From: a virus
IMG/VR virus record: IMGVR_UViG_3300032293_002120
Location: 1 to 38,732 of that record
Reading direction: 5' to 3' (one strand)
Length of the DNA stretch: 38,732 nt
The position numbers and the translations under genes were made by a program. Shown one piece after another: positions 1-38,732 of this stretch; positions within the stretch are counted from its first letter, which is position 1; each line of letters starts with the position of its first letter. The notes beneath the pieces were generated by a model. The model searched no databases and was not told the DNA's origin. It saw nothing but the letters and a program-made list of their open reading frames with translations.

Positions 1-1
1 C

Positions 2-598
2 CTTAAAGAACAAAGATTACAAGAATTAACTAACATTGCTCCAACAGTATCAGTCAAAATGGATATGGAGTGGTTAGGTGCAACAACAAACACTGCAGAT
101 TTTCAAATCCGATTAACAAGCACGGGTACAACAGCAGTTAAACTAAATGCTTTAATTATTCGTGGAGTTCATTCTCCAAAGATAACAACAGGAACAATAA
201 CCTGGAAAGCATTAAATGACAACACACTCCCAGGATGGTTAGGCTGGCCACAAAAAGGAACCACCAATTTACCATATATTTCAGGTGCAAGAAAATTAAA
301 TTTTTCCTCAGCAACAAATATCTTTACTAACGAAACAGCTCCTCTTATACCAACTGGCACAGGAGTTGTTGTTGGAACTTTTAGGGTTTCTACAACAACA
401 ACATGGAATCCAAATACCGATTTTGGTTTTGCATGGGAAATGACAACAGGTGGAGTTGTTGGTTATGTAAATTTTGAAACACAATCTTCAACTACATCAC
501 TACCAGTTGGTTTTATGCATTACGGACCAATAACAAATACAGCAATAGGTAAATGTTTAACAGTAACAGTACCAAGTGCACAAATATTAAATAAATAA
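2..598 (+). CDS. 3' part of a surface/structural protein (start outside window)
   Basis: The reading frame is open from the left edge of the window to the TAA at 596-598, so this is the C-terminal part of a longer gene; the ATG at 59 is probably an internal methionine. The visible protein is rich in Thr, Gly, Asn and aromatic residues and has alternating beta-strand-like stretches (VSVKMDMEWLG, ADFQIRL, LNALIIRGVH, GVVVGTFRVSTTTTW). That composition suits an extracellular or virion-surface beta domain, and it also resembles secreted beta-sandwich domains of Bacteroidota. No catalytic motif is visible. The next gene starts 12 bases downstream and probably shares the transcript. I do not recognise the family. 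A structural role is inferred from composition and the phage context. Confidence 0.6.
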   Translation, partial: LKEQRLQELTNIAPTVSVKMDMEWLGATTNTADFQIRLTSTGTTAVKLNALIIRGVHSPKITTGTITWKALNDNTLPGWLGWPQKGTTNLPYISGARKLNFSSATNIFTNETAPLIPTGTGVVVGTFRVSTTTTWNPNTDFGFAWEMTTGGVVGYVNFETQSSTTSLPVGFMHYGPITNTAIGKCLTVTVPSAQILNK

Positions 599-609
599 AA
601 TAAAATAAA

Positions 610-1203
610 ATGGCAAAGTACACAAAAGAACAAGTAGAAGCAGCAGTAAAATCAAAAGGATATGTTTGGTTTGAAGGAGCAAAAGATTATGACGTAAACA
701 TCGTAGGTGTTAGAAACGCAGCAACGGGTCAAACAGTAACAAACGCATTTGATGATGTTATTACAGTATCCTATAAAGTAGGAGGTGAATGGCAATACAA
801 AGAATGGACAAATACAACTGACCCAGGTAAAAAAGGTGTTCAACAATTCCATAATGCAAAAGGAGTTGCACGTTTAGTAGAAGGTCAATATAGAGGATCA
901 CATATTATTAGACTACATCAAGGGAAATACGAAGCTTTAGGTCAAGCAAAAAACGTTAAAGTATATCGTGATGCTAATAAAGATTTAAAGTTTGATGAAT
1001 TAAAAATTGATGAAGGTGTATTTGGAATTAATATTCACAAAGCAGGAGCCGATTCTACTTACGTAGAAAATTGGTCAGAAGGATGTCAAGTATTTAAAAG
1101 ATCTAAAGATTTTGAAGAGTTTATGACAATTTGTCGTAAAGCAAGAGATATCCATGGTAATTCATTCACATATACTTTGATTGAATCAACAGATATTAAA
1201 TAA
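610..1203 (+). CDS. Putative YkuD-like peptidoglycan-active protein (lysis candidate)
   Basis: A 197-residue protein without a signal peptide. The C-terminal part has GINIH at 139-143 and WSEGCQVF at 155-162. The order His143 ... Ser156-x-Gly-Cys159 resembles the catalytic HxnS(H/R)GC motif of L,D-transpeptidase (YkuD) folds, although the usual Arg after GC(V/I) is absent. The middle contains HQGKYEALGQ and a VYRDANKD acidic turn. Phage proteins with this GINIH/SEGCQV signature are often found near lysis or tail genes; that is from memory of the family. The role in cutting or remodelling host peptidoglycan is an inference. The start follows an A/T-rich leader (aataaaataaaATG) with no Shine-Dalgarno sequence. 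A strong terminator follows the gene, so it ends its transcription unit. It could instead be a virion-associated wall-binding protein. Confidence 0.55.
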   Translation: MAKYTKEQVEAAVKSKGYVWFEGAKDYDVNIVGVRNAATGQTVTNAFDDVITVSYKVGGEWQYKEWTNTTDPGKKGVQQFHNAKGVARLVEGQYRGSHIIRLHQGKYEALGQAKNVKVYRDANKDLKFDELKIDEGVFGINIHKAGADSTYVENWSEGCQVFKRSKDFEEFMTICRKARDIHGNSFTYTLIESTDIK

Positions 1204-1228
1204 TTAAAAAAAAATTCAAATTAATAAT

Positions 1229-1254
1229 AAGAGCTGCTTTTTGCAGCTTTTTTT
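1229..1254 (+). terminator. Intrinsic terminator after the YkuD-like gene
   Basis: AGCTGC (1232-1237), a T5 loop and GCAGCT (1243-1248) form a six-pair stem. A G-T pair and two A-T pairs extend it, and a run of T to 1254 follows. It lies 26 bases after the stop codon at 1203 and is the only clear rho-independent terminator I see in the window. Confidence 0.85.
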
Positions 1255-1339
1255 ATATAGTTATGTATATATATATGTCATATACTCCTATGAATTTTAA
1301 GGAATATGCGATTATATACAATATAAATGAGTTATAAAC

Positions 1340-1348
1340 ATATTTATA
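1340..1348 (+). promoter_or_regulatory. ATATTTATA intergenic motif, copy 1
   Basis: A 9-mer found in seven gaps between genes here. It ends only 3 bases before the ATG at 1352. Upstream in the same gap, TATAAATG (1322-1329) is a 7/8 match to the T4 late box TATAAATA in the sense orientation and sits at a usual promoter distance. The gap 1255-1351 follows a terminator and should hold a promoter. Confidence 0.4.
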
Positions 1349-1351
1349 TCC

Positions 1352-1789
1352 ATGGATTTAAATAAAATATTTGGATTATTTAGTGATGAAGAACCTAAAT
1401 CTTTAAAGGAAAAATCCCAATTAATAGATGATATATTAGATTTTAAGGAACATCCTTTATTTTGGGTAGGTATGTTTAAAAAACTTATTCAAAATCATAA
1501 ATTATTTAATAAAGAAATTATTGGATTCTTCTCTATTTTAGATCAAGAATTGGATATTTATGATGTTGAACAAGCTGGTGAATTTGTAGTATACAATAAA
1601 GCTTTTTCCTGGATTAATAAGATCGATATTAATAATAAACTTCACCAAAGTTCTATTTTAAAATTTTCGGATGATACTTTTTTATCATATTTAAAAAGTT
1701 CAATTTTATATTTTGAAAAGTTTGAAGAGTATGAAAAATGTGCCCATCTAAAAAACATTCAAAACATTGTAGAGAAGTTTTTAAACTAA
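1352..1789 (+). CDS. Hypothetical protein, first gene after terminator
   Basis: A 145-residue acidic, mostly helical-looking protein with no Cys motif, signal peptide or membrane segment. It begins MDLNKIFGLFSDEE and has many Phe/Tyr/Leu residues in its second half (SYLKSSILYFEKFEEYEKC). I do not recognise the family. The start is the first ATG after an intergenic region that contains a terminator, a T4-late-like box and an ATATTTATA motif, so it probably opens the transcription unit that runs on to the HD hydrolase and the late sigma factor. The N-terminus resembles that of the gene starting at 38708 (both begin MDL followed by Lys/Asn), and both are preceded by ATATTTATA then 3 bases and ATGG. 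Confidence 0.65.
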   Translation: MDLNKIFGLFSDEEPKSLKEKSQLIDDILDFKEHPLFWVGMFKKLIQNHKLFNKEIIGFFSILDQELDIYDVEQAGEFVVYNKAFSWINKIDINNKLHQSSILKFSDDTFLSYLKSSILYFEKFEEYEKCAHLKNIQNIVEKFLN

Positions 1790-1853
1790 ACTTGGAGCCC
1801 TAATTCTATATTATTATATTTAAAATACGGAGAAAAAGAAAAAATAAACAGAT

Positions 1854-2051
1854 ATGAAAAATAGAGAGATTATAATGAGAAGGTTAGAGAGAGCAGAGGG
1901 GGAGATAGGAAAGATTAATGTAATGTTAAATCGAGGTGGATCAAGAGAACAAGTAGAAGAATCATTAATTGTTCTTAGAGAATCTTTAGATGATGCTAAA
2001 GCGTTTATCCAACAAGAACCCTTAAGTGATGGAGAAATAAATAGGTTTTAA
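1854..2051 (+). CDS. Small charged helical protein
   Basis: 65 residues, apparently two helices with heptad-like spacing (MRRLERAEGEIGKINVML; EQVEESLIVLRESLDDAKAF), which suggests a small coiled coil or helical hairpin. It has no metal-binding or catalytic motif. The leader (gagaaaaagaaaaaataaacagat) is purine-rich with no clear Shine-Dalgarno sequence. It lies 64 bases after the previous gene and 15 bases before the HD hydrolase, so it is probably co-transcribed with it. I do not recognise it. A role as a small regulatory or binding protein is only a guess from its size and shape. Confidence 0.6.
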   Translation: MKNREIIMRRLERAEGEIGKINVMLNRGGSREQVEESLIVLRESLDDAKAFIQQEPLSDGEINRF

Positions 2052-2066
2052 TTTAAATAAATAGTT

Positions 2067-2852
2067 ATGAATTTTACTGCTGAACAAATCCAAGGAAATT
2101 GGAATGAATTAATGAATTATATTGAAAAATATATTTCTGAACCTCGAAAAGAAAATCTTATCCAATTTTATAAAACATATGAAGACAGGATCATTTTAAT
2201 GCCTGCGGCTCATAAAAAAGAATACCACAATTCATTCCCAGGAGGATATGTAGAACATGTTTTACGTGTTATCCGATGTGCCATTAAACAAGCTACATTA
2301 TGGGAAGAAGAAGGTTGTGATATGTCTACTTTTACAATGGAGGAACTAGTATTTTCAGCTTTAAATCACGATTTAGGTAAAATGGGAAGTGAAAACGAAG
2401 AGTCCTATATACCCCAAACAGATAATTGGAGACGTGAAAAATTAGGAGAGGAATATATGTTTAATACTAAAGTTCCATTTGCTTCGGTCCCAGATAGAGG
2501 TTTATTTTTACTTCAATCACACGGTATCCCATACACATTTAATGAAATGATTGCTATCCAAACCCACGATGGTTTATATGATGAAGCAAATAAAAAATAC
2601 CTTCTATCATTTATGCCAGAGCAAAAACCTAGAACATCTTTACCTTTTATCCTACATCAGGCCGATTTAATGGCAGCACGTATTGAATTTGAACGTGAAT
2701 GGTTACCTAAATTAAATAATAGCGTGGATGGGTCAAAGAAAAAATTTATATTAGATTCAAATAAAAAATCATTCTCAAAACCCGCAGCTCAAACAAAAGC
2801 ACTAGGTTCATTAAAAAATGAGAAACTTAAAAATTTATTAGACAACTTATGA
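2067..2852 (+). CDS. HD-superfamily phosphohydrolase
   Basis: A 261-residue protein with the residues of an HD metal-dependent phosphohydrolase. His54 and HNSFPGGYVEHV (54-65) come first, then the HD pair in LNHDLGK (99-105), then His152 and THD (166-168), and finally the C-terminal Asp in HQADLMAAR (197-205). The H-S-F-P-G-G-x-x-x-H pattern resembles the HD domain of YhaM-type 3'-5' exoribonucleases and related nucleotidases, but the OB-fold of YhaM is missing. Substrate is unknown; nucleotides, cyclic nucleotides or RNA ends are possible. The C-terminus (220-261) is Lys/Ser-rich and probably disordered. Its stop overlaps the next start (ATGA at 2849), which suggests translational coupling to the small membrane protein. 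Confidence 0.8.
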   Translation: MNFTAEQIQGNWNELMNYIEKYISEPRKENLIQFYKTYEDRIILMPAAHKKEYHNSFPGGYVEHVLRVIRCAIKQATLWEEEGCDMSTFTMEELVFSALNHDLGKMGSENEESYIPQTDNWRREKLGEEYMFNTKVPFASVPDRGLFLLQSHGIPYTFNEMIAIQTHDGLYDEANKKYLLSFMPEQKPRTSLPFILHQADLMAARIEFEREWLPKLNNSVDGSKKKFILDSNKKSFSKPAAQTKALGSLKNEKLKNLLDNL

Positions 2853-3130
2853 TAGTAGCAATAATAATTTTAGGTTTAATGGTTGTAATCTTAGGATATA
2901 CAACCTTTAATCTCCTACGTAAAAACGAAAAACAAGAAGATATTCTAACAGGGTATATGTCCTATTTAAATAAAATCTCAGAAACAATAGAATCATCAGA
3001 TAAAAAACTAAAGGAAGTTGATATCAAAGGAAGTTTTAAATCAGATGATGAAATAGGATTTTTCTTTCAACAAATTCAAAGTATTCAAACTATATTGAAT
3101 TCTTTTATAATTAAAAATGTTGAAAAATAA
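2849..3130 (+). CDS. Small membrane-anchored protein
   Basis: 93 residues. Residues 1-22 form one hydrophobic membrane segment (MIVAIIILGLMVVILGYTTF), followed by NLLRKNEK, so the C-terminal part is probably cytoplasmic. The soluble part is charged and helical (SYLNKISETIESSDKKLKEV). The start overlaps the HD hydrolase stop (ATGA) and the stop overlaps the sigma factor start (TAATG at 3128-3132), so three genes are translationally chained. Function is unknown. Its fixed place between the two genes suggests a small membrane-associated factor made with them. Short single-pass proteins of this kind are common in large phages and are rarely characterised. Confidence 0.65.
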   Translation: MIVAIIILGLMVVILGYTTFNLLRKNEKQEDILTGYMSYLNKISETIESSDKKLKEVDIKGSFKSDDEIGFFFQQIQSIQTILNSFIIKNVEK

Positions 3131-3837
3131 TGGAAGTCTTAGTTAAAAAAAAGAAAAAAGGAGTACAATATTTTACTAAAGAAACTGAGGATGCTATTAT
3201 TCTTTATAATAGTACAACAGATCCTGAAATAAGAAGTAGACTTTATAATGATAAAATCCATTATGCTTTCTTTAAACTTACCGAAAATATTATCCATACT
3301 TTTAAATTTTATTATACAGAGGTAGATAATATTACAGATCTCCAACACGAAGTAATAACATTTTTATTATCCAAAATCCATTTATTTAAACCAGAAAAAG
3401 GAGCAAAAGCATTTTCTTATTTTGGAACAATTGCTAAACGTTATTTGATTTTATCAAATCAGAAAAACTACAAAAAACGTATTGATACTGCGCCTATTGA
3501 AATTTTAGAAGAATCAGAAAATCACTCTTATAATCTTGATGAATCTTCATATAATGAACGTTTATCCTCTTTTATTGATCTTTATATAGAGCATTGTACT
3601 CAAAACATATATATTTTATTCCCAAAAGAATATGACGCTCAAATAGCAGATGCAATTTTAGAATTATTTAGAAAAAGAGAAAATTTAGATATTTTTAATA
3701 AAAAAGCACTTTACATCTATATTCGAGAAATAATAGATGTTAAAACCCCAAAAATTACAAAAATAGCTAATCAGCTATATGATATTTTTAAACAAAATTA
3801 TGTATTTTATTTAGAACAGGGATATACAAAGTTTTAG
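3130..3837 (+). CDS. gp55: gp55-like late sigma factor
   Basis: 235 residues. The central part (about 35-120) resembles sigma-70 region 2 in the reduced form of T4 gp55: DLQHEVITFLLSKIHLFKPE (70-89), then KAFSYFGTIAKRYLILSNQK (93-112) with the aromatic/basic face used for core binding and -10 opening, then NYKKRID. No region 4 helix-turn-helix is obvious, as in gp55. The N-terminus is a Lys run (VKKKKKGVQYF). By analogy it directs host RNA polymerase to late structural promoters. It is about 50 residues longer than my recollection of T4 gp55. It starts in a TAATG overlap with the membrane protein, and the tail/baseplate module begins 35 bases downstream. The recurring ATATTTATA motif may be related to its promoters, but this is unproven. 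Confidence 0.7.
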   Translation: MEVLVKKKKKGVQYFTKETEDAIILYNSTTDPEIRSRLYNDKIHYAFFKLTENIIHTFKFYYTEVDNITDLQHEVITFLLSKIHLFKPEKGAKAFSYFGTIAKRYLILSNQKNYKKRIDTAPIEILEESENHSYNLDESSYNERLSSFIDLYIEHCTQNIYILFPKEYDAQIADAILELFRKRENLDIFNKKALYIYIREIIDVKTPKITKIANQLYDIFKQNYVFYLEQGYTKF

Positions 3838-3842
3838 TTTTA

Positions 3843-3851
3843 ATATTTATA
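3843..3851 (+). promoter_or_regulatory. ATATTTATA intergenic motif, copy 2
   Basis: The 9-mer is followed by ATAAA (TATTTATAATAAA, shared with the copies at 16465 and 25234). It lies directly after the sigma factor stop and 20 bases before the ATG at 3872, a distance compatible with a short-leader promoter for the tail module. Confidence 0.45.
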
Positions 3852-3871
3852 ATAAACTAAACAATATATTT

Positions 3872-4207
3872 ATGTCACAATTTGATAACATAGTCTTTGG
3901 TAAAAAGAAATTTTCTGATCTTTTAGAAGAAATATACAATAATCAACAAAAAAAAGATAAACAGGTAACATCTCTTATAAATGAACTAAAACCCTTAATA
4001 TCAGATATTGGGGATGCTACTTTAGTAGTTCCTTTAATTAAAGAATATATGGATATAAGTGTTAAGAATGATGACATCTTAATTAAAATGGCTGCACTTG
4101 CTCAACGAGCAATGCAAACACAAATGGCCGATGGTACCTTAACAATTACTGATGAAGAAAAAGATCAACTTTTATCAGCAATGAATGAATTGAAAGGAGA
4201 TAAATAA
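3872..4207 (+). CDS. Conserved-looking small phage protein at start of tail module
   Basis: 111 residues, mostly helical and acidic, with no cysteines. It includes LISDIGDATLVVPLIKEYMD and a C-terminal EEKDQLLSAMNELKGD. It has no enzyme motif, and I cannot name the family. It opens the tail module, 20 bases after an ATATTTATA motif, and its stop overlaps the next start (TAATG at 4205-4209). A small chaperone or virion assembly factor would suit the location, but nothing in the sequence proves it. Confidence 0.65.
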   Translation: MSQFDNIVFGKKKFSDLLEEIYNNQQKKDKQVTSLINELKPLISDIGDATLVVPLIKEYMDISVKNDDILIKMAALAQRAMQTQMADGTLTITDEEKDQLLSAMNELKGDK

Positions 4208-5496
4208 TGGCTTTAACCTATGGTTTATCGGCTCAAGAAGATCAAAATAGTAGTCATTTTGATAACCCCGGATATTTCTCAATAACCCCCGTAAGAGTAC
4301 ATTTTACATTCATAAATCTTGAAAAAATTAAAATAGATTTTCCAATATTATTTAAAAAATATGGAGAATATGATACTTTAGGAGGCATTATGTTTGATTC
4401 TTTTACAAATCCAATCCTTATTACTAATACATCAAAAGAAGATAATTTACTTAAAAATTATAATTTTGCTAAACCCTTATTTCCAAATATTCAACATATT
4501 CCTTTAATAAATGAAATAACATATATTATATCTTTTCCATCAACTAATACACAAAATCCTAGAAATATAGATTTAAACCAAATCTCTTATTATTATTTCC
4601 AACCCCTTAATATGTGGAATACATTAAATCAAAATGCATTTCCTGATCCTTTAACAGATTATAATAAGGAATCTGATTCTCAAATAACTAATACTTCGTA
4701 TCAACAAGCCCAAGCCGGGGCTACTGTTAATCAAGATGCTCCTGAATCTGAAATTAATTTAGGTAAAACATTTAAAGAAAAAGATAATATTAAACATCTA
4801 CAACCTTATGAAGGAGATATAATCTATGAAGGAAGATGGGGGCAAAGTATTCGTTTTGGTTCAACAGTTTTAAATCAAAACCCATGGTCAAGTACTGGTG
4901 AAGAAGGATCCCCAATCTTAATTATAAGAAATGGTCAAGCCCCCTCAGAGACAGCAACTTGGATACCAACTATTGAAGAAATAAATAATGATTTAGGTTC
5001 AATATATTTTGGAAGTAACCAACAACTCCCTTTAAATGCAGCCTCAATAAATTATTCAAGTTATCAAACTTCTTCTACTCCACCTACTTCTCCCGATAAA
5101 TATACTAGTAATCAAATTATTATAACATCGGGAAGATTAGTTTTTAATAGTTCCCAAGATCATATTCTTTTAAGTTCAAATACCTCTATTAATTTAAACG
5201 CTATAAATAGTGTAAATATAGATACAGATTCTGCAATAATTCAAAGTAAAAAATTATATTTAGGAGATAAAGATGCTGATGAACCTTTACTTTTAGGTAA
5301 TCAAACAGTAGATTTGTTAGATACCTTGTTAGAATCCTTAAAATCATTTTTAAATATATGTGAAACCCTAACAGGAACAGACCCAGGAATACCATTAGCC
5401 CCTCTAAACGCTATTGCAGTTAAAATAAATATTACCATAGAAAAACTCCAATCAGATTTAAAAAATATTATATCTAAAGATAATTTCACCATATAA
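4207..5496 (+). CDS. Putative baseplate hub/spike protein (gp5/gpV-like)
   Basis: 429 residues. An N-terminal domain (about 1-160) is followed by a low-complexity linker (QITNTSYQQAQAGATVNQDA). A short beta domain then carries YEGDIIYEGRWGQSIRFGST (about 200-219), typical of OB-fold spike proteins. Next comes a strand-rich stretch with repeated short periods (ITSGRLVFNSSQDHILLSSN, then SINLNAINSVNIDTDSA), like the beta-prism/helix of gpV or gp5 C-termini. The end is helical (VDLLDTLLESLKSFLNICET). From this order and its place before gp25 and gp6, I infer the central membrane-puncturing spike or hub. No lysozyme domain is recognisable, unlike T4 gp5. It overlaps both neighbours through TAATG junctions. 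Confidence 0.5.
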   Translation: MALTYGLSAQEDQNSSHFDNPGYFSITPVRVHFTFINLEKIKIDFPILFKKYGEYDTLGGIMFDSFTNPILITNTSKEDNLLKNYNFAKPLFPNIQHIPLINEITYIISFPSTNTQNPRNIDLNQISYYYFQPLNMWNTLNQNAFPDPLTDYNKESDSQITNTSYQQAQAGATVNQDAPESEINLGKTFKEKDNIKHLQPYEGDIIYEGRWGQSIRFGSTVLNQNPWSSTGEEGSPILIIRNGQAPSETATWIPTIEEINNDLGSIYFGSNQQLPLNAASINYSSYQTSSTPPTSPDKYTSNQIIITSGRLVFNSSQDHILLSSNTSINLNAINSVNIDTDSAIIQSKKLYLGDKDADEPLLLGNQTVDLLDTLLESLKSFLNICETLTGTDPGIPLAPLNAIAVKINITIEKLQSDLKNIISKDNFTI

Positions 5497-6764
5497 TGAG
5501 TCCATTAAATTTTAATCAGATAAAAAAATCATCGGATGCTGCAAAAAACAGTGGTGGAGGACGACAAGGAGATTATGGTTTATCTCGTAAAGAGTTCCAT
5601 GCAAAAAAATTAAAGGAATCAAAGGAAAGACAAGCTAAAATAGATCAAGATAAAGCTAAAAGAAAACTAGAAAAAGAAAATAGAAAAAAAGAAAGAGAAT
5701 CAAATAAAAACACTAGTGAGAATATAAAAAATAATACTCCTAAAGATCAAAAACCTAAACTTTCGGGTAAATTAACTCCTATTATAAATACACAAGCAAA
5801 AAAATTAGCTAAAAGAATTGTCCCTATATTACTTGCTATAGTAGGTAAATTAATTGCGGATGAATTAAACAAATGTCCTCCGGCTATAGTAACCCAAGCA
5901 ACATTAGATACTTTAAATAATATTATTAAAGATCTAAATAAAACTACTAAAGAAATAGACAAAATAGCAAAAACCGCCAACATAACAGCCACAGGGGCTA
6001 ATGCTATTTTAGATGCAGCAAGAATTATAAAAACAGTAATCCCTATAGTATCATTAGCAGCAAAACCAATACCCGTTATCCCAGGAGCTATAGTTGTAGC
6101 TATAGATGATTTAGATTATTTGGCTAATTCTTTACTATATAACGCGGATGGTTCTGAAAGAGTAGCTCCCATTATAGCAGGTATAAATGGATTATCTGTT
6201 TCTATTGCTATGTTTTCTCTTATATTAAAACAAGCAGCAGGAATTGTAGCTAGTATTATTCCATTGTTACAAAGGTGTATTGGAGATAATACCTCTACCC
6301 AATTATCTACTCCTCAATTACGATCGTCTGCCGCCTTTCCTCCACCTATAGAAGATCAAACAGATCAATTTTTAGAGGATCAATTTTTAGAGGATCAAGA
6401 TTTAAATAATCAAAATTTAGATGATCAATCTTTAAATCAACTACTAACCACTTTAAATGAATCCCCAGAACAATTATCTAACATATCTGGTCAATCTATA
6501 GAACCCTTTTCTGATATAACTTTACAATATATTGAATATGGAACTGCTAATTATAATAATTATGAAGAAACTTCATATAATGGTTTTGATATAAAAATTG
6601 TAGAAGTCCCCTTTACATCCACTGTAGTAAGAAAAAAAGCAGTTGGATATTCTCCAAGTGGTATTGCTTTAATTCAAACAGAATTATCATTTACTACAAA
6701 TAACCAAACACTAGTCTCCGAATTAAAACTAATTATTGATAGAGATGATTTAAAAGCTTATTAA
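5496..6764 (+). CDS. Virion-associated protein with coiled coil and hydrophobic core
   Basis: 422 residues. About 1-95 is extremely charged and Lys/Glu/Gln-rich (KRKLEKENRKKERESNKNTS), probably a coiled coil. About 105-265 is Ala/Ile-rich and hydrophobic (IVPILLAIVGKLIADEL; IVSLAAKPIPVIPGAIVVAI; QAAGIVASIIPLLQRC), with the look of membrane-active or tape-measure-like helices. A five-copy five-residue repeat rich in DQ follows (about 290-314), then a beta-type C-terminal domain (DIKIVEVPF, VRKKAVGYSPSGIALIQTEL). Its place between the spike-like protein and gp25 suggests a hub component or a protein delivered at injection. I do not recognise the family. Starts at a TAATG overlap. Confidence 0.5.
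   Translation: MSPLNFNQIKKSSDAAKNSGGGRQGDYGLSRKEFHAKKLKESKERQAKIDQDKAKRKLEKENRKKERESNKNTSENIKNNTPKDQKPKLSGKLTPIINTQAKKLAKRIVPILLAIVGKLIADELNKCPPAIVTQATLDTLNNIIKDLNKTTKEIDKIAKTANITATGANAILDAARIIKTVIPIVSLAAKPIPVIPGAIVVAIDDLDYLANSLLYNADGSERVAPIIAGINGLSVSIAMFSLILKQAAGIVASIIPLLQRCIGDNTSTQLSTPQLRSSAAFPPPIEDQTDQFLEDQFLEDQDLNNQNLDDQSLNQLLTTLNESPEQLSNISGQSIEPFSDITLQYIEYGTANYNNYEETSYNGFDIKIVEVPFTSTVVRKKAVGYSPSGIALIQTELSFTTNNQTLVSELKLIIDRDDLKAY
6363..6437 (+). repeat. 15-bp tandem repeat, five copies
   Basis: The units start at 6363, 6378, 6393, 6408 and 6423; the first two are identical (gatcaatttttagag) and the others are diverged. They encode a D/N-Q-x-L-x five-residue period inside the 422-residue virion protein. 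A linker that grew by replication slippage is the simplest reading. Confidence 0.85.
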
Positions 6765-6768
6765 CTTA

Positions 6769-6777
6769 ATATTTATA
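6769..6777 (+). promoter_or_regulatory. ATATTTATA intergenic motif, copy 3
   Basis: The 9-mer lies in a 17-base gap and ends 4 bases before the ATG at 6782. That is too close for a conventional -10 element of this gene unless the message is almost leaderless. Confidence 0.35.
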
Positions 6778-6781
6778 AACA

Positions 6782-7126
6782 ATGAAAACTAATGATTTTA
6801 AAATTTTAATAAAACAAGCGGTAAAAGAAGCTATTCAAGAAGAATTAAAAGATATTCTTTTAGAGGCAATTCGCTCACCTAAAACAATAATAACTGAAAC
6901 TTTAAAGGATAATTATGCACAACCTCACATTGAACAACCTAAAAAATTAACCCCAACAGAAAGACAAGCAATGTTTGGTGGTATTTTAGGAGAAATGCAA
7001 AATGGAGGAGCTATAACATCACAATATGCAAATGAATTTCAACCTCAATCTATAGATACTATTAATGGTGCTTTGCCATCAGGAGAAGTAGGATTAGATA
7101 TGATAATGGGTTTAATGAATAAATAA
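6782..7126 (+). CDS. Small protein upstream of gp25
   Basis: 114 residues. An amphipathic N-terminal helix (KILIKQAVKEAIQEELKDIL) is followed by a Pro/Gln-rich middle (QPHIEQPKKLTPTERQAMFG) and a Gly/Met-rich C-terminus (GLDMIMGLMNK). No catalytic motif. The helical N-terminus followed by a flexible acidic-neutral tail would suit a small virion or scaffold component, but I do not recognise it. It lies 5 bases before the gp25-like gene and is likely in its transcript. The leader is an ATATTTATA motif directly before the ATG. Confidence 0.6.
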   Translation: MKTNDFKILIKQAVKEAIQEELKDILLEAIRSPKTIITETLKDNYAQPHIEQPKKLTPTERQAMFGGILGEMQNGGAITSQYANEFQPQSIDTINGALPSGEVGLDMIMGLMNK

Positions 7127-7131
7127 CAATA

Positions 7132-7539
7132 ATGGCAGTAATTGTTCAAAATAGATTTCCAATAGATTCGATAGATCGAAAAGCAATAGGAGTTAATATA
7201 CCTTTTAATGCCCCCGCTGTATTTGAATCTAATTATTTAACACAAAATGCTATTAAAAATAATTTAATTAATTTTTTCTCTACAAACCCTGGAGAAAGAG
7301 TATTTAATCCATTTTTTGGAAGTGGAATAAATAATTTAATAAACATGAATTTTTTAGATACTCTTGATATTGCGTATGTTGAAAAATTTTTAAAAGATGA
7401 AATTAATCAGTTTTTCCCATTTGTTGTAGTAGAACAAGTTAATGTTTCAATAAATAAAGAAAATAATCAATTAATAATTACTATGAAATACCAAGTATTA
7501 AATTTTGGCATTCAGGATGAAATTAATATAACATTATAA
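7132..7539 (+). CDS. gp25: gp25-like baseplate wedge protein
   Basis: 135 residues, the usual length of the GPW/gp25 family. It carries the family signature LINFFSTNPGERVFNPFFGS (45-64) followed by GINNLI, and a C-terminal strand pair (VVVEQVNVSI, QLIITMKYQV). In contractile-tail phages gp25 joins the baseplate wedge to the first tube and sheath rings and works with gp6 and gp53. The gp6-like gene starts one base after this stop, matching the order known for T4-like and related phages. The leader is an A/T-rich stretch (aaataacaataATG) with no Shine-Dalgarno sequence. This is one of the firmest assignments in the window. Confidence 0.92.
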   Translation: MAVIVQNRFPIDSIDRKAIGVNIPFNAPAVFESNYLTQNAIKNNLINFFSTNPGERVFNPFFGSGINNLINMNFLDTLDIAYVEKFLKDEINQFFPFVVVEQVNVSINKENNQLIITMKYQVLNFGIQDEINITL

Positions 7540-7540
7540 A

Positions 7541-9391
7541 ATGGCTATTAAAAGAGATATAAAATATGTTAATAGAGACTTTACTTCACTACGAAATAGT
7601 CTTATAGATTATACTAAAACATATTTTCCAAACACATATTCTGACTTTACCCCAGCATCCCCCGGAATGATGTTTATGGAAATGGCAGCGTATGTAGGAG
7701 ATGTTTTATCTTTTTATGTAGATAATCAATTTCAAGAAACCTTTATTCAATATTCTCGCCAAACACAAAATCTATATGATTTAGCATATATGTTAGGATA
7801 CAAACCTAAAGCAACAACGGCCGCTATTGCTAGTATAGAATTATACCAACAACTCCCCGCAACAATTTCAGGTAGTACTACAATTCCTGATTTTTCATAT
7901 GCTTTACAAGTCCCAGCTAATACAACAGTTTCATCAATTCTTAGTGGAAGTTTACAATTTTTAATTACGGATAAAACTAATTTTGCAATTAGTAGTTCAA
8001 CAGACCCAACAGAAGTAACAGTTTATCAAACAGCCGGTGGCCTTCCTACTTATTATTTAGTAAAAAAAACAAGAAATGCTATATCAGCTACAATTAAAAC
8101 TAAATCTTTTACTTTTAATTCCCCAGTCCCTTTTGACTCTAGAATCATCTCAGATGATAAAATTATAGGAATTTTAGATATTACAGATTCAACCACAGGA
8201 GATAAATGGTATCAAGTAGATTATTTAGCTCAAGATTCAATATATGAAACTATTGCTAATGCAAATCCAAATGATCCAAATTACCTCCAGAACCCAGACA
8301 TTGCTAACTTGTTAAGATTAAAACAAGTCCAAAATAGATTTGCAACTAGATTTTTAGATAAAACCAATTTGCAAATCCAATTCGGTTCAGGAGACCCATT
8401 AGATACAACAGAAGAAATTATTCCAAACCCAGACAATGTTGGTTTAGGACTTCCCGATAATCAAAGTAAATTAACGACAGCTTTTGCACCTACAAATTTT
8501 ATATTTACAAATACTTATGGTATTGCTCCTTCAAATACAACCTTAGTTGTTAGATATATTGTTGGTGGTGGAGTATCATCAAATGTTCAAGCTAATATTT
8601 TACAAGATTTAAATACTAATTCTGTAACTTTTTTAAATTCATCATTAGCTAATAATAATTTAGCACAACAAATTTTTAATACATTACTAGCTACTAACCC
8701 CAACGCAGCCTCCGGAGGTTCAGATGGCGATAACGTAGAGGAATTAAGACAAAATTCATTAGGAAGTTTCCAAGGTCAATTAAGAAATGTAACTTTTGAT
8801 GATTATGTAGTTAGATCTTTAAGCCTACCTTCAGAATATGGGACTGTAGCTAAAGTATATGCTTCAAAACCAGAAGCAAATTCCCGTTCTATAAGTACTA
8901 TAGATTTATATGTATTGTCTTATGATAATATTAAAAAATTAACAAATGCTTCGTCCATTTTAAAAAGAAATTTAAATACTTATTTATCTCAATATAAGAT
9001 GATTAGCGATTCAATTGGGATTAAAGATGCTTTTATAATTAATATAGGAATTAATTTTGAAATTATCACCCTTCCAGGATCTAATTCAGATGAAATCTTA
9101 CTAAAATGTATAGCAGCATTAAAAATTATATTTGATATTGATAAATGGCAAATTAATCAACCAATTTTGTTAAAAAACTTATTTATAACTTTAGATGCAA
9201 TTCAAGGAGTTCAAACTGTTAAAGCAATAAATTTTGTTAATAAAACAGATTCAACACTTGGATATTCTAATTACGCTTATGATATTTCATCAGCAACAGC
9301 AAATAACGTTATATATCCTTCATTAAACCCAATGATTTTTGAATTAAAATACCCTGACTCAGATATACAAGGTAAAGTAGTACCCCTATAA
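7541..9391 (+). CDS. gp6: gp6-like baseplate wedge protein (baseplate J family)
   Basis: 616 residues, close to T4 gp6. The N-terminus has the pattern typical of marine T4-like gp6 proteins: INxYVNRDFTSLR-like VNRDFTSLRNSLIDY (10-24), FTPASPGMMFMEMAAYVGD (36-54), SFYVDNQFQETF and LAYMLGYKP (82-90). The middle has the baseplate-J-like NVEELRQNSLGSF (about 405-417) and YVVRSLSLPSEYGTVAKVYA. The C-terminus has the helical dimerisation region and KNLFITLDAIQGVQTVKA. Two gp6 chains form the core ring of each baseplate wedge. It directly follows gp25 and precedes three large structural proteins. Confident at family level. Confidence 0.9.
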   Translation: MAIKRDIKYVNRDFTSLRNSLIDYTKTYFPNTYSDFTPASPGMMFMEMAAYVGDVLSFYVDNQFQETFIQYSRQTQNLYDLAYMLGYKPKATTAAIASIELYQQLPATISGSTTIPDFSYALQVPANTTVSSILSGSLQFLITDKTNFAISSSTDPTEVTVYQTAGGLPTYYLVKKTRNAISATIKTKSFTFNSPVPFDSRIISDDKIIGILDITDSTTGDKWYQVDYLAQDSIYETIANANPNDPNYLQNPDIANLLRLKQVQNRFATRFLDKTNLQIQFGSGDPLDTTEEIIPNPDNVGLGLPDNQSKLTTAFAPTNFIFTNTYGIAPSNTTLVVRYIVGGGVSSNVQANILQDLNTNSVTFLNSSLANNNLAQQIFNTLLATNPNAASGGSDGDNVEELRQNSLGSFQGQLRNVTFDDYVVRSLSLPSEYGTVAKVYASKPEANSRSISTIDLYVLSYDNIKKLTNASSILKRNLNTYLSQYKMISDSIGIKDAFIINIGINFEIITLPGSNSDEILLKCIAALKIIFDIDKWQINQPILLKNLFITLDAIQGVQTVKAINFVNKTDSTLGYSNYAYDISSATANNVIYPSLNPMIFELKYPDSDIQGKVVPL

Positions 9392-9400
9392 TTATAAAAA

Positions 9401-10582
9401 ATGGCAGTATATAAATTATTCCCTACTAAAGATGCAACTTTGTATTCCATATTACCTAATATGAATACAGGATTAGATGAAATTATTGAAGCAACTGAAA
9501 CCTCATTTGCTCATAATGATCCAAATCCTCAAACTAGTCGTTTTTTAATTAACTTTTCAGAGAATGAAATAGATGATGTTTTAGATAATAAAATAGGAAT
9601 TAATGGAACTTCATCTAAACTATTAGATAACAACTTATGGAAAGTTAATTTACAATGTTTTATTGCTGCTTCTACGGGTTTGCAAGCAAATACTACAGTT
9701 GAATGTTATCCTGTTTATGGTGATTGGAATATGGGTACTGGAAGATATCTAGATGAACCTGAACAAACTAATGGAACAAGCTGGATTTGGAAAACCTACT
9801 CAGGATCTGTAGGAGGTCAGTGGTTAACATCAAGTTTTCCACCTTTTATAACAGCTTCATATAATACTGCTTATGCACCGGCTGGTGGAGGTAATTGGTT
9901 TACAGGTTCAACTGTTGCTTGGTTTAATTCAAATACATATCCTGTATCTGCATCAACAACCTTTGGATTTTATGACACAAAAGATCTAAATTTAGATGTA
10001 ACTAATATCATTAGAGCTAGATACACAGGATCAGTTTCCCAAGATGGATTTATTATAAAGCAATTAACTGAATTTATATATGATCAAGAAGTTCAACCTG
10101 AATTAAAATATTTTTCTAGGGATACTCATACAATTTATCCCCCATCATTACAATTTAGTTGGAGAGATTATACCTGGAATTCAGGATCTTCTTCTATGGA
10201 AATCTTAAATACACTTCCAGCAACAATAACCTTAGCTCAAAACCCTGGAATCTTTTATCCTCAAAGTTATAATAGATTTAGAATAAATGCTCGCCCAACA
10301 TATCCCCCTCAACTTTGGCAAACTAGTTCTATTTATACAAATAATTATTATTTACCTACATCTTCATATTGGGCTATTAAAGATTTAGATACAAATGAAA
10401 TGGTTATTGATTTTGATACTCAATATACTCAATTAAATGCAGATTCAAGCTCAAGTTATTTTGATATTTATATGAATGGTTTAGAACCTGAAAGATATTA
10501 TGCTATTTTAATTAAATCTAATATAGCGGGAACAATACAAGTATTTGATGATCAATATTATTTTAAAGTAATTAACGGATAA
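9401..10582 (+). CDS. Baseplate/tail structural protein, DNRLRE-like
   Basis: 393 residues, rich in Tyr, Trp, Ser and Asn and predicted all-beta. The N-terminus (KLFPTKDATLYS, NTGLDEIIEATE, SRFLINFS) has the pattern of DNRLRE-type domains found in extracellular and phage structural proteins. Further on are Trp-rich strands (TSWIWKTYSGSVGGQWLTSS) and SYWAIKDLDTNEMVIDFD. It takes the position after gp6 where T4 has gp7 and gp8, so a peripheral wedge or adaptor protein is likely, but I see no sequence signature of either. The next gene starts in its stop codon (TAATG at 10580-10584), which implies coupled, probably stoichiometric, synthesis. Confidence 0.6.
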   Translation: MAVYKLFPTKDATLYSILPNMNTGLDEIIEATETSFAHNDPNPQTSRFLINFSENEIDDVLDNKIGINGTSSKLLDNNLWKVNLQCFIAASTGLQANTTVECYPVYGDWNMGTGRYLDEPEQTNGTSWIWKTYSGSVGGQWLTSSFPPFITASYNTAYAPAGGGNWFTGSTVAWFNSNTYPVSASTTFGFYDTKDLNLDVTNIIRARYTGSVSQDGFIIKQLTEFIYDQEVQPELKYFSRDTHTIYPPSLQFSWRDYTWNSGSSSMEILNTLPATITLAQNPGIFYPQSYNRFRINARPTYPPQLWQTSSIYTNNYYLPTSSYWAIKDLDTNEMVIDFDTQYTQLNADSSSSYFDIYMNGLEPERYYAILIKSNIAGTIQVFDDQYYFKVING

Positions 10583-10956
10583 TGGCTAATTTACCTATAG
10601 TTAAACAAGTATTTGCAAAAAAAGCATTTAGTGATACCATTAATACTACTTTTACAGAACTAAATACTCCAATTCCAACCCCTGCTATCCCTACATTACC
10701 TTCTATAACTGAATTTTTCCAATACTATCAATCTTTATTCTATAATATACCTAAGTTTGGAGAAGCAGATTCTCATCAGTATCTTATTTTATCAAGTCAA
10801 GATTATATAGGATCCGAAAACGTAAATAATGAAGTAATAGATGCTTTACTAGTAGAATTAACTGAGCTTAGACAAGAAAATTTTGAATTACAGGATAAAC
10901 TAACCCAAAAATCCCTTAGCTCAGCACAAGAGGCCTTAAAAACTTTACAAAAATAA
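10582..10956 (+). CDS. Small structural partner with C-terminal coiled coil
   Basis: 124 residues. The N-terminal half is Pro/Thr-rich (TELNTPIPTPAIPTLPSITE) and has the aromatic FFQYYQSLFYNIPKFGE. The C-terminal third is a clear heptad coiled coil (VELTELRQENFELQDKLTQK). It lies between the DNRLRE-like protein and the 1834-residue baseplate protein with a TAATG overlap upstream and two bases downstream, so it probably bridges or trimerises one of them. No family recognised. Confidence 0.6.
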   Translation: MANLPIVKQVFAKKAFSDTINTTFTELNTPIPTPAIPTLPSITEFFQYYQSLFYNIPKFGEADSHQYLILSSQDYIGSENVNNEVIDALLVELTELRQENFELQDKLTQKSLSSAQEALKTLQK

Positions 10957-10958
10957 AA

Positions 10959-13900
10959 ATGATTAGTATTAATAACATAGATCCAAATTCACTAACTCTT
11001 CAAAACATTAGTCCTGAAGATGTTGCTGTTATTCCTAATACAATTATTACATCTTCATTTAGTCCCGTAAATAGTAAAATTGAATACTTTATTTATGATG
11101 TTAATAATTCACTCCTATCATCAAACCCAGACTTAAGATCATATAAACCTGTATTAACTACCCCCGAGGGAAATATTGTTGATATAACTCTCACTCCTGA
11201 AGAAGATGCAATCAATGCTGGTTATGATGTCGGAATTATAAAATCTCTTTATAATTTTATAACTCCTGTATTAAATTCTGAAGGCAATAATTTATTTATT
11301 AGTGAAATATCCTCAACCAGAACTGAAATTAGATTAAGTTCTAATACAAATCCATTGTTTGACGTTGAGGGGATTGATTCTGTAAATTTTATAAGTAGTT
11401 CTAATTATGGAACCTATACTACATTTAGACAAAATGTAGAAACTAATAATTATTTTGATGAATTTTATTTAAATTTCGGCAATAATATATGTGTTGTAGC
11501 TGTAAATTCATTATTAGAATTTGATCCTCAAAATAATACAATTTCATTATTAATTAAATTATATGAACCTCTCCCAACCGGGATTAATGTAAAAACAGAG
11601 CTTTCTATTTTTATTAAAAATGCAGAATCCGTTGCCTATCAAATAGAATTTGAACAAGAAAATAACTTTCAAGATACTACAATTAAACTTAAAGGACCAA
11701 ATTATAATATTTCATTAAAAGATGAAACAGGTCCTTTAACTCAATATAAAAATTACGATGATATTATCTCTACAACTTCATCCGGATCTTTATTTCAATT
11801 AATTAATAATATATCTTCTTCATCTCCTCAACTTTCTGTTGATTATACTGATTATGAAGATTTTATATTTTTCTCCTCAGCTTATCAAAGATTATATAAT
11901 TTTAAAGAAAAAGTATTAAATATTTCCTCATCCCAAGCACAATTAGATTTATTATACACTAATATCTCGGGCCCAACAAATAATACTTCCCCTATTTCCT
12001 CAAGTAAACTATTATTAGAAAACGAAATAAAAACTCTAATATCAAGTTTTGATGGATATGAAAATTTCCTCTACTACACCTCAGGATCATCCTCTTGGCC
12101 TAAATCTAATAGCCAACCCCCATATATTTTATATCCACCTACTAGTAACCAAGCTATTACGTGGTATGATAACCAATCAGAAATAGCTTTAGAATATGAT
12201 TCTACTAACCAAAATAATCTAAATGAAATAATCCCAACATATTTAAGAGATAATTTAAGTAATACTAATTATTTTTTATTTGTTAATTTAATTGGTCAAT
12301 TTTTTGATGAAATATGGTTATATACAAAATCAATTACTGAAAAATTAAATGCTAATTCTAATTTATATGAAGGAGTTTCTAAAGATTTAGTATCAACTGT
12401 ATTAGAATCTTTAGGTACTAAAATATATGATAGTACTTATACTTTAGAAAATATATATAGTTCATTAATTGGTCTTTCAGCTAATGGGTCTTTATATCCC
12501 ACTACTGGAAGTGAGTTAATTACAAATTATGTAACAGCTTCAATATCAAGTCCTGAAGATCTTCCTACAATTAATGATTTTGTAAAATTATCTTATAAGA
12601 AAATTTATCATAATTTACCTTATTTATTAAAGAAAAAAGGCACAAATGCTGGTTTAAGAGCATTAATTAATATTTTTGGTATCCCTGATACAATTTTACA
12701 AATTAATGAATTTGGAGGCAAAAATAAAACAGAAAACAATGATTGGGATTATTGGCAAAATAAATTCAATTACAAATCAGATCTAGATTACAATGGCATC
12801 CCAGGAATTGATTTACCTTTTAGAGTCAATTCTGATTGGCACTCCCCCAATGATGTTCCTTCAACAGTTCAATTTAGATTTAAATCTACAGGATTACAAG
12901 ATGCACTTTTATATCCTTCCCAAAGCATATTTAGTGCAATAAATGATTCATTTGCTGTTGTATTAGAATACACAGGGTCGGGATATACAAGTGGGTCTTA
13001 CTCAGGATCAATCCCTAATCCTTTAAATGAATATGGTACTCTAAAATTAATTCCTGAGTCATATTCCCAACCTTCAATCTCCGCAAGTATATATTTACCA
13101 TTTTTTAATGAAGGTTGGTGGTCTGTAATGATCACCCGAGTAAATGATACTTTTTCTTTATCTGCAGCTAATAAAATATATGATGGAGATGATGGATTTA
13201 TTATAGGATACACAGGATCATCAACTATTAGTGCATCTAATTTATCTCAGGAGTGGGTAAGTGAATATCAAGCTCAATTTGGAGCTTTTTTCGCCCCTCA
13301 ACCAATCGGATTTCAACTATATGAAGGATTTAGAGGTTCTTTACAAGAAATAAGATATTATTCCACCCCATTAACTCAAGATATTTTTTATGATTTTACC
13401 ATGAATCCATACTCTATAGAAGGAGTAGGTATTAATGGTGCTTATGAACAATTAATGTTTAGAGCTCCTTTAGGAAATGATCTTTATCTAAAAACTAGTT
13501 CAATCCACCCTAAAATTACAGGTTCATCACCAACAGATATTACTGGATCTTTTTATACTGGGTTTAGTGAATATAATATCTATTATATTACTTCTTCCGT
13601 AAATAGAGAATTTATATTTCAAGATCAAATCCCGGCTGGAATAAAAAATACAATATCTAAAAAAATTAAAAATGTATCTACTGTTTTACCTTATAGTGGA
13701 TCAAATGAAGTAAATCTCCCTCAAAACTCAACATTATCTTCTTTTATTAATATAAATCAAGATAATTATAATAGTTCTTCTTATGTTGAAAATATTAATT
13801 ATGTTGAGGTAGCATTTTCTCCACAAAATGAAATTAATGAAGATATTAATGCCCAAATAGGATATTTTAATATTGGAGAATATATAGGAGATCCTAGATT

Positions 13901-16463
13901 GGTATCCTCTTCTGAAGAATCATATCCTGATTTAGATGTTTTAAGAAATGATTATTTTAAAAAATACTACCAGAATTATAATTTATGGGATTATATAAGA
14001 ATTATTAAATATTATGATAATGCTTTATTTAAAATGATTAAAGATTATGTGCCTGTTAGAAGTTCTTTATCAACAGGTATTGTAATCAAACAACATATTC
14101 TAGAAAGAAACAAATACCCCGTTCCTCAATTTAATACGCATACTACAACTTCTTTTTATGGAAGTGGATCAACCCCTAATATTGTTTGGGATACTCCATT
14201 TGTTTTTCAAAATATAGAAATTACCGGATCCTCAATCCAAATGTATGAAATTACAGGCAGCACAGGAGGAACAATGCCTGATTTATTTGGATTAACTTCC
14301 TCCCAATATACAGGAAATGGTATAGTTAATATTACTCAAAGTTGGACAGGTTCAACTCCCTCTAATTTAGGCCCTGTTGCCTTTACAGATTCAACCCAAA
14401 TAGAATTTTACAATGGTGAATTAAGTGGTTCTATTCTTCAAGTAACAGATAATGTATTATCAGTTTCTAATTTAGATCTTATTCAAATATATTCAACAAG
14501 TTCAATAGCTGGTGGTAGTGATTTTAATAATACACCCCCTTCCTCCTCCTATCTCCCTGGACCTCCTCCTCCTAATGCTCCTTTTGCCTTAGCTTATGGA
14601 TTTAATGTAGCTAAATCTTATTATATTACATTAACCGTAACTAGTGCCCCTTCTAGTACAGCAGATGGTGGGGTTTTAATATATGACAACTCGGGAAGAA
14701 TATTCCGTAATAGTTTAACTCCACCCTTTCCAACAACATTTACTAGTTTAACCCAAACAATTTATATCCCTAACCCAGTTGCACCTTTATATTTTGGAGA
14801 AAATTCCGGAGGTAATTCAAATATTTCTATATCTAACATAATTGTAGAGGAATTTGATGAGGAATTTAATACAAACCCAATAGCTAATAATGCTGTTTTA
14901 AGTAGACCAAATAGTGAATTTTTTGATGTTGATTTTTCTTCAAATTCTGTAACAGCGGTAAATGCTGAATTCATTATTAGCGCCTCTAGAGGATCAGGAA
15001 GTGCAACTCCTTCTACAGTTCCTGCCTCAAATTATTCTACACTTAGAATATCTAATCCAAGATATAATGGTAGTAAAAACACATCACCTAATTTTAATAT
15101 AGGATATAATAATACTACTCCCGTAATAGAATCTGATTCAATATTTTTTGCTTATTTTACGGGTTATCAAACAACAAAAGCTGAACTTTTATCAAAAACA
15201 TCATTTAATATTAAATTTATAGTTGATGATTTAGGTAATGTTTATAACCCAAATTCAACAAGTTCATATTATTATAATTTAACTAAAACTTTTAATGAAA
15301 ATAACAAAGCAAACGTTGTTTTTTACAGCCAAACTTCTAGTTTTGAATCCACTTTTACCGGTATTAAACCTGTTATAAAATCAGCAGCTTTACCTCAAGC
15401 GATTATTTTTTCACAAACTGGAAGTAATCCAAGTCAATCACTTAGTACAATATTTTTTAATAGCTCTAGTGCTGCCTTTAATTATAATCTTCAAACAGCG
15501 GCAACTTATTCATATAATGGAACACCTACATGGGCCTATGAACAAAATCAATTTATTACTTTTGTAGCCCCAACAATATCAGCAAGTGCTACTCTTGTAT
15601 CAGTCCCAAATCCTTCATCCTCAGTTATTTTAGCTTCTAACCCCTCAATACAATTAATTCCAAAACTTAATCTTAATGTAAAATTACTAGACCCAATAAA
15701 TGGATCCCCAGTTGGTAGATTAACTGTAGAATTTGTAAGAACTAACCCTCAATTTCAAGGAGGAAATGAACAAGTTATATTTAGTCAACAAGTAGAAATC
15801 CCAGGAAACAATACACCAACTTCATTACAATTTACAGCACCCCCACAATCAATAATATCTCAAAGTCGTTTCTTTACAAGAGCAAGACTAACACCAATAT
15901 ATTCCCCATACTATTTATCATCAAGTATTATTGGTGTTAATAATATAATTAATTTTACAGCAAGCGGTCAATTTTATTTTACACAAACTCCTCCATTTAC
16001 CGCACCCACTTCTTCATTTTTTCTTACTAGTTCTGGTACTACTAATATACTAACCTCCTCAGTATTCAATTCAGATGTTTATGGTCTTACTCAATTAGAA
16101 ACCTCAGGATCCCAATATGACTTTCCTTATCAACCTTTTATTATAAATCGAGGGGACCAAATAAGATTTTCTGCAGATGAAAACCAATCATACATGATTA
16201 CAGATGTTAATTCACCTGTACAAAATATCTCTAATTCTTTATATTTAACCTTAGATAGAAATTTAATATCAGGCTCTAATATTAATTCCTTTTTAATAAA
16301 AAAGAATATAGATAATCCAAATGTAGTAGTTCTTGATATAGATAATCCAAATGGAATATCAAATGAAACCTCTGGATTTTTAATACCTGAATTTGCTTCT
16401 CAAACACTTTTAAATAAATTTGACACTATTATTTCTGATTTATCTGAAAAAGGATTACTTTAA
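10959..16463 (+). CDS. Giant baseplate wedge/structural protein with lectin-like domain
   Basis: 1834 residues, by far the largest gene here, and Ser/Asn/Tyr/Ile-rich. The N-terminal 600 residues include helical stretches such as FLFVNLIGQFFDEIWLYTKS and YLLKKKGTNAGLRALINIFG (near 560-580), which have the look of a core wedge scaffold. Around 640-830 a jelly-roll (LamG/concanavalin-like) domain is suggested by EGWWSVMITRVNDTFSL and GFRGSLQEIRYYSTPLTQDI. A helical region (YYQNYNLWDYIRIIKYYDNA) follows. The last 800 residues are fibre-like beta domains rich in SGS/TGS. Position after gp6 corresponds to T4 gp7 (about 1030 residues), so I infer a gp7 counterpart enlarged with carbohydrate-binding domains. 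No frameshift is visible. Confidence 0.65.
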   Translation: MISINNIDPNSLTLQNISPEDVAVIPNTIITSSFSPVNSKIEYFIYDVNNSLLSSNPDLRSYKPVLTTPEGNIVDITLTPEEDAINAGYDVGIIKSLYNFITPVLNSEGNNLFISEISSTRTEIRLSSNTNPLFDVEGIDSVNFISSSNYGTYTTFRQNVETNNYFDEFYLNFGNNICVVAVNSLLEFDPQNNTISLLIKLYEPLPTGINVKTELSIFIKNAESVAYQIEFEQENNFQDTTIKLKGPNYNISLKDETGPLTQYKNYDDIISTTSSGSLFQLINNISSSSPQLSVDYTDYEDFIFFSSAYQRLYNFKEKVLNISSSQAQLDLLYTNISGPTNNTSPISSSKLLLENEIKTLISSFDGYENFLYYTSGSSSWPKSNSQPPYILYPPTSNQAITWYDNQSEIALEYDSTNQNNLNEIIPTYLRDNLSNTNYFLFVNLIGQFFDEIWLYTKSITEKLNANSNLYEGVSKDLVSTVLESLGTKIYDSTYTLENIYSSLIGLSANGSLYPTTGSELITNYVTASISSPEDLPTINDFVKLSYKKIYHNLPYLLKKKGTNAGLRALINIFGIPDTILQINEFGGKNKTENNDWDYWQNKFNYKSDLDYNGIPGIDLPFRVNSDWHSPNDVPSTVQFRFKSTGLQDALLYPSQSIFSAINDSFAVVLEYTGSGYTSGSYSGSIPNPLNEYGTLKLIPESYSQPSISASIYLPFFNEGWWSVMITRVNDTFSLSAANKIYDGDDGFIIGYTGSSTISASNLSQEWVSEYQAQFGAFFAPQPIGFQLYEGFRGSLQEIRYYSTPLTQDIFYDFTMNPYSIEGVGINGAYEQLMFRAPLGNDLYLKTSSIHPKITGSSPTDITGSFYTGFSEYNIYYITSSVNREFIFQDQIPAGIKNTISKKIKNVSTVLPYSGSNEVNLPQNSTLSSFININQDNYNSSSYVENINYVEVAFSPQNEINEDINAQIGYFNIGEYIGDPRLVSSSEESYPDLDVLRNDYFKKYYQNYNLWDYIRIIKYYDNALFKMIKDYVPVRSSLSTGIVIKQHILERNKYPVPQFNTHTTTSFYGSGSTPNIVWDTPFVFQNIEITGSSIQMYEITGSTGGTMPDLFGLTSSQYTGNGIVNITQSWTGSTPSNLGPVAFTDSTQIEFYNGELSGSILQVTDNVLSVSNLDLIQIYSTSSIAGGSDFNNTPPSSSYLPGPPPPNAPFALAYGFNVAKSYYITLTVTSAPSSTADGGVLIYDNSGRIFRNSLTPPFPTTFTSLTQTIYIPNPVAPLYFGENSGGNSNISISNIIVEEFDEEFNTNPIANNAVLSRPNSEFFDVDFSSNSVTAVNAEFIISASRGSGSATPSTVPASNYSTLRISNPRYNGSKNTSPNFNIGYNNTTPVIESDSIFFAYFTGYQTTKAELLSKTSFNIKFIVDDLGNVYNPNSTSSYYYNLTKTFNENNKANVVFYSQTSSFESTFTGIKPVIKSAALPQAIIFSQTGSNPSQSLSTIFFNSSSAAFNYNLQTAATYSYNGTPTWAYEQNQFITFVAPTISASATLVSVPNPSSSVILASNPSIQLIPKLNLNVKLLDPINGSPVGRLTVEFVRTNPQFQGGNEQVIFSQQVEIPGNNTPTSLQFTAPPQSIISQSRFFTRARLTPIYSPYYLSSSIIGVNNIINFTASGQFYFTQTPPFTAPTSSFFLTSSGTTNILTSSVFNSDVYGLTQLETSGSQYDFPYQPFIINRGDQIRFSADENQSYMITDVNSPVQNISNSLYLTLDRNLISGSNINSFLIKKNIDNPNVVVLDIDNPNGISNETSGFLIPEFASQTLLNKFDTIISDLSEKGLL

Positions 16464-16464
16464 T

Positions 16465-16473
16465 ATATTTATA
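16465..16473 (+). promoter_or_regulatory. ATATTTATA intergenic motif, copy 4
   Basis: The 9-mer, with the longer form TATTTATAATAAA, starts 2 bases after the giant gene's stop codon and ends 19 bases before the ATG at 16493. The spacing is close to that of copy 2. Confidence 0.45.
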
Positions 16474-16492
16474 ATAAAATAAAAAACAACAA

Positions 16493-17143
16493 ATGGGATA
16501 TTTAAATAACTCAGTAGTAACAATAGATGCTATTTTAACAGACACAGGCCGTCAATTATTAGCTCAAAATGATGGTTCCTTTAGAATTACACAATTTGCT
16601 TTAGCGGATGATGAAATTGATTATACACTTTATAACCCAAACCACCCTTCAGGCTCTGCATATTATGGACAAGCAATTGAAAATATGCCTTTATTAGAAG
16701 CTTTTCCTCAAGCAACACAAGTAATGAAATACAAACTTGTAACTTTACCTCGGGGAACTGCTAAAATGCCTATTCTTGATTTAGGATATAGTGCTATTAT
16801 AATTAAACAAGGAGCTTCATTAGCTATTACTCCTCAAACATTAAATTATTTAGGTGGTAACAACTCTGAAACTAGTGGATATACAGCAACAATTTCTGAT
16901 GTTAGATTACTTAGTACATTTGAGGGTATTGGTATTAATACACCACAAGCCCAATCATTAAACACAACTACTTTAGGTACCTCAGTATCTAAAACTGTAG
17001 TTGGTACTACAATTAATATAAGAGCAACATCTATTAATACATTATTTGGCTCAAATACATCACTACAAGCTACATTAACAGTATCTGGCCGAGACTCAGG
17101 GGCTAGATTAACTATTCCAATAACAGTAACACAAATATCCTAA
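16493..17143 (+). CDS. Conserved phage structural protein upstream of fibre genes
   Basis: 216 residues starting MGYLNNSVVTIDAILTDTGR, then RITQFALADDEIDYTLYNPN (about 30-49) and IENMPLLEAFPQATQVMKY (about 62-80). I recognise this N-terminal pattern from marine T4-like phage proteins usually labelled only as structural proteins. The C-terminal half is beta-rich with a TLTVSGRDSGARL segment. No enzyme motif. Its place between the giant wedge protein and the two genes that share an adaptor-like C-terminus suggests a connector between the baseplate and the fibres. Starts 29 bases after the giant gene, behind its own ATATTTATA motif. Confidence 0.65.
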   Translation: MGYLNNSVVTIDAILTDTGRQLLAQNDGSFRITQFALADDEIDYTLYNPNHPSGSAYYGQAIENMPLLEAFPQATQVMKYKLVTLPRGTAKMPILDLGYSAIIIKQGASLAITPQTLNYLGGNNSETSGYTATISDVRLLSTFEGIGINTPQAQSLNTTTLGTSVSKTVVGTTINIRATSINTLFGSNTSLQATLTVSGRDSGARLTIPITVTQIS

Positions 17144-17153
17144 TATATAAAAT

Positions 17154-18203
17154 ATGTCATTTAACAGATTTGACCTTTCAGACTTTGTAATAAGCACAGA
17201 CTCTATTTCTTCTACACTTTGGTCTACTAATGCTCCTTCATTAACAATAACTGCAACTTCCTCAAACCAAGTAGCAGGATCTTCTGGAAATTTCTTTACT
17301 AATGTATACGATAATGTAACAGGATCTGTACAATTTGCTATAGCTTATGGAAATAGTAAGGGTAGTGGAAGTTTAGCATATAACACGGCCGTTAATGGGT
17401 ATTCTCCATCAAGTACAATTTATGGTCAATGGCAAGATTTAGTAATTGGTGATGAAAATACTAATTTTACCTTTGGTACTATTACTTCATCCGAATTTTT
17501 TGCTTTAACTTTTGAAAGAGCAAGATACAAAGATTCTTTATTTTTAGGATCTCTTTCTTTAACCCTTTCAGGTTCTTCAGGATCAATCACATTAACAGAT
17601 AATAGTAATTATGTATCAGCGATACAATTTAATGAAGCCGGAAGAGTATTTCAATTAATTACAGGATCTACAGGTACAATTGCTGCAATTTCTACTAGAA
17701 ACACAGCAGAAGGATATTCTAAAAATTCAGGATCTTATGGTTGGTTTCTTCCAGATATTGGTACTATTTTATTAAATCCTCTAGCATTAGGAGATTCTTT
17801 ACCCTCAGGAGGTATTGGATTTTTATATAGTGGTTCTGCAACATCATCTGCGGCCCCAACAACTACTCCAAATACATCCATGTATTTATCCATAAGTGGA
17901 GGAATCGCAATTTCAGGAATAGCAAATGATTTTTATATTAATTCCCAAGAATCAATTACTTCAGATTTTATATTTGTAAGACCTAGAAGCTCAGAATTTA
18001 ATTATTCCGAAAATCCTTCATTTATTTCAGGATCTACAGGTGAAGTAGTATTTAGTGGATTTATTAATAATCCACAAACATATATTACAACAGTTGGATT
18101 ATATAATGATACAAGCCAATTATTAGCAGTAGCTAAATTGTCAAGACCTTTACCAAAAGATTTTACAAAAGAAGCATTAATTCGCGTTAAATTAGATTTT
18201 TAA
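17154..18203 (+). CDS. Baseplate/fibre adaptor-like structural protein A
   Basis: 349 residues, beta-rich with repeated GSxG and SGS segments. The N-terminus begins MSFNRFDLSDFVISTDSISS and has repeated aromatic strands (NFTFGTITSSEFFALTFERA). The C-terminus (about 300-349) has PQTYITTVGLYNDTSQLLAV followed by AKLSRPLPKDF and a final RVKLDF. The next gene ends with a close relative of this domain (YITTVGLYDEYQNLLAIGKI), so the two probably dock to the same or adjacent sites. A role as adaptor or short fibre of the baseplate is inferred from position; no family name is certain. Confidence 0.65.
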   Translation: MSFNRFDLSDFVISTDSISSTLWSTNAPSLTITATSSNQVAGSSGNFFTNVYDNVTGSVQFAIAYGNSKGSGSLAYNTAVNGYSPSSTIYGQWQDLVIGDENTNFTFGTITSSEFFALTFERARYKDSLFLGSLSLTLSGSSGSITLTDNSNYVSAIQFNEAGRVFQLITGSTGTIAAISTRNTAEGYSKNSGSYGWFLPDIGTILLNPLALGDSLPSGGIGFLYSGSATSSAAPTTTPNTSMYLSISGGIAISGIANDFYINSQESITSDFIFVRPRSSEFNYSENPSFISGSTGEVVFSGFINNPQTYITTVGLYNDTSQLLAVAKLSRPLPKDFTKEALIRVKLDF

Positions 18204-18208
18204 AATGA

Positions 18209-19222
18209 ATGGGCGCTTACAAACAATTTTTAACAGAGGATATAATAATAACTCCCTTTGAGGTTAATAAAGGATTTACTTTTTTAGGAAATCAATTAAC
18301 TGGTTCTAATGTTAATATTAATAGATTCCTAGGAACTAACCTTTCAGGAACCTTATTTGATCCCTCTACAGATGCTACAACTGGGTATGATTATTCTCAA
18401 TACCAACGTTTAGTATATAGTTCTATTCAAGAATTATATTATTCAAATTATTTAAGTTCTTCGTATGGTGATAGTGCTAATATAGGATATATTTTTCCTG
18501 GCTCTCAACCTGACGGAGATGTATTAGTAGGTAATAATCAGTCAACTGGAAGATATTTTAATTATAATCAATCCACTTTAACTTTTGAAAAATTATTTCC
18601 AACTGCCTCAAATTCTAAAATTGCAGTTTTATCTATTCCTGCTAGACTTTATGGAAATTACATCCAACCTAAATCATTTACTTGGTCTACAGGAAATGGT
18701 TCAGTATATGATGATGGAGAAGGTAATTTAATCCTTTCCTCCTCAGCACAAATTTGTGGACAAATATTTTATCCTCATGGTTTAGCTATAGTAACCTCAA
18801 ATAGTACCCCTAATCAAAACGGTTATGGAATTTCATTATATAATGTAAACGTATATGGTCCTGGAAACGTTTTATCAATATTAGATTTTGTAACATCCTC
18901 TAATGTAACTTGCTCTTTTTCTTCCTCACTTAACATTTATGAAACACAATATAAATGCACTTTAAGAGATAATGAATATAATTTTTCTTTAAATCCTTCA
19001 TCAACTTCAGGAAGTACACAAATAACAAGTTCTATAGGTACTTTTTATACTCCTGGACAATATTTAAGTGATAATATAACCGGTTCTTCTTTTTCTCCTT
19101 ATATTACTACTGTTGGTTTATATGATGAATACCAAAATTTACTAGCAATAGGAAAAATATCCCAACCTTTACCAGTTTCACCAACTACCGATACTACAAT
19201 ACTAATAAATATAGATAGATAG
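18209..19222 (+). CDS. Baseplate/fibre adaptor-like structural protein B
   Basis: 337 residues. It starts 5 bases after protein A and shares its C-terminal domain: YITTVGLYDEYQNLLAIGKI, then SQPLP and a hydrophobic-basic end (ILINIDR). The N-terminus differs (MGAYKQFLTEDIIITPFEVN), so the pair looks like one docking domain joined to two different heads. The rest is Ser/Tyr/Asn-rich beta. The last codons (ATA AAT ATA GAT AGA TAG, 19205-19222) are reproduced 1700 bases downstream before the second fibre gene, as part of a duplicated segment. Probably an adaptor that holds the fibres encoded next; inferred from order. Confidence 0.65.
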   Translation: MGAYKQFLTEDIIITPFEVNKGFTFLGNQLTGSNVNINRFLGTNLSGTLFDPSTDATTGYDYSQYQRLVYSSIQELYYSNYLSSSYGDSANIGYIFPGSQPDGDVLVGNNQSTGRYFNYNQSTLTFEKLFPTASNSKIAVLSIPARLYGNYIQPKSFTWSTGNGSVYDDGEGNLILSSSAQICGQIFYPHGLAIVTSNSTPNQNGYGISLYNVNVYGPGNVLSILDFVTSSNVTCSFSSSLNIYETQYKCTLRDNEYNFSLNPSSTSGSTQITSSIGTFYTPGQYLSDNITGSSFSPYITTVGLYDEYQNLLAIGKISQPLPVSPTTDTTILINIDR

Positions 19223-19440
19223 ATAATTATGGCAACTTTAAATTCATCAAACATTGTAAATAATAATGTAATTCTAACTAGTGATTTACTTCAATTATAT
19301 AATGCTTTAAATTATGTAGGGGCATCAACCCAATACCTTGTTTCACTTAGTGGTTCACTTGAAGGAACTGCTTCATATGCTACAACTGCCTCTTTTGCTT
19401 TAAATGGTGGGGGTGGAGGTGGAGCCGTAACTCAAATACT
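19203..19440 (+). repeat. Direct repeat, copy 1: end of adaptor gene plus fibre 5' end
   Basis: From taataaatatag at 19203 to about 19435 the sequence matches 20903 to about 21135 with very few differences by eye, at a constant offset of 1700 bases. It includes the last codons of the upstream gene, a GATA x3 run, the short leader and about the first 205 bases of the fibre gene. Confidence 0.85.
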
Positions 19441-20890
19441 AACAGGCTCTAATATAACTATATCCCCTTCAACAGGAGTAGGAGCTGTAACTATAAATGC
19501 AACAACCCCCGCTGGTACTTTTCCTTATATTGGAGACGCAGTAATATCCGGATCCCTTATTATAACGGGTTCAAATTTAGGCGCTGATTTAATAGTAACA
19601 GGATCTGTTATTGCTACACAAGGATTTACTGGATCCTTGTTTGGAACGGCAGCTACGGCTTCATATGTAGTAACAGCACAAACCGCATCATTTGTTACAA
19701 CTGCTCAAACGGCTTCTTATGTTGCAACTTCTTCAAATTCTACAAACTCAATATTATCCCAAACCTCCTCAAAAGTCACGGTATCAAATAACCAAACCAC
19801 AGCTACAAATCTTCCTTTAATCTTTGGAACCTCAAGTGCTGCGGGAACCCAACAATTAAATATTGATTCAGACGCAGGAGGGCCAACATACAATCCACTG
19901 TTCAATTCTATTTCTTCAAATAGATTTACCGGATCTTTATTAGGTACATCTACACAAGCCGTATCTTCATCAACCGCTACTACTGCAACAACAGCATACA
20001 ATATTAATACACTAGCTACTACAACTAACGCTTTTCATTTTTTAACATTTGTAGATACAAACAATGCTACAGCAACTGCAGAAACCTTATTTACAACTAC
20101 AAACTTAAAAATTAATCCGTCTAATGGTTTATTAATAGCTACAACTTTATCATCATCCGCTATTACCGCATCTTCTATCACCTCCTCATTTACAGGATCT
20201 TTATTAGGTACCTCATCTTTAGCAACTGCAGCAACAAAAATTCAAACAGTTGGAATAGCAACTAACGCTTTACATTATTTAACATTTGTAGATGCAAACA
20301 ATGGCACACCAACTGCAGAATCACTTTATACAGATAGCAATATAAGTTTTAACCCAAGTACTAATATTTTAAGTGTAACAGGGTCTATAACTTCCTCATT
20401 TACCGGATCTTTATTAGGTACCTCATCTAATGCTAATACAGCTTCTTATGCTCTTACAGCATCTGTTCCAAACAGTACTACCCAATGGTATTCATATAAT
20501 TCTGCCCAAGCTATTCCGGCAGGGCGAGATGTTGGAATAGTACATACTTATGCTGGTACATCTCTTATAACATACAGACTAAATACTAGTTCGTGCCAAG
20601 TTGGAGATCAAGTACAAATAGCAACCGTTGGAACTTTTACAGCTAACGGTGTTATTGGTTTTACAACATCCGGATCTACAGCTAATAGTGGTTCTATAGT
20701 AGTAGCGGGATATACTAATAATCCTTCATCATTTCACACTGTTTCTCCAACCTATACTGATGTTTCAGGATCACAAGCTAGTTGGAAATGGGTATGTGTT
20801 AAAGCATCAAATAGAGCAACATGGCAATTAGTTAATTATATGGATAGAAAAGTAGCAATAGATGGAATATGGGATTTAAATGTTACTTAA
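19229..20890 (+). CDS. Tail fibre protein, paralog 1
   Basis: 553 residues, poor in charged residues and very rich in Thr, Ser, Ala and Gly. The N-terminal 70 residues, up to a Gly6 hinge (FALNGGGGGG), are nearly identical to the next gene and are presumably the attachment domain. A shaft follows with four FTGSL segments (FTGSLFGTA, then three FTGSLLGTS) spaced by ASYxxTAxTAS repeats, a pattern typical of trimeric phage fibre shafts. The C-terminal 125 residues (from TTQWYSYNSAQ) form a separate tip domain with QVGDQVQIATVG and WKWVCVKASNRATWQLVNYM. The tip differs strongly from its paralog, so it is the likely receptor-binding part. Confidence 0.8.
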   Translation: MATLNSSNIVNNNVILTSDLLQLYNALNYVGASTQYLVSLSGSLEGTASYATTASFALNGGGGGGAVTQILTGSNITISPSTGVGAVTINATTPAGTFPYIGDAVISGSLIITGSNLGADLIVTGSVIATQGFTGSLFGTAATASYVVTAQTASFVTTAQTASYVATSSNSTNSILSQTSSKVTVSNNQTTATNLPLIFGTSSAAGTQQLNIDSDAGGPTYNPLFNSISSNRFTGSLLGTSTQAVSSSTATTATTAYNINTLATTTNAFHFLTFVDTNNATATAETLFTTTNLKINPSNGLLIATTLSSSAITASSITSSFTGSLLGTSSLATAATKIQTVGIATNALHYLTFVDANNGTPTAESLYTDSNISFNPSTNILSVTGSITSSFTGSLLGTSSNANTASYALTASVPNSTTQWYSYNSAQAIPAGRDVGIVHTYAGTSLITYRLNTSSCQVGDQVQIATVGTFTANGVIGFTTSGSTANSGSIVVAGYTNNPSSFHTVSPTYTDVSGSQASWKWVCVKASNRATWQLVNYMDRKVAIDGIWDLNVT

Positions 20891-20902
20891 ATTTTTTAAA
20901 TA

Positions 20903-21140
20903 TAATAAATATAGATAGATAGATAATTATGGCAACTTTAAATTCATCAAACATTGTAAATAATAATGTAATTCTAACTAGTGATTTACTTCAATTATAT
21001 GATGCTTTAAATTATGTAGGGGCATCAACCCAATACCTTATTTCACTTAGTGGTTCACTTGAAGGAACTGCTTCATATGCTACAACTGCCTCTTTTGCTT
21101 TAAATGGTGGGGGTGGAGGTGGAGCCGTAACTCAAATAAT
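20903..21140 (+). repeat. Direct repeat, copy 2: remnant of adaptor gene end plus fibre 5' end
   Basis: Second copy of the 19203 segment. Here the codons for NIDR-stop lie in the gap between the two fibre genes and are no longer attached to an open frame of the adaptor gene. This shows that the duplicated unit started inside the end of the adaptor gene. Confidence 0.85.
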
Positions 21141-22692
21141 AGCGGGTACTGGTATAACTATATTTCCTTTAACAGGAGTAGGAGCTGTAACTGTAACTTC
21201 CACAGCAGGAGGTGGTGGTGGTGGATTTCCTTATACTTCAAGCACCCCAGCAGTAATAACTGGATCTCTTATTATAACGGGTTCAAATTTAGGCGCTGAT
21301 TTAATAGTAACAGGATCTGTTATTGCTACACAAGGATTTACTGGATCCTTGTCATCAGTAGATACTGCAGAAACTGCTTCCTTTGTTATAACTGCTCAAA
21401 CTGCTTCCTATGTATTAACAGCTCAAACAGCCTCATTTGCCGCAACTTCTTTAAATTCTATAGATTCAATATTATCACAAACTTCCTCAAAAGTTATTGT
21501 AGCAGTTAACACGGCATCCTTAACATATTTGCCTTTAATCTTTGGAACCTCAAGTGCTGCAGGAACCCAACAATTAAATATTGATACAGACCCAGGAGGC
21601 CCATTATATAACCCTTCTTTAAAATCAATCTCAGCATCCTCATTTACCGGATCTTTATTAGGTACAGCAAGCAATAACAGTGCTACCCAATATTCACTAA
21701 CAGCAACATCTGCTTCCTTTATAAATACTGTTGGGGTTACTGGTAATGTTATATATTATCCAACATTTGTATCATCCTCCCCTTCTTTTCCCACTACTCC
21801 CACTTCCCCAGTAAGTACATCCTTAAATATAACAACTAATGCTTTTAGTGGTTCATTAATAGCTACAACTTTATCATCATCCGCTATTACCGCATCTTCT
21901 ATTACCTCCTCATTTACAGGATCTTTATTAGGTACATCATCTTGGTCAACTGCAGCACAACAAATTCAAACAGTCTCAACCCCATCTACCTCTACTCATT
22001 ATCCAACATTTGTAGATGCAAACAATGCCACAGCAACTGAAGAATCACTTTATACAGATGCTGGCATACAATACAACCCAAACGGTAATCTTTTATATGT
22101 CACTTCTCTAACATCCTCATTTACAGGATCTTTACAAGGAGGTCAGAATTATGCAACTGAAACTCAATTTGCTGTAACTGCAGATTATCTTTTATCAACT
22201 ACTCAATGGATTTCAACCCCAAATTCTTCATCAACACTTTTAGTACCTACGGGATCAGATGTTGGAATTATTTGGAATTTTACAGGCTCAACAACATGCA
22301 CAATAACCCTAAACACAGCTTCTTGTAAACTTGGAGATCAAGTACAATTATTTTCCACTGCTTTTAGCAACACAGGTGATGAAGGAAGAATAAGATTTAC
22401 AGTATCTTCCTCACTAATGCCAAATACCCGTATAATAGCAGCAGGAACTACACCAAGTCCTACTAATACGGCCCGTTCTATTATTCAAAAAATTGTAGGA
22501 ATTACAGCAAACCCGAACTATCCAGCACAACCTGCTGCATTTCCATATTTTCACTTAATTTGTGTATCAGCCTCAAACGGTTTATCTACTTCCGGAGCAA
22601 CATGGCAATTAGTTGAATATTCAGATGCTCGAAATACAAGTGGCCTACTGTACAGATGGAGTGAATCCATTGATTGGTCTACAGCATCATAA
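20929..22692 (+). CDS. Tail fibre protein, paralog 2
   Basis: 587 residues, a tandem paralog of the preceding gene. The first 65-70 residues, including the Gly6 hinge, differ by about two residues. The shaft again has four FTGSL segments and ASY/ASF-TAQTAS repeats but is a mosaic of identical and diverged blocks (for example identical DNA around 21270-21351 and 21860-21935). The C-terminal 165 residues start TTQWISTPNSS and keep the KLGDQVQLFST strand and ATWQLVEYSD but otherwise diverge and are longer, with NPNYPAQPAAFPYFHLICVS. Two fibres with one attachment domain and different tips suggest a widened or switchable host range. Confidence 0.8.
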   Translation: MATLNSSNIVNNNVILTSDLLQLYDALNYVGASTQYLISLSGSLEGTASYATTASFALNGGGGGGAVTQIIAGTGITIFPLTGVGAVTVTSTAGGGGGGFPYTSSTPAVITGSLIITGSNLGADLIVTGSVIATQGFTGSLSSVDTAETASFVITAQTASYVLTAQTASFAATSLNSIDSILSQTSSKVIVAVNTASLTYLPLIFGTSSAAGTQQLNIDTDPGGPLYNPSLKSISASSFTGSLLGTASNNSATQYSLTATSASFINTVGVTGNVIYYPTFVSSSPSFPTTPTSPVSTSLNITTNAFSGSLIATTLSSSAITASSITSSFTGSLLGTSSWSTAAQQIQTVSTPSTSTHYPTFVDANNATATEESLYTDAGIQYNPNGNLLYVTSLTSSFTGSLQGGQNYATETQFAVTADYLLSTTQWISTPNSSSTLLVPTGSDVGIIWNFTGSTTCTITLNTASCKLGDQVQLFSTAFSNTGDEGRIRFTVSSSLMPNTRIIAAGTTPSPTNTARSIIQKIVGITANPNYPAQPAAFPYFHLICVSASNGLSTSGATWQLVEYSDARNTSGLLYRWSESIDWSTAS

Positions 22693-22724
22693 AATTCAAT
22701 TGTACTTTATAATTATAATATAAT

Positions 22725-23186
22725 ATGATAAATTGGTTATACAACAATAAAGAAATAATTTCCATAGAGGATTTTCCCTTAGAAACATATGGTTTTATAT
22801 ACATTACAACTTATAAATCACGTGGGATATCGTATATTGGAAAAAAATCGCTATATCACAATGTAAAACGCAAATTAACGAAGAAAGAATTAGCGGAACA
22901 AACAGGTAGAGGTCGTAAATCTACTACTCAAGTAATACAAAAAGAAAGTGATTGGAAGACCTATTATGGTTCCTGTAAACCTATTCTTGAAATATTAAAG
23001 GAAGGTAAACACGATGAATTTACTCGCGAAATTATACAATTAGTTAATAGTAAAAAATTATTAACATATTACGAGTGTAAGTATTTATTTACACATGGTG
23101 TATTAGAAAACTCTGATAAATATTTTAATGATAATATTTTAGGCAAGTTTTTTACACGTGACTTTGGTTTATCTAAAGAAGATTAG
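22725..23186 (+). CDS. SegE-like GIY-YIG endonuclease
   Basis: 153 residues. A GIY-YIG core is visible: YGFIYITTYKSRGISYIGKK (22-41) supplies the two motifs in the form FIY and YIG. A basic loop (KRKLTKKELAEQTGRGRKS), SDWKTYYGSCKPI (75-87), YYECKYLF (115-122) and NDNILGK (135-141) complete the pattern I know from phage SegE-type GIY-YIG proteins. The helical Glu of the nuclease family is probably Glu117 in YYECKY. Such proteins are freestanding homing endonucleases or, in some phages, nucleases of unknown role. It sits between the fibre genes and the primase, at the boundary of two functional modules, which is a usual place for a mobile endonuclease. There is no sign of an intron or inverted repeats. 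Confidence 0.75.
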   Translation: MINWLYNNKEIISIEDFPLETYGFIYITTYKSRGISYIGKKSLYHNVKRKLTKKELAEQTGRGRKSTTQVIQKESDWKTYYGSCKPILEILKEGKHDEFTREIIQLVNSKKLLTYYECKYLFTHGVLENSDKYFNDNILGKFFTRDFGLSKED

Positions 23187-23198
23187 TATATTAATACT

Positions 23199-24128
23199 AT
23201 GATAAACCAAACCCTAGTAGCACTAACTAATTCTGTGCTTGGTACTAGTAAGTCAACATCTCGAGGAAATTATGCATATCATTGTCCTCTATGTAATCAC
23301 CATAAACCAAAATTAGAGATTAACTTTACTGAAAATATTAAAGGAGAAAACCAATGGCATTGTTGGGTTTGTGATAAAAAAGGTAAAAAATTATACCAAT
23401 TATTTAAAGCAGTAGAAACATCACCTGAAAAAATGGCTGAATTAAAAGCTATTGTAAAATACACAGGACCGGAACCACACATACAAGTTGAAACTAAATT
23501 AGAACTTCCAAAAGAATTTAAACTTTTAAACAATATTCACCCCTCAGATATTACAGCAAGACATGCTTTATCATATATTAAATCTCGAGGTATTACAGAT
23601 GATGATATTTTAAAATATGGAATTGGTTATTGTGAACAAGGACGTTATGCTAATATGATTATTATCCCCTCCTATGATGCTAAAGGTAATATAAATTACT
23701 TTACAGGTCGTTCATTTGGAAAACAATCCACAATAAAATATAAAAACCCAACAGCATCTCGTGACATTATACCATTTGAGTTGTTTATAAATTGGGAATT
23801 ACCGCTTATATTGTGTGAAGGACCATTTGATGCCATCTCCATTAAAAGAAATGTAATACCGCTACTAGGCAAAAATATACAATCAAATTTAATGAAAAAA
23901 ATTGTAATGTCTTCTGTAGAAAAAATTTATATAGCTTTAGATAAAGACGCTCAAAAACAAGCATTAAATTTTTGTGAGCGTTTAATGAATGAAGGTAAAG
24001 AAGTTTATCTCGTAGATATGAATGATAAAGATCCAAGCGAAATGGGGTTCGCTAGTTTTACTAATTTAATACAAGAAACATACCCCTTAACATTCTCGGG
24101 GTTACTCGAGAAAAAACTTTTCCTATGA
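23199..24128 (+). CDS. DNA primase (DnaG/gp61-type)
   Basis: 309 residues. An N-terminal zinc ribbon has Cys29-x2-Cys32 (YHCPLCNHHKP) and Cys55-x2-Cys58 (WHCWVC). A catalytic core follows with GIGYCEQGRYANMIIIPSYD (141-160) and FTGRSFG. The TOPRIM fold has Glu207 in LILCEGPFDAISI (203-215) and Asp248/Asp250 in YIALDKDAQ (244-252), with VYLVDMNDKDPSE at 269-281. It makes RNA primers for lagging-strand synthesis at the phage fork with a DnaB-type helicase that is not in the window. It is shorter than bacterial DnaG because no helicase-interaction domain is obvious. The stop overlaps the nuclease start (ATGA at 24125), so the two are probably made together. Confidence 0.9.
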   Translation: MINQTLVALTNSVLGTSKSTSRGNYAYHCPLCNHHKPKLEINFTENIKGENQWHCWVCDKKGKKLYQLFKAVETSPEKMAELKAIVKYTGPEPHIQVETKLELPKEFKLLNNIHPSDITARHALSYIKSRGITDDDILKYGIGYCEQGRYANMIIIPSYDAKGNINYFTGRSFGKQSTIKYKNPTASRDIIPFELFINWELPLILCEGPFDAISIKRNVIPLLGKNIQSNLMKKIVMSSVEKIYIALDKDAQKQALNFCERLMNEGKEVYLVDMNDKDPSEMGFASFTNLIQETYPLTFSGLLEKKLFL

Positions 24129-24898
24129 AAAAAAGAAACATTAAATATGTTAATAACAGAATTTTAGAAATTTCAGAAGACCACAAACAAATCACTCTTC
24201 CAGATTCAAGATATTATAGACGAAATGGTGAATATTATCCTTCAATTACTCACGTTTTAGGTTCATATCCAAAAGGTAAACATTTTGAGGAATGGTTAAA
24301 AAATATGGGTCGCTCAGCTGATTATATTGTTAGAAAAGCAGCAGAAGATGGAACTAAAGTTCATGAAATGATAGAAGAATATTTAGAAGGTAAAGAAATG
24401 AACTTTTTAAATCAATTTGGCAATCCACAATTTGATCCTAATATTTGGCAAATGTTTTTACGCTTTGTTGATTTTTGGGAAACTCAAAAACCTGAATTAA
24501 TTGACCAAGAAATCCATCTATATTCTGATACTCTTAAAGTAGCAGGAACAACAGATTTAGTGTGTAAAATAAGTAATGACTTATGGATTATTGACCATAA
24601 AACCTCTAATCATATTCAAACAACCCATGAATTACAAGCAGCAGTTTATGCTCATTGTTATGAAGAATGTTTTGGTATTAAACCTGATAAAACTGGTATT
24701 TTATGGTTAAAATCATCTAAACGTAAAGGTTCAAAAGACAAAATGCAAGGTAAAGGGTGGGAAATGGTTTTACCAGTACGCACACAAGAGGAAAATATTG
24801 AAATCTTTAAAACAGTAAAACGTTTATTTGATTTAGAAAACCCAAATGAAGCACCTGTATTTACAGAATTCAAAACCCAAGTAAAAAAACAAGACTAA
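24125..24898 (+). CDS. RecB/Cas4-like PD-(D/E)XK nuclease
   Basis: 257 residues. After YPSITHVLGSYP (38-49) come the RecB-family residues: His80 in GTKVHEMIEEYL, Glu129 in IDQEIHLYS, Asp144 in AGTTDLVCKI, the DxK pair Asp157-His-Lys159 in WIIDHKTS, and the Q motif LQAAVYAHCYEE (170-181). This is the complete active-site series of Cas4/RecB-like exonucleases. In T4-like phages, proteins of this type act in DNA repair and recombination or DNA degradation. There is no Fe-S cysteine cluster like that in Cas4, so an ordinary exonuclease is more likely. Overlap with the primase by ATGA supports a role at the replication fork. Confidence 0.88.
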   Translation: MKKRNIKYVNNRILEISEDHKQITLPDSRYYRRNGEYYPSITHVLGSYPKGKHFEEWLKNMGRSADYIVRKAAEDGTKVHEMIEEYLEGKEMNFLNQFGNPQFDPNIWQMFLRFVDFWETQKPELIDQEIHLYSDTLKVAGTTDLVCKISNDLWIIDHKTSNHIQTTHELQAAVYAHCYEECFGIKPDKTGILWLKSSKRKGSKDKMQGKGWEMVLPVRTQEENIEIFKTVKRLFDLENPNEAPVFTEFKTQVKKQD

Positions 24899-24915
24899 AA
24901 TTATTATATAAAAAA

Positions 24916-24947
24916 TTTGGAGGAGCAAAAACTTTTTCGTACATTTA
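24916..24947 (+). promoter_or_regulatory. Bacteroidota-type promoter candidate
   Basis: TTTG at 24916-24919, then 20 bases, then TACATTTA at 24940-24947. This fits the host primary sigma pattern of Bacteroidota (TTTG about -33 and TAnnTTTG at -7; 7 of 8 bases in the second box). Transcription would start near 24954, 12 bases before the ATG at 24966. It would feed the accessory block. Confidence 0.45.
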
Positions 24948-24965
24948 TTCATATAAATTAAGGTT

Positions 24966-25214
24966 ATGAATTTAAACAGAAATGGTTTTACCCCACGTTA
25001 CCAGGTAAATGATAATTTAAATAAATTGATTGGACGTGTTTTAAAAACTAACATTTTCCCAACATTTTTAGGAAGATTAATCTATATCGAAAAGGACAGA
25101 TGTTATTTTGAAATATTACCTAATCATGAATGGCCTAAATATAATAAATGTGCTGGAAATATAGAATATATAACTGATCATCACGTTATTACAATGAAAT
25201 TCGAGGAAGAATAA
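24966..25214 (+). CDS. Small hypothetical protein
   Basis: 82 residues, beta-like with a balanced charge. Features are TPRYQVNDNLNKLIGRVLKT, LGRLIYIEKDRCYFEILPNH and an HHVITMKFEEE end. No family recognised; the size and alternating strands would suit a small SH3/OB-type fold. It follows the Bacteroidota-type promoter and is the first gene of the accessory block; the next gene has its own ATATTTATA motif. The GGAGG at 24919 is 43 bases upstream of the ATG and not a ribosome-binding site. Confidence 0.6.
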   Translation: MNLNRNGFTPRYQVNDNLNKLIGRVLKTNIFPTFLGRLIYIEKDRCYFEILPNHEWPKYNKCAGNIEYITDHHVITMKFEEE

Positions 25215-25233
25215 TAACGTTAGATGTTTTGCC

Positions 25234-25242
25234 ATATTTATA
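25234..25242 (+). promoter_or_regulatory. ATATTTATA intergenic motif, copy 5
   Basis: The 9-mer in its long form TATTTATAATAAA, 13 bases before the ATG at 25256 in a 41-base gap. It precedes the first protein with a capsid-targeting-like N-terminus. Confidence 0.45.
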
Positions 25243-25255
25243 ATAAACTTAATCA

Positions 25256-26017
25256 ATGATTGGGCTGATGTCTCTTTTAAAAGAAATCCAAGGAAAACCA
25301 AAAGCCATATTTATGGCAGGTCCTGCGGGTTCAGGTAAATCATTTATATCTCAAAAATTAGTCCCTTCTAATTTTACTACTATTAATGTAGATGACACCT
25401 ATGAGGAACTACTTAAATCCTCAGGTATTGGAATGAAATTAGCCTTAATGTCTCCGGATGAATTAAAAAGATCAGGTGAGTTAATGGGTCAAGCAAGAAG
25501 AACTACAGACACTAAACTTCAAGATGCTTCTCAAAATGCTAAAAATTTATTAATTGATAGTGTAGGGGGTTCATCTAAAATGCTACTTAGGAAAAGAGAT
25601 GAATTAGAGAATTTAGGTTACGACACGTTTATGTTAATGACTTATGTATCTCCTATAACTTCATTAGAACGTAATAAAAATAGAGACAGATCTTTATTAC
25701 CAAGTATTGTAATTAGATCCTGGCGTGATGTTAATAACAATGTTAATACATACAGACAAGCATTTAATGATGATTTTACAATAGTAAATTTAAACCTAGA
25801 AGATGCTAATTTAAATTTTGATGCAGAATATATTTTTAAAACATATATTCAACCTTTAGGACAAATAGGTAAAGAAAAAACTCCTGAAGAAAAAGAAAAA
25901 TCAAAAATAGAAGTTAATCAAATCTACGCAGACATAAAACAATTACTATCAAATCAACCCGAATTTGATACTATAGAACAAGCAAAAACAAAAATCACTA
26001 AATTTATAAACAAATGA
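25256..26017 (+). CDS. P-loop kinase, zeta-toxin-like
   Basis: 253 residues. Walker A is AGPAGSGKS (21-29). The following INVDDTYEELL has an acidic pair as in zeta-type kinases, and a basic stretch ERNKNRDRSLLPSIVIRSWR probably contacts phosphate. The fold class is the AAA/P-loop kinases of small substrates (zeta toxin, nucleoside or polynucleotide kinases); the substrate cannot be read. The N-terminus MIGLMSLLKEIQGKP is a short hydrophobic helix ending LKE10, similar to T4 capsid-targeting sequences; an alternative start at 25268 (MSLLKE) keeps it. The last 40 residues are Lys/Glu-rich. It overlaps the next start by ATGA. Packaging into the head is an inference. Confidence 0.75.
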   Translation: MIGLMSLLKEIQGKPKAIFMAGPAGSGKSFISQKLVPSNFTTINVDDTYEELLKSSGIGMKLALMSPDELKRSGELMGQARRTTDTKLQDASQNAKNLLIDSVGGSSKMLLRKRDELENLGYDTFMLMTYVSPITSLERNKNRDRSLLPSIVIRSWRDVNNNVNTYRQAFNDDFTIVNLNLEDANLNFDAEYIFKTYIQPLGQIGKEKTPEEKEKSKIEVNQIYADIKQLLSNQPEFDTIEQAKTKITKFINK

Positions 26018-26385
26018 AATTATTAGACTTATTAAACGAAGTAGAACAAAAAGAAAAACCAACAGTAAAGTATGATGCAAAAGAAGAACCAACATCTGTG
26101 ATAGATGAAGTTGGTAAGTTTTTTGTTGTTAAAAAACCAAGTAAAGATTCTAAAAAAGAAGGTATGGTATATGAAGCTACTGTATTTGATGAAATTAAAA
26201 GGGATGAAACTAAAGGTGTTTACAAAAACAAATCTGAAGCAAATCGCCACGCTGCCGAAGCCTTAAAAGAATATGACATGCAACTTAAAGAAATGGAAGA
26301 TGCTATGGAAGCTTATCGCAGTGCTAAAAAAGACATAGAAGAAAAGAAAAATTCAGCAAAAGAAAAAATTCAAAAGCTTAAATAA
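26014..26385 (+). CDS. Small coiled-coil protein with capsid-targeting-like N-terminus
   Basis: 123 residues, very rich in Lys and Glu. It begins MKLLDLLNEVEQKEKP, where LNE9 followed by V is a possible prohead-protease site. A short beta module (KFFVVKKPSKDSKKEGMVYE; ATVFDEIKRDETKGVYKN) follows, and residues 75-123 form a long charged helix ending KEKIQKLK. No enzyme motif. Size, charge and N-terminus resemble T4 internal head proteins (IPI-IPIII), which carry a cleavable targeting sequence; this is an analogy of layout, not a family assignment. It starts at ATGA with the kinase and is two bases from the next gene. Confidence 0.6.
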   Translation: MKLLDLLNEVEQKEKPTVKYDAKEEPTSVIDEVGKFFVVKKPSKDSKKEGMVYEATVFDEIKRDETKGVYKNKSEANRHAAEALKEYDMQLKEMEDAMEAYRSAKKDIEEKKNSAKEKIQKLK

Positions 26386-26387
26386 TA

Positions 26388-28652
26388 ATGAATTCATTAA
26401 CAAAAGTCTTATTAGAAGATCTTTTGGACGCGGATGATAAAAAAGTAACCGCTATATATGGTGGAGGATTTAAACCTCCTACTAAAGGTCACTTTGATGT
26501 TGTTGCTAAAGCATCCGAACAAAACCCAGAAATTGATGACATTTTAATTTATGTTGGCGGTGGTGAACGTGATGGAATTTCTCAAGGTGAATCTATTCAA
26601 ATTTGGGAATTATATAAAAAATATCTTCCAATTAAAACTGTAATAGAACCAGTAAATGCACCTATAGGTAGTATTTTACGTTATGCTAAAGAACATCCTG
26701 AAGAAAAAATACTTTGGATAATAGGTGCTCGTGAAAATAATCCTGAAGATTTTGCTGACATTGCTTCTAGAACTAGAACATTAGAAAAATATCCAAACCT
26801 ACAATTACGTGTTATCCAAACATCAGGTGGTGTTAGTGGAACAGCAGCTCGTAATGCAGTTAAAAACAATAATAAAGACCAATTTTTTTATTTAATCCCA
26901 GACATTCCCGAAAAGGAACAAGTATGGGATATTGTATCTCCTGTTGTTAAAGAAGAAAAAATAACCGAAGTAGGCGAAGCAAATCTATCTCCCTATAAGT
27001 GGGAAGAAGTTGATAAAAACGGTTGGGTTACTTTTATTGAATTTACAACAGAAAGTGAAACTAAATATAGAGTAAATTTAACAACTGTAGAAATTGTAGA
27101 TCCTGAAGGTGGAAATATGAATCTTGAAGCTATAGATATTGAATTTTCCGCAAAACCTAAAGGAGCTGAAGGTTCTTCATCTAAAATAGTAGTTAATAAA
27201 GGTGAAATATATAGAGTAATGTCTACTCTAACAGCTATAATTAAACATTATGTAAAGGAAATTGAAGCTAAAGCTATAATATATTCCCCATCTAAAAAAT
27301 CAGATGAGGAAGATTTTGGTACTCAAAGAGACAATCTATATAAAGCATTTATTTCTAAAGCCATACCAGGGGCAAAATTTACAAATTCTAAAAATAATAT
27401 AATAGCAATTTTACCTAATACAGTTAATGAAATAGTAACAGACACAGAAGTTATTTGTGATAATTGTGATTGGAAATGGCCTATAGCAGATGGTGGAGAT
27501 GATTTATACATTTGTCATAAATGTGGACACGATAATAATCCTGAATTACAAGAAGAAATAAATCCCTCTACTAAATTAAAATCTAATATTATTAATGAAG
27601 GTCGTTACGATAGTATTTCAAGACAATTAGCTAGTTATACTCTTAAAGGTTGGAAAGATGATTTTGAACACAATGAACCTACCGGAAGAGTAGAATTTGC
27701 AGTTGGCCCTGATGGGGATTTAGAATACGAGGACTTAAAGTTTTCATATAAAGGTGTAGCCGTATTTGCAGGTATTCAAACATATTCATATAATGGATCT
27801 GCTAGGTTAACCTCAGGGGAAATAAAAATAACCTATTCTATTCCAAAAAGTATGCTCCCCCAAGGTTGGGAAAAAATTTATATGGATTTAATTTCTGTTA
27901 TTCGCCATGAAATTGAACATCTAACCCAAGGTGGTATCAATGTAAAACCAGGTAAAGAAATTTTAGATCTCCCTCTTAGACGTTTAGTTATTAAATATCC
28001 TGATACTTTAAGATATATACTTTTACCCTCAGAAAAAGATGCAAATGTTCAAGGTTTATATTTAAAAGCTAAAAAATCAAGACGTCCTTATGCTGAAGTA
28101 GTAGATGAGTATATTAGAGATTTACTTAAAATTACTAATAAAAATGATGTTGATATTCTTAAAGGAATGTATGATAAAAGAGCAAAGGAATTAAATTTAC
28201 CTGCCATTTTAGAAAATGATTTCTTTGGTTTAAATAAATTATCAAGACAATTTATTCAAGAAGCTTTAATAGAAACTTGGAATCCTAAGGAATCTTTCGT
28301 ATCTTTATCCAAATATATGATAGACAATGGAATGAATATCAAACCATTACCTAAAATTAAGATAATTTCAAATGATGAAGAAAATGCTTCTAATCTTTTA
28401 GGTAAAACTGCTTATTATAATCCAAATGATAAATCTATTACTTTATATACTAAAGATAGACACCCAAAAGATATATGTCGTTCATTTACCCATGAAATGG
28501 TACACCACGAACAAAATTTAGAGGGTAGATTAAATAATATCAACACAACAAATACCAATGAAGACGGAGCATTACCTGAAATTGAAAAAGAAGCTTACGA
28601 AAAAGGAAATATGATGTTACGTAATTGGGAGGATAGTATAAAAAATGTATAG
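26388..28652 (+). CDS. Fusion: nucleotidyltransferase, zinc ribbon and two HExxH metallopeptidase-like domains
   Basis: 754 residues, modular. The leader MNSLTKVLLE10 is capsid-targeting-like. Residues 18-185 form a cytidylyltransferase/NMN-adenylyltransferase-like domain with GGGFKPPTKGH (25-35) and SGTAARNAV (150-158). Residues 200-345 are an unknown alpha/beta domain. Residues 355-385 are a zinc ribbon with CDNC (357-360) and CHKCG (376-380). Residues 405-600 hold a metallopeptidase-like domain with RHEIEHLTQ (506-514). Residues 626-754 hold a second HExxH, THEMVHHEQ (701-709). Possible cleavage sites ITE194, VGE197-A, INE404-G and IQE625-A fall between domains. A polyprotein split into separate enzymes after packaging is my inference; a bifunctional fusion is the alternative. 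Confidence 0.75.
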   Translation: MNSLTKVLLEDLLDADDKKVTAIYGGGFKPPTKGHFDVVAKASEQNPEIDDILIYVGGGERDGISQGESIQIWELYKKYLPIKTVIEPVNAPIGSILRYAKEHPEEKILWIIGARENNPEDFADIASRTRTLEKYPNLQLRVIQTSGGVSGTAARNAVKNNNKDQFFYLIPDIPEKEQVWDIVSPVVKEEKITEVGEANLSPYKWEEVDKNGWVTFIEFTTESETKYRVNLTTVEIVDPEGGNMNLEAIDIEFSAKPKGAEGSSSKIVVNKGEIYRVMSTLTAIIKHYVKEIEAKAIIYSPSKKSDEEDFGTQRDNLYKAFISKAIPGAKFTNSKNNIIAILPNTVNEIVTDTEVICDNCDWKWPIADGGDDLYICHKCGHDNNPELQEEINPSTKLKSNIINEGRYDSISRQLASYTLKGWKDDFEHNEPTGRVEFAVGPDGDLEYEDLKFSYKGVAVFAGIQTYSYNGSARLTSGEIKITYSIPKSMLPQGWEKIYMDLISVIRHEIEHLTQGGINVKPGKEILDLPLRRLVIKYPDTLRYILLPSEKDANVQGLYLKAKKSRRPYAEVVDEYIRDLLKITNKNDVDILKGMYDKRAKELNLPAILENDFFGLNKLSRQFIQEALIETWNPKESFVSLSKYMIDNGMNIKPLPKIKIISNDEENASNLLGKTAYYNPNDKSITLYTKDRHPKDICRSFTHEMVHHEQNLEGRLNNINTTNTNEDGALPEIEKEAYEKGNMMLRNWEDSIKNV

Positions 28653-29184
28653 GTTAACAGATTTATATAAACAAATTAAAGAGGAATCAACAGAACCTTC
28701 TCAACCGCAATATAAAATTTATTGTGATATGGATGGTGTTTTAACTGATTTTGATGAAAACTTTAAATCTTTAAACCTAAAAAATTTATCCCCAGATCAA
28801 TATAAAAGTAAATATGGTATAGAAAAATTTTGGGATTTTATAGACATTGATAATAAACTTAAGTTTTGGACTGAAATGAAATGGATGCCTGATGGAAAAG
28901 AATTATGGGATGCTATTAAAGATAAAAATCCAACTATATTATCGGCTCCCTCAAAAAGTCCCTCTTCTCGTTTAGGAAAAAGATTATGGATTGGTAATAA
29001 TATTCCCGGAACACCTTTAATTTTAGCATCAGCTGAATCAAAAAAGAATTATGCTAGAAAAGATGCAATACTTATAGACGATAGAATTTCAAATATTAAT
29101 GATTGGAACAATGCCGGGGGTATTGGAATTCTTCATACTTCAACATCATCAACATTAACTAAATTAAGCAAATATGGCCTTTAG
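28645..29184 (+). CDS. HAD-superfamily phosphatase (5'-nucleotidase-like)
   Basis: 179 residues. HAD motif I is YCDMDGVLTDFDENF (26-40) with Asp28 and Asp30 as nucleophile and acid/base. Motif II is probably ILSAPSKSPSSR (near 98-109), and motif IV is AILIDDRISNINDWNNAGG (about 142-160). This order and size resemble 5'(3')-deoxyribonucleotidases of the NT5C type. The catalytic domain starts only at residue 23; residues 1-22 (MYRLTDLYKQIKEESTEPSQ) are an extra helix ending IKE13, again like a capsid-targeting sequence. It overlaps the previous gene by 8 bases and the next by 11. A nucleotidase carried in the virion or a nucleotide-pool enzyme in the infected cell are both possible. Confidence 0.8.
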   Translation: MYRLTDLYKQIKEESTEPSQPQYKIYCDMDGVLTDFDENFKSLNLKNLSPDQYKSKYGIEKFWDFIDIDNKLKFWTEMKWMPDGKELWDAIKDKNPTILSAPSKSPSSRLGKRLWIGNNIPGTPLILASAESKKNYARKDAILIDDRISNINDWNNAGGIGILHTSTSSTLTKLSKYGL

Positions 29185-29485
29185 AAGAGTAATAATTAGT
29201 GGAGAAAAAGTAAATGATACTAAAGCAGACTTAGAAGGCTTTTTTACAACAAGAGTATTCCAAACTAACTACCCAGGATTAAAACATAAAATAATTGTTT
29301 CCCCTTTTAAAGAAGACACACTTATAATAGATGTGAATGGGGATGGAGCAGATACAGTATCTAAAAAAATTAAAGATATTGGTATAAAATATAAAATGAA
29401 AGTTTTAATTAAAGTAGAAAAACCAATGTCAGCAGTTAATGAAGCAAAATTAACTAACATTATTAAAGATATATTAAAAAAATGA
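29174..29485 (+). CDS. Small alpha/beta protein with NEA motif
   Basis: 103 residues. The body (RRVIISGEKV, HKIIVSPFKEDTLIIDVNGD, MKVLIKVEKP) looks like a small alpha/beta fold of the ferredoxin type. The end is SAVNEAKLTNIIKDILKK, in which VNE90 followed by Ala91 is the motif repeated in the long proteins downstream, and the final 12 residues form a basic amphipathic helix. Function is unknown. It overlaps the HAD gene by 11 bases and the zinc-ribbon gene by ATGA, so it is embedded in a coupled series. Confidence 0.6.
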   Translation: MAFRRVIISGEKVNDTKADLEGFFTTRVFQTNYPGLKHKIIVSPFKEDTLIIDVNGDGADTVSKKIKDIGIKYKMKVLIKVEKPMSAVNEAKLTNIIKDILKK

Positions 29486-30054
29486 GTAAAGATTCAGTTT
29501 TAAAAAAAGAGTTTAAACAACGTGATGTACAACGTCTTCGTAACCTTGTTCAAGGTAAATATGGCGAAAGTACTACTATGGGAACCGGTTATACAAAAAC
29601 TAAAGAATTTCATAGTGAAGGAGATAAATGGGAAGAAGATGGAAGAACTTGGGTTATTAAAAATGGCTTAAAACAAAATATTACAAAATTAGATAAGGCA
29701 AAAGAAGGTATCGTTTTACCTTTATTTTGCCCTTCTTGTTCTCGTACTATGAAACCCCATTTAGATAAAAGATGGTTTGTAATGTACGGACATTGCTTTA
29801 ATTGTCAAGTAGATTTTGAATCAAATTTAAGAAAACAAGGTAAATTACAAGAATTTGAAGATCAAGTAGTTAATTCAAATATTGATGGTGTAACTAAAGA
29901 TCTTGAAGTTTGGTTTAATGAATTAATTAATGAAAAACAAGAATTTATCACTGAATCCGGGGATATTGAAAATTGGGAAGGTTCTGGAAAACAACATTTA
30001 TTAAAATATAAAAAGGAAGCTTTAGAATTTTTACAAAAACAAAAAAGAAAATAA
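29482..30054 (+). CDS. Zinc-ribbon phage protein
   Basis: 190 residues. The N-terminal 75 residues are conserved-looking and basic (KQRDVQRLRNLVQGKYGEST; EEDGRTWVIKNGLKQNITKL). A zinc site follows: Cys83-x2-Cys86 in LFCPSCSRTMKP and Cys105-x2-Cys108 in GHCFNCQVDFE. The C-terminus is helical with VWFNELINEKQEFITESGD and a Lys-rich end. I recall similar proteins in marine T4-like phages without an assigned function. Binding to nucleic acid or to a polymerase partner is plausible from the zinc ribbon. It has no capsid-targeting-like N-terminus, unlike its neighbours. Confidence 0.65.
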   Translation: MSKDSVLKKEFKQRDVQRLRNLVQGKYGESTTMGTGYTKTKEFHSEGDKWEEDGRTWVIKNGLKQNITKLDKAKEGIVLPLFCPSCSRTMKPHLDKRWFVMYGHCFNCQVDFESNLRKQGKLQEFEDQVVNSNIDGVTKDLEVWFNELINEKQEFITESGDIENWEGSGKQHLLKYKKEALEFLQKQKRK

Positions 30055-30060
30055 TTAAAA

Positions 30061-30666
30061 ATGACACCAACAATCATAGCAGCGTTTATCTCAGGAGTAT
30101 TAGGACCAATACTTTTATTACTAGTTAAGTATTACTATGAAAAAAGTAAAACAAAACCAGATATGGTAACTGAAACATTAGAAGTTAGTGAACGAGTTAT
30201 GCATAAGTTAGACCAAATCAAAGAAGATTTTAATGCAGACCGTGTTTGGGTAACTCAATTTCATAATGGAGGTCATTTTTATCCAACCGGAAAATCAATT
30301 GCAAAATTTAGTGTAGTATACGAAACTGTAAACATTGGAGTAGGATCTATACAATCTAACTTCCAAAATATCCCAGTAAGTCTTTTTAGTAAATCAACAA
30401 ACGAATTATTGGATAACGATATAATTTCAATTGTAGATTATAAAGATCCTACAATAGAGACTTATGGCCTTAAATATGTTGCCGAAGAATCTAATTGCAA
30501 ATCTGGATACTTATTTGCAATCAAAACTATTGAGGATAAATTTATTGGGTGTTTAGGAATTGATTACACAAAACGCAAAACTAAACTTGATTTAGAATCA
30601 ATAACGCAATTATCCATCGATGCTGCTATAATAGGAGGAGTCCTTAATAATCATTTACAAAAGTAA
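30061..30666 (+). CDS. Membrane-anchored GAF-like protein
   Basis: 201 residues. One N-terminal membrane segment (IIAAFISGVLGPILLLLVKY, 5-24) is followed by a charged linker helix (MVTETLEVSERVMHKLDQIK). The remaining 140 residues resemble a GAF/PAS-type sensor fold: DRVWVTQFHNGGHFYPTG (about 60-77), a long middle helix, SGYLFAIKTIEDKFIGCLGI (about 148-167), and a final helix. The W-V-x-Q-F-H-N-G-G pattern is one I associate with phage and prophage proteins of unknown role. The cytoplasmic domain could sense a small ligand. No output domain is attached, so it would act by contact with another protein at the membrane. Starts 6 bases after the zinc-ribbon gene. Confidence 0.65.
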   Translation: MTPTIIAAFISGVLGPILLLLVKYYYEKSKTKPDMVTETLEVSERVMHKLDQIKEDFNADRVWVTQFHNGGHFYPTGKSIAKFSVVYETVNIGVGSIQSNFQNIPVSLFSKSTNELLDNDIISIVDYKDPTIETYGLKYVAEESNCKSGYLFAIKTIEDKFIGCLGIDYTKRKTKLDLESITQLSIDAAIIGGVLNNHLQK

Positions 30667-30690
30667 TAATAAATTAAATATAATTTAAAA

Positions 30691-32688
30691 ATGAAAGACC
30701 TACAAAAAATTAAAGAATTCTTTTCTAAACCTATGAACGAAGGTAATAAAGAATATTTTAAACCATTAATCCGTAAGAATAAATCTAATCCTAACTTTTT
30801 ATATGTTGATATTTTATATCCTGTAGACACAGGTTTTACAACCGCTTTAGGTTCTAAAACTATGTTGGGTCAAGATAAAGAAGAAGGTGCTGCTAAAGCA
30901 TTAGCAATGGGTAATGCTGTTGCTAAAAAATTAAAAGCAAAATACGATCTTGAAGATATTGATGTAAGTGATTTAGAAAATGGTAAAGTAGAAGTATTTG
31001 CTGTATCTGATGATTTTATTAAGATAGATTCTCCTTCATTAGATGAAGCTAAAATTTCACATATTGTTGGAGGTATTCCTTATAAACGTACTCGTAAACC
31101 AAAGGAAGATAAGATTGAAATTATACAAAAATTAGATGAGCCTACTAAAATTAAATTAATAAAAAAATTTAAAGAAAAAAATTGGGAAGTTAAACCAAAT
31201 GAAAAAGGAGGTCTTACTGCTACAAAAAAATTAATGTCAATACCTGAAGAAATGAATGTAAATGAAGCTGAAGGTAAATATAAAATAGCATATAACGGTA
31301 AAGGTTTTTATGGTATTGCAAAAGGTGATAAAATTGAAGGTGAATATTCAAAAGAAGAAGCACAGAAAAAAGCCGATAAACTAAATAAAACTATGATTAG
31401 TACAAATCCATTCATTAGTGACTTTAAAGTAGGTGATATTATTTCATTTAAAGATGGTGAAGATTGGAAAGTAATGAAGGTAAAAGACAATGTTGGTAAA
31501 CTTGTTATTAAACCTTACAACGAAAAAGCTAAAAAAGGAAACGTTAGTTTAGAAATTGATGTTGATTTAGATTACCTTAAAAAGAATTTAAATGAAGCTA
31601 AATCAAACCCTGAAGTAGATAAACTTTTAAAAGTTATGAATGATAAAAAAGCAGGACCAGAATATAAAAAAGCATTAATGGATTTAATAGCAATGGCTGA
31701 GAAAATATCAGGTAAAACTATTCAAACTAAAAAAGAAGCATTACTTGCTTTAGATTATGTTGAACCATCAATAAGTGAAACAAATGGTTTTAAATCTGGT
31801 AAAGAATTTATTAATATAAAATTACAAAAATATCCAAAAGCTATAGCTAAAGTTAACCAATTAATCAATATGGTTGGTGAGTCTAATTTTACAATGGAAA
31901 TAGCTGAGTGGATTTTTGATTTCTTTAATAACGCTTCATATGAAAGTCCAATGAATGAAGCTAAAGAAGAGGATGCTGTTGATACAATTACAATGGATAT
32001 TCCATTATTCCTTCGTATGTTAGAATATTCAAGAGAAGATGCTTCTCAAGACATGGATTTACATGATGTTACTGAAAAATCAAATTTATTAGGTAAAGAA
32101 AGAGGTATTTTATCTATGGAAGACTACGAAGAGATTGTAGGGGTTGCTGAAGATACTCCTGAAAAAGAATTAACCGAAGCAAATGTTCCTTCAAACATTA
32201 GAGATTTTGCTAAAAGAAAAGGTGTTTCTTCTTTAGTAAACAAAGTAGCAGGTTGGGCTGAAAAAGTAGGTGCTCGTATTGCTGGTGGAACTGCTGTTGG
32301 AATGAATTATGCTACCCTAGTATTAGATTTAGATTACAAACAACAAGGTGAAATTCGTATTAACACAGATAATGAAACAATCAAATTATATGATGAACCC
32401 GTTGATAATTTTAATGCTTTCCAACGTGTATATGTTGATTATAAAGATTTAGATGAAAATGTTGCTCCTAATCATAATGGAAAATCATCTCCTTATGGAT
32501 CAGGATATAAACCATTAGAGGAAAAAATTGCTAAAGCATTAGATAAAATTAATGAAGAATTATGTCCTGCAGGTAAAGCATATAGAAAACGAAGAATAGC
32601 AGCAGGTGAAAAATCCTCAGCCTATCTTTCAGGTCGCGCCGTTAAAGTATGTAAAGGCCAAATGTCAGGCAAAAAAAAGAAAAAATAA
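30691..32688 (+). CDS. Multi-module protein with repeated xNE/xTE-A sites; candidate capsid polyprotein
   Basis: 665 residues in at least six segments. The start MKDLQKIKEFFSKPMNEG is helical with MNE17-G. Then LDE119-A, VNE192-A, LNE302-A, MNE423-A and LTE496-A recur, and INE622-E precedes the tail, giving segments of about 102, 73, 110, 121, 73 and 126 residues. Segments have their own character: YKIAYNGKGFYGIAKGDKIE (197-216) is a small beta module; PEYKKALMDLIAMAEKISGK is helical; 500-600 is alpha/beta. The C-terminus CPAGKAYRKRRIAAGEKSSA and AVKVCKGQ then Lys5 is a basic Cys-containing tail like those on other large-phage proteins and suits DNA binding. The sites fit the T4 gp21 rule (L/I)xE before A/G. 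Function of the modules is unknown. Confidence 0.65.
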   Translation: MKDLQKIKEFFSKPMNEGNKEYFKPLIRKNKSNPNFLYVDILYPVDTGFTTALGSKTMLGQDKEEGAAKALAMGNAVAKKLKAKYDLEDIDVSDLENGKVEVFAVSDDFIKIDSPSLDEAKISHIVGGIPYKRTRKPKEDKIEIIQKLDEPTKIKLIKKFKEKNWEVKPNEKGGLTATKKLMSIPEEMNVNEAEGKYKIAYNGKGFYGIAKGDKIEGEYSKEEAQKKADKLNKTMISTNPFISDFKVGDIISFKDGEDWKVMKVKDNVGKLVIKPYNEKAKKGNVSLEIDVDLDYLKKNLNEAKSNPEVDKLLKVMNDKKAGPEYKKALMDLIAMAEKISGKTIQTKKEALLALDYVEPSISETNGFKSGKEFINIKLQKYPKAIAKVNQLINMVGESNFTMEIAEWIFDFFNNASYESPMNEAKEEDAVDTITMDIPLFLRMLEYSREDASQDMDLHDVTEKSNLLGKERGILSMEDYEEIVGVAEDTPEKELTEANVPSNIRDFAKRKGVSSLVNKVAGWAEKVGARIAGGTAVGMNYATLVLDLDYKQQGEIRINTDNETIKLYDEPVDNFNAFQRVYVDYKDLDENVAPNHNGKSSPYGSGYKPLEEKIAKALDKINEELCPAGKAYRKRRIAAGEKSSAYLSGRAVKVCKGQMSGKKKKK

Positions 32689-32978
32689 TGGATGATAATC
32701 GTTTACAAAAATTAGTATCTGAATCATTACGTGACTGGTTTAAAAAAGAAGACTGGGTGCGTATTGATACTCAAGGTAATATTACTGGCCCTTGTGGAAC
32801 GATGAAAAAAGGGGATGCTACAACTCGTTGCTTACCTCGTAAAAAAGCTCAATCATTATCTAAAGCTGAACGTGCTAAAACTTCACGTAAAAAAGCATCG
32901 GCTTCTCGTAAAGGAAAACAATTTGTTTCTAATACAAAAAAAGCAAAATACAAAAAAGGTACATATAATAAAAATTAA
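32688..32978 (+). CDS. Small basic Cys-motif protein, DNA-binding-like
   Basis: 96 residues, pI clearly high. A short helical start (DNRLQKLVSESLRDWF, with VSE12) leads to WVRIDTQGNITGPCGTMKKG (23-42) and TTRCLPRKKAQSLSKAERAK (about 45-64), then a Lys/Ser/Arg tail (ASASRKGKQFVSNTKKAKYK). The GPCGT and RCLPR motifs with a basic tail occur in many large-phage and algal-virus proteins without a known function (from memory). By composition it should bind DNA, and with the targeting-like start I infer a packaged DNA-condensing peptide. It starts in the stop codon of the modular protein (TAATG), and that protein ends in a comparable Cys/Lys tail. Confidence 0.65.
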   Translation: MDDNRLQKLVSESLRDWFKKEDWVRIDTQGNITGPCGTMKKGDATTRCLPRKKAQSLSKAERAKTSRKKASASRKGKQFVSNTKKAKYKKGTYNKN

Positions 32979-32979
32979 T

Positions 32980-32988
32980 ATATTTATA
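32980..32988 (+). promoter_or_regulatory. ATATTTATA intergenic motif, copy 6
   Basis: The 9-mer lies 1 base after the stop codon at 32978 and ends 16 bases before the ATG at 33005. A second partial copy (atatattta) follows at 32992-33000. Confidence 0.4.
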
Positions 32989-33004
32989 ATCATATATTTA
33001 AAAA

Positions 33005-34897
33005 ATGACAAAATTTAACCTTAAAAAAGCTATATTAGAAAATAAAGCTACATTCTTTAGTTCATTAACCGAGGGTCAATTCTCTTGGATTACTCAAGAT
33101 ACAAACCAACAAATTGGATCGGAAAATGAAAATACTCTTCCTTTTGTTTATATGTTTGATAACAAAGGTATGAAATGGTTAGAAAAAAATTATGAAGGAT
33201 ATGGTGTATTCGGTAATAAAGATTACTACGAATTATTAGACCAAATGAATGGTGGAACAGGTGATAGAAGTCGAGGCATTAATTTAGCTTTTGATAAAGA
33301 ATCCACAGAGTCAGGTGAAGTATTATATCCGGCTTTAGTAGTTAATCCAAATTTTAATTGGAAATCTCATGATTTTACTGAAGAACCTAAAAATGATCCT
33401 AATCAATCTTGGTATCAAGAACCTGAAGAAGAGGATTATAATCTTGAAGATGATGATGATGAAGATGATGAAGATGATGATGATGAATATTTGCAAGAAG
33501 CTTCTGCTGATTCTACACCTTATGGAAACTATATTAATAAAGCACGAGCAAAATCACATTTAACTAAAAAAGATGGAGATGTATATGGTATTGATGAATC
33601 TGGAAAAGGACATAAAATAACGGATGCTACTGATTTAGATAAGTATACTAAATTTACAATTAAGTCTAAAAAATTAAATGAAGGAAAAATGTATTACCAT
33701 GTATTAGAAGATATGGGTTATGGTGAAATAGGACATGAAGGTGTTTATGACACTGAAGAAGAAGCTCAAGATAGAGCGAATAATTTATCTAGAACCTACC
33801 CCGATTCATCCTTTTATGTTGAACCTTCAACTAGCGAAAAGGAGCCATATAATGTTACTTCCTCAGATTATGATCCTAATCTTGATATAGATGAAGGTAA
33901 AAAAGAAACACCTATTGACGAAGAAATATTTGGATTTCCAAATGTAGATATAAATTTTCCAACTCTAAAAACAAGATATATTGCTAAAAAATTTGCAGAA
34001 TATATGTCTAATAAAGAAGGACAAAGATTTACAGTAACTTTAAATTCACCGGATGGTCCTTCATTTGATTTAGATTTAGATGGTGAAGAGTATGATGGTG
34101 GTAGTTATCTTATTGCAAAAAATGGAGATATTATAAACGTCGCTCTCCGTGAAAGACCAGTATACGGTAACATTTCAATGTTGGATGAAACCGAAAAACC
34201 AAAAACAAAAATGAAAAAATCAGAATTAAAAGAAAAAATCAAAGAAATGGTTCTATCAGAAATGGAATCTAACAACATGGAGGATGCTCCAGAAGATGAA
34301 GTTGATTTCTTAGCTGAAGTTGCTGCTATTTTAGCAGAAGCAGATAAAGACGAAGAAACAGATACTGAAACAACAGATGCTGAAACAGTAGACGCAGAAG
34401 TTGAAACTCCTGAAGGAACTGAAGATGTTGAAGTAACAGATACAACAACAACTGACCAAGTTGATCCTAACGTAAAAGCAGTACAAGATGCTTTAACACA
34501 AGCTCAAGCAGCTGCTCAAACATTAGGAGATGCTAAATTAACAGATCAAATTGGTAATACAATTACATTCTTTACACGTACACACGTAGTTGATAAAGGT
34601 GCTGTAGCTGAAAATGTAGAAGAAGATCTTCAAAATAAAGATATAGAAAGTGCAATTACGGGTAAAAAATTAGATTTAGCTAAATTAAAAACTGCTACTG
34701 AAAAAGCAATGGGGGGAGATTCAACTGAATTAACTTTATTTTTAGCAGGAGTTTTTGAAAATAAAGAATATTACAATGATGCAGAATCTGATGATGCTGC
34801 TCATATCAATGCATTAGAAAAAGACATGAAAGATGATAAAGATTCATCTATGAAAATTAAAGAAGTAGTTTTCCCAATGTGGCAACGAATTAAATAA
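33005..34897 (+). CDS. Acidic modular protein; candidate fusion with internal start
   Basis: 630 residues. The start MTKFNLKKAILENKATFFSS ends in LTE23-G. Residues 25-125 form one domain (PFVYMFDNKGMKWLEKNYEG). An acidic run of Asp/Glu (149-161, coded by GAT/GAA triplets at 33449-33487) is followed by LQE165-A, LNE226-G and IDE297-G. Residues 227-275 are a small module (YYHVLEDMGYGEIGHEGVYD). A helix MKKSELKEKIKEMVLSEMES begins at Met403 (34211), with LAE438 and LAE445-A. The C-terminal 140 residues are Ala/Asp-rich then ordered (LTDQIGNTITFFTRTHVVDK). The Met403 helix copies the N-terminus of the gene at 37091, so two genes probably fused. No catalytic motif seen. Confidence 0.6.
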   Translation: MTKFNLKKAILENKATFFSSLTEGQFSWITQDTNQQIGSENENTLPFVYMFDNKGMKWLEKNYEGYGVFGNKDYYELLDQMNGGTGDRSRGINLAFDKESTESGEVLYPALVVNPNFNWKSHDFTEEPKNDPNQSWYQEPEEEDYNLEDDDDEDDEDDDDEYLQEASADSTPYGNYINKARAKSHLTKKDGDVYGIDESGKGHKITDATDLDKYTKFTIKSKKLNEGKMYYHVLEDMGYGEIGHEGVYDTEEEAQDRANNLSRTYPDSSFYVEPSTSEKEPYNVTSSDYDPNLDIDEGKKETPIDEEIFGFPNVDINFPTLKTRYIAKKFAEYMSNKEGQRFTVTLNSPDGPSFDLDLDGEEYDGGSYLIAKNGDIINVALRERPVYGNISMLDETEKPKTKMKKSELKEKIKEMVLSEMESNNMEDAPEDEVDFLAEVAAILAEADKDEETDTETTDAETVDAEVETPEGTEDVEVTDTTTTDQVDPNVKAVQDALTQAQAAAQTLGDAKLTDQIGNTITFFTRTHVVDKGAVAENVEEDLQNKDIESAITGKKLDLAKLKTATEKAMGGDSTELTLFLAGVFENKEYYNDAESDDAAHINALEKDMKDDKDSSMKIKEVVFPMWQRIK

Positions 34898-34918
34898 AAA
34901 TAAATAAATAATAAAAAT

Positions 34919-35089
34919 ATGAACACAATAGAAATTTTAGAAAAAATTGAAGCACTTTACGAATCATTTAAAGCAGAACATGCTGGAAAATCAAAAGCTG
35001 CTCACGGCCGCGCTCGTAAAGCATTAGGTGAAATCAAAAAATTGATTACCGAATATAGAAAAGCGTCAATTAATGAAGATAAAAAATAA
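34919..35089 (+). CDS. Hc1/histone-H1-like DNA-binding peptide, 56 residues
   Basis: A short gene with ATG at 34919 and TAA at 35087-35089. The N-terminal 20 residues are an amphipathic helix (MNTIEILEKIEALYESFKAE). HAGKSKAAHGRARKALGEIK (21-40) and KLITEYRKAS (41-50) follow. The GKSKAAHGRARKAL...LI.EYRKAS pattern matches what I remember of the small Hc1-like histone H1 homologs of Bacteroidota, which have GNKAAGxRARKALxEL. It should bind and compact DNA. It lies 21 bases after the acidic protein and overlaps the next gene by 17 bases. A host-derived nucleoid protein used by a phage, possibly packaged, is my inference. Codon and base use do not differ visibly from neighbours. Confidence 0.78.
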   Translation: MNTIEILEKIEALYESFKAEHAGKSKAAHGRARKALGEIKKLITEYRKASINEDKK

Positions 35090-37082
35090 TATAACTGAAA
35101 AAAAACTTACTAAATCTGAATTAGAAGTAAGAGAAAAAGTAATTAAGGATTTAAAAAAAAATAAGTCTTCACTTGTTAAACGCTATGGCAAAGATGCCGA
35201 AGCTGTTATGTATGGACGAGCAACTAATATAGCTAAAAAAATGGCAGAATCAGAAAATAAAAACCGCATTAAAGAACTTGTAAAAAAATCTTTAATGAAA
35301 GAAGATGAAGTAACTCAAGATAAAGATCATAAAATTACCCAAGAGGGTAATCTTTGGGTTCTTGTCTATAAAAATAAAAATAAGACATTTAAACATCATT
35401 TTGGTTCAAAAAAAGAAGCTGAAGAATTTTGGAATAATAACAAAAATTCAGATAATTCTATGAAATTTGAAGAAGGTAAAAAAGAAGATGTTACGGGAGA
35501 TGGTAAAATTGATTCTAAAGATTACTTAGCTAAACGTGATATTGCTATTCAAAAAGCAAAAAGTAAAGTTAAAGAAGATATTGACTTAGGTCACGAAGAT
35601 AACGAACCACATATGATTAAAGGTGATTTATATCGTATTGGAAAATATGCTATGGAATTATATGCTATGGCTGAAGAATTAGAAGAAACAGGACAAGAAA
35701 TTGATTTCCCATCTTGGTGGCAAGCAATGATTACAGATGCATCAACTAAAATGGTTAAAGCAAAACATTATCTTGATTTTGAATTAAAAGAACCAGCGAT
35801 TGATGCTATTGTAGATAAATTAACAGGTGAAAAACCCCATATGGATGAACCTGATTATTCTGATGTAACTGAAGGTTTTTTAGATAGAATGAAAGCTAGT
35901 GTAAAAGGAGCTGTTGCTGGTGTTGGTCAAGCTGCTAAAAATATAGGATCTGCTGTTAAAGGAGATTCATCTCAGTTTAAGAGTGTATCTAATACAGCTA
36001 ATATGGCTAAATTAGGTCAAAAAGTAAAAACTTTTGGAAAAGAAATTGATGATGTTATTAATGATATTAATAAATTATTTCCTAAGGAAAAACTTGATAA
36101 AGACCCAGAATTAAAGGGAAAAATTGAAAAATATCTAGCAACATTAAATCAAACCAAAACTCTAAATACAGCTATTTCCTCCGTAGATGAAAATATGTTT
36201 ACTGGAAGAAATGATATGAATATGGGTTCAAGTTATTCTGATTATTCTTCGGATAGTGATATAAGTATTGATATTTTAGCATCTAAAATTGCTAAAGCTC
36301 TTAAAAATCCTGAAAATCAAAATGAGGATGATCAAAATAATATTAAGCAAGCTAGAAAAGCTCTAAATCTAGGTGACATAGAAATAGCTGGAAAAATAAT
36401 TAAACCATATATAACTGAAAAAAGAGCTAAACAATTAAAAGAGTATACTCAAAATGATTTTCAAGCTACTGTACCAGGAAGTGGTCGTCCTAAGATCGAT
36501 CCCGCTTTTTTTGCTAAACTTATGCCTAAGTCTGCTAAGACGAGTAAAGAGGCTGAGGCTAGAATAAAGATGTATAATGGCTCTACAATGTTTGTTCATT
36601 CGCAGTACTTTGTAGTTACACCAAATGGTAATATGCCTAATAAGCCTAAATATGAAATTCACCAATCACAGTACTACAATAACGAGTATAATGCACCTGC
36701 AAATTTAAAGGGTCAAGATGTTAATGTTACCTTTTTAACTATATTTGATGTTACAAATGGAGAAGTTGAACTTGGCGTTTGCTATGTAGATACTAAGGTG
36801 TTTTTAGATGAGTATAAAGTGGTATTTGAATTATTAAAAAGGGTAAGTGAAGATATTAGACAAAACTCCCCAGGAGAACTTGATGGGGAATATGAAGGAA
36901 AACCACAAAAAATACAAGGTGCTGATATATACGATACCTTAAAAGATATCCTTGATATTTCTAATTCAGAAAATGACTTTATAAGAAAAATAACTGATTC
37001 ACTTACAGATGAAACTAGTTCTTTATCTAAAAGTACTGAAGAAAAATTAAGAAATTGGTACAAAAAGAACGTTACTAATTAA
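35073..37082 (+). CDS. Modular virion-associated-like protein with EF-hand loop
   Basis: 669 residues. The start MKIKNNITEKKLTKSELEVR has ITE9. Residues 12-60 contain KSSLVKRYGKDAEAVMYGRA (31-50), a helical module I recall from other marine phage proteins. Residues 87-125 are a small beta module (NLWVLVYKNKNKTFKHHFGS). DVTGDGKIDSKD (139-150) has the calcium ligand spacing of an EF-hand/dockerin loop. Residues 172-250 hold a helical domain with GHEDNEPHMIKGDLYRIGKY and DFPSWWQAMIT. VTE267-G precedes a glycine-rich amphipathic helix (MKASVKGAVAGVGQAAKNIG). The last 200 residues are an alpha/beta domain (MFVHSQYFVVTPNGNMPNKP). The order of short independent modules suits the polyprotein model. 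Starts inside the Hc1-like gene. Confidence 0.6.
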   Translation: MKIKNNITEKKLTKSELEVREKVIKDLKKNKSSLVKRYGKDAEAVMYGRATNIAKKMAESENKNRIKELVKKSLMKEDEVTQDKDHKITQEGNLWVLVYKNKNKTFKHHFGSKKEAEEFWNNNKNSDNSMKFEEGKKEDVTGDGKIDSKDYLAKRDIAIQKAKSKVKEDIDLGHEDNEPHMIKGDLYRIGKYAMELYAMAEELEETGQEIDFPSWWQAMITDASTKMVKAKHYLDFELKEPAIDAIVDKLTGEKPHMDEPDYSDVTEGFLDRMKASVKGAVAGVGQAAKNIGSAVKGDSSQFKSVSNTANMAKLGQKVKTFGKEIDDVINDINKLFPKEKLDKDPELKGKIEKYLATLNQTKTLNTAISSVDENMFTGRNDMNMGSSYSDYSSDSDISIDILASKIAKALKNPENQNEDDQNNIKQARKALNLGDIEIAGKIIKPYITEKRAKQLKEYTQNDFQATVPGSGRPKIDPAFFAKLMPKSAKTSKEAEARIKMYNGSTMFVHSQYFVVTPNGNMPNKPKYEIHQSQYYNNEYNAPANLKGQDVNVTFLTIFDVTNGEVELGVCYVDTKVFLDEYKVVFELLKRVSEDIRQNSPGELDGEYEGKPQKIQGADIYDTLKDILDISNSENDFIRKITDSLTDETSSLSKSTEEKLRNWYKKNVTN

Positions 37083-37090
37083 AAAACAAA

Positions 37091-37576
37091 ATGAAAAAAA
37101 GTGAATTAAGAGATAAAATTAAATCTCTTGTCCAACAAACATACAAATCTAAATCTATTGATTCAGATAATGGAGGAGAGATTACTCTTGATGCTGATAA
37201 ATTCCCAGTGTTAGCTAAATTTCCAAAATTAAAAGACATAATTGTTGATTTATTAACTACTCAATATGAGGTCTTTATGAAAGCTATAGAATGGGTTGCA
37301 CCACGTCCAACAACATTTAGAATTGTGCTAGGCAATGATGAAGATTTTTTGTTAATTTACACAGAAAGAAGTTGGATTGCCCAGATTGAAGGTAAAAAAT
37401 ATTATTTATTAAATTTAGGAGAAGAAGAGCAAGCCGCCGAATCTATTTCAAGATTACTTTCATATGGAGCTCCGGCACCTGCGGAAGGTGAAACTCCAGC
37501 TGAAGAAACAGCTGAAGCTCCTACAGAAACTCCAGAAGAAGCTCCTGCTGAAGAAGAAGAAACAACAACAACATAA
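37091..37576 (+). CDS. Small alpha/beta protein with acidic Pro/Ala/Glu tail
   Basis: 161 residues. Helix MKKSELRDKIKSLVQQTYKS opens it and is nearly the same as the internal helix of the acidic protein at 34211. A compact domain follows (FPKLKDIIVDLLTTQYEVFM; TFRIVLGNDEDFLLIYTERS; WIAQIEGKKYYLLNLGEEEQ), ending about residue 124. The tail (APAPAEGETPAEETAEAP and so on to the end) is disordered, acidic and low-complexity, built from GAA/GCT/CCA triplets. No family recognised. The tail composition resembles scaffold or internal head proteins more than enzymes. The gene lies 8 bases after the modular protein and 1 base before the nuclease-like gene. Confidence 0.6.
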   Translation: MKKSELRDKIKSLVQQTYKSKSIDSDNGGEITLDADKFPVLAKFPKLKDIIVDLLTTQYEVFMKAIEWVAPRPTTFRIVLGNDEDFLLIYTERSWIAQIEGKKYYLLNLGEEEQAAESISRLLSYGAPAPAEGETPAEETAEAPTETPEEAPAEEEETTTT

Positions 37577-37577
37577 T

Positions 37578-38696
37578 ATGGACATATTAGATAAGTTTTT
37601 TAAAAAATATTCATATAAATTTGATAAAGGATATCCTGACATGAATAATGAGCAGGATGTTTTTTTGTTAGAATCACTTTTAAGTAAAGTAATAAATGAG
37701 AATTTTAAGTTACTTAAAGAAGAAGATACAGAAAATGGAATTGATATTTTAAAAAAAGAATTAAATTTAACAGATGAAGATTTTATAAAATTATCATCCG
37801 TTAGATATAAATTATTAGTTCCAAGATCAGAAAGATATAATTACATAGAAAAAATTACTAAACTCCCCGGATTTAGTTATGATGTTAATGTTCCCGGTTC
37901 CTCTATTGGTGGGATTAAATATAACAACACTACTTTTCTTTTAAAACCTTCAGGAGCTCAAGGTAGAGCATCCTCAGGTACTGGAAATGAAGATATCATA
38001 GTAAATGAAATTAACAAATATATTGAAGAAGGTGCTATAAATATAATATTTAATGCTCCTAATAAAAATTTAACAATTAATAATGTTAAAGAAGTAATCC
38101 CTGTAGGTTATGATGTAGCTGGAGGTAAAAAAGCAGATATTATTATTAAAGCTAATAAAGATTATCCAATTTCCATTAAAAAAGATAATGCTGGATTTTG
38201 GGAAAGCTCCGATACAAGATATAAAAGTTTAGTGTTAACTTTATCAAAGAAAATAGCAAATGGTGATTTTGCACCTGAATTAGTATTTCAACCTTTTACC
38301 GATAAATTAGGCAACCAAAAAGAAGGTATTAATACAATGTATAATGAAACAACTAAAAATAAAGTATCAGGAATAATTGTTACAGATCTTCCTACAAATG
38401 ATGAAAATGAAATCATTTTTGGCTCGGATAAAGCTACAATAATATATAGAAGTTACTCTCCATCTGATTTTGAGTTAAAAGAAAATACATTATATATAAA
38501 AGTTTCTAAAATTTTAGAAAATATATCCGATGTTGAAGAATTTGATCTTGAACCTGTACTTAATATTAGACATGATTCTACTAGAGCATCTACAGGAGGA
38601 TTAAGAGCAACTGTCCAACCAAAAAATAAACTGTACAGTGATGATCAACTTACAGGAAATAAAATTGAATTATCATATAATGATATTATATCATAA
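37578..38696 (+). CDS. PD-(D/E)XK-like nuclease candidate with phage-type leader
   Basis: 372 residues from the ATG at 37578; an open frame extends upstream to 37464 but only inside the previous gene's low-complexity tail, so the 37578 start is preferred. Residues 1-50 are a leader with KYSYKFDKGYPDMNNEQDVF (10-29), a pattern I recall at the start of several marine phage proteins, and INE41-N and LKE48-E follow. The core has GRASSGTGNEDIIVNEINKY (129-148) and then GYDVAGGKKADIIIKANKDY (177-196) and PISIKKDNAGFWESSDTRYK (197-216). Glu144, Asp187 and Lys201/202 would form a PD-(D/E)XK active site, as in restriction-type nucleases. Catalysis is unproven; the function of related phage proteins is unknown to me. 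Confidence 0.6.
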   Translation: MDILDKFFKKYSYKFDKGYPDMNNEQDVFLLESLLSKVINENFKLLKEEDTENGIDILKKELNLTDEDFIKLSSVRYKLLVPRSERYNYIEKITKLPGFSYDVNVPGSSIGGIKYNNTTFLLKPSGAQGRASSGTGNEDIIVNEINKYIEEGAINIIFNAPNKNLTINNVKEVIPVGYDVAGGKKADIIIKANKDYPISIKKDNAGFWESSDTRYKSLVLTLSKKIANGDFAPELVFQPFTDKLGNQKEGINTMYNETTKNKVSGIIVTDLPTNDENEIIFGSDKATIIYRSYSPSDFELKENTLYIKVSKILENISDVEEFDLEPVLNIRHDSTRASTGGLRATVQPKNKLYSDDQLTGNKIELSYNDIIS

Positions 38697-38704
38697 TATT
38701 TATA
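38696..38704 (+). promoter_or_regulatory. ATATTTATA intergenic motif, copy 7
   Basis: The 9-mer begins in the last base of the previous stop codon and ends 3 bases before the ATG at 38708, as in copy 1 at 1340. Confidence 0.35.
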
Positions 38705-38707
38705 ACC

Positions 38708-38732
38708 ATGGATTTAAAAAAACTCATTAAAG
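38708..38732 (+). CDS. 5' end of a gene cut by the window edge
   Basis: ATG at 38708 followed by eight complete codons reading MDLKKLIK before the sequence ends. The context (ATATTTATA, three bases, ATGG) equals that of the gene at 1352. The start is again a short Leu/Lys helix, as in the other accessory-block proteins. Too short to assign. Confidence 0.5.

Follow-up and report, generated by a model that had tools for sequence, protein, structure and literature searches.

Does a T4-like phage pack a whole set of enzymes into its head for delivery into the host, and if so, how are these proteins marked? This question is raised by a stretch of 38,732 nucleotides from a virus (the window), in which a gene block reaching from position 25,256 to the end encodes proteins with similar short N-terminal motifs. 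In T4, the capsid-targeting sequence (CTS) comprises 10 residues and cutting follows an L/I-x-E rule (PMC9026906). The original prediction was that at least eight proteins of the block carry such a leader and travel in the head. The block adjoins head genes in a T4-like virus, whose host is probably a member of the Bacteroidota, and it is collinear with the head region of a complete relative, Flavobacterium phage immuto. The window is a fragment that stops short of the genes for protease, scaffold and capsid protein; these were read in relatives.

Results

All eight predicted motifs were found in the sequence at the expected residues: MIGLMSLLKE10 (gene at 25256), MKLLDLLNE9 (26014), MNSLTKVLLE10 (26388), MYRLTDLYKQIKE13 (28645), IKE9 and MNE17 (30691), LVSE12 (32688), ILE12 and SLTE23 (33005) and NITE9 (35073). 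The leader sits directly before the protein body and ends in (L/I/V/M)xE, with mostly L or I at P3 and V or M in some. It had also been proposed that the known fold of the kinase and HAD proteins starts only after the leader, and the Pfam match positions agree: in the kinase, Zeta_toxin matches from residue 12 and residue 18 corresponds to position 2 of the AAA_33 profile, while residue 25 of the HAD protein, which also matches phrog_2643, corresponds to position 4 of NT5C. Five block genes (29174, 29482, 30061, 37091 and 37578) lack a leader. Sequence searches of solved structures with the kinase and HAD proteins gave no match, nor did a PADLOC scan of eight block proteins. The features are listed in Table 1.

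Table 1. Leaders, polyproteins and further proteins of the block, with positions in the window. Joints are predicted and numbered by residue.
Feature	Position	Strand	Details and basis
Leader MIGLMSLLKE of zeta-toxin-like P-loop kinase (gene 25256-26017)	25256..25285	+	Conservation and Pfam fold start
Leader MKLLDLLNE of 123-aa protein of unknown function (gene 26014-26385)	26014..26040	+	Sequence and homologues
Polyprotein 1	26388..28652	+	Edges from relatives, AF2 linkers, fold search, Pfam
Leader MYRLTDLYKQIKE of HAD-fold 5'-nucleotidase-like protein (gene 28645-29184)	28645..28683	+	Homologue leaders
Polyprotein 2	30691..32688	+	Leader MKDLQKIKEFFSKPMNE17; joints E119, E363, E423, E487, E496, E611, E622
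Leader MDDNRLQKLVSE of small basic protein with WF..WV module (gene 32688-32978)	32688..32723	+	
Polyprotein 3	33005..34897	+	Leader FNLKKAILENKATFFSSLTE23; joints E165, E226, E395, E585
Polyprotein 4	35073..37082	+	Leader MKIKNNITE9; joints near E168 and E259/E267
MKKSEL-type protein	37091..37576	+	Counterpart fused to C-terminus of polyprotein immuto_192; stand-alone in L024
Protein with KGYPDMNN N-terminal segment, then LKEE	37578..38696	+	Counterpart immuto_193, a short way upstream of immuto terminase gene

Inside the window alone the excess of leaders is modest and weak over chance. The motif [LIVM]xE occurs at residues 8-30 in 9 of the 14 block proteins, compared with 5.2±1.7 in shuffles; elsewhere in the window, 7 of 25 proteins have it (P=0.03). 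In immuto, 16 of 23 head-block proteins, which include known head proteins such as the MCP, scaffold and protease, have it at residues 8-18, as opposed to 42 of 209 others (P=2e-6); when A/G/S/N is required after the motif, the counts are 12/23 and 18/209 (P=1e-6). As far as can be read from the sequences, the strongest evidence for the leader is its conservation among highly diverged homologues in relatives, a comparison that had been named as a check of the original prediction and came out in its favour. Every one of the 32 distinct kinase homologues has [LIVM]xE at residues 9-12, and the Walker A motif is kept. Among about 38 distinct HAD homologues, found by their DxDG motif, all but one carry [LIVM]xE ahead of the DxDG fold, and several of these leaders are unrelated in sequence, yet keep the motif. 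In the sole exception (L152) only a fragment, MKEEE, is left, owing to a fusion of its ORF with the gene upstream. Homologues of the protein encoded at 26014 begin with MKKLLDLLREM (L100) or MKLSAFKKIIKEA (L010).

Leaders are also shared between unrelated proteins. Five leader types were found on 103 proteins with 17 different bodies (type A), 20 with 8 (B), 63 with 20 (C), 125 with 24 (D) and 60 with 14 (E); the [LIVM]xE counts in types C and G, and partly in A and D, are circular, as the search pattern contains the motif, and we do not use them as evidence. One type is a copy of the conserved tail with which the scaffold protein ends: the leader of type B, R(M)QKLAGIITE, corresponds to R(W/M)Q(K/I/R/T)LAGI at the scaffold C-terminus, and the strict motif was counted 49 times at C-termini, 21 times at N-termini and 3 times elsewhere. 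A module of the WF..WV kind follows LxE directly in immuto_187 (LLQE|DETLHKWF) and in phage P-SSM4 (LVKE|GNLHKWF). Single-leader enzymes of relatives include a CCA-adding enzyme. Microcystis phage Mel-JY01 has the scaffold tail (ERMKKLAGIVK) and the capsid junction in common with these phages; few leaders are present in the genes read.

The original prediction is supported in part: its leaders stand, but it missed a larger feature, namely that sites of the leader type also link interchangeable modules within the long proteins. Judged by their sequences, the proteins encoded at 26388, 30691, 33005 and 35073 look like modular polyproteins. Where modules are gained, lost or swapped in relatives, 361 of 446 edges (223 clean indels, drawn from related contigs and not fully independent) lie within 4 residues of (L/I/V/M)xE, compared with 87 expected and a maximum of 115 in 1000 permutations. 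All four families show the excess clearly, and it was replicated in immuto-like phages (94/134 against 27.5 expected). Control motifs show little or no excess at module edges (observed versus expected: [LIVM]xD 36 vs 81; [STNQKRDEG]xE 200 vs 164; [FYW]xE 22 vs 27). An unbiased logo of the edges gives L/V/I/M at P3 (64% of module edges) and an enrichment of A/G at P1'. Codon use at the sites is ordinary and equals the background, and 215 different 12-mers occur among 311 sites; the ordinary codon use indicates that selection acts on the protein. However, the motif is short and common, and many copies inside folded domains show no exchange, so that sequence alone cannot fix which sites are cut. 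The P1' bias over all motifs of the window proteins is uninformative because most of these motifs lie inside folds and are not sites. Modules are exchanged at a high rate between near-identical phages.

Polyprotein 1 is composed of the leader (LLE10), a nucleotidyltransferase of NadD/CoaD type according to fold search, a DUF6934-like module, a zinc ribbon and two zincin-like modules with HEIEH and HEMVH, the last of which has an invariant HEMxHH. Pfam gave weak matches to DUF6934 and M91. Joints are predicted after E189, E194/E197, E348, E389/E404, E609 and E629, positions at which the ends of BLAST matches to relatives accumulate (15-28 contigs at the main sites). The AF2 model has linkers with pLDDT<50 at 187-199, 345-354, 385-413 and 608-620; 7 of 9 supported sites fall into predicted linkers, but none of the 6 unsupported sites, which lie in folded parts. 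Polyprotein 2 has 665 aa in the window and 818 and 1024 aa in near-identical relatives (alignment with L005/L006), and 106 of 116 indel edges in its family lie at sites (26 expected). Its AF2 model is of low confidence overall (mean pLDDT 52), which makes for a weak comparison of sites in low-confidence stretches (8/8 supported against 6/10 weakly supported; P=0.07). In polyprotein 3, 47 of 66 edges lie at sites (14.6 expected), SLTE/SLNE|GQFSW is conserved, and a leader-like segment, KKSELKEKIKEM, is found internally at about residues 404-415. For polyprotein 4 the count is 38 of 52 (11.3 expected), site support being thin, with few contigs each, and in relatives the leader is replaced by MNKKNLQQAIREFLSKDKSSLVTE while the body is kept.

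The original prediction had named the prohead protease gene and its cut sites in the major capsid protein as a check. A gp21-like prohead protease is present in 8 of 12 related contigs, about 50% identical to that of immuto (immuto_201), and the gp23-like capsid protein of relatives has a conserved N-terminal pro-segment ending in (L/I)V(T/S/A/M)E. As read from sequence, both fit the (L/I)xE rule. The family of immuto protein 200, adjoining the protease, displays the same cassette turnover as the long proteins.

Discussion

We regard it as quite probable that the block serves a T4-like phage as a capsid-cargo module, made up of leaders, protease-cut joints and polyproteins. What we observed is that leaders are conserved and shared, where the joints lie, and which protease and capsid junction relatives have; from this we infer packaging, cutting and ejection for the window phage. 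The short leaders would act as capsid-targeting sequences that dock the proteins into the prohead core, where the gp21-like protease would cut after (L/I/V/M)xE and thereby free the P-loop kinase, the HAD phosphatase, the nucleotidyltransferase and others. In the long proteins, one leader may carry several small domains through packaging, and cutting of the joints inside the head would release the modules as separate proteins. The released cargo is probably ejected together with the DNA. Independent support comes from the leader type that equals the scaffold tail, from the leaders shared by unrelated bodies, and from a class of leader-bearing cytidylyltransferases detected in cyanophage virions.

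Alternatively, the long proteins might be auxiliary prohead core (scaffold) proteins, which the protease degrades to small peptides; these would exit the head and clear space for the DNA, as happens with T4 gp22, and the modules would be mere filler. In immuto, the counterparts are found a short way upstream of the genes for terminase, portal, protease and scaffold; several modules are small and charged, without a family match, and the protein 200 family next to the protease turns over in the same manner. However, catalytic motifs are kept (Walker A in the kinase, the invariant HEMxHH, and DxDG in the HAD protein, itself the search key), the sites lie between folds and not inside them, and single-leader enzymes such as the CCA-adding enzyme need not be scaffold. 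We consider this reading unlikely.

The block also resembles polyvalent proteins (Iyer et al. 2017), which are multidomain, peptidase-containing, encoded near head genes and thought to be packaged and injected. Polyprotein 1, too, joins domains of different biochemistry (NadD/CoaD fold, zinc ribbon, two HExxH modules) in a single chain encoded near head genes; strong Pfam matches to polyvalent signature domains were absent from the proteins scanned, with only a weak Peptidase_M91. A difference is that release there has been proposed to occur by embedded peptidases (PMC5512222), for the block by the head protease. That its modules are freed in the host by their own zincins, and that the joints are not prohead protease sites, is very unlikely, since the proteins encoded at 30691, 33005 and 35073 have no HExxH in sequence, yet share the same joints, and the joint rule is that of the capsid pro-segment junction and of T4 gp21.

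Two further readings carry almost no weight: DNA-level recombination hot spots, with the motif as a by-product, would suit the rapid module exchange but not the background codon use, the diversity of 12-mers or an amino-acid rule restricted to an aliphatic residue at P3 with Glu at P1, and ordinary amphipathic helices with a chance motif would suit the window-alone excess of about 2.3 standard deviations but not the conservation in kinase and HAD homologues or leaders common to unrelated bodies.

The capsid-cargo reading suggests a variation on the T4 internal-protein system. Like the block proteins, T4 IPI, IPII and IPIII, which have a CTS cut by gp21, carry an N-terminal leader of about 10 residues ending in (L/I)xE and are encoded near head genes, and the gp21-like protease and gp23-like capsid protein of relatives add to the likeness. 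In T4, however, one leader serves one protein; the block differs in its leaders on many unrelated enzymes, in V and M at P3, and in the use of the same sites as module joints within polyproteins. A cytidylyltransferase, T4-GC190, was found in purified virions of cyanophage S-SM1 by mass spectrometry (PMC3037559). In this cluster, the leader MKKFSAFLTE|A precedes a cytidylyltransferase-like domain and LRE|A follows later in the chain; the counterparts of the S-SM1 protein in five other cyanophages begin with MK(K/S)FSAFL(T/K/S)E|A. The cyanophage enzyme has only the superfamily signature in common with the window nucleotidyltransferase, and a joint test in cyanophages yielded two usable indels, a set too small to be informative. 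In phiKZ and SPN3US, the prohead protease cleaves many head proteins behind a Glu, and propeptides contain several such sites. The phiKZ motif is S/A-x-E, from which the P3 residues of the block joints depart; the reported cuts remove propeptides, and in the passages considered exchangeable cargo modules are not described.

We lean towards viewing the phage head as a polyprotein-processing compartment: cassettes that each end in a protease site would be packaged together behind one leader, cut into effectors and delivered, with some leaders imitating the scaffold tail and cassettes moving between polyproteins and stand-alone leader genes. Our literature searches turned up no virion proteome for immuto or any T4-like phage of Bacteroidota, nor an open publication in which prohead protease sites act as joints of cargo modules. 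The claim is directly testable on an existing isolate, Flavobacterium phage immuto. If true, an (L/I/V/M)xE leader or joint, a scaffold-tail-like peptide and a place beside the head genes would together form a sequence rule for recognizing what T4-like phages bring into the host cell; at present, most such cargo is labelled hypothetical in annotations. A further consequence would be that a bacterial virus uses its maturation protease to process polyprotein cargo, and that cargo sets could readily be exchanged as phage and host compete.

Results

The window, a complete 38.7-kb fragment record of a viral collection, carries, in this order, gp25 and gp6 baseplate genes, an extended tail/fibre region, genes for a GIY-YIG-like protein, a primase and an exonuclease, and the block at 25256-38732. 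Flavobacterium phage immuto has the same gene order, with a baseplate wedge that is 45% identical over its full length. Since the counterpart block of immuto leads directly into the genes for terminase, portal, gp21-like protease, scaffold and gp23-like capsid protein, the block is the beginning of the head region.

The original prediction had described N-terminal leaders ending in (L/I/V/M)xE in at least eight block proteins, and the motifs of all eight that it listed are found at the residues claimed. Within the window alone, the motif occurs in 9/14 block proteins vs 5.2±1.7 in shuffles, which is unconvincing by itself; in the complete immuto genome it lies at residues 8-18 in 16/23 head-block proteins vs 42/209 others (P=2e-6). 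Alignment of homologue N-termini, proposed as a check, revealed that the leader is kept. In the kinase, [LIVM]xE stands at residues 9-12, directly ahead of the P-loop strand, in 32/32 distinct homologues, and in the HAD protein the motif precedes DxDG in all but one of about 38, although the leaders themselves are very unlike (MYKLTDLYKQLKE↓E, MIKLKKIYNAVIE↓G, MRKFAQINPMIFE↓A, MKSIVDLLE↓A, MLKLSKLIKE↓Y; arrows mark putative cuts). The sole exception, on the related contig L152, retains only MKEEE as a result of the ORF's fusion with the gene upstream. Outside this group, a methylophage encodes a HAD protein that lacks such a leader and begins close to the fold; kinase homologues of the same methylophage and of pelagiphage HTVC008M start with MKTFAELQE↓G and MIPFILKE↓G, respectively. 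In front of the 35073 body, relatives have a clearly different leader, which ends LVTE↓E, and unrelated bodies carry common short leaders (five types, each on 8 to 24 body clusters).

A gp21-like protease is encoded in 8/12 related contigs and a gp23-like capsid protein in eight of the twelve. The N-terminus of the latter is conserved through LLENQAKQLV(T/M)E and variable beyond, and the junction in immuto-like phages is ENQAKQ(I/L)V(S/A)E; the protease and the capsid junction of relatives would fit the proposed cut rule. Both phage groups have a scaffold whose C-terminal end is R(W/M)Q(K/I/R/T)LAGI. The same peptide recurs N-terminally in unrelated proteins, within leaders of the RMQKLAGIITE type (strict motif: 49 at the C-terminus, 21 at the N-terminus, 3 elsewhere). 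We infer that cargo may imitate the scaffold tail.

Two relatives with proteins almost identical to those of the window, variable parts aside, encode the same long proteins, and the lengths differ between window and relatives (30691: 665, 818 and 1024 aa; 26388: 754 and 873; 35073: 669, 793 and 800). The differences are mostly whole modules with edges PINE↓A, LNE↓A, MNE↓A, LDE↓A, VTE↓G and LEE↓G. From 63 contigs related to the window we collected 223 clean insertions, each of 20 residues or more and flanked by well-matched sequence. Of their 446 edges, 361 are no more than 4 residues away from an [LIVM]xE site; placing edges at random in these proteins gives an expected 87 and never more than 115 in 1000 permutations. 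Both edges are this close in 151/223 indels vs 11 expected; allowing for ambiguous gap placement, the counts become 368 and 157. These counts stem from related contigs and not from independent events; nevertheless, the effect is repeated in separate families (26388, 126/146 vs 22 expected; 30691, 106/116 vs 26; 33005, 47/66 vs 15; 35073, 38/52 vs 11) and in a separate indel set, drawn from immuto-like phages and including a few loci near the window (94/134 vs 27.5). Control motifs gave 36 vs 81 expected edges for [LIVM]xD, 102 vs 97 for [LIVM]xK, 22 vs 27 for [FYW]xE and 200 vs 164 for [STNQKRDEG]xE. When the Glu nearest to each edge was taken with P3 unconstrained, L/V/I/M made up 64% of P3, and P1' was enriched in A (2.6-fold) and G (1.9-fold). 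The sites have ordinary codon use, and their DNA varies from one to another.

In the AF2 model of 26388, supported joints fall in linkers 187-199, 345-354, 385-413 and 608-620, and motifs that lack such support sit in helices or strands (in linkers, 7/9 vs 0/6, P=0.006); because confidence is also lowered by gappy alignment columns, we take this as supporting evidence only. The first domain has a NadD/CoaD nucleotidyltransferase fold, and HEMxHH is invariant in the last.

Modules move between internal or fused and stand-alone formats. The GTGKKPEKSGRRLYTDEDPKDTVSIKFKT module is internal in the L005 relative of 26388; in L138 it forms a separate gene with a leader of its own, MIKLVDILKE. A DUF6934 match lies near residues 200-330 in the window protein and at 758-846 in L115.

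Features of the window and of related sequences (L numbers; L003 is phage immuto)
Coordinates	Feature	Observation
Window 19229-20890, 20929-22692	Tandem paralogues, probably fibre-type	N-termini nearly identical (MATLNSSNIVNNNVILTSDLLQLY), remainders diverged
Window 25256	Kinase gene	
Window 26388, 30691, 33005, 35073	Putative modular polyproteins	
Window 28645	HAD gene	
Window 30061-30666	Protein within cargo block	N-terminal membrane segment, possibly GAF-like remainder, without leader
Window 37091	Stand-alone gene	Counterpart fused in immuto_192
L003:18607-37015	7-deazaguanine gene set, including DpdA-like transglycosylase	Suggests modified DNA
L003:25061-25456	immuto gene 41, far from head genes	Scaffold-tail-like leader MKKQILSEQFKRMQFLAGIITESE
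L007:5845-7197, L009:6524-7876	Dinucleotide-binding oxidoreductase-like gene (MAKKIVIVGSGVAGVNAATKLVDNG)	Downstream of cargo genes in relatives
L010:14200-14775	Protein with leader MIKLSDILKE	Kinase-like N-terminal motif GSGQRSSVY and IHGEQFGY...KLLDF; no match in Pfam
L068:13123-14850	Intein-like insertion after GSGK motif	GSGK↓AQPLTSRV...NCILTHN↓T (arrows, insertion edges); edges not at (L/I/V/M)xE sites
L196:13324-14772	CCA-adding enzyme (poly A polymerase family)	HD domain

Discussion

Internal proteins of T4 bear a 10-residue capsid-targeting sequence that gp21 cuts after L/I-x-E, and Asp at position 10 stops cutting and leaves targeting unaffected (PMC9026906). The leaders described here are very likely capsid-targeting sequences, and there is good reason to believe that the polyprotein joints are cut by the prohead protease. 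Polyvalent proteins, multidomain phage proteins, are thought to be packaged and then released by embedded peptidases (PMC5512222). In openly accessible journal papers, we found no account of exchangeable cargo modules joined at prohead protease sites. In cyanophage S-SM1, the T4-GC190 cytidylyltransferase has been detected in purified virions (PMC3037559); T4-GC190 counterparts in five other cyanophages start MK(K/S)FSAFL(T/K/S)E↓A.

Ejection of the cargo into the host seems probable. A role in repairing nucleotides, NAD or tRNA against host defence would suit the predicted kinase, phosphatase and nucleotidyltransferase, as well as the CCA-adding enzyme of a relative. The CCA-adding enzyme on L196 carries MIKLKNLLQE↓G as its leader, so capsid cargo may include a tRNA repair enzyme. 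Leaders may also reveal cargo elsewhere in the genome, as immuto gene 41 suggests.
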